DNA of 64,000 bases from a bacterium. Lineage in GTDB: Bacteria > UBP6 > UBA1177. Below the pieces are notes generated by a model that searched no databases, was not told the origin of the DNA, and saw nothing but the letters and a program-made list of their open reading frames with translations. The stretch covers positions 154,468 through 218,467 of the forward strand of contig JAEESW010000001.1 of assembly GCA_016290135.1 (NCBI GenBank). Direction: 5' to 3'. The position numbers were made by a program, and so were the translations under genes. How positions within the stretch are numbered: position 1 is the first letter of the stretch; every line of letters begins with the position of its first letter. Positions 1 through 64,000 of the stretch are shown one piece after another.

Positions 1-1051
1 GATCGAAGATTTCGCCTTTGTCTGCTCTTTCAAGCAGAGTTTCACAGTCCATTGAGTCATCAACTTTTATCATCTGAAAAACTGTCTTTTCGGTATTCGT
101 GACAGTCGTTTTCTGCATAGAGAGAGTCTTGTTCGGCGTGTCAGGGTGCGAGAACTGATCTTCCCACCACTCGATATTGCCTTCTATCCTGCCCTCTGCG
201 ACAAGTTTTCCTGTAACTATGTGGCTCAGTCTCTGGACATAGTACATATCTCCGTTTGCGAAGCCGTTGAAACCTACCGTAAAAGCAGGATGTCCGTCTT
301 CATCGTGGTCAAAGATCCTCGGATCGTTTTTATCCGTGACCATAGGTTCGGTCGAAGGATCTTCCATCTTTGCACCGCGCAGTTCATAATCTTTGTTGAG
401 CCTGAAAGTGTATCCTCCGTCAGCTTTTCCGATCTCAAGATAAGGCACATTTTCCTGTCCCGGTATATCTTTCGGTTTCCAGTGGAAGAAAACAGTGTTC
501 AGTTTGGAAAAAGGCTCGTTGAAATGGACTACGCCGAATGTCAGGGCATTGTCTCCTGTCCGGTTGTCGGTGCGGCAGATCCGGTCTCCTTTTTTGAAAA
601 AATCAAATTCACCCTTCTCGTTTTTTCTGATCTCAACAACGAGGTAACGCATTGTTACGCTCGGGACATTTTTTGCCACGGCTGCACTTGACTGTGATCT
701 GAAAATGATCTTCTGCGCCCATGTCCCGGCAAAATTTGATTCGATCTCCTCTTCAGTGACGGGATCTTCAGAAACATTTTCACCGGGGGTCTCAGTTTCA
801 TCACTGTCGGGCGTTTCAGTTTCAGTCACTTCCTCAGCTTCGTCCGGCTCCTCGTTTCCGTTGTCAGGAACAGTTGTCTCTTCATCAGGAGCAGCCGCTT
901 CGTCATTTTTTTCACCTGTTTCATCATCGCTTGTTTCGGCATTGCCGTCATCAGAGCCATTTTCTGTTTCCTTTCCGCCTTCGTTACCCCCGCATGAAAT
1001 GAGGAAGATCAAAAAACAAAATACAAAACCCAAAATCAAAAACTTTTTCAT
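1..1051 (-). CDS. lipoprotein, paralogue of the neighbouring 1118-2212 gene; 3' end runs off the window
   Basis: Reading frame on the minus strand from CAT at 1049-1051 (MKKFLILGFVFCFLIFLISCGGNEG...), lipobox followed by Asp/Glu/Thr linker, then a domain colinear with the next gene (FHWKP.D..GQE..PY.E, LRGA.M..P, RIFDHDEDG..AFT, MYYVQRL.H). No stop before window edge; not in the supplied ORF list because it is open at the edge. Confidence 0.85.
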   Translation of the reverse strand, partial: MKKFLILGFVFCFLIFLISCGGNEGGKETENGSDDGNAETSDDETGEKNDEAAAPDEETTVPDNGNEEPDEAEEVTETETPDSDETETPGENVSEDPVTEEEIESNFAGTWAQKIIFRSQSSAAVAKNVPSVTMRYLVVEIRKNEKGEFDFFKKGDRICRTDNRTGDNALTFGVVHFNEPFSKLNTVFFHWKPKDIPGQENVPYLEIGKADGGYTFRLNKDYELRGAKMEDPSTEPMVTDKNDPRIFDHDEDGHPAFTVGFNGFANGDMYYVQRLSHIVTGKLVAEGRIEGNIEWWEDQFSHPDTPNKTLSMQKTTVTNTEKTVFQMIKVDDSMDCETLLERADKGEIFD

Positions 1052-1073
1052 TCAAATCTCCATAATGAATTGT

Positions 1074-1097
1074 AAAAAAGCCCCTCTGAGAGGGGCT
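1074..1097 (-). terminator. Rho-independent terminator of the 1118-2212 lipoprotein gene
   Basis: Minus strand AGCCCCTCTCAGAGGGGCTTTTTTAC: GC-rich perfect palindrome followed by T-run, just after the stop at 1118. Confidence 0.85.
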
Positions 1098-1117
1098 GAA
1101 GTCAGAAGATCAACGGA

Positions 1118-2212
1118 TCAGTTGACTCCTACTGCATCTCCTGCATTCGGGTCAACAAGGTCGAAGACCGTGTCAAGCTGATTGACCAGCGTATCGCAGT
1201 CCATCGAGTCCGAAACTTTTCTGAACTGGAATATTGATTTGTCTTTGAGCGTGGTCGTGTTTTTCGGAGCTTTCAATGTTGCATTGGTAGCATCTACCAA
1301 AAACTGCTCGTCACTCCAGTCAACATTTCCTTCAATTTTGTCTTCAGCAACCATTTTGCCTTCAAATACATGCCACAGTCTCTGGACATAGTACATGGTA
1401 CCGGTCGAAAGAGAAGTCTTGCCTTTAATGCCGAGCGTAAATGCGGCCTTGCCGTCTTCGTCATGGTCGAAGATCCTTGAATCGGTCTTTTTGTCAATCA
1501 TATTTTCGGTCGCCGGGTTGTCCATGCGTGCACCGCGGAGTTCCCAGTCTTTGTTGAGTTTGAAAGAAATCTCTTCGCCGTTTTCTGCAACTTCTACATA
1601 AGGAGTATCTTCCTGACCGGCGATGTCAGCAGGTTTCCAATGGAAGAAGACGGTATTGAACTTCGATTCGTTGAAAAGGACATTACTTGCGGAAGTAGCG
1701 TTCTTTTCTCCGGTCCTGTTGTCCGTTCTGCAAAGTTTGTTGTCAACCTTGTTCATATCAAGCTGTCCTTTTTCGTTGACATAGAAATCAGCAATAAAAT
1801 ATCTGGTCGTGATACTAGGAGCAGGTATACCGAGAGCTACTGAATTAGAATGGAGAATGACTTCTGCCGCCCATCTGCCGACAAATTTTTTATAAAGCGG
1901 ATTTTCGTTATCAGGATCGGTCGGATCATCGGTCGGATCATCGGTCGGATCGTCAGTCGGATCATCGGTCGGATCGTCGGTCGGATCGTCGGTCGGATCA
2001 TCGGTCGGATCATCGGTCGGATCGTCAGTCGGATCGTCGGTCGGATCATCGGTCGGGTCTGTGTCTGCTGCGGTGTCGGGATTCTCTTCGGTATCGGTAT
2101 CTGTAACCGTGTCAGTGTCATCGGCTTTTTCCGGTTTTTTGCTGTCACCGCCGCATGAAACAAAGAAAAGTGTTGCACAGATTGCAACGATCGAAATCAT
2201 GAATTTTTTCAT
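1118..2212 (-). CDS. lipoprotein with (DDPT)n linker
   Basis: ORF 1118-2224; likely start is the internal ATG at 2212 preceded by GGAGG. Signal peptide plus lipobox (FFVSCGG), Asp/Thr linker, then domain shared with the 1-1051 gene. Confidence 0.88.
   Translation of the reverse strand: MKKFMISIVAICATLFFVSCGGDSKKPEKADDTDTVTDTDTEENPDTAADTDPTDDPTDDPTDDPTDDPTDDPTDDPTDDPTDDPTDDPTDDPTDDPTDPDNENPLYKKFVGRWAAEVILHSNSVALGIPAPSITTRYFIADFYVNEKGQLDMNKVDNKLCRTDNRTGEKNATSASNVLFNESKFNTVFFHWKPADIAGQEDTPYVEVAENGEEISFKLNKDWELRGARMDNPATENMIDKKTDSRIFDHDEDGKAAFTLGIKGKTSLSTGTMYYVQRLWHVFEGKMVAEDKIEGNVDWSDEQFLVDATNATLKAPKNTTTLKDKSIFQFRKVSDSMDCDTLVNQLDTVFDLVDPNAGDAVGVN
1918..2058 (-). repeat. 12-bp tandem repeat encoding (DDPT)~11
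   Basis: Repeated ggatcatcggtc/ggatcgtcggtc units with few variants. Confidence 0.95.
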
Positions 2213-2238
2213 TTTTTCCTCCAAAAAAAATTGTCAAA

Positions 2239-3756
2239 TCACCATATGACTTCTGCTGAAATACCTATGTTCAAAAGAAATCCTTCGCTTGTCCAGCCCG
2301 GAAAACCGGGGTTGTTGGTCTGCATTTCCTTTTTTATGGTTGCCACATCCTCAGATGAAAGTTCGGAACCGTAATATCCGGCTTCATCGTCAGGAACTTC
2401 GTCAACCAGTCCGCCGTCTTTCATGGCGCGTTCAAGATCCTTCTCTTCAGTCCTGCTGAGGAGCCACTGCAGAGAACCGCTTATTCCGGCACCGATCTTG
2501 ACCTGATCAGTAATGCCGAAATATTCGTGGTAACCGAGAGAGAAGCCGAACCTGTCGTTGTCGACATAGTTTTCTCTGCCCGTCTGAGCAGGAACGGGAC
2601 TCGGAACATAAGTGAAGCCGAATGCGGCTCTGCGTTCAGGATGTCTCATGAGCAGACCTGCCGTTGCGGAGAATGTATCACTCCATTTATCATAAGGTTT
2701 TTCGCCGTGCCGGTTGATGTAAGTCGACCACCTTGACCATTCGAATCCGGCCATGGGAGTAAGTATGTAGTCATGTGCTATCTTGAAATCATAGTAGGTG
2801 CCGATCGAAAGTTTTATAGGCTGATAACCTGCCGTCATCGAGGATTCGGCCTTGAGATATTTTTGACCTTCCGGATAGAGATAGTCCAGACCTAAGACCT
2901 GCATCTCGTTGTTGAGTTTGACGATACCCGTGTTCGTCGGGAAGTGGAAAGTCCCGGTGAGATGCCATCCTGCGACCGGGTTAGCCACGAATGAGAAGTA
3001 GGGCATTACAGATGCGCCGACATTCATCTTTGCGTTTATGAGCTGCTGGGAAGGGTTCGAAGCATTCGGAACGAAAACGCGGTTCTGAGTTTTTGTATAA
3101 GTCGAGATCGCAAGCCCGGCACCGATCCTGAAGTAACGGCCGAATCTTCCGGCAAGAGCCAATGCCGCGCTGAACTGTTTCAGTCTGTCGCCGTAAAGCT
3201 CGAACTGAAGGCTGTTTGAAAAATACTGTTCCCTTTCGTCGTTGAAAAAAGGCTCCTGAGTCTGGATCCCTGAAATAGGAAGAAGTGCATAAACACCGAC
3301 AGCGAGCTGTCCTCCTATTTTTTCAAGACTTTTCTTCGCTATGTTTTTAACTGCTCCGAGCATGATGACGCCGTCGAATGAGTCATAATCGGCGGAACCG
3401 CGCCTGTTTATCAGGTCGGCTGTGGGCAGAGGCGCATTGTAGCCTTCGATCCCGGTCCCCATGTTCGAAGTTTCAAAATCGTGGATATAAGATCCGATGT
3501 CGTATCCGTTGGGACGGACGGCATGTTTTATCGACTTGTTCTGGATCGTCATTCCGAAACCGATCTTGAAGGAATCGTCCAAAGTTGCGAGGTCTGCGGG
3601 GTTGAAGTAAGCCGCCTCGGCGCCGGTCGAGATTATGCGTGAAGTGAACGGATGGACCGCATCCTGCGCGCCGACAAGTTCAAGGACGGAAGAAGCCGAA
3701 AGCGTTGCCGAAAAGCATACGCAAACAGCGAGGAATAAAATTTTTTTCAACGACAT
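2239..3756 (-). CDS. outer-membrane beta-barrel protein, FadL/OmpP1/TodX-like
   Basis: Signal peptide, 'GAQDAVHPFTSRIISTGAEAAYFNPADLATL' (FadL-like N-terminus), alternating beta-strand pattern to the C-terminal aromatic (SAEVIW). Confidence 0.7.
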   Translation of the reverse strand: MSLKKILFLAVCVCFSATLSASSVLELVGAQDAVHPFTSRIISTGAEAAYFNPADLATLDDSFKIGFGMTIQNKSIKHAVRPNGYDIGSYIHDFETSNMGTGIEGYNAPLPTADLINRRGSADYDSFDGVIMLGAVKNIAKKSLEKIGGQLAVGVYALLPISGIQTQEPFFNDEREQYFSNSLQFELYGDRLKQFSAALALAGRFGRYFRIGAGLAISTYTKTQNRVFVPNASNPSQQLINAKMNVGASVMPYFSFVANPVAGWHLTGTFHFPTNTGIVKLNNEMQVLGLDYLYPEGQKYLKAESSMTAGYQPIKLSIGTYYDFKIAHDYILTPMAGFEWSRWSTYINRHGEKPYDKWSDTFSATAGLLMRHPERRAAFGFTYVPSPVPAQTGRENYVDNDRFGFSLGYHEYFGITDQVKIGAGISGSLQWLLSRTEEKDLERAMKDGGLVDEVPDDEAGYYGSELSSEDVATIKKEMQTNNPGFPGWTSEGFLLNIGISAEVIW

Positions 3757-3822
3757 TTATATCTCCAATATAAAAATAACTTAACTTACAACGAACAATG
3801 AGACTTTTTAACAAGCCTCAGG

Positions 3823-4599
3823 TTACATCATCCCCAAATATTTCATGGCCTTTTTTATGTCCTCCCAGACAGGCCGTTTGTAGCTTTCGTTCCGCAGCAA
3901 AGCACTCGGATGATATGTGACAAAAACCTTTATTCCTTCGTATTCATAGCTCGTCTCACGGGCTTTCGACATCGGACTTTCGATGCCGAGCAGATTTTTC
4001 ATCGCAACTTTTCCAAGTAAAATCAAGACTTTAGGATTCACGATCCGAATCTGTTCCTTCAAAAATCCTATGCAGCACTGAGCCTCATCCGGCATCGGAT
4101 CGCGGTTCGCCGGCGGTCTGCACTTGACAATGTTTGCGATGTAGACCTGCTCGCGCGGGATCTTCATGCCGTTTTCGATTATTTTTGTGAGAAGCTGCCC
4201 CGCCTTTCCGACAAAAGGTCTGCCGGTCAGATCCTCGTCTTCGCCGGGCCCTTCGCCGATGAACATGATGTCGGCATCCGGATTTCCTTCTCCGAAGACT
4301 GTATTCGTCCGCTTTGCTGCAAGGCGGCAGCCCGAACATCTTTCAGTCTTGATGCGCAGCTTTTCAAGCGGCGGAAGCGATTCGTCGACCGGTTCTTCAG
4401 CCCTTTTTGTAGCTACATTCGCAGAAACGGGGGATGCCGTAGCGATCGAGACAAAACCTGCGTTTCTGAAAGTTTTCAAAATTTCTTCGGAAATATCCGA
4501 CCGAATTTCTTCTGCGAATTTATCGTTGAAGGTGAACGGCTCGATCTGCTGCTGCCAAAGCAGCCATGCTTCAAGCGATTCGGAAACTGAAGGGATCAA
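3823..4599 (-). CDS. uracil-DNA glycosylase, family 4 (Fe-S) type
   Basis: CSGC, FGEGNPDADIMFIGEGPGEDEDLTGRPFVGKAGQLL, ANIVKCRPPANRDP, VTYHPSALLR motifs. Apparent TTG start overlapping the upstream TGA stop. Confidence 0.9.
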   Translation of the reverse strand: MIPSVSESLEAWLLWQQQIEPFTFNDKFAEEIRSDISEEILKTFRNAGFVSIATASPVSANVATKRAEEPVDESLPPLEKLRIKTERCSGCRLAAKRTNTVFGEGNPDADIMFIGEGPGEDEDLTGRPFVGKAGQLLTKIIENGMKIPREQVYIANIVKCRPPANRDPMPDEAQCCIGFLKEQIRIVNPKVLILLGKVAMKNLLGIESPMSKARETSYEYEGIKVFVTYHPSALLRNESYKRPVWEDIKKAMKYLGMM

Positions 4600-6113
4600 T
4601 TCTTTTCTCTGCCGTACCTGAGAATAAACAAATTGTCTTCGATAGCGTTTGCCGCCTCTTCGCGGACTTTCGGATCAGTCTCTTCGCTTACGAGTTTCTT
4701 GAGGTAATCCTGGACCGATTTGTCGGCGATCTTTGCAAGAGACTGGATGCCGATCGATTTCGCGAGGATCGATTTTTCACGGACGATGAAGTCGTAAAGC
4801 GGTTTCGCGCCGCCGGCATTGCCGAGCTGACCGATCGACATTGCAGCTGTCGTTCTGATTTCTTCCTTGGAGTCTTCGTTCAGGACCTGAATGAGGAAAG
4901 GAAGTGATTCTGCGAACTGGTATGATCCGACGACAGAAAGGATCGTCTTCTTCCAGTAAGAATCGGTGCTTTTATTGAAAAGCGAAACGAGCGCTGCAGC
5001 GACATCTTTCGATTTTACCTTGTTGAAGTAGTTGTTGAACTCGAGCTTCCTTTCGGAGATTCTTTCGTTCGTAGCAGCTTTGAGAACGAGTTCGACCAAG
5101 TCGGCGCCGTCGTATTCCGAAATGATGGCAAGGACTTTTGCGAGCCATTCCGCGTCTCCGCTGTCAAGCTGAGATGAAATGAGTCTGATCGTGTCGGGAG
5201 AATCGATCTCGATGAGTGCGCGGACGAAGACCTCTTTGTTCGTCGCCGGTTTTTCTTCGGGGAAACATTCGCTCGAAGAAGGCGCGTAGAGGCTGATCTT
5301 GTTGAGCAGTTTTCCGATGACAGGAACGCTCTGTTTCGAGTAGAGGTTCATTGCTGCGAAACCGAAAGCGGTCTGGTTGTCTGCGTTGAAACCTTCCGCC
5401 TTGTTAAGGATCTGCTGGTTGAAGTAAAGTTCGCCTTTGATCTCGCCCGAGAATTTGACTGCGAGGCATGAAAGTGTGTCGGAACCCGCAATGAAGGAAT
5501 CGTATTTCTCGTCATCGATCGGAAGTCCGCCGATCCTTGCGACAGCTACTGCCGTGCGGAGCGATGCAGCGTCCTTTTCTTCGATGAATTCGGTCAAAAG
5601 GCGCTCAAAGATCTCTTTTGTCGAGTCGTTCTGCATATTGTCGGCTTTTTCGCGGATCGCCTTTATCGCGACTTCGAGAAGCCTTTCGTCAAAGAACTGC
5701 CAGAAGTTGATCCTGTACGGAGTGTTGAAGGAGAAGTTGACCTTGTTGTCTTTCGTGACAGGGATCGTGATGCTGTTTTCAAGCAGTCTGTAGTCTTTTG
5801 CCCCTTTTTTGAGGATGAAAATGTAGGCATCGCCTTTTTTGTAGGCGTCTCTTTTGTAGCGGAGCCTGATTTTTTCGTTGTCGAGCCCGTTGATCTCGAT
5901 GTCACCGGAAGCTTCGCCGGCATAAACTTTGTCGACAGTGACTTTCGCCTTTGTTTTTCCGCCCTGGATGTATTTTCCAAGGATTATAGTGTCCGCGCTT
6001 TCAAGAGATTTGACAAAATCTTCATCCTTCAATTGGACTTTGTCATCGAGCACAGACTGCGCGAAAATTGATGAAGTGAAAAAAATCACTAATAAAAATA
6101 ACGTTTTGAGCAT
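4596..6113 (-). CDS. secreted HEAT-repeat protein
   Basis: Signal peptide (MLKTLFLLVIFFTSSIFA from ATG at 6113), C-terminal HEAT-like repeats (SLPFLIQVLNEDSKEEIRTTAAMSIGQLGNAGGAKPL). Confidence 0.8.
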   Translation of the reverse strand: MLKTLFLLVIFFTSSIFAQSVLDDKVQLKDEDFVKSLESADTIILGKYIQGGKTKAKVTVDKVYAGEASGDIEINGLDNEKIRLRYKRDAYKKGDAYIFILKKGAKDYRLLENSITIPVTKDNKVNFSFNTPYRINFWQFFDERLLEVAIKAIREKADNMQNDSTKEIFERLLTEFIEEKDAASLRTAVAVARIGGLPIDDEKYDSFIAGSDTLSCLAVKFSGEIKGELYFNQQILNKAEGFNADNQTAFGFAAMNLYSKQSVPVIGKLLNKISLYAPSSSECFPEEKPATNKEVFVRALIEIDSPDTIRLISSQLDSGDAEWLAKVLAIISEYDGADLVELVLKAATNERISERKLEFNNYFNKVKSKDVAAALVSLFNKSTDSYWKKTILSVVGSYQFAESLPFLIQVLNEDSKEEIRTTAAMSIGQLGNAGGAKPLYDFIVREKSILAKSIGIQSLAKIADKSVQDYLKKLVSEETDPKVREEAANAIEDNLFILRYGREKN

Positions 6114-6205
6114 AGTGTTACCCCCATTTTTGGATAAGAACAAAATAAAATCTATAATATTTATACAATAAAAGAGGATTTGTCAATAAAAACGGAAAGA
6201 TGCGT

Positions 6206-7336
6206 TTAGATGGTGTATGTGTATTTAAAATCGATCTGTCCGTCGTAGAACTGCGGGAAAGGACGCGACCTGATTGCATCGAGGATGCAGTCTCCGAAAA
6301 GAGACGACTGATATTTTTCGGTCGTGAAGTAGGCGTCAAGGACGACACCGCTGCCTGCAACGCGGACCATGAGTTCCATCGTTCCCATCATGTTGCGGTC
6401 GCCCTGCTCGTATCTGCTCTGGTAGCACTGCGTTATGTCGGGGAGGAACTTGTTCATGTGCGAAGTGACGTGTTTTGCCTCAAGAGTCGCCGGAAGGTAA
6501 TCCTCTCTGCCTGCCCATGCCGCACGGAGCGTCTCAAGATCGGGAGGAGTGGTCACGAACTGCGTGTCTGCCGGTCTTGCCGGTCTTTTTATCAGGTCGC
6601 CTTCGACTTTTGCCTGGCGCGCTATCATCTCGACGATGCTCTTGAATTTGCGCTCTTCTGCGTAACCGCGGGCCGTTTTACTCGTTTTGAAGTGTATTTT
6701 GTTGATGTCTGCCCTGAATTCGAGGAGCGTCTTTACGACTTTTTCGTGGCCGTTCATGCTTGCGAACATGAGCGCACTCACGCCGTCGACCGTGACATCG
6801 TTGATCTTCGCGTTGTTGTAAAGCAGGAATCTGACCATTTCATCGTGGCCGTAACGCGCAGCATCCATGAGCGGAGTCTCTTTGTATCTGTCTGAATTGT
6901 TGACAGCCGCGCCTTTCTCGACGAGGTATTTGACAACTTCAAGATTTCCTTTTTTTGCAGCCCATGAAAGCGGTGTTTCATCACGGTAACCGTCCATGAC
7001 ATCAATGTAGGCGTGCTTTTCGACAAGCTGTCTCACCATTTCCATGTTTCCGTGCCATGCGGCCCAGTGAAGCGGATATACGCCGCTTTTGTTCTTGGAG
7101 TTCACATCTGCGCCGGCAGCGAGAAATTTTCCGACGAGGGCGGTGTCATTGAGTCTTGCAGCCTCGACGAAAGCGTCAGGATCATTCGAGACCTTGATGT
7201 TTTTTGAGGAACTTTCCTTCTTTTTGACCTGTTCGGTCTTTCCTTTCTCAGGCTGGCTTTCCGTCTTTGTGTCGGAAGTTCCGCACGAAACAAAAACAAC
7301 GAAAACGATCAAGAAAAGTAAGCGAAAAATTTTCAT
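6206..7336 (-). CDS. ankyrin-repeat lipoprotein with AgmX/PglI-like C-terminal domain
   Basis: Lipobox (FVVFVSCG), several ankyrin repeats (GVYPLHWAAWHGNMEMVRQLVEKHA...), C-terminal ITQCYQSRYEQ...GTMELMVRVAGSGVVLDAYF...CILDAIRSRPFPQF. Confidence 0.85.
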   Translation of the reverse strand: MKIFRLLFLIVFVVFVSCGTSDTKTESQPEKGKTEQVKKKESSSKNIKVSNDPDAFVEAARLNDTALVGKFLAAGADVNSKNKSGVYPLHWAAWHGNMEMVRQLVEKHAYIDVMDGYRDETPLSWAAKKGNLEVVKYLVEKGAAVNNSDRYKETPLMDAARYGHDEMVRFLLYNNAKINDVTVDGVSALMFASMNGHEKVVKTLLEFRADINKIHFKTSKTARGYAEERKFKSIVEMIARQAKVEGDLIKRPARPADTQFVTTPPDLETLRAAWAGREDYLPATLEAKHVTSHMNKFLPDITQCYQSRYEQGDRNMMGTMELMVRVAGSGVVLDAYFTTEKYQSSLFGDCILDAIRSRPFPQFYDGQIDFKYTYTI

Positions 7337-8019
7337 AATTCCTCCTGTTTATCAGATGATTTTTCAGAAACGACAAGTTCCATCCTCTTTTTTACAGCTC
7401 CGGCACTTTCTGTGTCGCCGTGTTTTTCAAAATATGCAAGCTGGAGGGCGAGATATTTAAGAGCCGCTTTTTTCCAGCCTTCTTCTGAAGCCGCCTTGAC
7501 TGCTATGCCGGCTGTTTCTGCATCGTAGCATCCGCTTTTTGCAAAAAACGAAGCCTTGATAAGGAGCGATGCCGGATCTTTTTCGGAAGAAAGCTCCGAA
7601 TTGACCTTTTCGACACTGCATTTCTGTGAAAACTCAAAAATATCGCGGTATTTCTTCGGAAGATCTTCTGATTTCCGCGCTTTGCCGGAAAGAAAATTAT
7701 AGTAAGCGACATTCTCTTCATTTTTCAGAAGCGGGAGCATGCCTGCGGCATCACGGCAGTCGGAGTATTCGAGAAGCGCGAAATCCACGATGCACCTTGT
7801 AAGATAAGCCTTCACGATTTCGTCCGGATCCACCGTCATTTTGAAATCTTCGAGCATTTTGTCGAAATATTTCGAAGCATAGCTTTCATTCCCGATAAAA
7901 CTGCTTTCGATGAAATTCGCAGTATCGGCCATGGCGTTCTGCCTCCATGCCGGAATGTGCCCCGCGCCGCATGAAACCAGGAGAAAAAGCGTTGAAACAA
8001 ACAGGAAGACTTTCATCAC
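7333..8019 (-). CDS. lipoprotein of unknown function
   Basis: Lipobox LFLLVSCGAG; ATGA overlap with the ankyrin gene. Confidence 0.75.
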   Translation of the reverse strand: MMKVFLFVSTLFLLVSCGAGHIPAWRQNAMADTANFIESSFIGNESYASKYFDKMLEDFKMTVDPDEIVKAYLTRCIVDFALLEYSDCRDAAGMLPLLKNEENVAYYNFLSGKARKSEDLPKKYRDIFEFSQKCSVEKVNSELSSEKDPASLLIKASFFAKSGCYDAETAGIAVKAASEEGWKKAALKYLALQLAYFEKHGDTESAGAVKKRMELVVSEKSSDKQEEL

Positions 8020-8957
8020 GGCAGGCCTATCTCCTTTTTCTGAGTGGTCGGAAGCACGCTGCGGACGTCTTTGACCATCGAATTTACAGAATTGATTATC
8101 GAATCAAGATCTTTTCTGAGAACGTCCATGTCCTTCGTCCCTTCCTGGAGGTTTTCGCCAGATTTGATGAGGGATGCGATCAGAACGTCGAGATCCGTCA
8201 TTTTTTTATTGACATCTTCGACTATCGCATTGATCTTGGAGAGCGTTCCGGAATCGCCAAGGATCTGGTCGTCTGCCTTGACGAGTGTTTTGTTGGCGTT
8301 GCTCACGAGAGTTTCGATCTCGCCCAAAGAGTTGTTGAGGTGCGCCACACCTTCGCGGAACTGCGCCGCAGCCGCCTTGTCGCCGGCCATCATCTCGATT
8401 ATGCCGCGTTTCTGCGCAAGATCGTTCGTGATCTTCTCGACATGGACCAGAGTTTTGTTGAGATCGCTCTCTTCATCGGTCAGTTTTTTCAGATTTGTCG
8501 CGATATCGTCTATTTTTTCGACCATCGGCTGAAGTTTTTTGATGACTTCGTTGATGTCATCGACCATTTTTGTCTCGAAAATATGGCTGCGGTCCGCACG
8601 AGTCTCGCTGAGATTGGGTGTCGTGACGATGAATCTCGAAGAACCGATGAGCGGGCGTTCCAGCGTGAAGACCGAGCTTTTGTTGATGCGCATGGCGTGT
8701 TCTTCCGGGACTTTGACGAGGACGATGACCGTTCCGTTGTTGTCAAGCTCGAACCTTTCGACTTTTCCGATCTCGAATCCCGAGAAAAGAAGCGGCATGC
8801 CTTCGGTTATACCCTCGCCGGTCGAGGATGAAAGGGTGTAGTAGAGGTGGTTCGTGAAGACATTTTTCCTGATGAGGATGAAAACTATGAATCCTGCTAT
8901 CATCACAAGCGAGAGAAACAGGAACAAACCGACTTTGAAATTTGCGGAACTCTTCAA
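8016..8957 (-). CDS. MCE/MlaD family protein
   Basis: Single TM then YTLSSSTGEGITEGMPLLFSGFEIGKVERFEL...LIGSSRFIV (MCE domain) and a coiled-coil tail. The ORF is open to 9074, but TTG at 8957 preceded by AGGTGG fits better than an ATG inside plsC. Confidence 0.8.
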   Translation of the reverse strand: MKSSANFKVGLFLFLSLVMIAGFIVFILIRKNVFTNHLYYTLSSSTGEGITEGMPLLFSGFEIGKVERFELDNNGTVIVLVKVPEEHAMRINKSSVFTLERPLIGSSRFIVTTPNLSETRADRSHIFETKMVDDINEVIKKLQPMVEKIDDIATNLKKLTDEESDLNKTLVHVEKITNDLAQKRGIIEMMAGDKAAAAQFREGVAHLNNSLGEIETLVSNANKTLVKADDQILGDSGTLSKINAIVEDVNKKMTDLDVLIASLIKSGENLQEGTKDMDVLRKDLDSIINSVNSMVKDVRSVLPTTQKKEIGLP

Positions 8958-9024
8958 AATCCACCTGAAGCGAAATAAAACAAAAACCGAAATATTATAA
9001 GGATAAGTTGAATGAAGTAAATTT

Positions 9025-9744
9025 TTATTTAGGTGCGGCGGAAACCTGCTGTGCGGGCTTCTCCGATTCAACATAGTCCGAGATCAGCTTCTGGAGCCTT
9101 TCCGCAAGTTCCTGTCTCGTTTCGTTCTCGCCTATCCGTGTCGGAGGGAATATCTTGACTTTGACCTGTCCCGACCTGATGTCGAATTCTCCGGCTTTGA
9201 GGATCCTGTCGGCCCCGATTATCGCGACGGGAAGCACTTTGCAGCCGTTTTCGGTGAGGATCAGCGCGCCTGACTTGAATTTTCCGACATGCCCGTCACG
9301 GCTCCTCGTTCCTTCGGGAAAGACCAGATACGAGCAGCGTTTCATCTTTTTTTCGGCCGCTTCGAGGCTTTTGACCGCGCTGCGCCTGTTCTTGCGGTCT
9401 ATCGCCACAAAATCGTAAAGCCACATCGCCTGTCCGAACACAGGTATCGCGAAAAGTTCCTTTTTCGCAAGGACCCTCAGATTGATCGGCAGGTTCGCAC
9501 CGATGATCGGGATGTCTGCGATGCTCTGGTGGTTGGCGGCCACGAGATAAGTCTCGCCCGGAACGATGTTTTCGAGTCCCTCCGCAGTGCAGCGGACGCC
9601 GCAGGTCTTCAGGCAGACGGAAGAACAGTTCTTGAAGATTTTTCCGCCCAGCTTCCTCCTGGAGAGAATGTGAAACGGGAAAAGGAGCAGCGAAAGCAGA
9701 ACATAAAAAGCAACAACAAAAAGGATGCAGATAAAACGGAACAT
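9025..9744 (-). CDS. plsC: 1-acyl-sn-glycerol-3-phosphate acyltransferase
   Basis: NHQSIADIPIIG (HX4D), FPEGTRSRDG motifs; start at ATG 9744 preceded by GAGAGGT. Confidence 0.9.
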   Translation of the reverse strand: MFRFICILFVVAFYVLLSLLLFPFHILSRRKLGGKIFKNCSSVCLKTCGVRCTAEGLENIVPGETYLVAANHQSIADIPIIGANLPINLRVLAKKELFAIPVFGQAMWLYDFVAIDRKNRRSAVKSLEAAEKKMKRCSYLVFPEGTRSRDGHVGKFKSGALILTENGCKVLPVAIIGADRILKAGEFDIRSGQVKVKIFPPTRIGENETRQELAERLQKLISDYVESEKPAQQVSAAPK

Positions 9745-9948
9745 GGCACCTCTCAGCACAAAAACGGGTAATTGTAATGAAATTTCGAAAATATGAAAGA
9801 TAAAAGAAAAACAGTGTTTCCGTCTGTTTTTTCTGAAAAAAATCGGCATGTTCCGCGGAGAGCTTTTTTTCGACTTGATTTTTCCTGAATAATGTTTAAC
9901 ACTACTTAGATTTTAGTTTTTTTACTTTTTTGTTTTTTGGAGGTTTTA

Positions 9949-11745
9949 ATGCGTAGATTCTTTTTGGCGGTCGCGATCGTTGCGGTGTTTTTCGCATTGT
10001 CCGCACAGGACAACAGCAATGATCTGTACCAGCAGTATTTGAACCAGTATAACAACAATCAGCAGCAGCCCGCACCGGCACAGACTGAACCTGCAAAACC
10101 GGCTGAACCGGCTCCGGCACAGGCTGAACCGGCGAAACCGGCTGAAGAAAAGAAGGAAGAAGCTCAGCAGCCCGCTGAAGAAAAGAAGGAAGAGGCTCAG
10201 CAGCCCGCTGAAGAAAAGAAGGAAGAAGAAGCTCAGCAGCCCGCTGAAGAGAAAAAGGAAGAAGAAGCTCAGCAGCCCGCTGAAGAAAAGAAAGAAGAGG
10301 CGGCGGCGGCTCCTGCAGAAGAGGTCGAGAAGATGGCTCCTTTCGAGAGGAAACCTTTCTTTTCAGTAGATGCTTTCATGGCTCTTTCCAACTCGATCTA
10401 CTCTTTCGGCGGAAACATCATGCCGCACAGCAGTTACAGATTCGGCATAGACAACGCCGTCCTTGATTTCAAAGGCGGAGACCGCATGTTCAACGGCAGG
10501 ATCCTTGTCGACCTTGCAAAAGGACTCAAGACCACAAAAGAGATCGAGTTCAACTACGACCACGATGACTCTCTCCCGACCGACGGAACGAATCCGCATG
10601 AATTCGTCTATGTCGGCGATGCTCCGAACGCTCTCGATGTTCTGAAGGATGTTTCTTTCAGCATGGTCCATCCGTCATTCAGAAACGAAGCCGGCACGCT
10701 GGGACTCAATGTCAAACTTCAGGCAGGTCTTTTCGGTATGCCGTTCGGGATCGAAAGCGGTTATGACCACGAGATCACCTATGCCAATTCGGCGATCAAA
10801 GAGGAATTCCTCGGCGGCGCATTCAGAGATGTCGGTGTTTCTCTCGGACTCGACCTTCTTCTCGGAAGCAATATGGACCTTGACATGACCCTTTTTGTTT
10901 TCAACGGCAAAAACGCTACGATGCTTGACGGAGAAGACAAATTCAAAGATCCGGCATTCGGTTTCGACATCAGATTCAACTACGAAAGCGATTTCTACGC
11001 TACGGCCGCTTTCTCGTTCGTTCTCGGAAGTGCTTATGTCGGCTATGACGAAGAGGCTGAAGGCGGTATCTTCCAGACCACGAACGGCACTTACCTTGAT
11101 GAAAAGAACAAGATCGAGGAAAATCTCGTTATTAAGGACGATTCGATCGGCAGAAACGACTACGCTGCAAACAAAAAGAACATAATCCTTGCGGTCGGTG
11201 CTGATCTCGGCTACAACATCAACGATGACATCACCGTAGGTTTCAAAGGCGAATTCGCATATTCCAACAGATCGATGTTCAACCCCTACGCAAACGTTTT
11301 CCTTGGCAAAGACTACTACGAGAACGCGCGTTTCATCCGTGACGGGGACGAAGGCGTTATCTGGGGCAAAAGCTCCTACAATCCGTTCGGATTCTTTGTA
11401 ATGCCTTACGCACATCTCTACTGGTTCGACATCATGGCGAGATTCTCCTACTACAAACAGCCTTACCTTTACTCCTATCTTGAAGATGCGAAAAACACTG
11501 TCATGGGTGTCGATTTCGCTCTCATCTACAACTTCTGCGACTACGCCGGTGTTGAATTCGACTACAACTACATCAGAGAATCATACCACTACTTTGATCC
11601 GGAAGTTGCGCCGGCTGCCCCCGGACACTACTACGCAAACAAATACAATACCCACGTTTTTACGATCGCTCTCACCGGCTGGTTTGATTTCTTGTGGGAA
11701 GGAAAATCCGACAAATCCGAAGAAACTGAAGCGGCAGCTGAATAA
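9949..11745 (+). CDS. outer-membrane porin-like beta-barrel with PAEEKKEE-rich N-terminal linker
   Basis: Signal peptide MRRFFLAVAIVAVFFALSAQ from ATG 9949 (ggaggttttaatg), charged linker, barrel-like C-terminal part. Confidence 0.75.
   Translation: MRRFFLAVAIVAVFFALSAQDNSNDLYQQYLNQYNNNQQQPAPAQTEPAKPAEPAPAQAEPAKPAEEKKEEAQQPAEEKKEEAQQPAEEKKEEEAQQPAEEKKEEEAQQPAEEKKEEAAAAPAEEVEKMAPFERKPFFSVDAFMALSNSIYSFGGNIMPHSSYRFGIDNAVLDFKGGDRMFNGRILVDLAKGLKTTKEIEFNYDHDDSLPTDGTNPHEFVYVGDAPNALDVLKDVSFSMVHPSFRNEAGTLGLNVKLQAGLFGMPFGIESGYDHEITYANSAIKEEFLGGAFRDVGVSLGLDLLLGSNMDLDMTLFVFNGKNATMLDGEDKFKDPAFGFDIRFNYESDFYATAAFSFVLGSAYVGYDEEAEGGIFQTTNGTYLDEKNKIEENLVIKDDSIGRNDYAANKKNIILAVGADLGYNINDDITVGFKGEFAYSNRSMFNPYANVFLGKDYYENARFIRDGDEGVIWGKSSYNPFGFFVMPYAHLYWFDIMARFSYYKQPYLYSYLEDAKNTVMGVDFALIYNFCDYAGVEFDYNYIRESYHYFDPEVAPAAPGHYYANKYNTHVFTIALTGWFDFLWEGKSDKSEETEAAAE
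10141..10305 (+). repeat. 33-36 bp tandem repeat encoding (P)AEEKKEE(E)AQQ
   Basis: gctgaagaaaagaaggaagaagctcagcagccc repeated about 5 times with 3-bp length variants. Confidence 0.9.
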
Positions 11746-11864
11746 TCCCTTTTAAATTCCGTTTTAAATCTCAAAAATCTCAGAAAAGTTGCCATTTTTG
11801 CCTTTTTTTGTATTGTAATCGCGCGTTTTTTATCAGATGATGGTTTTTATCATAGGAGTCAGAG

Positions 11865-14800
11865 ATGAAGAGAGTTTATGCTGTCTTAATGTTTTTTGCG
11901 ATGTTTTTCATGCTTTCCTGCGGCGGCGGCAGTGACAGCAAAGGCAAAAAACAGGGCGAACTTTACGGCGCATGCTATCCGAACAAAACCTGCAACGAAG
12001 GTCTTGTCTGCGACGAAGAGAACGATGTTTGTCTTCCCGGAGACGATTCCGACATTTCGGATACCGCTGTAACGGATGGCGACACCACGGAACCCGAGCC
12101 GGCAGATGACACCGACACGGAAAAACCTGAACCGGCTGATGATGATACGGACACAGACACTTCATCCGACACGACTCCTGACAATGATACAGACACGGAC
12201 ACAAGTGACACGATTCCCGATCAGGACACTGACACCGATACAAGTGACACTGCTCCGGACCAGGATACCGATACCGGCGACACCGAGCCTCTGGAAGGCA
12301 CTGAAAACCGCACGATTTCAGGTTCGTACCAGATCGGAAGTGAAGTTTCAGGAATAGAAGCAGCCCTTTATGAATGCGGCAAAACTGAAAAACTAGCTTC
12401 GGCCAACACAAATGCAAAAGGCGCTTTCAGTTTCAAGGCCGATATCTCTTCAGACAAAACATACTGTGTTAAGGCGAACGGTTTCGCGAGCTGCTTCAAA
12501 GGTTTGAAAGACCATACGGCGAATATTTCAGAAATCACGAACGCAGTTTTTCTGCTTGACCAGAACTGCTCTGACTTGAGAAACAGCGAAACAAAAATCA
12601 GAAAATACGCAAAACTGGGAACGGGCGAATGGCTGGGAGAGCTCGATTATTCGAAACTTTCCGGCATCAAAGAAGGACTTAAGCTTCTTTCAAACTATCT
12701 CAAGACGACAAACAGCAAGACACTTTCCGAAAAAATAGCGGAAGATTCAAAGAAAGAAACTCCGGAATTTGCGAAATTCTTCAACGGTTTCAGAGTTTCA
12801 GTTGATAAAAATGAAATCATCATCGGCGAAACATCCGACAGCAACGCAAATTTCAATGTCGAAGGCGGCAGCACGAAAGTCGCTCCCGGCTTCAAGATCA
12901 CATGGACTTTGAAAAATAAAACCGCCGATGCGGCAAATTACACTTTCACGACGACAGTTCCCGGCGAATACACAGCACGAGCAAAGCTTGCTGCAGGAAG
13001 CGACACGCTTTCGAATGATTCCGCGACAGTTCTTTTCCTTCAGAGGAAGAGCGGCGGCACGGTTTATGTAAGTGACACGTCGAAGAATATTTCGTTCAGG
13101 ATAGATGACGGTATTTACGGCGTAATTCCCAAGGGGACAGTCGTCAAAAAGAACGGAACAAAAATAAATTCGATAAGTTACGATATCCTCTCGTCCGGCG
13201 GAAACCAGGTCTCGAGGCTTAAGTTCAAGCCCGAGGGAGCAGTTTTCGAGGGAGACACGATGTATTTCGTCCACGAACTCGGCACAGTTTTCGGCGGCGC
13301 CCCGATCATGCTCTCGGCAACGAGAACGAATGCAGACGGTTCAATCGATGTCCTCAATTCGGCTGCAGGCGATCCGATTATGATGGCTGCTGCAGGCGAT
13401 CCGATTATGACAACAGCCGCTGGAGACCCGATCATGTCGGCAGCAGCAGGGGATCCGATAATGACGAGCGCTGCGGGCGATCCGATAATGACGAGTGCTG
13501 CAGGAGACCCGATCATGTCGGCAGCTGCAGGAGACCCGATAATGACGAGTGCTGCAGGCGATCCGATCATGGCAAATGCAGCAGGTGACCCGATAATGAT
13601 GGGAACAAGTTCGAGTGCGATGATTTCGCAGACCGGCCACTATTCGACATTCACGGTCGAAGCGGCATCGCTTCCGGTTTCTCTTGATATGCTGGTTGCA
13701 AGATGGTGCGACATGGGCTCATTCCTTCACCTGACTTCGCCGATAGAACTCATTGTTAAGGCAGTCGATCAGAACAAGCCTGACGGCGAAGAGAAGACTG
13801 ATCTTCTTTCATACCTTGACTGCGAGCATTTCGCGGACCTCGGAAACGACCTTTACGAGCTTGTCAACAGGCCGGTCGGCTTCCAGCGCAACCTCAACCT
13901 GATCGAAAATATTTTCTTTGCTACGGAATTCTACGGCCGTCTTCTTTTAAAGCAGGAAAACGCGGGTTCGTCGGCTTATGTCGCGGTTCGAAACGGTCTT
14001 GAATTGCGTAGCGCGATCGCGTCTCTCTACACGGCGACGACTTCCTACAACAGAAGCGCGGGAGTTTCGGAACTTTTTGATTCCTCCATGGTTCCTCTGA
14101 CCTACAGCGGCGTAACTCCTGAAGACTACACGGCTCAGGCCAAAGCTGCGATCATAGGCAATTCCGGCGCAAGTGACAAATACATTGCGACGAAGAAAGA
14201 GATGATGATTTTCGCGAACTACATCACGACTTCATCAAAAGGGCCGGATTTCAGCGGCGTCACGACGATTCTCACTCCCGATCAGCTTGTCTGCGCATGG
14301 TTCAACCCGGAGATCCAGGCTTCTAACTGCAGCAAGGTCTACACTTTGAACGAGACCGGACACGTAACTTTGGGCGGAACGGAAGTTTCTGTCGCCGAGG
14401 CGAACGCTATATTTACGAAATACTTCATGCCTTTTAACAGCAGACTTGGCGAAGAAGAGAAACTCAACCTCTTCAGAACATTCTATCTCGCACTCAGATA
14501 TGCCGGAACGATGTTCTATAACGGCAGCGACATGACAGAGTTTTATAACATCATGCTTCATACGATATACCTCGTTTTCGACGGCATCAACAGAAACGCT
14601 AACGCAGTCAGCATAGTAGATACTTTCGACGCATCTGCCCACACGGTTTCAGTTCTTGACGGCAATGAAATGGTAACAAGACCTTACCTCACGAAGCTGA
14701 GCGCGCTTACCGACAAAATATCACTTAAAGTCGCATCCGAAAGCGCAAATGTCGAAAAAGTTCTCGTCAGCATTGAAGGATATGAGTTCGAGAAAGTTCA

Positions 14801-17800
14801 GGAAAATACGAGAACTTACTACAGACCTGTTGTACCGGTCAGTCTGAAGGAAAAATCGATAGTTCTCACTCCAGGCACGCTCAATAACGGCGAAACAGCC
14901 CTTAAGACCCTGCTCGGAAGCGAGGATGTTGATTCTCTCGGCAACATCACAGGCAAAATGACGATTGTCGCTACTTCGAAAATCGCGAACAAAACCTATT
15001 CGACACAGAAAACCTACGATTTCTTTGTCAACGACGACAGCGCTGGCGTCAACTCGAAGCCTGTTCCTGCAAATATCCAGGTTTATCTCAACGATTCTAC
15101 AGGCCACGCGATCGCCGCAAACGCAAATCCGGCGATAATCCTGAATCCGGGCAACAAGGTTTACTATCCTGTTGACGGTGTCGTCAGCATCACCGATCTT
15201 GCACCTGCGGCTTACACTGTTGACGCATTTGCTGACGGCTACTATGCGAAAAATGTCAGTGTCAATGTTCCTGAAGGCGCTACGTTCAGCGTTGAGATCA
15301 GGCTTGACGAAGAGCTTACGAGCACTGCTGATGCAAACCTTGAACTTTCAGTAAAAATCGACACGGCAAAGCATCCGTCAAAGGTCTACATCCAGATCTA
15401 CAACGACGACATGGATCTCGTTGCGAACGAAACCGCGAAATTCGATACCGGTACGAACACTTACGAAACACTGAATATCGAGATTCCTTCGGGCAGATAC
15501 ACGCTTCTTGCGGTAGGCGAGGATATGTACAACTATCTTGAAGCGATAACGCTTTATCCGGGTGACAACGAAAAGGAAATCAAGGTCGTCGCAAAGAATG
15601 CATGCGGAAACGGCATAGTCGATTCTGCGGAAGAGTGCGAACCTTCTGTTGAAGGAACGGCTCTCACTGTTCTCTGCGGCACGATCTATCCTGCTTCGAC
15701 TTATCCTGAAAAAGAGGCGGCCTGCAACTCGGATACATGCACGTTCAACAAGAGTGAATGCGGCAAGGCGGCGCTTTGCGGAGACGGAATCCTTGACGAA
15801 GGCGAAGGCTGCGACGGCGGCTCAAAGGCATGTGCTGAAATAGCAGGTTTCGGCAATTCAAGAGGAACGGCACCGTGTAAAAACGACGACTGCTCTGGTT
15901 ATATCACGGCAGGATACTGCACAAGAACAACTGAAAGCTGCGGAACGCTTCCTGCAAACGCGCAGTGGAATGACGGCGAGGGTACATTTGCGCAGACTTA
16001 TGACGGAGCAGACTGGGCTCCTGCTGCAAAAGCGGCAAAATACGGTCTTACATTGGAAGAGTGCACCTATTCCTGCAAAAAAGGCTCGGTATGGGACAGC
16101 GCTTCCAGCAGCTGCGTACTCTATCCGCTTTCGCTCGCACTTGTCTGCACGGGGGCAAACGGCTGCTTCGATACAGAAAGCGATGCCGAATGTCCGGCTT
16201 ACGGAGAAGCTCTTTTCGGCCAGGACGCACAGTATGCGGCGACCGGTTTCTGCATGGAGCACACTCTTGCTAAGGAAGGAAGCGGCGAAAATGCCGTTGT
16301 CAGAGATGCTTACACTCACTACGAGTGGCAGGCTTCTGCAAGTGATGCAATGAGCTGGGACAGTGCAAACGAATACTGCTCGAGACTCAACGACAACGGC
16401 AGCGACCACACCGCGGCGCAGTGGAGAATCCCGAGCCCGGCTGAACTTCTCACGATTATAGATTCAGGAACGGCAAGTCCTGCTCTCGGCGATATTTTCA
16501 CGACTCCGGAATACAGTTTCTGGGCTGCAGAGGACGCAAAAAATGGAGACAACGCATGGAAAGCTGATGAAAACGGCGCGCTGACAAGCGTTTCGAAAGC
16601 TGAAAACGCAGGCGTTGTATGCATCAGATATCAGAGCAACTACACTCCGTCAGGCAGACGCTTCACCGATGAAAACGAGACTGTAAAAGACAGTGAAAGC
16701 GGCTTAATGTGGCAGAAGCAGCCTGTATCGTCAAGCACGTGGAAAGAGGCTCTTGAATACTGTTTCAATGTTTCGAGTGCCGATAAATTCGACTGGAGGC
16801 TTCCGAACAGAAACGAGCTTGCATCCCTTGTAAACTACGAAAAGACAAACGGCGCACTCAGTGACTTCCCGGCAATGGCGGCGAAAGGCTTCTGGACTTC
16901 GACATCCGATGTCTCCTCTGCTGCAAAGGCATGGACAGTCGATTTTGCAGACGGAAGCATAGCTTCTGCAGACAAAGCTGACACGAAATATGTCATCTGT
17001 GTAAGGAACGACGAGCCCTGCTTCGGAGACGAATGCCCCGACGCATGCGGCTTTAACCCGTGCAAAGAGATGCCGAATTCAACCGGACTCTGCACAGCAA
17101 ACGGATACGACTTTACCTGCGGCTGCAAGTCGGGCTTCAACTGGAACCACGCTAACTGCCTTCTTGACACGACAAGATATATCGCATGCGATGGTCTGCC
17201 CGAAAACGCAGTCTGGAACACCGTTTTCGGTATCAGCCAGAGCTACAACGGCGAAAACTGGTATCCGAGCAATGTCGGAACTTTCAACAAGATCCCGAGC
17301 ACGACGGAATGCCGCTTCGTCTGCGCAACAAACTACAAATGGGATGCGGACGAGGAAAAATGTCTTCCGGTTTCCAGAATGACTCAGTGCTCCGAAAAGA
17401 AACCTTACTCCGACTGGAACGTAGTTTCCAAGATCTCTCAGACATGGGACGGCGAGAAGTGGGAACCTTCGTCAGAATCGGAATACAACGAAGAGGCAAG
17501 TGAAGAAGAGTGCCGCTTCATCTGCAAGGAACACTACAACTGGGATGCGGAAAACAATCTCTGCGATCCTGAGAGACAGCCGGCTGCATGCATCGGACTT
17601 CCGGCAAACGCACACTGGTGGAACGAATCAGCGGCGATCACGCAGACCTGGACAAACGGCGGCTGGGCACCTTCGGCAACGGGATCTCACAGCACCGACG
17701 CGGAAGAGAACAAGTGCTACTTCACCTGTGACACCAACTATGAGTGGAACGACACATCCTGCGTTGCAAAGACTCAGACTGCAAGCTGTGTCACCACGAC

Positions 17801-20800
17801 CGACAATTCGGAGTGGACCGGCGGTTATTCAAGCATAACGCAGACCTGGAACGGCTCGGAGTGGTTCCCGAGTGAAGTAGGAACCTACAACACCGATAAA
17901 AATCCGGCTTACTGCCGCTTCAAATGCAAGGAAAACTATAACTGGAACGGTGCGAACTGCGAACCTGCGACACAGATCGCAACATGCACGGGACTTCCGG
18001 AACACGCGGCGTGGAACAAGGTCTCCAGCATAACGCAGACATTCACGAACGGAAGCTGGTCTCCGTCGAATGTCGGAACTTTCGGCAACGAAACGGCAAC
18101 CGAGTGCCACTTCAAGTGCAATGACAACTATAACTACGACAACGGAACAGGAAAATGTCTCGCAGGAACTCAGACTGCAACCTGCATCGGACTTCCTTCG
18201 AACGCTCAGTGGATCAATTCGACCGTAACGCAGAGCTGGAGCGACAGCCTCGGCTGGACACCGGCAGCTACCGGCCACCACAAGTCGGTATCAACTGACG
18301 GATGCAGTTTCGAGTGCGAAACCGATCATTACATCTGGGATTCCGGCACATCGACCTGCGTCGGTAAAACGATCACGAACCAGAACTGCACCGGAAAGCC
18401 GGGAAGCGCAGTCTGGAACACGGTTTCAAAGATTTCTCAGACATGGAGCGGCTCGGCTTGGCTTCCCGGTCTTGCGGCAACCTACAACGAGAATCCTGCA
18501 GCAGACGAATGCCGTTTCAAATGTCCGGCAAACTATGAGTGGAACGGTTCTGACTGCATAGCTAGGACCCAGATTGTAAGCTGCGGAACACTTCCTGCAA
18601 ATGCTGCATGGAACACCGTTTCGCAGATAAAGCAGACATGGAACGGCTCCAATGAAAAGTGGGAACCCGTTGTAAATCTTGTTCACAACGATGTTTCAAG
18701 CGAAACAGAATGCCGCTACACCTGCAAAGAGAACTATGAATGGAAAAATTCGGCATGTGTTGCAAAGAAGCAGACTGTTGCATGCACGGGACTTCCTGCA
18801 AACGCAGTCTGGAACAGTTCTACTGTCGTTCAGGAATGGAACGGCACGGCATGGACTCCCGAGACGACAGGAATCCACACGACCGGCAGCGCAACTGATA
18901 AATGCTACTTCAAGTGCATTGACGAAGGAACGAAATTCGACTGGGATACTACGACCAGCACATGTAAAGGTCACACCAAACCCAGTGGATGCGACAACGA
19001 ATCGCTTCCTGCGAACGCTTCGTGGTGGAACGCAAATATCAACCAGACATGGAACGGAACGGAGTGGCTTCCGACAACGACGGGCAGTTTCAGCAACAGT
19101 GCTGTCGATAACCAGTGCCGCTTCAAATGCAACAGCCACTACAATTGGAACGGTGCGACATGTGAAGCTGAAACAAGGATTTCACCTTGCGGAACACTTC
19201 CTTCAAATGCGCAGTGGAACACCGCTTCAAGCATAGAACAGCACTGGGATGAAAGCGTTTCCGGATTTGTTCCGACTCTCACTCCGCAGTACGGCACCGA
19301 GGCTACGACAGCTTACTGCTGCTACAAATGCCAAGAAAATTACAGATGGAACGGTTCAGAGTGCGTTGCTGCGACAAGACAAAGAGAGTGCGAAGGACTT
19401 CCTGCAAATGCAGTATGGAGAACGAGTTCTTCCGCAACAGGAACTTCATTCAGTATAACTCAGGAATGGAGCGGTGAGGAATGGCTTCCACTGCTTTCAG
19501 GAACTCACGGCTCGTATCTTGCCGGTCAGTGCCGCTTTACATGTATTGATGAAGGCAACAAATTCAAATGGGAAAACAATGCATGCGTTCCGAATACTAA
19601 AACAGACCAGGCATGTGAAGGACTTCCGGAAAATGCAGAATGGACCGGCGGATTTACAAAAATATCGCAGACTTGGAACAGCACTATCAACAGTTTCGAG
19701 CCGAGCACTGTCGGAACATACAGCACCGAAGCTGATTCAGCTTACTGCCGTTTCCAATGCAAGGAACACTATATCTGGAGTGCAGAGGAAGGTGATGAAG
19801 GCGACGACGGCGACTGCGTAGCCGAAACAAGAGTTGTCGACTGCGACGAAGATGCTCTTCCTGACAATGCGCTTTGGAACTATGCTCCCTACATCACACA
19901 GACTTGGGACGGTAATGACTGGACACCGGGACTTACACCTGAATACAGTATCACCGGAAGCGAAAACAAGTGCAGATATACCTGCGATGACGGTTATTAC
20001 TATTTAGACGGTCAGTGTGTAACGAATCCATGCAGTTCAAACCAGTGCCGTTCAACTATTACAACTTTTTCATCAGGTACTTGTAACACGCAACCGGATT
20101 CATTCCCGCTTTCTTACGCTTGTGTATGCAGCAACGGTTTCTACTGGCACGGCAAAACAGGCTGCAGATCCAATAAACCGACGAATTTCTGCACCGGAGC
20201 TTCCAGATGTTACGGATACGGATCCGAGATCGACTGTCCTTCTGAGGGAGAAGCTTTTTACGGTCAGGATGCTCAGTATGCAGAAAAGGGCTTCTGTGCA
20301 CCGAAGAGTTTCACTGTTGCGGGAACGACAGAACAGCCGGTAATAAATGACAAAAATACAGGGCTAGGATGGCAGAAATCGATAAGAACCGTGGCAGCTA
20401 CCTGGAGCGATGCCTACAATTATTGCAACAACCTGAATTACGGCGGTTATTCAGACTGGAGAATGCCTACCGTCAAAGAATTGGATACCATATTGGATCT
20501 CGGCAGACGCAACAGTGCCGATCCTAATTATTTTTCTAACACAACCTATTCTTATTGGTGGGTAAATAATAAAAATGAAACTGCTGACAAGTTATGGTAT
20601 GTATATCAAACTTCAATTAAATACTGGCCTACAAGTTATGCAACGAACACAAGTTATAAATATTATGTCCGCTGTGTCCGTGGAACGGAACTGACTGAAC
20701 CTACATCTGAATCTTTCAGCAGTGATACCACTGGAGTCGTTAAAGACACCGATACGGGGCTTTACTGGAGCACTCCCGGCGACAGCAGAGTCAACTGGAA

Positions 20801-22325
20801 AGACGCTTTTGAACAGTGTGAGAACTCTACAACCGGCGGATATACAGACTGGAGACTTCCCAACATCAACGAGCTTTCTTCACTGCTGAATTATAGTAAA
20901 ACATCCGGCAGAGAGTTTTCATATCTCCCTGGAATTTCGTCAGGAGTTGAATTCTGGTCTTCCACCAATACTTCAGCACTGATGGCTTTAACTGTAAATT
21001 TCTTAACAGGTGAAAGGAGAGTTCAAAACAAAGATAAAGGGAATACCATTTACTACTATATCTGCGTTCGTTCCGATCTGTGCGGGGAAGAGCAGTTCCT
21101 TTACGGTAAAAACTGTATTGCCAACAGATGTGTTTTGAATAAGCCGTGCGAAAGCGTCAGCCACTCTGACGGTTCATGTACTCCTTTGACGGCAAGCACC
21201 TATAGATGCGGTTGCGAAGAGGGGTATGTCTGGAACCCGGGTACTTCTTCATGTATAGAAGATTTGTGCGCAACAAACAATATCTGTAGTTCAATTGAAG
21301 GTTCAGACGGAACATGTACTCCGGTATCCTCAGGAATACTTGTCAAATGCGGTTGTGTCGAAGGCTACTTCTGGGACGGTTCAAGATGCAGACCTAAAAA
21401 CGTTTACGGCAATATCTGTACTTCACAGACAACTTGTTACAATGCTTCGGCTTCAATGACATGCCCGAGTTCGTCGAGTGCTGATTTCTACGGTCAGGAT
21501 GCGCAGTATAGACTATGCACCGCGAAAAGCTTTAACAGCAAAACTATTTCAGGAAATCAGGTCGTTGAAGATTTGAATACTGGACTTATGTGGCAGAAAA
21601 CTCTTCCAAGCACGACATCGGACGGCACAACAACATATACGTCATACACATTCAATCAGGCTGTTACCTACTGTGCAAATCTTAACTACGGCGGATATAC
21701 AGACTGGAGAGTGCCAAGACCGAAAGAAATGCTTTCCACCATTTACAGTAGTACTGTCAACCCTTCAACGAGCACGACCTATTTCCCCGGACCTTACGGA
21801 ACGGTGGATCCTGTTCCATACTATTGGACATCAAAGAAGAACCTTTCTTCAGGAAGTGCATGGGTAGTAAATATAAATTACGGAGAGTTTGGCAATTCAT
21901 TGAATTCAAGTAAGTTCTATGTCCGCTGTGTCCGAGGCGAACCTCTGCCTGATGCATCATCTTTCACAACAGAGACAGTAAATGGTGACAAGATTGTTAC
22001 AGATCATGTTACTGGACTCATCTGGCAGTATGGTCAAGTTTACGGCAAAGATTGGCAGTCGGCACTTAGATACTGTGAAGATCTGACTTATGCGGGATAT
22101 ACCGACTGGAGGCTGCCGAACAAGGATGAGCTGATATCCATTTTCAATTTTGATTCAGAAGGTCCTTATACGGATTTCCCGAATCGAACAATAGATAACT
22201 ACTGGTCATCAACCACTTATAGATACAGCGCAAACCAAGCTTGGAATGTAGATTTTTTCAATGGTCGATTGAACTACGGCAACACAAAAACAAATGCCAC
22301 GATATATGTCCGCTGCGTCCGTTAA
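11865..22325 (+). CDS. giant (3486 aa) mosaic surface lipoprotein with DUF1566 domains and Cys-rich repeats
   Basis: Lipobox FFMLSCGGG; Asp/Thr linker; AAGDPIM repeats; CGNGIVDSAEECE/CGDGILDEGEGCDGG (Myxococcus Cys-rich type); about 15 four-Cys repeats (C.GLPANA.WN...QTWNG..W.P...C.FKC..NY.WNG..C); six DUF1566-type segments (TGLMWQK...W..A..YC..L...G..DWRLPN..EL...YVRCVR). Confidence 0.93.
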   Translation: MKRVYAVLMFFAMFFMLSCGGGSDSKGKKQGELYGACYPNKTCNEGLVCDEENDVCLPGDDSDISDTAVTDGDTTEPEPADDTDTEKPEPADDDTDTDTSSDTTPDNDTDTDTSDTIPDQDTDTDTSDTAPDQDTDTGDTEPLEGTENRTISGSYQIGSEVSGIEAALYECGKTEKLASANTNAKGAFSFKADISSDKTYCVKANGFASCFKGLKDHTANISEITNAVFLLDQNCSDLRNSETKIRKYAKLGTGEWLGELDYSKLSGIKEGLKLLSNYLKTTNSKTLSEKIAEDSKKETPEFAKFFNGFRVSVDKNEIIIGETSDSNANFNVEGGSTKVAPGFKITWTLKNKTADAANYTFTTTVPGEYTARAKLAAGSDTLSNDSATVLFLQRKSGGTVYVSDTSKNISFRIDDGIYGVIPKGTVVKKNGTKINSISYDILSSGGNQVSRLKFKPEGAVFEGDTMYFVHELGTVFGGAPIMLSATRTNADGSIDVLNSAAGDPIMMAAAGDPIMTTAAGDPIMSAAAGDPIMTSAAGDPIMTSAAGDPIMSAAAGDPIMTSAAGDPIMANAAGDPIMMGTSSSAMISQTGHYSTFTVEAASLPVSLDMLVARWCDMGSFLHLTSPIELIVKAVDQNKPDGEEKTDLLSYLDCEHFADLGNDLYELVNRPVGFQRNLNLIENIFFATEFYGRLLLKQENAGSSAYVAVRNGLELRSAIASLYTATTSYNRSAGVSELFDSSMVPLTYSGVTPEDYTAQAKAAIIGNSGASDKYIATKKEMMIFANYITTSSKGPDFSGVTTILTPDQLVCAWFNPEIQASNCSKVYTLNETGHVTLGGTEVSVAEANAIFTKYFMPFNSRLGEEEKLNLFRTFYLALRYAGTMFYNGSDMTEFYNIMLHTIYLVFDGINRNANAVSIVDTFDASAHTVSVLDGNEMVTRPYLTKLSALTDKISLKVASESANVEKVLVSIEGYEFEKVQENTRTYYRPVVPVSLKEKSIVLTPGTLNNGETALKTLLGSEDVDSLGNITGKMTIVATSKIANKTYSTQKTYDFFVNDDSAGVNSKPVPANIQVYLNDSTGHAIAANANPAIILNPGNKVYYPVDGVVSITDLAPAAYTVDAFADGYYAKNVSVNVPEGATFSVEIRLDEELTSTADANLELSVKIDTAKHPSKVYIQIYNDDMDLVANETAKFDTGTNTYETLNIEIPSGRYTLLAVGEDMYNYLEAITLYPGDNEKEIKVVAKNACGNGIVDSAEECEPSVEGTALTVLCGTIYPASTYPEKEAACNSDTCTFNKSECGKAALCGDGILDEGEGCDGGSKACAEIAGFGNSRGTAPCKNDDCSGYITAGYCTRTTESCGTLPANAQWNDGEGTFAQTYDGADWAPAAKAAKYGLTLEECTYSCKKGSVWDSASSSCVLYPLSLALVCTGANGCFDTESDAECPAYGEALFGQDAQYAATGFCMEHTLAKEGSGENAVVRDAYTHYEWQASASDAMSWDSANEYCSRLNDNGSDHTAAQWRIPSPAELLTIIDSGTASPALGDIFTTPEYSFWAAEDAKNGDNAWKADENGALTSVSKAENAGVVCIRYQSNYTPSGRRFTDENETVKDSESGLMWQKQPVSSSTWKEALEYCFNVSSADKFDWRLPNRNELASLVNYEKTNGALSDFPAMAAKGFWTSTSDVSSAAKAWTVDFADGSIASADKADTKYVICVRNDEPCFGDECPDACGFNPCKEMPNSTGLCTANGYDFTCGCKSGFNWNHANCLLDTTRYIACDGLPENAVWNTVFGISQSYNGENWYPSNVGTFNKIPSTTECRFVCATNYKWDADEEKCLPVSRMTQCSEKKPYSDWNVVSKISQTWDGEKWEPSSESEYNEEASEEECRFICKEHYNWDAENNLCDPERQPAACIGLPANAHWWNESAAITQTWTNGGWAPSATGSHSTDAEENKCYFTCDTNYEWNDTSCVAKTQTASCVTTTDNSEWTGGYSSITQTWNGSEWFPSEVGTYNTDKNPAYCRFKCKENYNWNGANCEPATQIATCTGLPEHAAWNKVSSITQTFTNGSWSPSNVGTFGNETATECHFKCNDNYNYDNGTGKCLAGTQTATCIGLPSNAQWINSTVTQSWSDSLGWTPAATGHHKSVSTDGCSFECETDHYIWDSGTSTCVGKTITNQNCTGKPGSAVWNTVSKISQTWSGSAWLPGLAATYNENPAADECRFKCPANYEWNGSDCIARTQIVSCGTLPANAAWNTVSQIKQTWNGSNEKWEPVVNLVHNDVSSETECRYTCKENYEWKNSACVAKKQTVACTGLPANAVWNSSTVVQEWNGTAWTPETTGIHTTGSATDKCYFKCIDEGTKFDWDTTTSTCKGHTKPSGCDNESLPANASWWNANINQTWNGTEWLPTTTGSFSNSAVDNQCRFKCNSHYNWNGATCEAETRISPCGTLPSNAQWNTASSIEQHWDESVSGFVPTLTPQYGTEATTAYCCYKCQENYRWNGSECVAATRQRECEGLPANAVWRTSSSATGTSFSITQEWSGEEWLPLLSGTHGSYLAGQCRFTCIDEGNKFKWENNACVPNTKTDQACEGLPENAEWTGGFTKISQTWNSTINSFEPSTVGTYSTEADSAYCRFQCKEHYIWSAEEGDEGDDGDCVAETRVVDCDEDALPDNALWNYAPYITQTWDGNDWTPGLTPEYSITGSENKCRYTCDDGYYYLDGQCVTNPCSSNQCRSTITTFSSGTCNTQPDSFPLSYACVCSNGFYWHGKTGCRSNKPTNFCTGASRCYGYGSEIDCPSEGEAFYGQDAQYAEKGFCAPKSFTVAGTTEQPVINDKNTGLGWQKSIRTVAATWSDAYNYCNNLNYGGYSDWRMPTVKELDTILDLGRRNSADPNYFSNTTYSYWWVNNKNETADKLWYVYQTSIKYWPTSYATNTSYKYYVRCVRGTELTEPTSESFSSDTTGVVKDTDTGLYWSTPGDSRVNWKDAFEQCENSTTGGYTDWRLPNINELSSLLNYSKTSGREFSYLPGISSGVEFWSSTNTSALMALTVNFLTGERRVQNKDKGNTIYYYICVRSDLCGEEQFLYGKNCIANRCVLNKPCESVSHSDGSCTPLTASTYRCGCEEGYVWNPGTSSCIEDLCATNNICSSIEGSDGTCTPVSSGILVKCGCVEGYFWDGSRCRPKNVYGNICTSQTTCYNASASMTCPSSSSADFYGQDAQYRLCTAKSFNSKTISGNQVVEDLNTGLMWQKTLPSTTSDGTTTYTSYTFNQAVTYCANLNYGGYTDWRVPRPKEMLSTIYSSTVNPSTSTTYFPGPYGTVDPVPYYWTSKKNLSSGSAWVVNINYGEFGNSLNSSKFYVRCVRGEPLPDASSFTTETVNGDKIVTDHVTGLIWQYGQVYGKDWQSALRYCEDLTYAGYTDWRLPNKDELISIFNFDSEGPYTDFPNRTIDNYWSSTTYRYSANQAWNVDFFNGRLNYGNTKTNATIYVRCVR
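13362..13604 (+). repeat. 27-bp tandem repeat, nine copies of AAGDPIMxx
   Basis: Nine contiguous 9-residue units read directly from the translation. Confidence 0.97.
17175..20030 (+). repeat. 14 tandem four-Cys repeats (about 63-75 aa each) within the giant lipoprotein
   Basis: Repeated pattern C-x2-LPxNAxW...QTWxGxxWxP...C-x3-C-xxxYxW...C; a 15th related unit lies upstream at about 15938-16115. Confidence 0.92.
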
Positions 22326-22338
22326 GGCGGTGTGACTG

Positions 22339-22411
22339 GTAGAGACGTGACCTGACACGTCTCATGAAATCACGGTTCATCGGTATAGACATCATAATAT
22401 GGCGTCTCTAC
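22339..22411 (+). repeat. palindromic REP-like element
   Basis: GTAGAGACG (22339-22347) / CGTCTCTAC (22403-22411) perfect 9-bp inverted repeat, plus nested GAGACGT (22342-22348) / ACGTCTC (22357-22363). Confidence 0.7.
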
Positions 22412-22497
22412 AATCCAATTTCGGTAAATCGATGATTTTTATTTGATTTTATTTGGTTGTTTTTTATTGTTTTCAGATTTTTTGTATCGGGGGAACA

Positions 22498-23625
22498 ATG
22501 ACCTGGGTCCGGATGCTCACTTTTGCGGCAGTCGTGCTGACAGCTGCGGTCCTTATGACCAAATATTTCCTTTTTTCTTTGCAAAGTGCCTTCCCTGGGC
22601 TGAAGCGGTTTAAAAAGCTGCTGAATTTATTGTATATTTTCAATCTTGCTGGTTTTGCTCTTTTTCAGGAAAGGACATTCCTCAACACGAAAGCGTCCGA
22701 GGTCTTTGCCCTTTTGGTCTATTTTTACTTCACTTTCATGTTCGTTTTTGTCTCATACGGCGTTTTTTTCGAGGTTCTGATCCTGTGCCGCCGTTTTTTT
22801 GAGCAGATCTATGAAAAACGGCTCTCGGTCAGCAAGAGAAAGCTGTTTTTTGCCGTCGTTTCGCTGGTCGCGCTAAATACTGTAGCGGCGGGCTGGCTGC
22901 TGGCGCAGAACGTCGTCGTCAAAAGGATCGAAGTCAGAGATCCGAAGATCGCGCAGTACACCAAAGCGGTCCAGATCTCCGACATCCATTTCAGCCGCGT
23001 CATCGACGAGTGTTTCGCCGAAAAGATAGTTCCGATGATAAACGGTCTTAATCCCGACATCGTCCTTTTTACGGGCGATTACATGGACAAAGGGATCGCA
23101 GACCCGCAGAAGATCACGGAAATCATGAATAGGATCGAGGCTCCGATGGGAAAATACGCGATAAGCGGCAACCACGAATTCTATACCGGATACTTCGACT
23201 GCATGGATTTCATCGAGAAAAACGGCTTCGAGTTCATGGACGGAAGGGTAGAGAATGTCGGACGCAACATCGTTGTCGGCGGAGTGATGGACAGGAGCGC
23301 CGAACAGTCGGAAGTCTTCTACCACGAGGATGAAAAAGTCCTGAAACAGTTCAAAAAGGAAAATTTCAACATCTATCTCAAGCACAGGCCGGAGCTTGCA
23401 GACGGCGACGAGACGCGCTTCGACCTTATGCTTTCGGGGCATACTCACGGCGGGCAGATATTCCCGTTCACTATTTTGGTCAAGCTCGTAAACAGGTATC
23501 TGGCGGGGATGTATGAACTCGGAAACGGCGTAAAACTCTACGTCAGCCGCGGGACAGGTTCGTGGGGACCGCCTGTGAGATTCGGCGCGACGCCGGAAAT
23601 AACGCTTATCGAGCTTAGACCGTGA
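22498..23625 (+). CDS. membrane-anchored metallophosphoesterase (YkuE/YaeI-like)
   Basis: N-terminal TM segments; QISDIHFS, LFTGDYMDKG, ISGNHEFYTG, LSGHTHGGQIFPF motifs. Confidence 0.9.
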   Translation: MTWVRMLTFAAVVLTAAVLMTKYFLFSLQSAFPGLKRFKKLLNLLYIFNLAGFALFQERTFLNTKASEVFALLVYFYFTFMFVFVSYGVFFEVLILCRRFFEQIYEKRLSVSKRKLFFAVVSLVALNTVAAGWLLAQNVVVKRIEVRDPKIAQYTKAVQISDIHFSRVIDECFAEKIVPMINGLNPDIVLFTGDYMDKGIADPQKITEIMNRIEAPMGKYAISGNHEFYTGYFDCMDFIEKNGFEFMDGRVENVGRNIVVGGVMDRSAEQSEVFYHEDEKVLKQFKKENFNIYLKHRPELADGDETRFDLMLSGHTHGGQIFPFTILVKLVNRYLAGMYELGNGVKLYVSRGTGSWGPPVRFGATPEITLIELRP

Positions 23626-23632
23626 GGCTGAG

Positions 23633-25186
23633 ATGAATTTTTTCAGCGATAAAATAAGAAATTCTCTTGCACTTTTTTCGTGCGGTCCGGAAAAATATTC
23701 CTCTTTTCTTGATAGAATAGGGGAGATCTGCGGCGGAAAGATCGCCCACAATGCGGCGGCAGTCGATAAAAAAGAGGTCAGACTCGAAGGAAATTCCGTT
23801 GTTCTGCCGACGGAGGCACTCGAAAATATCGATGAATTGAAAAAGTGCGGCTATGTCGGAGCCGTTCTGCCTGAAATTTACGGCGGAAAGTCGCTCCCGA
23901 AACTTTTTGACGCCGCGGCGATAGAGATGATCTCGCGCGCCGACGCATCGCTGATGACGCTTGTTTCGCTTTCCGAAGCCGGCAACCTTATATGTTTATA
24001 TGGAACAGAAGAACAGAAAGAGCGTATCCTTCCGGGGATCGCATCCGGAAGACTTTCGTGCGCAATGGCCTTGACCGAAGCAGGGGCTGGCAGCGACCTT
24101 CAGTCGGTGGAAACAGCCGCGGCAGAGGAAAACGGCAGGTGGTATCTCACGGGCGGCAAGCATTTCGTGACGAACGGCGCCGCCGATATCATGCTCGTTC
24201 TGGCAAGAAGTGAAGCAGGTGTTTCGGGCGGGCGCGGACTTTCGCTTTTTATCCGCGAAAAAGGCTCGGATGAAAACTGCAGGATCGTGAGTGTTGCGGA
24301 AAAGCACGGTATCTGCGGCTCTCCGACGTGCAATATCCGCTTTGAAAAGGCTGAATGCGGACTTCTGGGAAGAAGAAGGTTCGGACTTGTGAAATATACG
24401 ATGGAACTTCTGCTTTCGGCAAGGCTTTCTGTCGCGGCTCAGGCGCTCGGGATCACCGAAGCTGCTTTGTCCGAGGCTGAAAAATATGCCGGGCACAGAG
24501 TCCAGTTCGGAAAAAGGATAGGGGAGATCCCTCAAGTCGCGCGGATGATCGAAGAAATGAGGGAAAGTGCCGGCATGGTGCGGCTGCTTGTCTATTTCAC
24601 GGCGGCAAAATACGATGAGATGCAGGCTCTGCTCGCCGCGCCGCAAACTCCGGAGACTGCTGAAAAGGCAAGGGAGGTCCGTTCCGTCGTCGAATTTCTG
24701 GTGCCGCTCGCAAAATTCCTTGCGGCCGAAACTGCGGAAAAAGTCACCCGCGACGCTCTTCAGATCCACGGAGGAACGGGATGCCTGCGCGGAGTTCCGG
24801 TCGAAAGGCTCGTCCGGGACGCGCGTATAACCTCTATATATGAAGGAACAAGCCAGATCCAGATCTCGGCAGTCGTGCAGAAAGCGGCGAACGGCGCGCT
24901 TGGACATCTTGCGGAACTTCTTTTTGCAGGATTGGAAGGATCTGAAACTTCCGAAAAGATCATGCAGCGCGTGAAACTGCTGACTTCGCTTGCCGCGGCA
25001 ATGATTGAAAACGGAAAAATCGAATCCTGCGAAAAAGAACTTGCTTTGTCGGCCGCATTACTTTCTGCCGCTGCACTTTTTGCCGCATACGGACCCGAAG
25101 ATTTCTCCCGCGGAAATTTTTTCTCCCGCCTTATAGCAAAAACCGATTTTTTTCTTTCGCTTGCCGGGACCTCAGGCCTTCTTTGA
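23633..25186 (+). CDS. acyl-CoA dehydrogenase family protein
   Basis: CAMALTEAGAGSDLQSVETAA, YAGHRVQFGKRIGEIPQV, QIHGGTGCLRGVPVERLVRDARITSIYEGTSQIQ. Confidence 0.92.
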   Translation: MNFFSDKIRNSLALFSCGPEKYSSFLDRIGEICGGKIAHNAAAVDKKEVRLEGNSVVLPTEALENIDELKKCGYVGAVLPEIYGGKSLPKLFDAAAIEMISRADASLMTLVSLSEAGNLICLYGTEEQKERILPGIASGRLSCAMALTEAGAGSDLQSVETAAAEENGRWYLTGGKHFVTNGAADIMLVLARSEAGVSGGRGLSLFIREKGSDENCRIVSVAEKHGICGSPTCNIRFEKAECGLLGRRRFGLVKYTMELLLSARLSVAAQALGITEAALSEAEKYAGHRVQFGKRIGEIPQVARMIEEMRESAGMVRLLVYFTAAKYDEMQALLAAPQTPETAEKAREVRSVVEFLVPLAKFLAAETAEKVTRDALQIHGGTGCLRGVPVERLVRDARITSIYEGTSQIQISAVVQKAANGALGHLAELLFAGLEGSETSEKIMQRVKLLTSLAAAMIENGKIESCEKELALSAALLSAAALFAAYGPEDFSRGNFFSRLIAKTDFFLSLAGTSGLL

Positions 25187-25285
25187 ATCAAAAAAGCTCC
25201 ACAAAAAATTGACCTTGAGAATAAAGTTGTGAAAAAGTCCAATATTATCAATAAGATAAAAAGTTGTCTGAAGGCCTAAAAATTC

Positions 25286-25313
25286 TTGACATTATTTTCA
25301 AATCCGCTAATTT
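25286..25313 (+). promoter_or_regulatory. sigma-70-like promoter upstream of the 25362 gene
   Basis: TTGACA (25286-25291), 16-nt spacer, TAATTT (25308-25313). Confidence 0.4.
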
Positions 25314-25361
25314 GCTTTCCGACTTTTTGGTGGTTTAACAATTCTATTTAGGTAAGGAGTC

Positions 25362-26225
25362 ATGAAACACAGTAAATTAGTCGCTTTAACACTTGCTTTT
25401 TTCGCATTTGTTTCTTTCCAGGTTTTTGCGGATGACCTTTTCGATTTGGACGGCGGAGCTGCAGGTCCGGAAGATCCGACTGCTGAAGCTGCCCCGGCTG
25501 AAGAAGGCGAGGCGCCCGCTGCCGAAGCTCCTCAGAATGCGGATGCACCGAAGACTGCACAGCTTGATGCAGGCGCAGCTTCCGCTGACTCGGAGTCTGA
25601 AAAGGAACTCAGAGACCTTAATGTTGAAAAGAAGAAACAGATTAAAGTCGTTCAGAAGAAGGACTTCACGAAGGACGGCCGCTTCGAACTCGGAATCGAC
25701 ATCGGTTTCGCGTGCGGCGATTGGGAAGATCTTCTTGCAGTCGGTATCAGAGCGGCTTATCACTTCAACGAATACATCGCCCTGCAGGCACGTTTCCTCT
25801 ACGGTGCTGTTTCATGGGAAAACGAGACCCTCAAACAGGCGAAGGAAGCTGATGCTTATGTTGCAAAAAGCAACCTCATGCTCACAGGCGGCGCAAGTGC
25901 CGTTTTCACTCCTTTCTACGGCAAACTCAGCGTTTTCGGAGATTTGATCCCGAAGTATGACCTTAACGCTTCTGTCGGTGTTTATTACTACAGAACAGTT
26001 GCTGAAGGCGAAGGCGTAAAAAAGATGAACAACAACAACGTAGCGTTCCAGGTCGGTTTCGCTCCGAGAATTTTCTTGGGCAAAAACGCAAGTCTCAGCT
26101 TGAATTTCGACTGGTTCATCATGAAGGACAAACGCCCGAAACAGGAAGGCGGCAGCTCGGCATATCTCAAGTCAGACTTTTTGTTCACGATCAATGCAAG
26201 CATGTTCCTTCCCTTTGCTAAGTAG
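25362..26225 (+). CDS. outer-membrane beta-barrel protein with Ala/Pro/Glu-rich N-terminal linker
   Basis: Signal peptide (FVSFQVFA), PAEEGEAPAAEAP linker, then FELGIDIGFACGDWEDLLAVGIRAAYHFNEYIALQARFLYG-type barrel. Confidence 0.75.
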   Translation: MKHSKLVALTLAFFAFVSFQVFADDLFDLDGGAAGPEDPTAEAAPAEEGEAPAAEAPQNADAPKTAQLDAGAASADSESEKELRDLNVEKKKQIKVVQKKDFTKDGRFELGIDIGFACGDWEDLLAVGIRAAYHFNEYIALQARFLYGAVSWENETLKQAKEADAYVAKSNLMLTGGASAVFTPFYGKLSVFGDLIPKYDLNASVGVYYYRTVAEGEGVKKMNNNNVAFQVGFAPRIFLGKNASLSLNFDWFIMKDKRPKQEGGSSAYLKSDFLFTINASMFLPFAK

Positions 26226-26237
26226 TGGGGTGGTACT

Positions 26238-27863
26238 ATGAAAAGAATACTGACTCTTGTTCTTATCGCCTTTACGGTGATGCTGGCAACGTCCTGCGCG
26301 ACGCAGCTCACTGTCCGCGAAAAAGAAATGAAAAAATACGAGAAGATCGATGCGTCTCTCGTCGAAGGTATGCCTGAAGCGATCACAAAGGTCGTAAACG
26401 CATACAACAGCGAGGACTACTTCACCTCCGCTGTCGGTTTCTATGCTATCATGAAGAACAACGAATGGGACAGACTGCATGACACCGCAAGGTATTACTA
26501 TGCAGAGTCTCTTTTCAGAATGGGGCTTTACCAGGCTTCCGAATATCAGCTTGCTGAAATCCTTTTCGAAGGTTCGGAATCGCACTATTTCGTATCGAGC
26601 CTTCTGAAACTTCTTGCCGTTACATACAAAACGGAAGATGAAAAGGTCCTTTTTGCAGTCCTTTCGAACGTTGACTACGAAGCTCTTCCGAAGAAGTTCG
26701 CCAACGAGTTGACTTACTACCTCGGCAAGATCAACTTCTACAACGGTCAGGACGAGCAGGCGCTCAAAATGTTCGGTCAGGTAAAGGACTACAGCTCCTT
26801 CTACCCGAAAGCAAAATACTTCCTCGGAGTCATTCAGGTCCGTCAGCAGATGTTCGCTGATGCAATGAAGAGCTTCACCGAGATCAAAGAGATGCCGGAC
26901 GACAAGTACATCGGCACCGACATCAAAAAGCTGAAAGGTATGGCTGAACTCGCGCTCGGTGAACTTTACTACGCAGCTGCATGGCAGTCGCAGAACAAGC
27001 TCGCGATGTTCAACGTTGCTCTCAACTACTTCTCGAACGTAGGAAGAGACAATGCACAGTGGTTCGAATCACTTTTCGCAAGAACATGGGCTTCACTCAT
27101 GATCGGAAGATTCGATTCGACGCTCGGAACGGTCGTAACTCTCCGTTCACCTTTCTTCACCGATATTTATTTCCCGGAAGTAAACATAGTTGAAGCGGTC
27201 ACCTACTACAACCTCTGCCAGTATGACGAAGTAAACAACGTCATTGACTACTTCTTCAGCGTTTATCCGGATTATCAGAAGAAGATGGCTTCATGGCTCG
27301 AGAACGTCTCCACGAAGACCGGTCTCGACATTTATAAGGAACTTCTGGTAATGTACAAACAGGCTCAGGCAGGCGAGAAGACGGAACTTCCGGAAGCTGT
27401 TTTGAGAACTATTCTTACCGAATCACTGTTCGTAAGAAAATACAACCACATCAAAGAGATCGAAAGAGAACTTGCCATTATCGAAAAATCTCCCGACTCT
27501 TTCAAAAACAGTGTCATTGCTCAGGATGTTTCCAAGAAGATGATGTATCAGCTGACCACCCTTAGAAATGAATCGGGTGTCTGGCTGGTTCAGAGAGTCC
27601 AGAATCTCAACAACGAACTCGGTCAGCTTATCGCAGATATGAGAGCGATACGTTTCGAGATGACGGATAGTATGAAGTCTTCTCTTGAAAAAGAAGAACT
27701 TTACGGCAAAGAGGTAAAGGAAGAGGAAGAGACGGTTCAGAAGAAATCGGAAATGAATCCTTCCGTTCCGCAGAATTCCTACTACTACCCGTTTGACGGC
27801 GAATATTGGGAAGATGAGCTCGGCTACTACTTCTTCAATGTCGACAATTTGTGCAAAGAGTAA
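26238..27863 (+). CDS. TPR lipoprotein, module copy 1 (AglT/GltE-like position)
   Basis: Lipobox ATSCATQ; TPR helices; region YYLGKINFYNGQDEQALKMF...FYPKAKYFLGVIQVRQQ aligns with YYLAKSLFFGGKPDEAAKFF...FYPQARYFLGVMALRDK of the 36893 gene. Confidence 0.8.
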   Translation: MKRILTLVLIAFTVMLATSCATQLTVREKEMKKYEKIDASLVEGMPEAITKVVNAYNSEDYFTSAVGFYAIMKNNEWDRLHDTARYYYAESLFRMGLYQASEYQLAEILFEGSESHYFVSSLLKLLAVTYKTEDEKVLFAVLSNVDYEALPKKFANELTYYLGKINFYNGQDEQALKMFGQVKDYSSFYPKAKYFLGVIQVRQQMFADAMKSFTEIKEMPDDKYIGTDIKKLKGMAELALGELYYAAAWQSQNKLAMFNVALNYFSNVGRDNAQWFESLFARTWASLMIGRFDSTLGTVVTLRSPFFTDIYFPEVNIVEAVTYYNLCQYDEVNNVIDYFFSVYPDYQKKMASWLENVSTKTGLDIYKELLVMYKQAQAGEKTELPEAVLRTILTESLFVRKYNHIKEIERELAIIEKSPDSFKNSVIAQDVSKKMMYQLTTLRNESGVWLVQRVQNLNNELGQLIADMRAIRFEMTDSMKSSLEKEELYGKEVKEEEETVQKKSEMNPSVPQNSYYYPFDGEYWEDELGYYFFNVDNLCKE

Positions 27864-27896
27864 TTTGGTTTAGTCAATTAGTAGAGGTTTCTGAAG

Positions 27897-30800
27897 ATGT
27901 TAAATAACAAAACATTAAGAGTTTTTTTAGCGGTTTTGTTAGTTCTTTCCTTTACGATGACGCTTTCCGCTCAGAGAAAGAAAAGAGATGACGAAACGAC
28001 GACTTCCAACGGTCCCGCAAAGGCCCGCATCGAAACCAACGATGTCAAGACCGACAGCAGATCGATGGAAAAAAGAGACGAGGCTATAAAACAGCTTAAC
28101 GAACTTATAAAAGATTATCCGGAAGGTCCGAGAAAGGCTGAAGTTTACAGACGACTTGCCGAGCTTTACTGGGAGAAGGCAAGAGGCATCAAAGCCGTCA
28201 TCATGGACGAGTACAACAAAAAGATCGACAAGTACTACGAAATGAACGACCCGAACGCTCCGATGCCGGAACTCAACCTTGAGGCTTCGCTTGACTGGAA
28301 CAAAAAAGCAATCGAAGTTTGTGACTACATTATAAAGAAGTATCCGACTTTCCAGAACCTGGATGAAGTTTACTTCTTTATGGCTTCCAACCTTATGGAA
28401 ACCGGTCAGAGTCTTGCAGCTGTCCGTTATTACACACTTGTTGTCGAGAAATTCCAGAATTCGAAGTTCGCTTCCGACGCTTACTTCGAAATGGGTGAAT
28501 ATTTCTTCAACAACAACAACGTTTTCAAGGCTATCCCGAACTACAAAGCCATCATCGACAAGTATCCGGACAACAAATTTTTCGGATTCGCTCTTTATAA
28601 GTATGCTTGGTGTATGTACAACGTCGGCGAGTACGAGCAGTCGGTAAAACTTTTCCAGCAGGTTGTCGAAGTCGCTGAGAAAATCAACGACCAGTCGCTC
28701 AAAGAAGACGCTCTTAACGACATGGTCGCTCCGTATGCCGAGGCAGGTTCTGTTGACGAAGCTGAAAAATACTTCAAAACAATCGTCAAAGAACAGAAAT
28801 ACTTCATCGCCGTTCTTAAAAGACTTGCTCAGATCTACTTCGATCAGGACAGATCTGAAGAAGCTATAAAGATCTACAGAAAACTCCAGCAGGAAGCTCC
28901 GGAAAGACCGGAAGGCCCGACCTGGCAGAAACAGATCGTTGAGTGCTACAAAAAACTCAACAACAAAGACGCTGTAAGAAAAGAGATCATCGTCCTCGTT
29001 GCAAACTACGCTGATGCTAACTCGCGCTGGGTAAAGGCAAACGAGAAAGACGAGGCTACTCTTGAAAGTGCACAGCAGACCGCTGAGGCAGCACTCAGAA
29101 TCCTCACGGTTGATTACCACAACGAGGCAAGAAAAACGAAATCCCCGGAAACATGGAAGATCGTCGGTGAACTTTATCCGACATATCTTAAATATTTCCC
29201 GAAATCGGAAGCTTCCTACGATATGCGTTTCAACTACGCCGAGTATCTTTACGACCACAAAAAATACACGGAAGCCGGTGACCAATATCAGGCTGTTGCC
29301 GATATGAACCCGAAAGGCCACCATTTCGAAGATGCTTCTTTCGGCGCAGTAAGCTGCTTCGGTGCTCTTCTTGAAGAAGAACAGGAAAAGGCGAAGAAAG
29401 AGGCTCAGAACAGGATCGCGAAAGCTAAACAGGAAAAATCGGGCGAGATCAGCGCTGACCTTGTAAAAGCTGCTGACGACAAAGATGCAGACAAAAAGGA
29501 CAAGGTAGCTGATGAGAACAAGGAAAAACCGATCCCTGAGCTTCACCAGAAGTTCATCACCGCTTGTGATACCTATATTAAAAATATCCCGAGATCGAAA
29601 TATCTCGTTGATATCATCTACAAACAGGCTATTACTTACTACGTTTTCAACCACTTCGACAAAGCGGTTCCTGTTTTTGAAATGATCGTCCAGAAGTATC
29701 CGAGACACGAACTTGCTGAGTTCTCGGCTGACCTTATCATGGACTCTCTCAACATGGCGAGAGACTGGGAAGCGATCAATAACAAGTCAAGAGAATTCCT
29801 TAAGAATTCGGCTCTTCTTTCCGGAAGGAACAGACTTAAGACCGACCTTGAGAAATTCAAGGAAATGGCAACATTCTACTCGGCTGACATTCCGCACAAA
29901 AACGGAAAGAGCCTTGAGTCTGCTGACAGATACATGGCTTTCGTAAACGAATTCCAGAAATCGAAGTTCAACGATGTCGCTATGTATAACGCGATCGTTT
30001 ACTACCAGAAAGGCGGCGACCTTTACAAGTCGATCCGTGTTCAGGAACAGTTCCTCAGAGAGTCTGACGATGTTTACAAGAAGTCTCCCCACAGAGACAA
30101 AATCATGTTCGGACTTGCAAAGAACTACGAAGCTATCGCTTACTACGACAAAGCTGCTCAGCTTTACATCGATTTCGTTGAAAAGTCTCCGAACAGCAAG
30201 GATGCAGGAGATGCAGTCTACAACGCCGCAGTTCTTTACGAGAGCTTGGGCGAAACCGAAAAAGCTATCGACAACTACAGACTTTTCGTTGACAAATATG
30301 CGAAAGACGACAAGGAAAAAGCCGAAATCGCTCTTCAGTACGGCTACATCTGGATGAGAAAGGGCAAAACTTTCTACGACAGAGCTGAAAAGGGTTTTGA
30401 CAAGTTCGTCGCTGACCATACCGATATGAAAGGTCTTAAGGATTACTACTATATTGATGATGCCGGCAAGAGAAAACCGGTCGACGCAGTCAATAAAGTA
30501 AGTGTCGAAAAGGGCGAACCCAATACTCTTCTTGCTCTTTACGGTGCAAAAATGAAGATGTACAGAGAGCAGAACAATACGAAAGAATACTATAAGAGTG
30601 TTGACAAGATCCTCCAGATCTCCAGAGGTGCGGAATTTAAGGAAAAATCCGAGCTTAACGAGATTTCGAGAGACATCATTGCAGAAGCACTTCTTGAAGA
30701 ACTTGTTCCGGAATACAACGAATATATGGCGATCAAATTCGACAATATTCCGTTCGCAAAGAAGCATAAAGGCTATGAACTCCTTCAGCTCGGTTTCGAT

Positions 30801-31529
30801 GTCGAAGACGGCAAGATTATCCATCACGGCGATGCAAATCCCGATGAGCTCTATCCGGATGAAAAGGCTAATTTGAAAGCTGCGGCGAAAGTAAAGGACG
30901 AGTTCAACAAAATTTCTCAGGACAGAATGACCAAGAAGATCGAACTCACCGTTTCTCTTTCGCAGAAATACGAACAGATCATCTCGATCACCACTTCTCC
31001 GAGATTCACTCCGGCTGTCCTTTACTACATCGGCAAGATCTACAAAGACCTGACCGACCAGATGTTCAACGCTCCGATCGCTCCGTGGCTCAACGAAGCA
31101 CAGATCTCCGAGTATAAGAACTATCTTGATGAAAAGGCTTTCGGTGCTCAGAAAAACGCTGTTACCTACTTTGAAACGGCTATGAAGAAAGGTTATGAAA
31201 GCTCGGTCTACAACGAGTGGGTCGCAAAGGCTAAATACGAGCTCCGTTTCTTCCAGGAAGTAACCGGCGGAAAATATTATGATGAAAACGAGATCGTTCC
31301 TCAGTCGGATATGATCGAAACATCATCTTTGATCGGAAAGATCGACACCGATTACAAATTCCCGAAGATCTCTGATGAAGAAAGGGCTAAACTCAAGAAG
31401 AGTGCTGGTCAGCCGAAAGCGGCTCAGCCTGCAGCGGCGGAAGCAGCTCCGGCGGAAGAAGCTCCGAAAGCGGAAGCTGAACAGCCGGCAGCCGAAAAAG
31501 TTGAGAATAACGAGGAACAGGGAGAATAG
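27897..31529 (+). CDS. giant TPR protein, module copy 1
   Basis: Signal peptide, many TPR repeats (YRRLAELYWEKA...), C-terminal Ala/Pro/Glu tail; homologous to 39136-42477. Confidence 0.85.
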   Translation: MLNNKTLRVFLAVLLVLSFTMTLSAQRKKRDDETTTSNGPAKARIETNDVKTDSRSMEKRDEAIKQLNELIKDYPEGPRKAEVYRRLAELYWEKARGIKAVIMDEYNKKIDKYYEMNDPNAPMPELNLEASLDWNKKAIEVCDYIIKKYPTFQNLDEVYFFMASNLMETGQSLAAVRYYTLVVEKFQNSKFASDAYFEMGEYFFNNNNVFKAIPNYKAIIDKYPDNKFFGFALYKYAWCMYNVGEYEQSVKLFQQVVEVAEKINDQSLKEDALNDMVAPYAEAGSVDEAEKYFKTIVKEQKYFIAVLKRLAQIYFDQDRSEEAIKIYRKLQQEAPERPEGPTWQKQIVECYKKLNNKDAVRKEIIVLVANYADANSRWVKANEKDEATLESAQQTAEAALRILTVDYHNEARKTKSPETWKIVGELYPTYLKYFPKSEASYDMRFNYAEYLYDHKKYTEAGDQYQAVADMNPKGHHFEDASFGAVSCFGALLEEEQEKAKKEAQNRIAKAKQEKSGEISADLVKAADDKDADKKDKVADENKEKPIPELHQKFITACDTYIKNIPRSKYLVDIIYKQAITYYVFNHFDKAVPVFEMIVQKYPRHELAEFSADLIMDSLNMARDWEAINNKSREFLKNSALLSGRNRLKTDLEKFKEMATFYSADIPHKNGKSLESADRYMAFVNEFQKSKFNDVAMYNAIVYYQKGGDLYKSIRVQEQFLRESDDVYKKSPHRDKIMFGLAKNYEAIAYYDKAAQLYIDFVEKSPNSKDAGDAVYNAAVLYESLGETEKAIDNYRLFVDKYAKDDKEKAEIALQYGYIWMRKGKTFYDRAEKGFDKFVADHTDMKGLKDYYYIDDAGKRKPVDAVNKVSVEKGEPNTLLALYGAKMKMYREQNNTKEYYKSVDKILQISRGAEFKEKSELNEISRDIIAEALLEELVPEYNEYMAIKFDNIPFAKKHKGYELLQLGFDVEDGKIIHHGDANPDELYPDEKANLKAAAKVKDEFNKISQDRMTKKIELTVSLSQKYEQIISITTSPRFTPAVLYYIGKIYKDLTDQMFNAPIAPWLNEAQISEYKNYLDEKAFGAQKNAVTYFETAMKKGYESSVYNEWVAKAKYELRFFQEVTGGKYYDENEIVPQSDMIETSSLIGKIDTDYKFPKISDEERAKLKKSAGQPKAAQPAAAEAAPAEEAPKAEAEQPAAEKVENNEEQGE

Positions 31530-31531
31530 TC

Positions 31532-32698
31532 ATGAAAAAAATAATCTTGTCTTGCTTGTTGGTATGTTCCTTGATCCTGGCTTCATGCGGAACGGCTCCG
31601 GAGAAAGCACAGGAAGAAAAACCTGCACAGGCAAAAACGGAAAAAGCGGCTGTTTCGAAATCAAAACCGAAAGAGCCGGAAGATTGGGCAAAATATTATA
31701 CCGAAGAAGGTATGAAAGCTCTCGAAGTTAAAGACGGCAAGGTCGATTTCGATGCTGCGATCAAAAATTTCGAGCTTGCGATCGAAGCTTATCCGACGGC
31801 TCCGATCCTTCACTACAATCTCGGCCAGGTCTATCAGCGCAAAGGTGATGACCAGAATGCAGTAAAACATTACAACAGGGCTTTGGAGCTTGATCCTAAA
31901 TATGCTATGCCGGTTATCAACAAGGCGGCTATTTATGCGAACAAACTTGAATACAACCGTGCTATAGAAGTTTGCGAGAAGTTCCTTGAGAAGGAAAATG
32001 ACAAGGATAAAGGTGTTCTTTCCGCAGTTGCAGGTTTCTATCTTTTGAAAGGCGACTATATCAATGCCATTCAGTCGGTTAGAAAGATCCTCATCCAGGA
32101 TCAGGCAGATGTCGATGCACTCAAAAACCTTGGTATGATCTACTTCAAAAAGAATGATGCAGGTCTTGCTTCGATGGTAACGACAAACTCATACAATCTG
32201 AAGTCGGACGATGCCGGAATCGCGAACAACCGCGGTGTTCTTTATTCGGCTCAGAATGATGACTCTCTCGCAATGCTTTATTTCACCCGTGCGATCGCGA
32301 ATGATCCGAAAAACAAAAGTGCAAACTTCAATGTCGGTTCCATCGCTATGAAGTACGGTGATGCTGAAACGGCGTACGAAAGATTTTCGGTCGTTCTTTC
32401 TCAGGATCCGGACAACTTGAATGCAAGGATCGGTCTGGCAATGGCTTTGAGAGGTCTTGGAAGATTCGAAGATGCTGAAAAAGAGTACCTTGCAGTTCTT
32501 CAGAAAGATCCCAACAATGCTGTTGCAACTTTCAATCTTGCTGTTCTTTACAATGACCACATGAACAAGCAGGTTGAGGCAAAGAGAAATTTCAGAAAGT
32601 TTATTTCCCTTACCGGTGGAAGCCTGCCGGCTGACCATATTGTCAACCAGTATCTGAGCGATAAAGTTCAGATCAGACCGGTTGAAAAGACCGAGTAG
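31532..32698 (+). CDS. TPR lipoprotein, module copy 1
   Basis: Lipobox LILASCGTA; canonical TPRs (APILHYNLGQVYQRKGDDQNAVKHYNRALELDPKYA). Confidence 0.88.
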   Translation: MKKIILSCLLVCSLILASCGTAPEKAQEEKPAQAKTEKAAVSKSKPKEPEDWAKYYTEEGMKALEVKDGKVDFDAAIKNFELAIEAYPTAPILHYNLGQVYQRKGDDQNAVKHYNRALELDPKYAMPVINKAAIYANKLEYNRAIEVCEKFLEKENDKDKGVLSAVAGFYLLKGDYINAIQSVRKILIQDQADVDALKNLGMIYFKKNDAGLASMVTTNSYNLKSDDAGIANNRGVLYSAQNDDSLAMLYFTRAIANDPKNKSANFNVGSIAMKYGDAETAYERFSVVLSQDPDNLNARIGLAMALRGLGRFEDAEKEYLAVLQKDPNNAVATFNLAVLYNDHMNKQVEAKRNFRKFISLTGGSLPADHIVNQYLSDKVQIRPVEKTE

Positions 32699-32770
32699 GA
32701 GAAAATTTGATATTTCGAGTGTGATGGCTACACTAAGCGCGTTGATTTTTATATGACGGAGGTCGTTGCT

Positions 32771-33031
32771 ATGAAAAAGTTGGTCGCTGTTTTGTTTTTG
32801 TTGCTTTCTTTCTCGTTCCTGGCTGCTCAGGAAACAGATGAAGAGGGCAGACTTATTAAATACCGTGAAAAAACAGTCATCGATTTTGAAGATGTAATGT
32901 TGGAAGGTCAGATTAAAAAGCCTTCGGGTTCGTTCCTTATGGACAGATCCAAAACCAAATTCAACTCTTTGATCAACCTCAAGCAGGATTTCAACAAAGA
33001 GTTGGTAAGGTCTGTGGATTTGCTTAATTAA
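32771..33031 (+). CDS. small secreted protein, EGxIxKP family, copy 1
   Basis: Signal peptide MKKLVAVLFLLLSFSFLAAQ from ATG 32771 (ggaggtcgttgctatg); VIDFEDVMLEGQIKKPSGSFLMDRSKTKFNSLINLKQDFNKELVRSV. Confidence 0.8.
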   Translation: MKKLVAVLFLLLSFSFLAAQETDEEGRLIKYREKTVIDFEDVMLEGQIKKPSGSFLMDRSKTKFNSLINLKQDFNKELVRSVDLLN

Positions 33032-33074
33032 AAATTTGTTATGTTGATGTTAACCATTATATGAGGCCGAGACT

Positions 33075-34484
33075 ATGCCTGAGAAATCAAAAATGAGAAA
33101 AAGATTGCTTTACGATTTGTCTCCCATTCCGGGTGTTCCGGTAAACGAAGGAGCCAAAGGAAAATTGGAGCCGGAGATCAGAGTTGTTTATGACAACAAA
33201 GTCCTGCTCGATTTGCAGAAGGTAGACAAAAAATTCACATTGGGAACGGAAAACGGCGCGGATTGCATTGTGGACGAAGTTTTTTTGTCCGAGAACAAAT
33301 TCGATTTCGCTTCTGTTTCCGGTCAGAATTTTTCCGTAAGTCTCAAAAACGGATTTAAAGGGACCCTTTACAAAGGGACCGAAAAGACCGATTTGGAACA
33401 GTACATCGCTTCGGGACACACGAGTGTCGATATCGATGACACTACGCTTCTTGTTGCGGATTTCGGTAAAATTTCCGTTTGCGCTCTGAAATCTCCCGCT
33501 GAAAAGTACAAAGGCGGCGCTCTGCAGTTCGATTTCGCTTTTGCGATAATCCTGCTCGTCATCTTTATTGCCGGAGGTTTTGTACTTAATATGATCATTG
33601 AGACTCCGCCTATCGAAGTCGATATTTTTGAGCTCGACAACAGATTCGCAAAACTGATCGTTGAGACAAAAGAGGAAGAGATAAAGGTCGAGGAGATCGA
33701 GGAAGAAAAGAAAGTCAAACTTGAAAAGCCGAAAGAAGGTCTTGTCGAAGCTACTTCCCAGAGAAAATCTCTCGGTGAAGAAGGTAGAGTCGGTGACAAG
33801 AAGAGCCGTGTCGCAAACGCACAGGGTTCAGCAAGAAGAGGTCTTGACGCTAAAGTTGCTCAGAGCTCCGGTATCATGGGTGCTCTTTCTTCCGGTGCGG
33901 CAAGTTTCGACCGAGTATTCGGCGGCGGCGGTCTTGGTGCCGGCATGGAAAAAACACTCGGTTCGGTAACGGGGCTTGCAGGTGTTGACCAGTTCGGTTC
34001 TGGCGGTCTCGGAACAAGAGGTTTCGGTACAGGCGGCGGCGGTAACGCTCTCGGAATCGGCGGTCTCGGAACAAGAGGACGTGGCGGCGGCGGTGCCGGC
34101 GGAAAATACGGTATGGCAGCTGGTCAGATCGGCAGAAAAGGTCGTTCGGATATTTCTGCAGGCGGCGGTCAGGCAGTTATCATGGGTGCTTTGGATAGAT
34201 CCGTCATCGACGCATACATCAGAAGAAACCTTGCAAAGATCAGATGGTGCTATGAGAAGGAACTTAACAAAGATCCGAAACTTTTCGGAAGAATCGTTAT
34301 CAACTTCATTATTTCTGCAACGGGCGCTGTAAGCAGTTCCAAAGTTCAGAGAACGACGATGGGCAACGCAACGGTTGAAAGCTGCGTCGCTGACCAGATC
34401 AAAAAGATTCGTTTCCCTGCTCCTAAGGGCGGCGGTATCGTTATCGTAAACTATCCGTTCGTATTTAAGAACTCAGAAAGCTAG
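33075..34484 (+). CDS. FHA-like / TM / Gly-rich / AgmX-PglI C-terminal domain protein, copy 1
   Basis: Degenerate FHA-like N-terminus, one TM (FAFAIILLVIFIAGGFVLNMII), ELDNRFAKLIVE, Gly-rich region, C-terminal IRRNLAKIRWCYEKELNKDPKLFGRIVINFIISATGAVSSSKV...CVADQIKKIRFPAPKGGGIVIVNYPFVF. Confidence 0.85.
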   Translation: MPEKSKMRKRLLYDLSPIPGVPVNEGAKGKLEPEIRVVYDNKVLLDLQKVDKKFTLGTENGADCIVDEVFLSENKFDFASVSGQNFSVSLKNGFKGTLYKGTEKTDLEQYIASGHTSVDIDDTTLLVADFGKISVCALKSPAEKYKGGALQFDFAFAIILLVIFIAGGFVLNMIIETPPIEVDIFELDNRFAKLIVETKEEEIKVEEIEEEKKVKLEKPKEGLVEATSQRKSLGEEGRVGDKKSRVANAQGSARRGLDAKVAQSSGIMGALSSGAASFDRVFGGGGLGAGMEKTLGSVTGLAGVDQFGSGGLGTRGFGTGGGGNALGIGGLGTRGRGGGGAGGKYGMAAGQIGRKGRSDISAGGGQAVIMGALDRSVIDAYIRRNLAKIRWCYEKELNKDPKLFGRIVINFIISATGAVSSSKVQRTTMGNATVESCVADQIKKIRFPAPKGGGIVIVNYPFVFKNSES

Positions 34485-34494
34485 GGAGAGAAAT

Positions 34495-35145
34495 ATGAAA
34501 AAGCTGTTTTTGTTGCTCATGGCACTTTTGGTAAGTTTCTCGCTGTTGGCAGAGTCTGAAGAAACAGGAGATGTTTCCGGCAACGATCTGGATCCTATCC
34601 TCAGAGGTCTTCATCTTCAGTTTTCCGGCGGTTTGGTCGGTTATGTCGGCAAAGCAGGCGGAGACAATGCCGGAAGTCCGATAGGATCGACTTTAAGGCT
34701 CAATTTCGGTTATGATATCCCGGTAAAGGATGTCGTAAACATCGGAATCGCGCTTTCTGTCGGTATGCTTCAGTTCAATGCGAAAGAGAACGATGCAGAT
34801 CTCGAACAGGATCACAAGGATTCTCCGTGGGTCGAAGATTACAGTCCGCTTGCTGTCGGTCTCGATCTCGATGTTACCTGGATGATCGATCCGAGATGGG
34901 AGTTCGGTCTCCTTGTAAATTTTGACTATTACGCACTTGCAAAGACCTATAAATCGGGTAAAGACGCGCTTGATAAAGACGCAACCAACAACGGTAATAT
35001 CGCTGTCGGCGGCGGCTTGATCTTCGAGCGTTATACTTTTGCACGCCATTTCTCGATAGGTGCTTCAGTCGAGTTCAACTACATTGTTGATTTCGACGGT
35101 ATGAATATCATCTTCACTCCTTTCATGAAGTATACTTTCTTCTAA
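34495..35145 (+). CDS. outer-membrane beta-barrel protein
   Basis: Signal peptide, barrel-like strands, terminal aromatic (KYTFF). Confidence 0.7.
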   Translation: MKKLFLLLMALLVSFSLLAESEETGDVSGNDLDPILRGLHLQFSGGLVGYVGKAGGDNAGSPIGSTLRLNFGYDIPVKDVVNIGIALSVGMLQFNAKENDADLEQDHKDSPWVEDYSPLAVGLDLDVTWMIDPRWEFGLLVNFDYYALAKTYKSGKDALDKDATNNGNIAVGGGLIFERYTFARHFSIGASVEFNYIVDFDGMNIIFTPFMKYTFF

Positions 35146-35153
35146 TAAGTGCG

Positions 35154-35954
35154 GTGTTTTCTCTCAACAAAAATCCTGTAGGTATCTTTGACAGCGGTGT
35201 CGGCGGTCTCACTGTTTTCGCCGAGGTCAAAAAAGTTTTGCCTGACGAAAGTGTATTTTATTTGGGAGATACGGCGAGAGTTCCTTACGGCAGCAAATCG
35301 GTCGATGTCGTAAAACATTATTCTCTGGTCAATGTCAATCTGCTGACGGCTCTTGGTGTCAAGGCGGTCGTTGTTGCATGCAACACTGCGTCTGCTGCAG
35401 CGGTATCGTTTCTGCAGGAGCGTTTCCCGAATCTTGAGATCATAGGTGTCATCGAGCCTGTGGTCGAATATCTTCTGACCCGGCCGGAACTGAAGCGTAT
35501 CGGGATCATCGGAACGAATACGACCATTATGTCGGGTGCCTACCAGAAAGCCTTGATCCGCGGCAACAAGGATCTTGATATTTCGGCCAAGGCGTGCCCG
35601 CTTTTCGTCCATCTGGTGGAAGAAGGTCTTTTCAAAGGCGGGATCACTGAGATGGCGATCGACATGTACCTTTCTTCAATGAAGAAAAATATGCCTGATG
35701 CCCTTGTCCTGGGTTGCACGCACTATCCGATGCTGCGGAGTGTGATCTCTGATTATTTTGGCGGAAAAGTCGAGATCCTCGATACAGCTTTTTACACGGC
35801 AAAAAAACTTGCCGGAATATTGTTGGAAAACGGAATGAAGAATTGCGGAAGTGTCGAAAACGACAGGTTTTTTGTGACTGACGATCCAAATTCCTTCAAG
35901 TCAACGGCGGAACTTTTTCTCGGGTGCAAAGTTGACAATGTATTCCACATTTAA
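35154..35954 (+). CDS. murI: glutamate racemase
   Basis: IFDSGVGGLTVFAEV, LGDTARVPYGSKS, VVACNTASAAA, VLGCTHYPML; GTG start at 35154. Confidence 0.95.
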   Translation: MFSLNKNPVGIFDSGVGGLTVFAEVKKVLPDESVFYLGDTARVPYGSKSVDVVKHYSLVNVNLLTALGVKAVVVACNTASAAAVSFLQERFPNLEIIGVIEPVVEYLLTRPELKRIGIIGTNTTIMSGAYQKALIRGNKDLDISAKACPLFVHLVEEGLFKGGITEMAIDMYLSSMKKNMPDALVLGCTHYPMLRSVISDYFGGKVEILDTAFYTAKKLAGILLENGMKNCGSVENDRFFVTDDPNSFKSTAELFLGCKVDNVFHI

Positions 35955-36032
35955 TTTATTTTTCTGATAAAGTTTGCCTTTTTTTAATTATTGCCTATTA
36001 TAGGCGGCTGGATTTTTTTTGCGGAGTTTGAA

Positions 36033-36890
36033 ATGAAAGTTTTTTTGACGATTGCATTTTTTATGTTTTTCTCGTTTTTAGGGGCTGAGGAGCCGCAGAC
36101 TCCCGCTCAGGATCAGAACAACAAAGCTGAAGCAACTGCTGAAAAGGCTCCTGAAGCTGCACCTGCTGAGGCTGAAAAGCCCGCTGAAGCAAAGCCTGCT
36201 GAGGCTGAAAAGCCCGCTGAGGCAAAGCCCGCTGAGGCTGAAAAGCCCGCTGCTGAACCCGCTCCTGCCGAACCGGCAGCACAGCCGGCCGTTGAAGAGC
36301 CTAAGGCGCAGGAACCTGCCAAGGAACCTGAAAAAGCTGCGGAAAAAGATGATGAACAGGGCTACAACCTCAAACTCAGAGCTCTTGAGGAAAAGATCGA
36401 TTCTTTGAAAGACAAGATATTCAAGTCGAAACAGAGGCTTGCTATCCTGCAGGAAACTGTTCTCGGCGGAACTGTCGGAGGTTCGACTGTCACTGTGATC
36501 CACAGAAACGATGCCGGCTCGCTTTTCAGACTGGTTTCGGCAGTCTACTATTTTGACGACAAACCGATCTTCAAGAAGGTCGATCTTCCGGAAGAACTCG
36601 AGGAAAAAGAGTTCCAGGTCTATGACACTGCGGTCGTTCCCGGACCTCACCGCATTTCGGTCTACTATGTTTTCTCCGGCAAAGGTTACGGCTTTTTCTC
36701 CTACATGAAAGATTATTCTGTAAAGATCTCGGCCGACCACTCCTTTACACTTGAGGAGGGCGACATTGTCGAAGTCGAAGTTTCCGCAGTGGACAAAGGT
36801 TCGATGCATAACTTCGACAACAGGATCGGAGTTTCATTCACAGTCAACAAAAATACATTTGAAAACAGGGAATTAGCTCAAGAGGAATAG
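36033..36890 (+). CDS. periplasmic protein with PAEAEKPAEAK repeats and a conserved beta-rich domain
   Basis: Signal peptide from ATG 36033 (gcggagtttgaaatg); Ala/Pro/Glu linker; coiled coil LRALEEKIDSLKDKIFKSKQRLAILQETVLGG; VIHRNDAGSLFRL...VVPGPHRISVYYVFSGKGYGFFSYM. Confidence 0.8.
   Translation: MKVFLTIAFFMFFSFLGAEEPQTPAQDQNNKAEATAEKAPEAAPAEAEKPAEAKPAEAEKPAEAKPAEAEKPAAEPAPAEPAAQPAVEEPKAQEPAKEPEKAAEKDDEQGYNLKLRALEEKIDSLKDKIFKSKQRLAILQETVLGGTVGGSTVTVIHRNDAGSLFRLVSAVYYFDDKPIFKKVDLPEELEEKEFQVYDTAVVPGPHRISVYYVFSGKGYGFFSYMKDYSVKISADHSFTLEEGDIVEVEVSAVDKGSMHNFDNRIGVSFTVNKNTFENRELAQEE
36157..36252 (+). repeat. about 33-bp tandem repeat encoding PAEAEKPAEAK
   Basis: cctgctgaggctgaaaagcccgctgaagcaaag repeated about 3 times. 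Confidence 0.85.
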
Positions 36891-36892
36891 TT

Positions 36893-39139
36893 ATGATCAA
36901 AGGGCTTGAAGTTCTTTTCCTGTTGTTGCTCTGTTTTCCCGTCCTTGCGGCGGAGGACCCCGGCACATCTGAAAATGCCGGCACTGTAAGCCGCGCAGAG
37001 GCTTCTCTCAGAGAGATCGATGCCGAATTCGAAAACAACTTGAAAAGATATCTTTCGCTTAATCTTTCCGACACTGACTACAAGCTGCCGCCTTCGGAAA
37101 AAATGAAGAAGGGCGAATTCTTCTTTGAAAAGGGCGATTATGCTACGGCCGCCGGTATTTTTTACTCGGTGACGGTGTCGGTTCCTGACAATGACGCCGT
37201 AAAGCCGGCAGCTCTCTACAGACTCAGCGAATCGCTGTTCATGCAGAAAAATTACGTTTCGGCGACGCGCTACTACGAGATGCTTGCGGTTTCCGACAGC
37301 GGAGAACTCAGGATAAAGGCGCTCAAAAGGCTGATATTCATCAGTTATTCTTTGGGGGAATACGCAGCGGCAGAAAAGTATTACGACCAGTTTGCAAGGG
37401 GCGGGAACGATATCGCTTCCGATCCGGAACTTCTTTATTACCTTGCAAAATCGCTTTTCTTCGGCGGGAAGCCGGATGAGGCGGCAAAGTTCTTCTCTTC
37501 GCTGACCAAAGATGACGCTTTCTATCCGCAGGCCCGTTATTTTCTCGGTGTCATGGCACTCCGCGACAAAAAACTCGAGGAGGCTCGCGCCTGCAACGAA
37601 GAGATCCTCGCGCTTCCGGACGACGGACGCTATCATAGTTTTGAAAATATCCGCGAACTGGCAGATCTTGCTGTGGCAAGGATAGCTTTCGAACTTGACG
37701 AGCAGGAGACCGCGTCGGCACACTACGCGCCTGTTTCGTTCGATTCCCGTTCTTTCCCGCAGGCTTACTACGAACTCAGCTGGACTTTCATCAAGCGTGA
37801 CCAGTTCGACGATGCGATAGAGACTCTGCGTTTGGTCCAGAATGCGGCTCCCTATTCGCAGATCGCGACCCGGGCCGAAGTCCTTGAGGGGACGCTCCTT
37901 GTCAAAATGGGGCGGTTCGGCGAGGCTCTGGTGCTTTTTGATTCGATAGTTACAAAATACAGCAAATATCAGGACGAACTTTTCTCGATCGACGGCAAGG
38001 CATTTCTTGCAAGCGGAAGGTCCGGAAAGCTCTCCGATTTCCTTCTTCCTTACTCTCCGGCGGTCAGATCGCTGCTCGAGGACAGCAGAAAATTTTCTGA
38101 AACAGTTGCTCTGAACGATACGATCCTTGAGCTGGAAGAAGAGTTGAGACGCATTGACGAGCTTGAAAAAAAGATGTCGGCGATCACAGGCAACAAGAAC
38201 GCGGCCGCTCTTTTCCCGCCTCTCAAAGCGGCAGTAAAAAGCGTGATGTCGCTCAGGAACAGAGTCGCTGTAATAAGAAATTCCCTTGTTATGTATAAAA
38301 ACGGCTCGCTCAGCGAGGGGCGCAGCGGTGAATTCGAGGAACTCGATTCCGAAAAGCGCGAACTTCTCGATATAACCGAAACTGCTTCCATTGCGCCTGA
38401 AAGGATCAGGGAACGCGCTGAGGAATACGGTGACAAAGTTGTGAAACTTGACGAGAAGATGCACATCGTCTCGATGGAGCTCGAAAATCTTTCGGGAAGA
38501 CTCGATGCTCTTATCGCTTCGTATTCGGAAGAGCGGAATGTCGCCAAGGAAAACGAAAAAGAGGTCCTCGACAGGATCGGTCAGGAGCGCGAAAGGTTCA
38601 ACGGGCTCACTGCTGAGAGCGAATCGTGCCAGACTGAGATCGATGACGAGAAAAACGCTCTTGTCTTCGGCGGGACTCTGATCGAAGCCGAAAATTCGAT
38701 AAGGGATTCGTTCAACGGCATAGTTGCGCGTCAGAACGGCATCCTCGGCAATCCTTCGGAGATAGCCGGAGCTCTCAGAGAAGCCGACAGGATCGATGCG
38801 AAACTCGCCGGTTTCATGGACAGGCTGAATGATGCGATGAAAGGCATCATTGCCAATGTCAGCACTTCGTACGAGCAGGAAAAACGCACTGTCGACGGAT
38901 ACAGAAGCGAACTTCTCAGAGCAAAGCGCGAAGTCGAGGAGATGGCAGTCCTGGCTCTTTATTCGAACATGAATACCGCCCGCAATATTTTTGCAGATCT
39001 TGTGCTTCAGGGCGATTTGGGGATCATAGATGTCGCGTGGGAAAAGAAGGAGGAGTCTTCTTCCGAGATCATGCGCCTCAAGACTCAGAAGGCCAAGGAA
39101 TTACAGCAACTCCACTTTAATTTAGACGGTGAACAATGA
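36893..39139 (+). CDS. TPR and coiled-coil protein, module copy 2
   Basis: Signal peptide, N-terminal TPRs aligning with the 26238 gene, long C-terminal coiled coil. Confidence 0.82.
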   Translation: MIKGLEVLFLLLLCFPVLAAEDPGTSENAGTVSRAEASLREIDAEFENNLKRYLSLNLSDTDYKLPPSEKMKKGEFFFEKGDYATAAGIFYSVTVSVPDNDAVKPAALYRLSESLFMQKNYVSATRYYEMLAVSDSGELRIKALKRLIFISYSLGEYAAAEKYYDQFARGGNDIASDPELLYYLAKSLFFGGKPDEAAKFFSSLTKDDAFYPQARYFLGVMALRDKKLEEARACNEEILALPDDGRYHSFENIRELADLAVARIAFELDEQETASAHYAPVSFDSRSFPQAYYELSWTFIKRDQFDDAIETLRLVQNAAPYSQIATRAEVLEGTLLVKMGRFGEALVLFDSIVTKYSKYQDELFSIDGKAFLASGRSGKLSDFLLPYSPAVRSLLEDSRKFSETVALNDTILELEEELRRIDELEKKMSAITGNKNAAALFPPLKAAVKSVMSLRNRVAVIRNSLVMYKNGSLSEGRSGEFEELDSEKRELLDITETASIAPERIRERAEEYGDKVVKLDEKMHIVSMELENLSGRLDALIASYSEERNVAKENEKEVLDRIGQERERFNGLTAESESCQTEIDDEKNALVFGGTLIEAENSIRDSFNGIVARQNGILGNPSEIAGALREADRIDAKLAGFMDRLNDAMKGIIANVSTSYEQEKRTVDGYRSELLRAKREVEEMAVLALYSNMNTARNIFADLVLQGDLGIIDVAWEKKEESSSEIMRLKTQKAKELQQLHFNLDGEQ

Positions 39140-42100
39140 GATATTTTCTGATTTTTCTAATTGTGTCGTTTGCGGCGCTGCCTGTTTTTGCGGATGAAAA
39201 GCCGGCTGAAGCGCAGAATGCCGAGGCGGAAAAGTCCGTTTCTTCTCCGGATGATGTGATCGTTGACAGCGATCTTTTCAACAGCGAGGCTTTTGCTAGA
39301 GAAGTCGTCCGTTTTGAAGGACGAGTCAAGGAATATCAAAAGGAATTCAACCAGCTTGTCCTCAGGGAAGTCGCGGAAAAGAGAAAATTCGTCGATTCCA
39401 AATACTCCAGCGCGATATCCGAGCAGGAACTCATGGAGATGAGGGCAAGACAGGACGCGATAATCCTTTTCGAAGAATTCGTCAGAAAGTATCCCGACAA
39501 TCCGAAATATACTCCGAACGCGATGTACAGGCTCGCCGAGCTTTACTACGAACGTTCGATGATCGTCTACAACGAAAAGACTGCCGGATACGAGGCTGAG
39601 ATCGAAAAATTCGACAGGGGCGAGATCACGGTCGAACCGGAACTTCCGGAGATCGATTTTTCCGATTCTATAAAACTCTACACCGACATGATACGCCGCT
39701 TCCCCGATTTTGAATACATCGGGTCGGTTTACTACCTTCTCGGTTACTGCTACTCCGAGTCCGGGCAGGGCGACAAGGCGGTTCAAGTCTGGCTCACGCT
39801 GCTTGAAAAGGGGCTCGCCGGCGAAAATTACGTTGAACTCAGACTCCGTCTGGGTGACTACTATTTTGCCGAGAACGATCTGAAAAAAGCCGAAGAACAG
39901 TATTTGGAAGGGAAAAAATTCCCGGACAGCAACTTTTACGACCAGATCCTCTACAAACTGGCGTGGACTTACTACAGGCAGATCCGCCTCGAGGATGCGG
40001 TCAAAACATTTACGCAGCTGCTTTTCTACTCCGATGAGATGAGGGCGCGCGGCATCGACAAGGGACAGAACCTCAGAAAGGAGGCTGTCCAGTATATCGC
40101 GATCAGCTTTGCTGACGACGAGTGGGGCAGTGCCGACAAGGCGATAGCATACTTCTCGACGATCAAGGCCGAGTCGTTTGAGATCGAAGTCTTCGAGCAG
40201 TTGGGTGCATATTTCGACGAGAACAACAAATACGCTGAAGCAGAAAAGGTCTACCGCTACATAATCGGGCGTTATCCTTATTACGAAAACACGCCGATAC
40301 TTCACAATGCTCTCATCCAGCTCTGCAACAAAGCCCGCGAATTCGACAAAGCTGCTGCTGAAACAGAGATCTTTGCGGCGAAATACAACTCTTCGAGCGA
40401 ATGGGCGCGTATCAACCGCGGAAATCCGGCTGCGGTCCGTGCAGCGGCGGAACTTGCCAAAATCGCGCTTCTCGATACTGCTGTTTTCCATCACAAACAG
40501 GCTCAGGCTCTGAAAGAAAACGGCGATGCTGACGGAGCTGTCGCGGAATACCGCAAGGCTGCGGACTTCTATGCGGCGTATCTCAAGGATTTCCCGTACA
40601 CTTCAGAGACATACGACATCACCTACAGCCTTGCCGACACGCTGTTCTATGCAGGCGACATCAAGGCTGCGGTCGTTGTCTACGAAAAAGTCAGGGACGA
40701 CAAGAATCAGGATAAATACAGAGACGATGCGGCATTCCAGGTCTTCTACTGCTATAACAGCATCTGGGAAGGTTCCGATGAAAGGAACATTCCGGCTGCA
40801 GAAAAGGCCGGCAAGCCGCTCAGCGAGCTTGAGCAGAAACTTGTCTTCTCGAGCGATATGTACCTGAAACTCGCGAAAGAAGTCGAGGACAAGCCCGTCG
40901 TTGCATACAACGTTGCGAGGATTTATTATGATCACGATCTCTACAGCGATGCAGAACCGCGCTATCTCCGCATTATCAGCGAATTCCCCGAAACACAGCC
41001 GGCTGTCCTGGCATCGAAAGACATAATCGCCTACTACACAGCCAAAAAGGATTGGGTGAATGTCGCGAAATGGTCGAAAGTTTTTGCGGAAAGGCTCGCA
41101 ACGAAGGCGAAGACCGACAAAAAAGCGAAGGAAGAATTTTCGACATACCGTGCAAGTGCTCTTTTCAAGCATGCCCAGCAGCTTGAAGAAGAAGGCAAGC
41201 ACGTCGAAGCTGCCGAGGAATATCTGAGGATGGTCGAGGAGAATCCGGGCAACAAAGACGCCGACAAGGCAATGTACAACGCGGCTGTCAACTATCAGCG
41301 TGCAACCATGTTCGAATCTGCGCTGCGTCTGCACGAAAGGATCTACACCGAATATCCGAATTCGGAACTTGCTCCGCAGTCGCTTTATCTTGTTGCGTAC
41401 AACGCCGAAATGAGCTACGACCACGAAAAGGCGGTCAATGCCTACAAGCAGTTGTACGACAAGTATCCGAACTACAAGGAAAAATCGAATGCAGTCTTCA
41501 ACGCGGCTTTCCTTTTGGAAAAACTCCAGAAATATAAAGATGCTGCGAGATACTACAGGCTTTACTACACTGAAGAAAAGTCCAAACCGGAAGGTAAAGA
41601 GGCTCTTTACGATGTCGGCAGGATGTATCAGAAGGCCGAGGACTGGAAAGATGCGATCAAAAATTACGAAAATTTCATTTCGACTTTCGAAAATGATCTT
41701 TCGGTAACGCACCTCGTCGCAAGGGCGCGCTACCAGATCGCGAAGATCTACGAGGAAAAGCTCAATAACCAGAAGATGGCGAAGGCTTCATACGAGAAGA
41801 TACTTTCCTACATCGCTGCGAAGAAGGTCACGACCGAGGAGTCGATGCTCTATGCGGCGGAGGCGAAGTTCAAACTTCTCGAAGACGAGTTCAACGCTTA
41901 TTTGAAGCTCAAGATCATCGGAAAGAACGACAAGCAGCTCGAGGAAAATCTCAAGAAAAAAGTAGCTGCGATGAAGGAACTTGAAGGAAAATACAACGAA
42001 GTCCTGAAATTCCAGGTCTACGAGTGGATGATGGCCGGGATGTACAGGATCGGTTTCCTTTACCAGAGTTTCTCCGACGCCTTGTTTGACGCTGAGCCGC

Positions 42101-42477
42101 CGGCAGGACTTACCGAGGAAGAAGAGGAGGTCTACACCGATATGCTCAAGCAGCAGGCTGAACCTATCGAGGAACAGGCTGTAACCTACTATTCGAAGGC
42201 TTTGGAAAAGGCTCGTGAACTCAAAGTTTTCAACAAATGGACGCAGCTCATAACCGAAAAGCTTGCGGTCATGCGTCCGGCTGAATACAAAGTCGGCAAA
42301 ACTCCGATGTTCGCCGAGGAAAACGATACCGATTCCGGTTTTGCACCGGTGATCTCGCTTGATAAGGCGGAAAAGAAGGCTTACAAGAAGGCAGGGATCG
42401 GCGGTGCCGCTGCTGAAGGATCTTCCGAACAGAAGAATGAAACGCCAAAAGAGGTGAAAGATGAAAAAGCTGAATAA
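39136..42477 (+). CDS. giant TPR protein, module copy 2
   Basis: Signal peptide (LIVSFAALPVFA); YRLAELYYERSM... and many TPRs, homologous in order and sequence to 27897-31529. Confidence 0.87.
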   Translation: MRYFLIFLIVSFAALPVFADEKPAEAQNAEAEKSVSSPDDVIVDSDLFNSEAFAREVVRFEGRVKEYQKEFNQLVLREVAEKRKFVDSKYSSAISEQELMEMRARQDAIILFEEFVRKYPDNPKYTPNAMYRLAELYYERSMIVYNEKTAGYEAEIEKFDRGEITVEPELPEIDFSDSIKLYTDMIRRFPDFEYIGSVYYLLGYCYSESGQGDKAVQVWLTLLEKGLAGENYVELRLRLGDYYFAENDLKKAEEQYLEGKKFPDSNFYDQILYKLAWTYYRQIRLEDAVKTFTQLLFYSDEMRARGIDKGQNLRKEAVQYIAISFADDEWGSADKAIAYFSTIKAESFEIEVFEQLGAYFDENNKYAEAEKVYRYIIGRYPYYENTPILHNALIQLCNKAREFDKAAAETEIFAAKYNSSSEWARINRGNPAAVRAAAELAKIALLDTAVFHHKQAQALKENGDADGAVAEYRKAADFYAAYLKDFPYTSETYDITYSLADTLFYAGDIKAAVVVYEKVRDDKNQDKYRDDAAFQVFYCYNSIWEGSDERNIPAAEKAGKPLSELEQKLVFSSDMYLKLAKEVEDKPVVAYNVARIYYDHDLYSDAEPRYLRIISEFPETQPAVLASKDIIAYYTAKKDWVNVAKWSKVFAERLATKAKTDKKAKEEFSTYRASALFKHAQQLEEEGKHVEAAEEYLRMVEENPGNKDADKAMYNAAVNYQRATMFESALRLHERIYTEYPNSELAPQSLYLVAYNAEMSYDHEKAVNAYKQLYDKYPNYKEKSNAVFNAAFLLEKLQKYKDAARYYRLYYTEEKSKPEGKEALYDVGRMYQKAEDWKDAIKNYENFISTFENDLSVTHLVARARYQIAKIYEEKLNNQKMAKASYEKILSYIAAKKVTTEESMLYAAEAKFKLLEDEFNAYLKLKIIGKNDKQLEENLKKKVAAMKELEGKYNEVLKFQVYEWMMAGMYRIGFLYQSFSDALFDAEPPAGLTEEEEEVYTDMLKQQAEPIEEQAVTYYSKALEKARELKVFNKWTQLITEKLAVMRPAEYKVGKTPMFAEENDTDSGFAPVISLDKAEKKAYKKAGIGGAAAEGSSEQKNETPKEVKDEKAE

Positions 42478-44047
42478 AATTTTCATATTGATTGCGCTCT
42501 TGTCTTTTGTTTCGTGCGGAACTGCATCCACAGCCTCTTCTTCTGATTCTGAAAAGCCGGAAGGAAGTTCTGGAACAGTCCGGAGCGAACAGTCGGCGAC
42601 CGTAGCCGGAAACGCTGAAAAACATCAGAAAACGGCGTCGGAAGGCACTGCCGGCACCGATGCGGCAACTGAAGCAAAACAGGAAAAGGATCCGAATTAC
42701 GAAGGCGGAAAATATGTCGGCCCTGCTGCCGCTGACTTCGAGGAAGGACTTCGCGCTTATTCCGCAGGCGGCTGCGACAAGGCTGTCAAGTTTTGGAAGT
42801 CGGCTTTTGACAAAGATCCGAAAAATGCGCAGGTTGCTTTCAACACGGCTGTCTGTCTGGAGCGTATGAAAAACGCCGGTGAGGCTGCTGCGTGGTACGA
42901 AAAGGCCTATCTTGCCGATAACAGTTTCACGAAACCGCTCTACAATCTGGCTCTGCTCTACATGCCGGCTCAGATCAAGGAAAAAGAAGGTTATCTCATG
43001 CAGCTTGCCGAAAAGAACGCGGACGTTGTTGAAAAATACAACTTCATCGCGTGGCTCAATCTTCAGCTGGGCCGCTCGGAAGAGGCTGAAAAGTATGCAA
43101 AGATGGTCCTGAAAGAGGACGAACAGAACTCAGAGGCTGTGATTTCTCTTGCGACTTCATATTTCAACAAAAAGATGTACGAACTTGCTGAATCGGCGCT
43201 CGAGACGGCTGAAAAATGGGATCCCGACAATTTCAGACTCCAGAGACTTTACGGTTTCCTGCTTTACAGAACAGGCGATTCAAAAGGAGCTACGACTCAT
43301 CTTATGAAATCTGTCAAGGCAAATCCAGACCAGCCTGAAGTAAGGAACATACTTGCCGTTCTCGCGATGAAGATCGAGGATTATTCCACGGCGAAGGAAC
43401 AGCTCGAGGCCGCTTTGAAGATCAGAGACGACTTCTGGTCGGCAAAACTGAATCTTGCTCTGGCTTACAAAGGGCTCGAAGATTACAAGAACGCTGCGGT
43501 CGTTATCGATGAACTCGAGGCGAGAAACGATCTCCAGGAACCGCTCCGCAACAGCGTGATCTTCAACAAAGCTCTGCTTCACCTCGATGCGGATGTCGCA
43601 GGTGACAAGAATCCTGCGCGTTTCGATACAGCGGTCAAATATTTCAATGAATATCTCAAGCTGATCGCGAAAAGCAAAAACTTCAAGGAGCAGAAGGCGC
43701 TTGTCGACGGCTATATAAAAGAAGCAAACACCGAAAAGAAGAAACTTGAGTTCGCTCTTGCCGCAAAAGCGAAGGCTGAAAAGAGAAAACAGGCTCAGGA
43801 AGCAGAGGCAAAGTTGTTCCAGCAGAACAAGGAGGCGGCTTTCAAAAAGGCTGAAGAGGCAAACACTGCGGAGGCTTGGAGCAAGTATCTGGAGGAATAT
43901 CCGGTCGTTGACGCAAACGACACTCTCAGTCTTTCGGCAAAAGCCAAACTCGAGGCGCTGAAACCTCAGGCGGCTGAAACCGCACCTGAGCAGAAACAGG
44001 AAGGTGAAAACACTGAAGCTCAAGGAAAAGAAGAGGGCAAACAGTAA
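42461..44047 (+). CDS. TPR lipoprotein, module copy 2
   Basis: Lipobox LLSFVSCGTA; TPRs (GGCDKAVKFWKSAFDKDPKNAQVAFNTAVCLERM); start overlaps the upstream gene. Confidence 0.87.
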   Translation: MKKLNKIFILIALLSFVSCGTASTASSSDSEKPEGSSGTVRSEQSATVAGNAEKHQKTASEGTAGTDAATEAKQEKDPNYEGGKYVGPAAADFEEGLRAYSAGGCDKAVKFWKSAFDKDPKNAQVAFNTAVCLERMKNAGEAAAWYEKAYLADNSFTKPLYNLALLYMPAQIKEKEGYLMQLAEKNADVVEKYNFIAWLNLQLGRSEEAEKYAKMVLKEDEQNSEAVISLATSYFNKKMYELAESALETAEKWDPDNFRLQRLYGFLLYRTGDSKGATTHLMKSVKANPDQPEVRNILAVLAMKIEDYSTAKEQLEAALKIRDDFWSAKLNLALAYKGLEDYKNAAVVIDELEARNDLQEPLRNSVIFNKALLHLDADVAGDKNPARFDTAVKYFNEYLKLIAKSKNFKEQKALVDGYIKEANTEKKKLEFALAAKAKAEKRKQAQEAEAKLFQQNKEAAFKKAEEANTAEAWSKYLEEYPVVDANDTLSLSAKAKLEALKPQAAETAPEQKQEGENTEAQGKEEGKQ

Positions 44048-44116
44048 AGATCATGTTTGAAAAGGCTAATGTAATAGCAAGGTTGCAAGTTTTTTACAGG
44101 GCTTTTGCCAAAAAAA

Positions 44117-44145
44117 TTGCTTTAAAAAAATTGTTTGTATATATT
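44117..44145 (+). promoter_or_regulatory. sigma-70-like promoter upstream of the small gene and exbB-exbD-exbD
   Basis: TTGCTT (44117-44122), 17-nt spacer, TATATT (44140-44145). Confidence 0.55.
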
Positions 44146-44178
44146 CCGCGCAACTTTGTTCTTGTAAAGGGTAATTTT

Positions 44179-44400
44179 GTGATGCTTTTTATTTGCGCGC
44201 TTATCGCTTCGTTGCTTTTTTCCTTTAATGTCGAAGCGAAGACCATAGTTATAGAAGAAATTCAGATCGAAGGAACCATACAGAAACCTGAAGTTATGAC
44301 GTTTTTGTCAAGGGCGAAGTTCTCGTACCGTTCACTGGATCTGGATGTAAGTTTTTTGGAAGAGGTGGAGAAAGCCGTCTGTGTAGACGATGCTTTCTAG
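44179..44400 (+). CDS. small secreted protein, EGxIxKP family, copy 2
   Basis: Start GTG 44179 or ATG 44182 (AAAGGG upstream); IEEIQIEGTIQKPEVMTFLSRAKFSYRSLDLDVSFLEEVEKAV. The longer ORF from 44053 would cross the predicted promoter. Confidence 0.7.
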   Translation: MMLFICALIASLLFSFNVEAKTIVIEEIQIEGTIQKPEVMTFLSRAKFSYRSLDLDVSFLEEVEKAVCVDDAF

Positions 44401-44433
44401 TATATTATTTTTATTTTTTTAGGAGGATTTACT

Positions 44434-45072
44434 ATGGAATGGTTTGCTGAGTTTTATCGTTCAGGCGGAACGTTTATGCACTTCATCGCTATTTGCGGTC
44501 TTTACGTTCTCGGTGTTGCAATTTACAAATGCATTTTTCTTCTTGTAAAGTTCAACACAAACGGCGCAAATTTGATGAAACAGATCCAGAAGCTTGTTAT
44601 GGCAAACAATGTTGACAAAGCTATCAAACTTTGCGACGCAGCAGGCGATGCAGCTCTTGCAAAAGTTATGAAGGCTGGTCTTTCCAGAGCAAACAGAGGC
44701 GAACTTGAAATTCAGAACGCAATGGAAGAGGCAACTCTCGAAGTAACCCCGAAAGTTTCGAAACTCCTTCCCAGCATTTTCGCAATTTCGAGTACGGCTA
44801 CCATGTTCGGACTTCTTGGAACGATTTTCGGACTTATCGATGCATTCGAAGCAGTTGCTCACGCTGCTCCTGAGCAGAAATCGGCAATGCTTGCAAACGG
44901 TATCGCTATCGCTATGAACACCACCGGTTGGGGTCTTATGATCGCTATTCCCGGAACGATTGTTCACCTTGTTCTTAACGGTCTTGCAGGAAAAATACTC
45001 AACGACCTTGATCTTTACTCTGTAAAACTTTCCAACTTGCTTGTTAGCAGAGAAAAAGGAACGGCTGAGTAG
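44434..45072 (+). CDS. MotA/TolQ/ExbB family proton channel protein
   Basis: LPSIFAISSTATMFGLLGTIFGLIDAFEAVA...IAIAMNTTGWGLMIAIPGTIVHLVL; aggaggatttactatg. Confidence 0.93.
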   Translation: MEWFAEFYRSGGTFMHFIAICGLYVLGVAIYKCIFLLVKFNTNGANLMKQIQKLVMANNVDKAIKLCDAAGDAALAKVMKAGLSRANRGELEIQNAMEEATLEVTPKVSKLLPSIFAISSTATMFGLLGTIFGLIDAFEAVAHAAPEQKSAMLANGIAIAMNTTGWGLMIAIPGTIVHLVLNGLAGKILNDLDLYSVKLSNLLVSREKGTAE

Positions 45073-45101
45073 TAAACAGACACGATTTGGAGGAATAAAA
45101 A

Positions 45102-45650
45102 ATGGGTAAGAGACGTTCACAAGGATCCGGTCAGGATCTCGACATGACGGCTGCAATGAACCTCATTCTTATTCTTATACCGTTGTTGTTGACCTCAATG
45201 GAGTCTGTAAAAATAGCCGTTGTCAACGTTGCTACACCGCAGATCGGTCCTTCTTCCGAGGCAAATCCGCCGGCAGACAGACCGGATGATAAACCTCTTA
45301 AACTGACAGTTGCTCTGACCGACAGAGGCATCACTGTTTTTGTAAGAGATCAGGTTATTGAAAACAAAGACGATCCGTTGGGTCCGACAATCCTTAAAAT
45401 TGACGGACAAGAAGAAGATGCGGAAGGCAAAATGATTGATGCTAAAGTTTATGATATTGATAAGCTTGTTGAGATCATTTCGGATTTGAAAGATGCGAAT
45501 CCGGCTGAAGAAAACATTATCATCACCGCTGAACCGAATACTAAGTACAAATACATTATGAAAATAATGGACGCTACCCGCGAGAAAAAGGACGGCGAAA
45601 AGAAGAAAACTCTTTTCCCGAACGTTGTACTTAGCGCAGGTATAGCATAA
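45102..45650 (+). CDS. ExbD/TolR family protein 1 (TM Asp replaced by Asn)
   Basis: Position in operon, N-terminal TM DMTAAMNLILILIPLLLTSM and periplasmic domain. Confidence 0.85.
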   Translation: MGKRRSQGSGQDLDMTAAMNLILILIPLLLTSMESVKIAVVNVATPQIGPSSEANPPADRPDDKPLKLTVALTDRGITVFVRDQVIENKDDPLGPTILKIDGQEEDAEGKMIDAKVYDIDKLVEIISDLKDANPAEENIIITAEPNTKYKYIMKIMDATREKKDGEKKKTLFPNVVLSAGIA

Positions 45651-45660
45651 GGAGGGTGTT

Positions 45661-46236
45661 ATGGCAGAAGAAAACAAAACTTATGAATACCTTCCGGAAA
45701 ATTATGAAGAAGAAATCCTGAAGAGCAGGAAAAAATCTAAAGCTGGCAGAGAAAGCGCAGGCGGACAGAAGTTAAACATCAACTCGTTGATGGATATTCT
45801 TACGATCATGCTCGTTTTCCTTCTCAAGAGTTATGCTACAGATCCTGTAAACATTACTCCCGGACCAGACTTGGATATTCCGAAGTCGACTTCATTATTG
45901 CAGCCTGCAGCGACTGTTACAGTTACAGTTGCTAAGTCTTCAATAGTTGTTGACAACGAACCTGTTACGGTCGTAAAAGACGGTAAGGTCGAAGCTTCGC
46001 AGAAACGCGGCGGCGAAGACGCTTATTTCATCATTCCGTTGAACAAAGCGCTCGTCGAGGCAGTTGAAAAGAAAAGACGTCTCGAAGCTATCAACCCGAC
46101 CATCAAATTTGACGGTATTTGTACAATCGTTATGGACAAGGAAAGTCCGTATCGTTTGTTGACGGAAGTTATGTATACTGCAGGTCAGGCGGAATTCTCG
46201 AACTTTAAGTTCGCGACTATTTCAACTGCCGGCTAG
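45661..46236 (+). CDS. ExbD/TolR family protein 2
   Basis: NINSLMDILTIMLVFLLKSYATDPVNI (canonical TM Asp), periplasmic domain. Confidence 0.88.
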   Translation: MAEENKTYEYLPENYEEEILKSRKKSKAGRESAGGQKLNINSLMDILTIMLVFLLKSYATDPVNITPGPDLDIPKSTSLLQPAATVTVTVAKSSIVVDNEPVTVVKDGKVEASQKRGGEDAYFIIPLNKALVEAVEKKRRLEAINPTIKFDGICTIVMDKESPYRLLTEVMYTAGQAEFSNFKFATISTAG

Positions 46237-46244
46237 TATTGTTT

Positions 46245-46279
46245 AAAGTGGCCGGCATTAAGTTGCCGGTCACTTTTTT
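46245..46279 (+). terminator. Rho-independent terminator after exbD2
   Basis: AAGTGGCCGGCA-ttaagt-TGCCGGTCACTT followed by T-run (one G-T pair in a 12-bp stem). Confidence 0.85.
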
Positions 46280-46311
46280 GAGAGATTATTATTGCATTTT
46301 ACGAGGTTGTT

Positions 46312-47712
46312 ATGCCCCAGGGGATATCAGACAAGGTCTTAAGAGTCGGCGTTATTCAAAACGGACGGATTCTTGACGAACAGGTATTCAGAAAAGCTGA
46401 AACAGTTTTTATAGGTGATTCGGAAAAAGCTCATTTTACAGTGCCCTCATCCTTCTTGTCAGGCAAATTTCCGATGTTTTATTTCAGGTCTGGGCATTAT
46501 GAGCTTGTTCTTACCGGAAAAATGACCGGAAAGATCTTTTTTAAGGGCGAGCCGAGAGAAGTTGAAGACTTAATCAAAAGCGGTACTTTAAAAAGACGCG
46601 GTGATGATTATGTGCTTCCTATTTCAGAGGATCACCGCGGTAAAATTCTTATCGGAAATGCAATAGTACTGTTTCAATTTGTAGTTCCTTCGCCGAAACC
46701 TCCGAAATTGAGGCTTCCGAAGTCGATCAGAGGCTCTTGGACTCAGCATTTCGATTGGCCTTTTGTTTCGATAGAGTTGGTCGTCATGGTTTTCGGCTAC
46801 TTCTTTTTTGCAATTTATCTTATGAATGTTCCGAAGCCTGAACCGGTGGAACTCACCGATGTTCCGAACCGTTTTGCAAAACTTATCGCTCCGGAACTCG
46901 AAGCTAAGGATGAGGTCATCGAGGAAAAAGAGATCGAGGATAAGACTCCGAAAGAAGAAAAGGAAGTCGATCCAAATGCTACGGCAACTTCGACAAAAGC
47001 TGTTAAAAAGGTCGCTGAAAAACAGGAAGAGGCTGCTCCCAAGAGAAATGAAAAGCCGAGAGATGCTTCTACTATTCAGCATGAAGAGTCAGTCCGTGTG
47101 GCTGAAATGCAGAAGAAAGTCGCAGGAAAAGGTCTTTTGAAGATGATCGGTTCGGTCGGTGAAGGCGGGACCGGCGGATTCATCTCCGATGTTCTCGGTG
47201 ACGGCGGTAAAGACCGTGATATAGATTCTGCTCTTTCCGGTGTAAAACAGATCGGTGTTGCAACGAGTTCTTCGCAGCGCAGCAGAAAAGGCGATGCCGG
47301 TGCTGTCGAGACTGCAAAGATAGACGATCTTAAAGTTGAGAAATCAGAAGGTGCTGTCGCTGTAAAAGGCAGAGCGGAAAAGGCTGTAGTCGGCAAAGCT
47401 TCCGTCGGTAAGACAGAAGTCGACGGCGCCGTTGATTCAGCAAGTGTAGCCAAGACCATCAAAGGCAGCAGCGCCGCTGTAAAGCGTTGCTACGACAAGG
47501 CTCTCCTTGCTAATCCCACTTTGAAAGGAAAAGTATCGGTTACTATTTTAATAAATGAGAAAGGACGTGTCGAGAGTATTGATATTGCGGAAGATACACT
47601 TAAAGATGCGGAAACGATCAAGTGTATAAAAGGTGTTATCAGCAGGTTGCGTTTCCCGAAACCTGAAGGCGGTCCGGCAAGCGTTACTTTCCCGTTCATG
47701 TTCAGCAATTAA
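46312..47712 (+). CDS. FHA-like / TM / AgmX-PglI C-terminal domain protein, copy 2
   Basis: FHA-like N-terminus, TM (IELVVMVFGYFFFAIYLM), DVPNRFAKLIAP, C-terminal KGSSAAVKRCYDKALLANPTLKGKVSVTILINEKGRVESIDI...CIKGVISRLRFPKPEGGPASVTFPFMF. Confidence 0.87.
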   Translation: MPQGISDKVLRVGVIQNGRILDEQVFRKAETVFIGDSEKAHFTVPSSFLSGKFPMFYFRSGHYELVLTGKMTGKIFFKGEPREVEDLIKSGTLKRRGDDYVLPISEDHRGKILIGNAIVLFQFVVPSPKPPKLRLPKSIRGSWTQHFDWPFVSIELVVMVFGYFFFAIYLMNVPKPEPVELTDVPNRFAKLIAPELEAKDEVIEEKEIEDKTPKEEKEVDPNATATSTKAVKKVAEKQEEAAPKRNEKPRDASTIQHEESVRVAEMQKKVAGKGLLKMIGSVGEGGTGGFISDVLGDGGKDRDIDSALSGVKQIGVATSSSQRSRKGDAGAVETAKIDDLKVEKSEGAVAVKGRAEKAVVGKASVGKTEVDGAVDSASVAKTIKGSSAAVKRCYDKALLANPTLKGKVSVTILINEKGRVESIDIAEDTLKDAETIKCIKGVISRLRFPKPEGGPASVTFPFMFSN

Positions 47713-47740
47713 GTTTTGGTGAGATAGAAAGAGGTGTAAA

Positions 47741-48397
47741 ATGTCTTTTTCAAAATTTGTTTTATTGTTTCTTTCGTTGATGTTCGCATCAGCGCTTTAT
47801 GCAGATGACGGTTCATCTCTTGCAAGTGACGCTCAGGCGAAAGCAGATAAGATTTCCAGTGCTGAAGCAGCATTGAACGATGCGAATGCGGAAGCTGCCG
47901 CAGCAAAAGACCAGAAATGGAAATCATGTGTGGGAAAACATCTCAACACCGTTAAAGGTCTTGCTGCAAGCGCTGCAAGTATAGCTGCAAAGATTCCCGG
48001 ATTGGTCGCTGCCGGTAAAACAGCGGAAGCACAGAGCCAACTTGTTATTTTGGGCGGAATGGCTGATTCTGCTGACAAGGCTCTTTCTGAAGCTCAAGCT
48101 TGTGAGCGTTCTGATGCTCCTCAGAAACAGGCTAAGAATGAAGAGAATTCAGCTTCCAAAGGCGGTGTTTCCAGTGCCATGGCTCTTGAAATGGGCGGTG
48201 ACATGGCGACTGAGATCAACCGCGGATCCGTTGCAGGTTCCGATTCTGCCGATGCGGCGAATGTTGACGCCAGCGGTGAACAGCAGACGGCTAATGACGG
48301 TTCTTCAAACGAAGCTCCCGTTGCTTCTGAAACTCCAGAAGACGCTTCTCAGGTCGAGCAGGTCCCCGATCAGGAAGATCAGAGTCCTACGATGTAA
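47741..48397 (+). CDS. secreted Ala-rich protein of unknown function
   Basis: Signal peptide (LFLSLMFASALYA), helical Ala-rich body, acidic disordered tail. Confidence 0.7.
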   Translation: MSFSKFVLLFLSLMFASALYADDGSSLASDAQAKADKISSAEAALNDANAEAAAAKDQKWKSCVGKHLNTVKGLAASAASIAAKIPGLVAAGKTAEAQSQLVILGGMADSADKALSEAQACERSDAPQKQAKNEENSASKGGVSSAMALEMGGDMATEINRGSVAGSDSADAANVDASGEQQTANDGSSNEAPVASETPEDASQVEQVPDQEDQSPTM

Positions 48398-48427
48398 TCA
48401 ATTTAGTGGATATTTAGGTAACGTGAG

Positions 48428-49849
48428 ATGATAACTAAAAGAAATCTTTTCTCAGCAGTTTGTTTTGTGCTGATCGTTATGTTTTTCCCGGCATTTGTCT
48501 TCTCAGATGATGCTCCGGAAAAAGGTTTCAAAATCACAAAAGATACGGTTTTGAATGTCGGTATCGCCATCAGTCCGGAATTTGAGTCAAATATCACGAA
48601 AGCTTCGGAAGACACGGTTGTAACAGACACGAGAGTCGAAGACGGTAAAGAACAGAAGACGGAGATCATTTCTGACATGATCCTTCACTACAGTCCGTCT
48701 CTCCGCATCAAACTTGACGATGACAAGAAGACTCTCGGTTTTGCGCTTCTTTTTGACTACAACCACTATCTTGGTATTGAAGACAAGAAGACCTCCAAGA
48801 AACTTTCCGAGCTTGATATCAAAGCCGAACTGCTCGGTGAATTCAACAAGGACGGATTGGTCATTTTTGATTTCAAAGACACTCTTTCCAGATCTTCGAC
48901 ACCTGATGGTCAGGAACTTTCCGGAAAGAACAGAAACCTTCTCAATTCTTTCGATCTCGGTGTGGCTGTTAAAAGCTTTGAAGATGTCATGTATGGAAAA
49001 GTAAAGCTCGGTTTCGACATCAACTACCTTGAACAGTCGAAAAGCAATGCTGTCTATAAGGATTATAACTACATCGCTCCTTTCCTTGATCTTTTCGGAA
49101 GATGGAAATTCCTCCCGAAAACGATGGCTTTCGCTTCTTTTTCAACGAAATATCAGGATTACTACGAATCAAGTATCCGTAGTACTTCGAGAGCTGTTCC
49201 GATAAATCTTTTTGCTGGTGTTATGGGGCAGATCTCTCCCTATATTTCTTCCAAACTTGCTATCGGTTACTCGGTAAATATCGGCGACAGCATTCACAAT
49301 GATTACAATGCAAACGCTGAATTTATTTTCAAATACAAAGATACCGGTCTTGTAATCGGTTACCTTAAAGCGGTGCGTCCTTCCGCTTATTTCCAGTATA
49401 ATTCGACGCATAAGGCTTATTTGAATTTCAAACAGAAATTCGCTAAACACTTCCTTGCTTCGCTCAATTTCAACTATTCCTACATCATGTACGGAAAGAA
49501 TGTCGAGTTCAAAAACAGGGATAACTACACTCAGGGGACAGACGGTTCTTTTGAGAAGGTCGAGGAACTTGAAGACGGTTCAACGATCACCTACACGACC
49601 CTGATGCCGAAAGGCAACCGCCGTGATCATCTCATCAACTTCTCTCCTGCACTTTCTTACGCTATTCTTCCGTGGCTCGGTCTTAAGCTCAGCTATAATC
49701 TGGAATACAAAGACACTGATTATGTCAGAACTTCGACCACGAATTACAATCACGCTACCGACGCCGACAGGAATTACACGAAAAAGACTACTACTCACTA
49801 TGATTATATAGATCACAGAGTAATGCTTTCGATCGTTCTCGATTACTAA
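48428..49849 (+). CDS. outer-membrane beta-barrel protein preceding the polysaccharide export genes
   Basis: Signal peptide, barrel strands (YISSKLAIGYSVNIGDSIHNDYNANAEFIFKY), C-terminal HRVMLSIVLDY. Confidence 0.75.
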   Translation: MITKRNLFSAVCFVLIVMFFPAFVFSDDAPEKGFKITKDTVLNVGIAISPEFESNITKASEDTVVTDTRVEDGKEQKTEIISDMILHYSPSLRIKLDDDKKTLGFALLFDYNHYLGIEDKKTSKKLSELDIKAELLGEFNKDGLVIFDFKDTLSRSSTPDGQELSGKNRNLLNSFDLGVAVKSFEDVMYGKVKLGFDINYLEQSKSNAVYKDYNYIAPFLDLFGRWKFLPKTMAFASFSTKYQDYYESSIRSTSRAVPINLFAGVMGQISPYISSKLAIGYSVNIGDSIHNDYNANAEFIFKYKDTGLVIGYLKAVRPSAYFQYNSTHKAYLNFKQKFAKHFLASLNFNYSYIMYGKNVEFKNRDNYTQGTDGSFEKVEELEDGSTITYTTLMPKGNRRDHLINFSPALSYAILPWLGLKLSYNLEYKDTDYVRTSTTNYNHATDADRNYTKKTTTHYDYIDHRVMLSIVLDY

Positions 49850-49854
49850 TTTTT

Positions 49855-50493
49855 ATGAATAAAATTCTCCCCTTTTTCCTATTTTTTTTTAGTTTGTCGC
49901 TTTTTGTTTCATGCACGATAAGAGTAGGTGAAAACGGTTCGGATAGGCAGGCAGGCTCCCAGACCGCATCTGAAATCGGCGAAGATGATGAAGAAGATCA
50001 TCTCTCATTTATCGGAGCCGGCGACAAGATCAACATCCAGGTCTATAACGAAAAGGAACTTTCCGGCGTTTATCAGGTAAGTCCGGAAGGTTACATCACA
50101 TTCCCTTTTATCGGGGAGATCAAAGTCGACGGGCTCAATATTTTTACTCTTGCTACAAAAATTTCATCAAAGCTGAAAGAAGGTTACTTGAAAGAGCCTA
50201 ACGTCACGGTTCTTGTCGAGGAGTTTGTCAGCAAGAGAATTTTTGTTCTCGGAGAGGTTAAAAAGGCGGGCAGTTTCCCGATAAGAAGGCGCATGAGCGT
50301 CATCGAGGCGATAAGTCTTGCCGGCGGATTCACGAATCTTGCCGATCTTTCCAACGTCGTCGTTACGAGAAAAGGCGGTGACGGCAGGGAAAAAAGGTTC
50401 GTCGTCGATATAAAATCGATAGTTAACGGCACAAAGGAGAATTTTTATCTTGACGCCGGAGACATTGTTTTTGTAGGTGAAAGGTTCTTCTGA
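49855..50493 (+). CDS. polysaccharide export lipoprotein (Wza-like)
   Basis: Lipobox LFVSCTIR; GAGDKINIQVYNEKELSGVYQVSPEGYITFPFIGEIKVDGL; RIFVLGEVKKAGSFPI. Confidence 0.92.
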   Translation: MNKILPFFLFFFSLSLFVSCTIRVGENGSDRQAGSQTASEIGEDDEEDHLSFIGAGDKINIQVYNEKELSGVYQVSPEGYITFPFIGEIKVDGLNIFTLATKISSKLKEGYLKEPNVTVLVEEFVSKRIFVLGEVKKAGSFPIRRRMSVIEAISLAGGFTNLADLSNVVVTRKGGDGREKRFVVDIKSIVNGTKENFYLDAGDIVFVGERFF

Positions 50494-52679
50494 TGAACGA
50501 GCAGGAACGTGAAATAGATTTAATGGAAATCCTTGCCCTGCTTAAGAGGCATATTTATCTTTTCGCCGCGATAATTCTGATCGTGATGACTTTTACCGTG
50601 GCTCAGATCTACCGCATGGTCAAGATCTATTCATCGACTGCGACTATCGAGATCGAGCCGAAAGCGGCAAACGTCCTTGGCGGAAATATGGAAGTCGTCC
50701 AGAGCGGAAGCCAGGGGAGTTACTACACGAACAAGGATTATTACGCGACACAGTATGAGATCATCCAAAGCCGCGCCGTTGCTCAGAAAGTGCTTGAAAT
50801 GGTGCCTGGCGAAAATGTTCTCGAATATCTTGGTTTCGATCTTGAAAAAATAGAGCCTGACAAGATCAAGGATATTGATCCTGTCGCTGTCCTTCTCGCG
50901 AAGATCAATGTCGTGCCGCAGAAAAACAGCAATATCGTGCGTATCTCGGTCGAGGACAAAGATCCTGAAAAAGCTGCTTTTCTCGCAAACGCTGTCGCTT
51001 CATCCTACATTGAGTTCAACCTCGAAAAGAAGTATTTCGAGACTAAGGATGCGGCGCGCTGGCTCATGGATCAGAGCGTCAGTCTTAAGCAGAATCTTGA
51101 AAATTCGGAAATGATGCTTTTTGAATTCAAGCAGAGCAACAATGTCCTGGCAACGACTTTTGAGGCTAAGCAGGAGCTTCTTTCCAACCGCATAATCAAG
51201 CTGACGAACACTTTGACAGACCAGGAGATTAGGCGCAACGCGCTGACTGCGAAGATCGAGGAGTATTCTCATCTTGACATAGAGAATCCGGAAGACGGTT
51301 TTTTCAAGGAAATCAGCAAAGAAAATCCGCTTATCGGCGATCTTAAACTGAAATATCTGGAAGTTGTCTCGAAAATAAACGAGTCGGAGCAGGTTTACGG
51401 CGAGAAACATCCGAAAGTCGTCACCCTGCTTGCTGATAAGGAAAACATCGAAAAATCGTTCAGAAGCGAAATTTCGGGCGTTATAAGCAGTTACAATCTT
51501 GAACTGAAAATGCTCGACAACGAGATGAAAAAGAACCGCAAGATGCTTTCCGAATCGCAGACCGAGGCGATCAACCTCAACAAGCTGGATATAAATTACA
51601 GCAAACTGCGCCGCGAAGTCGAGACGAACAAAAAACTTTACGACATAGTTCTCGAAAGGTCGAAAGAGGCTGACCTCAGCGCGCTCCTCAAGAACAACAA
51701 CATCCGTATGATCGACAGGGCACTGGTTTCGAAGATACCGGTAAAGCCGAGAAAGCAGATAATCCTGCTTGCCGGGTTCGCTATCGCGCTCGTTCTGGCT
51801 TCTCTCGCTGTTTTCCTCGTTGAATTTTTTGACACGAAATTCAAGAGCTTTAAAGAGCTTGAAACTATCTCAGGAAAGTCGCTTTTGGGCATCATTCCTA
51901 AGTTCCAGCAGATCGAAACTTCAAATTTCAAAGAGATCGCCTTTGAGGATAAAAGCGGTAAGAATCTCGCTGTCGAGGCTTTCCGTTCTTTGAGGACCAA
52001 TATCAAGCTGAGCAACCCCGATTCAAGGCTCAAGATCATGCTTGTCACGAGTTCGGTTCCGCATGAGGGAAAGACGATCGTTTCGTCGAACCTTGCCGCG
52101 AGCTATTCTGTTGCAGGCAAGAAGGTGCTCCTTATCGATGCCGATATGAGAAAGCCGCGTGTTCACAAGGTTTTCGGACTTAAAAACGAAAAAGGTCTTT
52201 CGACTCTTATCGTAGGCGAACATTCGATGGATGATGTCGTCAACAAAAATGTCTACGAAGGGCTTGATGTCGTTACTGCCGGCATTATTCCGCCGAACCC
52301 AGCCGAACTTCTTGAGAGTTCGCGTTTTGCCGATATCCTGAAAGATTTTTCGGAGATCTACGATGTTGTCATCATCGATACTCCGCCGCTCAGTCCGGTA
52401 AGCGATGCGGCAACGATCGCGCCCATGACAGACGGGATCATTCTTGCGGTCAACATCAGCGAAACTCCGCGTGATATATTCAAGTCGGTAATCGCGAATA
52501 TCTCGAAACCGGGCATCACGCGCCTAGGAGTCGTTGTCAACAACATTGATTTCAAACAGGAGAAAAAGTTCAAATCGTATTACGGTTATTCGTATTACCA
52601 TTCGTCCTACTATAAGTCGAATTATTATTACTATACTTCCAGTGAAGATGGAAAAGTTAAAAAGAAAAAACGTTCTTAA
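50493..52679 (+). CDS. Wzc-like polysaccharide co-polymerase / tyrosine autokinase
   Basis: Wzz-type N-terminus, SSVPHEGKTIVSSNLAASYSVAGKKVLLIDADMRKP Walker motifs, C-terminal Tyr cluster YYGYSYYHSSYYKSNYYYY. Confidence 0.93.
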   Translation: MNEQEREIDLMEILALLKRHIYLFAAIILIVMTFTVAQIYRMVKIYSSTATIEIEPKAANVLGGNMEVVQSGSQGSYYTNKDYYATQYEIIQSRAVAQKVLEMVPGENVLEYLGFDLEKIEPDKIKDIDPVAVLLAKINVVPQKNSNIVRISVEDKDPEKAAFLANAVASSYIEFNLEKKYFETKDAARWLMDQSVSLKQNLENSEMMLFEFKQSNNVLATTFEAKQELLSNRIIKLTNTLTDQEIRRNALTAKIEEYSHLDIENPEDGFFKEISKENPLIGDLKLKYLEVVSKINESEQVYGEKHPKVVTLLADKENIEKSFRSEISGVISSYNLELKMLDNEMKKNRKMLSESQTEAINLNKLDINYSKLRREVETNKKLYDIVLERSKEADLSALLKNNNIRMIDRALVSKIPVKPRKQIILLAGFAIALVLASLAVFLVEFFDTKFKSFKELETISGKSLLGIIPKFQQIETSNFKEIAFEDKSGKNLAVEAFRSLRTNIKLSNPDSRLKIMLVTSSVPHEGKTIVSSNLAASYSVAGKKVLLIDADMRKPRVHKVFGLKNEKGLSTLIVGEHSMDDVVNKNVYEGLDVVTAGIIPPNPAELLESSRFADILKDFSEIYDVVIIDTPPLSPVSDAATIAPMTDGIILAVNISETPRDIFKSVIANISKPGITRLGVVVNNIDFKQEKKFKSYYGYSYYHSSYYKSNYYYYTSSEDGKVKKKKRS

Positions 52680-53385
52680 CCCGCTTTGCGTGCTTTTTGC
52701 GGCTGTTTTCTGCATCATTTCAGCAGCCTGCGAATCTCCGAGAGTCATAAAGCATCCCGTTTCGAGAGGCGACACTTACTATTTTTACGCGACTTTCTAC
52801 GGCGACGAATACAACGGCAAAAACATGGCGAACGGCGAGCCTTTTTCAAACGACGCTATGACCTGCGCGGCAAAGGGTTTCCCCTTCGGAACAGTGCTTG
52901 AGGTGCAGTCGCTCGATACCGGAAAAAAGGTCGAAGTCACCGTGACCGACAGGCCGGGAAAAGAGGTGGTCGATCTTACAAAGAAGGCTTTTGACGAGAT
53001 CGACAATGCGGCAAAAGGCAAGATCAGGGCGAAGATAAAAGTCGTCGGTCTTGCGGAAAGCGCACCGAAAGCTGCTCCTGCACCGGTTGCCGAACCTGAA
53101 AAAAGTGCCGGGGAAGAGAAGAAGTCAGAGCCTGAAAAAGAGCCAGAGAAAGAGGCTCCGAAAGAGACGAAGAAAGAGGTCTTTTACGCGATCGTGCTTG
53201 CGGCTTTCGGTAATATCGACGCGGCGAAGAACTATCAGAGCGGAATAAAGGAAGATACGTATATTTTCACAAGTGACGGAAAATTTGAAGTGAGATACGG
53301 CAGATACACCTCGAAAGAGGATGCTGAAGCCGATATAAACAATTTTTCGTGGAAAGATGCTGAAATAGTTCCAATTGAAGAATAG
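52648..53385 (+). CDS. RlpA-like double-psi beta-barrel lipoprotein with SPOR-like C-terminus
   Basis: Lipobox SAACES from ATG 52648; ATFYGDEYNGKNMANGEPFSNDAMTCAAKGFPFGTVLEV...VEVTVTDRPGKEVVDLT; C-terminal FYAIVLAAFGNIDAAKNY. Confidence 0.85.
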   Translation: MEKLKRKNVLNPLCVLFAAVFCIISAACESPRVIKHPVSRGDTYYFYATFYGDEYNGKNMANGEPFSNDAMTCAAKGFPFGTVLEVQSLDTGKKVEVTVTDRPGKEVVDLTKKAFDEIDNAAKGKIRAKIKVVGLAESAPKAAPAPVAEPEKSAGEEKKSEPEKEPEKEAPKETKKEVFYAIVLAAFGNIDAAKNYQSGIKEDTYIFTSDGKFEVRYGRYTSKEDAEADINNFSWKDAEIVPIEE

Positions 53386-53394
53386 GAGGAAATT

Positions 53395-53889
53395 ATGACG
53401 AAATTCAGAATTTTTACAGCGTTGTTTGTTTTGTTGATGATCATGCCTGTCTATGCCGAAAAAATCGCATTTGTCGATGTCAAGAAGGTTTGGTCGGAAT
53501 CCAAGGAAGTCGAGAAGGAGAGAAAGAAAGTCGAGACACTTCTGAAAAAGAGCCAGGACGAGCTCAAGGCTAAAGAAGCCGAACTCATCAAACTTCAGGA
53601 AAAGATAAAGAAAGAAGGGAGAATGGCAACAGAAGAAGCGCAGGCCATGATGCTTGAAGAATACCAGAAAAAGGCTCTCGAACTTCAGAAAATGGCTTCT
53701 ATGAAAGAGAAGGAGCTTGCAGATAAAGATGCTGCCGCTCAGGAAGAGTTCTTGGCAAAAGTCCGTAAGATCGTTATGAAAATAGCGATCCAGAAAGGCT
53801 ATGACATGGTCATTCCGGCAGAGCAGACCCTTTACTACAACGATAAATTCGATATCACGAAGGCTGTTATCGCAGAAATCAACAAGTAA
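53395..53889 (+). CDS. OmpH/Skp family periplasmic chaperone
   Basis: Signal peptide, KIAFVDVKKVWSESKEV, coiled coil, terminal ITKAVIAEINK. Confidence 0.85.
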   Translation: MTKFRIFTALFVLLMIMPVYAEKIAFVDVKKVWSESKEVEKERKKVETLLKKSQDELKAKEAELIKLQEKIKKEGRMATEEAQAMMLEEYQKKALELQKMASMKEKELADKDAAAQEEFLAKVRKIVMKIAIQKGYDMVIPAEQTLYYNDKFDITKAVIAEINK

Positions 53890-53924
53890 CCGCTTTTTTC
53901 ACTCGCAATTTCAAAAAAATCAAC

Positions 53925-53930
53925 TATAAT
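53925..53930 (+). promoter_or_regulatory. candidate -10 box (TATAAT) for the Ser/Thr kinase gene
   Basis: Perfect TATAAT; no convincing -35. Confidence 0.35.
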
Positions 53931-53948
53931 AACTGCTGTAGATCGTGT

Positions 53949-54034
53949 CGATAATGTTTATTGCCGCCGTCGTAATATCGATATATCGGAATTACGGTTT
54001 ATCGGCAAAGTTCGGCGGCGCGGCGGCGGAGAGG
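53949..54034 (+). repeat. degenerate 8-bp-period CG-phased array with inverted-repeat ends, in the kinase 5' leader
   Basis: CGTAATAT CGATATAT CGGAATTA CGGTTTAT CGGCAAAG ... ; GCCGCCG (53963-53969) / CGGCGGC (54013-54019) inverted repeat. Confidence 0.65.
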
Positions 54035-54042
54035 GAGGCTTC

Positions 54043-55440
54043 ATGCTTGAGAAATTCGACAACTATCAGTTGCTTTCAAAGATAGCTACGGGCGGAATGG
54101 CCGAGATTTTTCTCGCCAAACACGTCAATTCGCCGGTCAACTCGATGCCTATCGCGATCAAAAAAGTGCTGAAAAAATACAGCGACAATCCGACGCTCGT
54201 GAAAATGTTTCTTGCCGAGGCGCGTATAATCTGCAATATAAGCCACGAAAACATAGTTAAGATCTATGATTTCGGAAAATTCGATGATCAGTATTTCATC
54301 GCGATGGAGTATGTTTTCGGGCAGAATCTCGGGGCGATCCTTGAGAAGGCCGCGGAAAAAGGCGAGTCTCTGCCGCTCAACTTCACGATAGAGATCATCT
54401 CTGCGGTCCTTTGCGGTCTCGATCACGCCCACAACGCTCAGGACAGAAACGGCAATTTCCTGAACATCGTCCATCTCGACATGAACCCGAACAACATTCT
54501 GATCTCGTATGACGGAAAAATAAAAGTCGTCGATTTCGGCATCGCGAACGCGAACTATACAAAAAAACTCAAAGACTCCGCCGGGATCCAGGGGACTTAC
54601 GCCTATCTTTCGCCTGAACAATGCTCGGGAACGTCGGTCGACAGGCGCAGCGACATATTTTCTGTGGGTATAATCCTTTACGAAATGCTGACCGGACAGC
54701 CGCTCTACAAAGATCTCGACAGCGACATGGCGATCATGAATGCGATACTTTACGACGAGGTCGAGCCGATAGACGAGCGTATGCCTGACATCGACCCAAA
54801 TCTCGCAAAGATCGTCATGAAGGCGCTGGAAAAAAATCCGAACAGGCGTTACTCGTCTGCGATGGATATGCGCGAAGACCTGCAGCTGGTCTACAATTCG
54901 CTTGAATTCGATCCCAACGGCGAGACTCTTCCTTCGTTCGTGAAAAAGCTGTTCCCGTCTCATTTTATCAAGATGACCAAGATAATCGAGCAGGCGCAGA
55001 CCGAGTATCTGATGGATGAACTTTTCAACAATATCGGAGAGCTGGAAGATATCGACCTCGACGGTAAGAAAAAATCCGAAGAGGCCGAGGAACAAAAGGA
55101 GAAGGCCGAAAAAAAACGTGAAAAAAACAAGGCTCTTTTTGCAAAAACGGGGCTCGTTGCCGGTATCGTTGCAGGACTTGCGCTGATCGCGCTGATACTG
55201 AAGTTCCTTATTTTCGACAGCGGTGTCCAGGTCGAGACGATAACCGTTTTCTCATCGCCGGGCGGCGCTCAGATTTTTGTAGACGGCGAAGATACCGGAA
55301 AAGTGACTCCGGCTACGCTCCAGCTCGAGCTCAACAAAAAATATATCATCGATTTTAGGAAGGACGATATGATCGGCGGTCTTGAATTTACGCCGACTCC
55401 CGAGAACCGCCAGATCAATATGCAGCTTAAACAAAGGTAA
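54043..55440 (+). CDS. Ser/Thr protein kinase with TM and PEGA domain
   Basis: GGMAEIFLAKH, PIAIKKVL, VHLDMNPNNILIS, VVDFGIA, GTYAYLSPEQ; TM; FSSPGGAQIFVDGEDTGKVTPATLQLELNKKY (PEGA). Confidence 0.93.
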   Translation: MLEKFDNYQLLSKIATGGMAEIFLAKHVNSPVNSMPIAIKKVLKKYSDNPTLVKMFLAEARIICNISHENIVKIYDFGKFDDQYFIAMEYVFGQNLGAILEKAAEKGESLPLNFTIEIISAVLCGLDHAHNAQDRNGNFLNIVHLDMNPNNILISYDGKIKVVDFGIANANYTKKLKDSAGIQGTYAYLSPEQCSGTSVDRRSDIFSVGIILYEMLTGQPLYKDLDSDMAIMNAILYDEVEPIDERMPDIDPNLAKIVMKALEKNPNRRYSSAMDMREDLQLVYNSLEFDPNGETLPSFVKKLFPSHFIKMTKIIEQAQTEYLMDELFNNIGELEDIDLDGKKKSEEAEEQKEKAEKKREKNKALFAKTGLVAGIVAGLALIALILKFLIFDSGVQVETITVFSSPGGAQIFVDGEDTGKVTPATLQLELNKKYIIDFRKDDMIGGLEFTPTPENRQINMQLKQR

Positions 55441-55442
55441 GA

Positions 55443-56162
55443 ATGTCATTCGCAACATTGAAGATCGTGTCGAAAGACGGCGAAACGGCGCGAACAGAAC
55501 TGAATGCCGTTGACTTTATGGGGCTTTATCTCGATTTTTATGTGCAGAATCCGATAGAGGCGGTGCCGAAAGAGTGTTTCCCCAACTTGAGAAAACTTAT
55601 TTCGTTCGCAATCTCCTATCTTCCTTTTATGCCGCAGGGCTGGAGTTTTGCGTGGAATGTTTCTATGCCTCTCCAGAAACGGAGGCTTTTCTGCTGCGTA
55701 GATTCAGAAAACGGCACTTTTGTAGCGAAAACTCATTCCTGGGAGGCTTCGGCATACGAAAAAAATCCGCGAATGGCAGTGCAGATGGTCTCCGACATTT
55801 CCGGGATGGAGAGCGTCACGATGGTCGACTGCGCCGGGGATGTCCCTTCCGACAGGATCCTGGATAATCTTTTCAGAAGATTTTTTGCTGACCAGTCGCA
55901 GGAAAAACTTGAGATCTACGAAGACGGCGAGATCTTCGGGATAAAAAACAATTCCGGATCGCTCGCTTTTGCCGGAGATGTTTCGGAAGAAAATGTGAGC
56001 ATCACTTTCAGATGCGGCTGCACGAAAGAGAAAATAGCGAAGATCTTTCAAAGAATGCCGGAAAAGGACATCGATTTTCTTTTTGAAAAGGAGCATGTTC
56101 TCAATGTCGAGTGCCCGAGATGCGGTTTCAAATACGGAATAAAAAGGCATGACATCAAATAA
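55443..56162 (+). CDS. Hsp33-like protein (divergent)
   Basis: C-terminal CGC-x30-CPRC zinc-binding arrangement typical of Hsp33; N-terminus divergent. Confidence 0.65.
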   Translation: MSFATLKIVSKDGETARTELNAVDFMGLYLDFYVQNPIEAVPKECFPNLRKLISFAISYLPFMPQGWSFAWNVSMPLQKRRLFCCVDSENGTFVAKTHSWEASAYEKNPRMAVQMVSDISGMESVTMVDCAGDVPSDRILDNLFRRFFADQSQEKLEIYEDGEIFGIKNNSGSLAFAGDVSEENVSITFRCGCTKEKIAKIFQRMPEKDIDFLFEKEHVLNVECPRCGFKYGIKRHDIK

Positions 56163-56982
56163 AATTTCAAAAGTTTTCCTTTTTTTCAGGCGCGACGGCA
56201 GGAAGATCGCCGAACAGCAGGAGACACGGGCTTTTATCACGGAAAAAAGCAGGGAGTTCGGTATAGAGATCGTTGAGAATATCGATGAGATCGAAGGTTC
56301 AGACCTCATTGTCACTGTCGGCGGCGACGGAACTTTCCTGGCCGGCGCGTCAATGGCTTTCGAGCGCGATATCCCTATCGCCGGGATCAATGTCGGCCAA
56401 CTCGGATTCCTTGCCGAGATAAATCCGGGCGAAAAAACGATGATAACGAATCTCCTTAAAGGCGATTTCGATGTCAAGCACCGCATGATGATGGATGTCC
56501 GACTCCTCAGAAACGGCGCGGAAACGGCGGCTTTCACAGCTCTCAACGAAGTGACGATAATCCGTGACATAAACGCTTCGCCGATGCTCTGCTTCGGTAT
56601 CGAATACAACGGTGAAGAGATGCCGCAGTACAAGTGCGACGGGCTTATCGCGGCGACTCCGACCGGTTCCACGGCATACAACCTTTCGTGCAACGGTCCG
56701 ATAATCTATCCCGCTGACGAGTCTTTCGTCATCAACGCGGTCGCTCCGCACGCTCTCACGCACAGGCCGATAGTGCTTCCGGCTTCGGGTTCGGTCCGCG
56801 TTACTTTGAAGGAGTGCGTTCTCGGATTTCTCACCTGTGACGGCAAAAATTCGGTCAAAGTATGCGAAAACGATGTCGTGCTTATCCGCAGGAACGAGCG
56901 TGATCTGAGCGTCGTTTCAAACCCCGAAAGGAGCTTCTTCGAGATCCTTTCAGAAAGGCTCCATCTTGGAAAGAGGTTGTGA
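56149..56982 (+). CDS. nadK: NAD kinase
   Basis: LIVTVGGDGTFL, INVGQLGFLAEI, DGLIAATPTGSTAYNLSCNGPII, VAPHALTHRPIVLP. Confidence 0.95.
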   Translation: MTSNKISKVFLFFRRDGRKIAEQQETRAFITEKSREFGIEIVENIDEIEGSDLIVTVGGDGTFLAGASMAFERDIPIAGINVGQLGFLAEINPGEKTMITNLLKGDFDVKHRMMMDVRLLRNGAETAAFTALNEVTIIRDINASPMLCFGIEYNGEEMPQYKCDGLIAATPTGSTAYNLSCNGPIIYPADESFVINAVAPHALTHRPIVLPASGSVRVTLKECVLGFLTCDGKNSVKVCENDVVLIRRNERDLSVVSNPERSFFEILSERLHLGKRL

Positions 56983-57452
56983 TGAGTAAAAAATTCCAAA
57001 ACAATAGTTCAATGAATTTTGCCGAGATCTTTTCAGGCAAAACCGAAAAAAAAGAGGCTGAAAAAGAGAGCTTCGCCGACCTTCTCGAAGAATATTCCGA
57101 CATTGATTTCGAGATCCACAAACGCGAGAAGGAATCAAGCGCTGAAGAGCAGAAAGATTTCTTCAGACCGCGCAATGAAAACGTTTTTCCCGAATTCGAG
57201 ATCGATCTCCACGGACTGACTCAGGATGAGGCTGAAAGAGTCGTCGAAACCAATGTCAGAGCCATGAAAAGCGGCAGGATCTATAAAATCCGTATCGTCA
57301 CCGGCAAAGGGCTTCATTCGAAAAGCTCGCCCGTTATCAGAAACGCGATCAATATTCTCCTCAGGCAGCTCAAAAAAGAGGGCTGCTGCTCGAAGATCGA
57401 GTGGGATAAAAAAAGTGTCGAAGAGTCGGGGCAGGTTGACGTTATTGCTTAA
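56979..57452 (+). CDS. Smr/MutS2-C domain protein
   Basis: EIDLHGLTQDEAERVV...IRIVTGKGLHSKSSPVIRNAI. Confidence 0.92.
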   Translation: MMSKKFQNNSSMNFAEIFSGKTEKKEAEKESFADLLEEYSDIDFEIHKREKESSAEEQKDFFRPRNENVFPEFEIDLHGLTQDEAERVVETNVRAMKSGRIYKIRIVTGKGLHSKSSPVIRNAINILLRQLKKEGCCSKIEWDKKSVEESGQVDVIA

Positions 57453-57460
57453 TTTTTAAA

Positions 57461-58201
57461 TCACTGAATTTCCGAGAAAACTTTTCCTATCGGCTGATTG
57501 ATTTCAAGGTCGTTTACCGGATCGAGTTTGTAAATGAGGTGTTCCTTGTTGATGATGACAAGGTGCCTGCCTCTGAAATATCCGACATAGGATGCTGCGG
57601 GATAGACCGAAAGCGAGGTCCCGCCTATGATGAGCATGTCTGCCGATGAAATTGCGTTTACTGCCTTTGTGACGGCATCAGCCGGAAGCTGCTCTTCGTA
57701 AAGTGTTACGTCGCAGCGGATGATCCCTCCGCAGGCGCAGCGGGGAATACGTTCCTTCGATTCGAAAATATAGTCTGCCGGATACTGCTTGCCGCATTTT
57801 GCGCAGTAGTTGCGCGTAGTCGTGCCGTGGATCTCGTAAACGTTCTGACTTCCCGCTTTCTGGTGAAGCCCGTCGATATTCTGAGTGACCACAGCTTTGA
57901 GTTTGCCGCGTTTTTCAAGTTCGGCAAGAAAGTAGTGTGCCGCATTCGGTTTTACGTTTCTCGCGTCCATTTTCTGCCTGTAGAACTCGAAAAATACGTC
58001 AGGGTGGTCCACAAGGCAGCTGTGGCTGAGCAAATATTCAGGACGGTATTTTTCAAACTGGACATCGTGCTGGTTGTATAAGCCGTCCTTGCTTCTGAAA
58101 TCGGGAACGCCGCTTTCCGTCGAGACTCCGGCGCCTCCGAAAAATACGATATTTTCCGATTCTTCGATGAAATCACGCAGTTTTTTGATTTTTTCGTCCA
58201 T
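57461..58201 (-). CDS. cobB: Sir2-family NAD-dependent protein deacylase
   Basis: FFGGAGVSTESGVPDFRSKDGLY, TQNIDGLHQKAGS, Cys4 zinc motif (CAKC...CACGG), IIGGTSLSVYPAA. Confidence 0.93.
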   Translation of the reverse strand: MDEKIKKLRDFIEESENIVFFGGAGVSTESGVPDFRSKDGLYNQHDVQFEKYRPEYLLSHSCLVDHPDVFFEFYRQKMDARNVKPNAAHYFLAELEKRGKLKAVVTQNIDGLHQKAGSQNVYEIHGTTTRNYCAKCGKQYPADYIFESKERIPRCACGGIIRCDVTLYEEQLPADAVTKAVNAISSADMLIIGGTSLSVYPAASYVGYFRGRHLVIINKEHLIYKLDPVNDLEINQPIGKVFSEIQ

Positions 58202-58382
58202 TTTACACCTCAAAATTCAATTGATAACCAAAAAGACCAACAATTTTAAATGAAACACGATTTTGTTCAAGAAAAAAGCGTTCGCGGCGGTGGTTTGAAA
58301 AACAGACTTTTTTAAGTTGAATTTATTTTTTACAGATATTGGAAATAAAGAAAATTTTTCTTTCAATTTTTGTTTTCTTTAC

Positions 58383-58388
58383 TATAAT
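58383..58388 (+). promoter_or_regulatory. candidate -10 box for the Fic gene
   Basis: TATAAT 24-38 nt upstream of the candidate starts in an AT-rich intergenic region; -35 weak. Confidence 0.3.
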
Positions 58389-58411
58389 ATTCGGCGTCCG
58401 GGTTTTTTGGA

Positions 58412-59293
58412 GTGCAGAAAATGAGCAAAATTTCGATCCGTTTTTTCAACGACCGCGAGGTCAGAGCGGTGTGGGACGAGGAAAATTCCAAGTGGTGGTT
58501 TAGTGTTATCGATGTTGTCGGTGTTTTGAATAATCAGGACGATTACGAAAAAAACCGCAACTACTGGAAGTATCTTAAAACAAAATTCAAAAAAGAATTG
58601 CCTGAGTTGGTTAGTGACACTACCCAGCTGAAATTGACTGCTGCCGATGGTAAAAAATACAACACCGATGTTATGGATTATGACCAGATCATAAAACTTG
58701 CCAGAAATTTCCCGAACAACATCTCGGCTCCGTTTATCGAGTGGTTTACCTACAGCGATGAAACCATCGACGGGAAAAGCAAAACCAAGGCATACAAACT
58801 TTTTGAAAGTTCGCTTCTTGATACGATCGAAGTCGGAACTGCGAAAGGTTTGAAGCAGATCCACGCCTATCTTTTCGGCGGTCTTTACGATTTCGCGGGG
58901 AAAATAAGGACTATGAACATTTCCAAAGGCGGTTTCAAGTTCGCGGCGGCCGAATATCTGCCGAAAACTCTGGATAAGATAGATAAAATGCCCGAAGAAA
59001 CATTCGATCAGATCGTGGATAAATATGTCGAAATGAATGTTGCTCATCCTTTCCGCGAGGGAAACGGCAGAACGACGAGGATATGGCTCGATCTGATGCT
59101 CAAACGCAGCCTGAAAAGATGCGTTGACTGGAGTCAGATCAACAAATACGACTATCTTTCAGCGATGTCGGAAAGCATTCTCGACACCACAAAGATCAAC
59201 GGACTTCTGAAAAATGCTCTCACCGACAAGATCGACGACCGCGAAATGTTCATGAAAGGGATCGACTATTCGTATTATTACGAAGAGGCTTAA
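58412..59293 (+). CDS. Fic-domain protein (predicted AMP-transferase) with N-terminal Bro-N/antirepressor-like domain
   Basis: N-terminus REVRAVWDEENSKWWFSVIDVVGVL...LKLTAADGKKYNTDVMDYDQI; Fic motif HPFREGNGRTTR. Start 58412 or 58421. Confidence 0.88.
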   Translation: MQKMSKISIRFFNDREVRAVWDEENSKWWFSVIDVVGVLNNQDDYEKNRNYWKYLKTKFKKELPELVSDTTQLKLTAADGKKYNTDVMDYDQIIKLARNFPNNISAPFIEWFTYSDETIDGKSKTKAYKLFESSLLDTIEVGTAKGLKQIHAYLFGGLYDFAGKIRTMNISKGGFKFAAAEYLPKTLDKIDKMPEETFDQIVDKYVEMNVAHPFREGNGRTTRIWLDLMLKRSLKRCVDWSQINKYDYLSAMSESILDTTKINGLLKNALTDKIDDREMFMKGIDYSYYYEEA

Positions 59294-59383
59294 AGTCGCG
59301 GTTTCAAAAGAAATTTTGCTTTTTCACTTTTTGTCGGGTTATATTCCCGCGTTTTTTGTTTTTTTGTTTTCCTCGGAGGGAAA

Positions 59384-61093
59384 ATGGACGAACAGCAGAA
59401 TATAAAAGAAGGATTACACAAGCTGAAGCGGACGGTCCTCGTTGTTGATGACGAGCTTATCAACCGCGAACTTCTGGGCATGATACTGCAGCAGAAATAC
59501 GATGTCATTTATGCGGAAAACGGCAGAAAGGCGATCGATATCGTCAGGAGGATCCCTGGCAGGATATCGCTGGTTCTTCTTGATCTTCTGATGCCGGAAG
59601 TCAACGGCTACGAAGTCCTCAAAGCAATGCAGGCCGATCCGAAACTGAGAAAGATCCCGATAATCGTTCTCACGTCGGAAAAAGACGCCGAAGTCGAGAG
59701 CCTTCAGCTCGGCGCCGCCGATTTCATTCCGAAACCTTACAATATGCCGGAAGTCATCATGGCGCGTGTCCAGCGTTCAATCGAGCTTGCCGAGGATAGC
59801 GACATAATTCTCGCGACTGAGACTGACCGCCTGACGGGGCTTTACAACAAGGATTTCTTTTTCCAGTACTGTGCGAAGAGCGATGTTTACATACCGGGAA
59901 GAGAGATGGATGCTATTGCTGTCAACGTTTCGCGTTTTCACCTTGTCAACGAGCTCAGAGGAAGAAGTTTCGGAGACAAACTTCTGTGTGCTCTCGCCGA
60001 TGAGATAAAGTATTTCGCTTTCCAGAGCGAAGGTTTGGCAGGGCGCGGAGGATCCGATCTTTTCTTCGTTTATCTTCCGCACTGCGATTCCCACGAGGAT
60101 TTCCTCGAAAGCATAAGCGACGCCGCGGCCGAGATCGCTGGAGAAGGCAAGATCGGTCTGAGGATGGGCGTTTACCAGAATGTCGATTTTTCGGTCAGCA
60201 TGGAAGAGCGTTTCGACAAGGCTAACATCGCATGCAACCTGCTTAGGAAAAGCGCTTCGGAACATTATGCGCTGTATGACTCGAACCTGCATGAGAAGGA
60301 GCTTTTCGCGGAGAAACTCATTCACGAGGTCGAGGATGCGCTCGTCGAAAAACAGTTCAAAGTCGTATATCAGCCGAAATTCAACATAAAAGGGAAAGAA
60401 CCGCGTCTTTGCAGCGCCGAAGCCCTTGTCAGATGGCACCATCCGGAACTTGGAACGATAAGCCCCGGAATTTTTATCCCGCTTTTTGAGGAGAACGGCC
60501 TCATCAACAAGCTCGACAAGTATATCTGGCGCGAAGTGGCGCGGCAGATAAAGTCATGGAAAGTCGCATTCGGCATGACTGTCCCTGTTTCGGTCAACGT
60601 TTCGCGTATCGACCTGCTCGCTCCGGATTATGAGAACCATATGCTCGATCTGGTGCTTGAGAACTCGCTCCAGCCATCGGATCTGCTGCTTGAGATCACC
60701 GAGTCGGCTTATACCGAGAATTCCGACCGCATAGTCGAGATAGCCAATTCGCTGAGAAAGCACGGCTTCAAACTTGAAATGGACGACTTCGGTTCGGGTT
60801 ATTCCTCGCTTAATATGCTTGCCGCTCTGCCGATAGACGCGCTTAAACTCGATATGAAATTTATCCGCCGCATCTGCGATAACGCGAAAGATCTGAAAAT
60901 GGTCCAGCTTATGATAGAAATCGCGGATTTCCTTAATGTTCCCGTTATCGCCGAAGGTGTAGAGACCGAAGAACAGTACCGGCTTTTGAAGGAAAACGGC
61001 TGCGACATAATCCAGGGCTACTATTTCTCGAAGCCGCTTACGGTTGATCAATTTTCCGAAATGATAGAAAAAGAGGGGAGAAAGAGATGCTGA
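59384..61093 (+). CDS. response regulator: REC + degenerate GGDEF + EAL
   Basis: REC (VLLDLLMPEVNGYEVL, VLTSEKD, PKPYN), GGDEF-like region with RGGSDLFFVYL, EAL (AEALVRWHHPELG, EITESAYTEN, MDDFGSGYSSL, LKLDMKFIR, VIAEGVETEEQ). Confidence 0.93.
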   Translation: MDEQQNIKEGLHKLKRTVLVVDDELINRELLGMILQQKYDVIYAENGRKAIDIVRRIPGRISLVLLDLLMPEVNGYEVLKAMQADPKLRKIPIIVLTSEKDAEVESLQLGAADFIPKPYNMPEVIMARVQRSIELAEDSDIILATETDRLTGLYNKDFFFQYCAKSDVYIPGREMDAIAVNVSRFHLVNELRGRSFGDKLLCALADEIKYFAFQSEGLAGRGGSDLFFVYLPHCDSHEDFLESISDAAAEIAGEGKIGLRMGVYQNVDFSVSMEERFDKANIACNLLRKSASEHYALYDSNLHEKELFAEKLIHEVEDALVEKQFKVVYQPKFNIKGKEPRLCSAEALVRWHHPELGTISPGIFIPLFEENGLINKLDKYIWREVARQIKSWKVAFGMTVPVSVNVSRIDLLAPDYENHMLDLVLENSLQPSDLLLEITESAYTENSDRIVEIANSLRKHGFKLEMDDFGSGYSSLNMLAALPIDALKLDMKFIRRICDNAKDLKMVQLMIEIADFLNVPVIAEGVETEEQYRLLKENGCDIIQGYYFSKPLTVDQFSEMIEKEGRKRC

Positions 61094-61428
61094 CGATCGA
61101 AAAACTTAAAGATTTCGGCGCGAATGTCGAAGAAGGCGTTGCGCGCTGCATGGGACTTAACGATTTTTACCTTAAACTTGTGAATATGGCTGTTCCCGAC
61201 GAGCAGCTGAACGCGCTTGAAGCGGCACTTGCGAAAAAAGACCTCGACGCCGCATTTGAAGTGGCGCACGCACTCAAAGGAATGTACGGAAACATCTCGC
61301 TCACCCCGATCTACAAACCGCTCAGCGAAATGACGGAACTTCTCCGCAGCCGCACCGATACTGACTATTCAGCACTTCTCGAAGAAGCAAAAAAACAGAA
61401 AAAGAAATTGGAAGAACTGGCATTGTAA
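61087..61428 (+). CDS. HPt-domain phosphotransfer protein
   Basis: AAFEVAHALKGMYGNISLTPIYKPLSEMTELLR; overlaps the REC-EAL gene. Confidence 0.85.
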   Translation: MLTIEKLKDFGANVEEGVARCMGLNDFYLKLVNMAVPDEQLNALEAALAKKDLDAAFEVAHALKGMYGNISLTPIYKPLSEMTELLRSRTDTDYSALLEEAKKQKKKLEELAL

Positions 61429-61439
61429 CGTCGGTTTTC

Positions 61440-61552
61440 GCGCCGCCGGCAATTTTTTGTCGATATTTCGAAAATTCGATATTTTGATTCGCCGCCCTTC
61501 GATATTTCGATGTTTCGATATATCGATATTTCGACACGACTTTTGGCGGCGC
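61440..61552. repeat. 8-bp-period CGATATTT array bounded by GCGCCGCC/GGCGGCGC inverted repeat
   Basis: CGATATTT CGAAAATT CGATATTT TGATTCGC CGCCCTT CGATATTT CGATGTTT CGATATAT CGATATTT CGACACGA; ends 61440-61447 and 61545-61552 are perfect reverse complements. Confidence 0.8.
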
Positions 61553-64000
61553 TATTTGAGAATTTCCCCCAGAACCTTTTTCATCAGTGCGACATCGACC
61601 GGTTTTGCGATGTGCGCCTGCATTCCGGCATCTTTTGCCGCTTTGACGTCTTCTGCGAATGCGTTTGCGGTCATTGCGACAATGGGAATCGATGCGAGAG
61701 CCTTGTTTTCAAGTGTGCGGATCGCTTTTGTCGCTTCGTATCCGTCCATGACGGGCATCTGGATATCCATGAGAATGATGTCGTAGTATCCTGCTTCTGA
61801 AGCCGAAACCATATCGAGTGCGATCTTTCCGTTTACCGCTGTTTCGACGATGAAACCGCTCTGCAGAAGGATCATTTTCGCGATTTCCATATTTATCGCG
61901 TTGTCTTCGACTAGAAGGACCCGTTTGCCGGTAAAATCGACAGGTTTGTCCGATGTTCCGGCTTTTGAAAATTCGCTTTTTCTGATCTCGTCTTCGTTTG
62001 CGAGCTTGAATTTGAGCCTGATTATCATTTCGGTGCCGCTGCCGGGAGATGTGAGGACTTCTATCGTTCCGCCCATGAGATCGACGATGCTTTTGGTTAT
62101 CGCGAGGCCCAGGCCTGTTCCTTCGATGCCGCTCTGGGTCGAAGTCCGCTCGCGTTCAAAGGCTGTGAATATCTTTTCGACGAACTCTTTCGACATGCCG
62201 ATCCCGGTGTCGCCGATGCGCATTTCGTAGGAGCCGTAACCCTCTTTTTCGCTCACTGTTTCATAGAGGACTGCTGTGACTCTGCCGCCTGACGGAGTGA
62301 ATTTCAGCGAGTTGCTTACAACGTTGAAAAGTATGCGGAGAACGTTCTTTCTGTCGCACCAGACATAGCTGTCGCGGACCTGCGATGTGTGGACCGAAAA
62401 ATCGATCCCTTTTTCCTTCATCTGCTCTCCGAAAAGCGAGCGTATCTCGTCGAAAATCATGCACAGGTCTGCCGGCACGAATTCAAGTTCGATCTTTCTG
62501 TTTTCGATGCGGCTCATCTCCAGAATGTCGTTGATCAGGGCAAGGAGATGGTGGCTCGATGTGCCTATTTTCGAAAGATAACTGTGCAGAACTTCCGGAT
62601 CTTTCTCGGTCATGGCAAGGTTCGTATAGCCGATTATCGCATTCATCGGAGTGCGGATGTCGTGCGACATGTTGAAGAGAAAGCGGCTTTTCGCCAGGCT
62701 GCTTTCGACTGCGCGTATTTTTTCGCGCTCGACCGCCTCATGTTTTTTTCTGACGAGATCCTGAATATACATCATTATTGCGAGGCCTGTGAAAATTATG
62801 AGGATGAGGACAATGCCGCTTGTTGTGACCGCGCTCTGCACGGTTTCTCCGTTTCCGTCCGCAATATGTTTTGCCGCCCACATCAGCGAGGAGTAGATAA
62901 GAAGCGAGAAAAGGACGATGCCTGAAACAGACATTCCGCTGAACTCAGCCAGAGTGCTCTCCTTCAAAGTCCGCCAGTAGAAGATGAAACCGAGGAGGCA
63001 CCAGAGTGCAAGCAGTAGGAAGGCTTCGCTTCCCATCGCCTCGAGAGCCGACAGGCGGGGAACGATCTGGACGATCACAAGAACAACGGAAACTGCCGTT
63101 CCTGCAAAGCCTGCGAAGACGACCCTTTTTCTGTTTTCGGCTTTAGCAAGCTTGTATGCCGCAGCGGAAGTGTAGCCGAAACCGACTACCGCGCCGAAAG
63201 AGGTGAGATCGACGAACCAGTTGAGGGTGTTGCGCCCCAGAAGCGAAAGGGATATCGATATCACCATGATGAAAAGGATCGTGAAGGTCGTTCCTGAGAA
63301 TTTTTTTGAAAGAATGTTGTCTTCAGCCATTGTCGAAAGTATGCGCAGAGCCGCTCTGTAAGCGCCGATAATGCCAGTGAAAATCGCGGCGAGAGCGGTC
63401 ATCGTGATAATGACAAGCCCCGTTTTGCCCATGTACGCCGAAGCTGCGTTGAAAGTGGGGACAGCCGGAAGTCCGCTCAGGTTGCCGAGATTTGAAATGT
63501 AGTCTCTCCACGAAGTGTACCCGTCGGGGACGAAAGAGACTCCGACAACCGCCATTGCCGTATAGATAAAGCCTGCGACGATTATCGCAAAGAAAAGTAT
63601 CTTTTTCGTGTCTTTAAGCGGAAACTTGAAGTGTGCCGTGTCGAAAGCTGTGGCATCAAAGCCGACAAAAGCCCACGGAGCGAGGATCACGATCGTGAAA
63701 ATTCCGTATAATCCGCTGATGTCACCTGTTCCGAAGGAGGTGAGAGCACTCCATTCGAAAGCGTGAGGAATGCACACCGCGCCGGTCACAAGCGCTCCGG
63801 CAAACATGACGACCGCTAAAACAGTGAAAAGTTTCTGTATAAATTTTTTTGCTTTGACAAGAAGGAATCCGATCCCCGCGAAAGCAAGGACGGAAGCGGC
63901 TACTTCGGCTATGTAAATGTCGTGTCCCGCGACAGAGTAGCTCCACGAATTTTTCACGAGGGGTGCCATCGTTATTCTCGCTACGACAAAAAGCGCTGTC
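61552..64000 (-). CDS. APC-type permease fused to hybrid histidine kinase (permease-HisKA-HATPase-REC), 5' end outside window
   Basis: Multiple TMs with amino-acid-permease-like spacing, then FNMSHDIRTPMNAIIGYTNLA (H box), NVVSNSLKFTPSGG (N box), GTGLGLAIT (G box), and REC (LLVEDNAINMEIAKMIL, ILMDIQMPVMDGYEA, MTANAFAEDV, IAKPVD). The frame stays open past the ORF-track start at 63969. Confidence 0.9.
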   Translation of the reverse strand, partial: TALFVVARITMAPLVKNSWSYSVAGHDIYIAEVAASVLAFAGIGFLLVKAKKFIQKLFTVLAVVMFAGALVTGAVCIPHAFEWSALTSFGTGDISGLYGIFTIVILAPWAFVGFDATAFDTAHFKFPLKDTKKILFFAIIVAGFIYTAMAVVGVSFVPDGYTSWRDYISNLGNLSGLPAVPTFNAASAYMGKTGLVIITMTALAAIFTGIIGAYRAALRILSTMAEDNILSKKFSGTTFTILFIMVISISLSLLGRNTLNWFVDLTSFGAVVGFGYTSAAAYKLAKAENRKRVVFAGFAGTAVSVVLVIVQIVPRLSALEAMGSEAFLLLALWCLLGFIFYWRTLKESTLAEFSGMSVSGIVLFSLLIYSSLMWAAKHIADGNGETVQSAVTTSGIVLILIIFTGLAIMMYIQDLVRKKHEAVEREKIRAVESSLAKSRFLFNMSHDIRTPMNAIIGYTNLAMTEKDPEVLHSYLSKIGTSSHHLLALINDILEMSRIENRKIELEFVPADLCMIFDEIRSLFGEQMKEKGIDFSVHTSQVRDSYVWCDRKNVLRILFNVVSNSLKFTPSGGRVTAVLYETVSEKEGYGSYEMRIGDTGIGMSKEFVEKIFTAFERERTSTQSGIEGTGLGLAITKSIVDLMGGTIEVLTSPGSGTEMIIRLKFKLANEDEIRKSEFSKAGTSDKPVDFTGKRVLLVEDNAINMEIAKMILLQSGFIVETAVNGKIALDMVSASEAGYYDIILMDIQMPVMDGYEATKAIRTLENKALASIPIVAMTANAFAEDVKAAKDAGMQAHIAKPVDVALMKKVLGEILK

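Follow-up and report, generated by a model that had tools for sequence, protein, structure and literature searches.

The aspartate on the transmembrane (TM) helix of ExbD and TolR proteins is needed for use of the proton motive force, and it has been called an absolute requirement in ExbD, TolR and MotB. The Asp25 residues of ExbBD adjoin a ring of Thr148 and Thr181 (PMC6778125), and rotary models have two Asps alternating in 36-degree steps (PMC12215075, PMC12905483). In MotB structures, the D22N substitution stands in for a protonated Asp (PMC9389320). The AglR-AglQ-AglS stator of Myxococcus xanthus pairs two different ExbD proteins, AglQ (162 aa) and AglS (194 aa) (PMC3169522); whether these form homo- or heterodimers has been stated to be unknown (PMC9389320). 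An AglQ D28N mutation, with AglS intact, abolishes proton conduction, gliding and sporulation in M. xanthus (PMC3858216). In the PVC group, clusters with a tolQ-like gene, two different tolR-like genes, a TPR gene and a vWA transducer have been modelled as one complex, in an account whose accessible part makes no mention of an Asp-to-Asn change (PMC12204202).

The window analysed here, a stretch of 64,000 nucleotides, holds a related module in which one ExbB gene is followed by two different ExbD genes, an AglRQS-like order that is also found in its relatives. The module and its neighbours are as follows.

39136..42477, + strand: large TPR protein, 1113 aa, GltD-like by size and position (Pfam TPRs; GltD assignment from synteny only)
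42461..44047, + strand: TPR lipoprotein, GltE-like (NCBIfam gliding_GltE 69.6 bits over 60-450, below the cut-off of 225)
44053..44400, + strand: small secreted protein with the motif IxIEGxIQKPE, likely start ATG 44182, just 5' of exbB
44434..45072, + strand: exbB, ExbB/TolQ/AglR-like pentamer subunit, 212 aa (Pfam MotA_ExbB 77 bits; PDB matches TolQ/ExbB)
45102..45650, + strand: exbD1 (AglQ position), Asn-bearing ExbD/TolR-like protein, 182 aa (Pfam ExbD 36.1 bits)
45661..46236, + strand: exbD2 (AglS position), Asp-bearing ExbD/TolR-like protein, 191 aa (Pfam ExbD 38.0 bits)
46312..47712, + strand: GltG-like TonB-type force transducer (NCBIfam gliding_GltG 150 bits over 23-465; the cut-off of 650 is not reached)

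ExbD1 and ExbD2 both exceed the Pfam ExbD (PF02472) gathering cut-off of 25.4 bits, and ExbB lies over that of MotA_ExbB. Besides the ExbB-ExbD-ExbD order, the module shares homologous subunits with AglR-AglQ-AglS and has putative GltE/GltG-like partners, and the GltG-like protein ends in an AgmX/PglI domain (myxo_SS_tail 89.3 bits, cut-off 40). This transducer differs from that of the PVC cluster, which is a vWA protein (PMC12204202). Directly after the Glt-like genes come two proteins without a family and then polysaccharide export and Wzc-like genes; the segment 49855-53385 encodes Wza-like export, Wzc-like chain-length/kinase and RlpA-like (DPBB and SPOR) proteins. By analogy with the Nfs/Exo system of Myxococcus sporulation, these neighbours suggest a motor that could act on surface polysaccharide. 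Upstream in the window, 11865-22325 is occupied by one ORF of 3486 aa. The small secreted protein had no Pfam or NCBIfam match. Proteins with the motif I-x-I-x-G-x-I-x-K-P precede exbB in many modules, whether ExbD1 carries Asn or Asp (L018, L024, L027, L033, L082, L087, L107, L116, L141, L269 and others), and this protein appears to be a machine component not described before.

The two ExbD proteins differ at the carrier position, where the Asp of the ExbD/TolR helix is absent from ExbD1 and present in ExbD2.

45159..45161, + strand: ExbD1 Asn20, codon AAC, proton-carrier position; ExbD1 reads DLDMTAAMNLILILIPLLL
45793..45795, + strand: ExbD2 Asp45, codon GAT, retained proton carrier; ExbD2 reads NINSLMDILTIMLVFLL

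The sequence-only reading of this DNA had already set the Asn of ExbD1 against Asp45 of ExbD2, and its codons and ORFs are borne out; alignment with E. coli ExbD and TolR agrees, placing Asn20 opposite ExbD Asp25 and TolR Asp23. The claim also stands after a search of the alignment for a substitute acidic TM residue: among 148 ExbD1 proteins with Asn or Gly at the carrier position (hereafter the Asn/Gly class), none has an acidic residue at helix positions +1 to +13, and 57 of the 148 have Glu at +14, the outer end of the helix. Asp14 of the window protein (-6) was considered as a replacement carrier and rejected, as relatives usually have Asn there. Two more ExbD genes in the same genome both encode the ordinary Asp.

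Structure predictions are supportive, if not strongly so, of each protein having one N-terminal TM helix and an ExbD/TolR-type periplasmic domain. The AF2 model of ExbD1 (pLDDT 84) has a single helix at 15-44 that holds Asn20, and that of ExbD2 reaches pLDDT 82. Foldseek matched ExbD1 to ExbD periplasmic domains and ExbD2 to ExbD and TolR; E-values were about 0.001-0.04, a range in which unrelated folds score similarly, and ExbD/TolR were the sole membrane-stator matches. A PDB sequence search returned no AglQ/AglS-type structure.

ExbD1 occupies the AglQ position and naturally has the residue that kills AglQ. In the myxobacterial system, by contrast, both ExbDs carry Asp, and AglR has Glu and Cys at the sites of Ile and Thr in the window ExbB. 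The comparison extends to sampled loci: a putative myxobacterial locus (L171) encodes an ExbD1 of 162 aa with Asp28 and an ExbD2 of 194 aa with Asp41, and because these lengths and Asp28 match published AglQ/AglS, we read it as an AglRQS-like set. Every AglQ/AglS-like subunit read in L171-L174 has Asp, unlike the Asn/Asp pair of the window, and a second set in the L171 genome, M2-like by position (L143), likewise has Asp in both.

How far the Asn extends was assessed with a profile search of 384 genomes across Bacteria and six more searches focused on other lineages. These gave 205 non-redundant ExbB-ExbD1-ExbD2 modules, of which 146 have Asn in ExbD1 and Asp in ExbD2, 54 have Asp in both and three have Gly and Asp, proportions that are not a census because the search profiles were built mostly from Asn ExbD1 proteins. 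The remaining two have Asn in ExbD1 and an unreadable ExbD2 site. Neither Asn/Asn nor Asp/Asn combinations occur among the 205 two-ExbD modules; the ExbD2 Asp is kept in all 203 readable modules and is invariant in a 31-row alignment. Asn/Gly modules span 62 families and 113 genera, and Asp modules 17 families and 32 genera, the Asp counts taking in a small number of ExbB-ExbD loci that are fused or canonical. Asp is also present in every one of the 13 single-ExbD loci encountered. A natural one-sided Asp-to-Asn replacement, much wider than first noted, is thus strongly supported by the sequences. Paired tolR-like genes were already known; for the natural Asn class we found no description in a literature search that lay mostly outside subscription journals, which is not proof of novelty.

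The pattern bears directly on whether exbD1 is degenerate or an artefact, be it a sequencing error, a pseudogene or a drifting paralogue. One observation in that direction comes from a same-genus relative (G003), in which exbD1 is interrupted mid-gene (L026/L034) with exbB and exbD2 intact, through either a pseudogene or an assembly error. Yet all order-level orthologues covering the site (65-100% identity) have Asn, encoded by AAC in 18 and AAT in one, in open frames; ExbD1 proteins of related loci are 91-97% identical to that of the window. Beyond the order, an ExbD1-profile match was found in 80 of 82 genomes of one phylum, many with two copies, and in 39 of 41 of another; among well-assembled genomes with such a match (49/49 and 24/24 in the two phyla), all that were read have Asn. 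The sequences indicate that Asn has been retained far more than expected by chance. Sequencing error or sporadic change, which the sequence-only reading had left as a caveat, is ruled out by this conservation, and with Asn/Gly modules in 62 families, degeneracy of any kind is highly improbable.

Several modules depart from the common arrangement. In L131, L133 and L134, Gly takes the place of the carrier residue in ExbD1, and the Pro and the ExbB Thr match the Asn class (see below). A tandem pair of ExbB genes precedes one Asn-ExbD1/ExbD2 pair in L117 (3667-5058, - strand), and in L180/L167 (G384) three Asp-bearing ExbD genes come after a single ExbB gene. In L322, L328 and L331-L333, ORFs some 377 aa long match the ExbD as well as the ExbB profile and lie beside separate ExbB and ExbD genes; these are apparently ExbB-ExbD fusions. 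Partnerless Asn-ExbD1 proteins were considered and rejected, as the three apparent orphans checked (L031, L123 and L139; genomes G059, G034 and G129) each proved to share a genome with an Asp-bearing ExbD2. One genome (G482) carries both an Asn-class and an Asp-class module (L224 and L228), which argues for two working designs. A plasmid search for named carriers of the module gave no match.

Three positions, one in each of the three proteins, track the Asn (ExbB Thr163, ExbD1 Pro27 and ExbD2 Ser42), and most Asn modules also lack Glu at a further ExbB site, that of E. coli Glu176.

44908..44910, + strand: ExbB Ile159, at the site of E. coli ExbB Glu176; Glu in 1/151 Asn/Gly-class versus 41/54 Asp-class modules
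44920..44922, + strand: ExbB Thr163, adjoining Thr164 (E. coli ExbB Thr181); Thr in 151/151 Asn/Gly-class versus 2/54 Asp-class
45180..45182, + strand: ExbD1 Pro27 (Asn+7); Pro in 150/151 Asn/Gly-class versus 0/54 Asp-class
45784..45786, + strand: ExbD2 Ser42 (Asp-3); Ser in 142/148 Asn/Gly-class versus 4/52 Asp-class

The module resembles TolQR/ExbBD in its Pfam families, TM helix, periplasmic fold and essential Thr ring (window ExbB Thr130/Thr164 correspond to Thr148/Thr181), and differs from them in that those stators have a single ExbD gene, a homodimer with Asp on both helices and ExbB Glu176. At the Glu176 site, the difference between classes has a Fisher value of 1.7e-30, which ignores kinship. 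At the Thr163 site, nearly all Asp-class ExbB proteins have Asn or Cys, and after removal of near-copies and non-module loci the ExbB Thr163 state agrees with ExbD1 Asn/Gly in 78 of 78 representatives. The same pair, ExbB Thr163 and ExbD1 Asn20, is the top inter-protein coupling in a crude mean-field DCA (Neff 93 for 521 positions), with ExbB Thr163-ExbD1 Pro27 and ExbD1 Asn20-ExbD2 Ser42 ranking lower. Pairs between ExbD1 and ExbD2 were mildly enriched, 1.2-1.5 fold over expectation, and pairs between ExbB and the ExbDs depleted, in an alignment with too few sequences for contact calls. On an ExbB tree built with the covarying columns masked, the Asn/Asp state changed at least five times among two-ExbD rows, giving five independent contrasts on the best tree and just one on well-supported branches; with so few supported switches, the Asn/Thr association is consistent but not proven independent of phylogeny. 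The rows nearest the single-ExbD outgroup are Asn, on weak branches.

These residues could also be read as a changed ion preference, with Asn, the extra Thr and Ser forming a site for sodium or another cation. All three can act as oxygen ligands, Thr is gained and the equivalent of the ExbB glutamate is missing in most Asn modules, and sodium stators such as PomAB are known. However, the sodium-driven PomB retains its Asp (PMC12905483), and the Asn-class families are so diverse that they give no pointer to a special ion habitat. We regard altered ion use as one of the less likely explanations, and a rather doubtful one.

A second possibility is that the two ExbDs form separate homodimers, an ExbD2 pair making a working two-Asp stator and an ExbD1 pair either making a non-conducting ExbB5:ExbD1-2 complex or having a regulatory or wall-anchoring role. 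ExbBD, TolQR and MotAB as a rule use homodimers, the published uncertainty over the AglQ/AglS dimer leaves room for them here (PMC9389320), and a few extra Asn-ExbD1 copies lie without an adjoining ExbD2 (L309-L312). On the other hand, ExbB Thr163, ExbD1 Asn20 and Pro27, and ExbD2 Ser42 change together, as if one pore were common to all three proteins, and strict retention of Asn, with Gly as the sole other neutral residue seen, is not what one would expect of a non-conducting subunit. Two homodimer populations therefore seem unlikely to us, if worth keeping in view.

We favour, and think probable, a proton-driven Agl/Glt-type stator of composition ExbB5:ExbD1:ExbD2 in which only one axle helix is protonatable. 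The sequence-only reading had proposed such a heteromeric stator; the natural Asp-to-Asn change in one of the paired ExbDs and the strict retention of Asp in its partner are upheld at the sequence level, and a mixed axle is consistent with how strictly the genes pair, with their fixed order and with the covariation in ExbB and ExbD2. In the stator we favour, the ExbB pentamer would enclose an axle of one ExbD1 and one ExbD2 helix. Asp45 of ExbD2 would take up and release protons, and Asn20 of ExbD1 would be a permanent substitute for the protonated, neutral Asp, the same chemical change as in MotB D22N/D32N, which are laboratory mutants of a homodimer as opposed to a natural one-sided state. 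Asn20 may be held by a widened ExbB Thr ring (Thr163 beside Thr164) and by a helix altered by Pro27. With a single carrier on the mixed axle, one proton would move each time the Asp passes a pentamer subunit, and geometry would then give five protons per turn in 72-degree steps, as compared with ten in 36-degree steps for two alternating Asps. The GltG-like transducer, together with the Glt-like TPR proteins, would carry the output.

Against this mechanism, current rotary models have two alternating Asps (PMC12215075, PMC12905483), and the dead AglQ D28N motor with intact AglS (PMC3858216) indicates that one Asp is insufficient in an Asp-class background. Given how widespread the Asn class is and that D28N paralyses AglQ, a large natural class bears what is a dead-motor mutation in Myxococcus. 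Tentatively, and with slightly more doubt than belief, we suggest that the commonest Agl/Glt-type stator in our sample is an obligate single-carrier ExbB5:ExbD1:ExbD2 complex, that alternation of two Asps is no general need of 5:2 stators, and that the studied Myxococcus motor is a minority two-Asp form.

Of the two paired axle proteins in this envelope motor of the Myxococcus gliding type, one thus has Asn in place of a supposedly essential Asp. As this one-sided design is conserved in dozens of families, such motors may use one proton carrier and not two. Together with its matching ExbB changes, the one-sided Asp class offers a natural way to ask if a second carrier is required; it also bears on whether the AglQ/AglS-type axle is mixed, the point stated as unknown (PMC9389320), and on whether the gearing of protons per turn can change.
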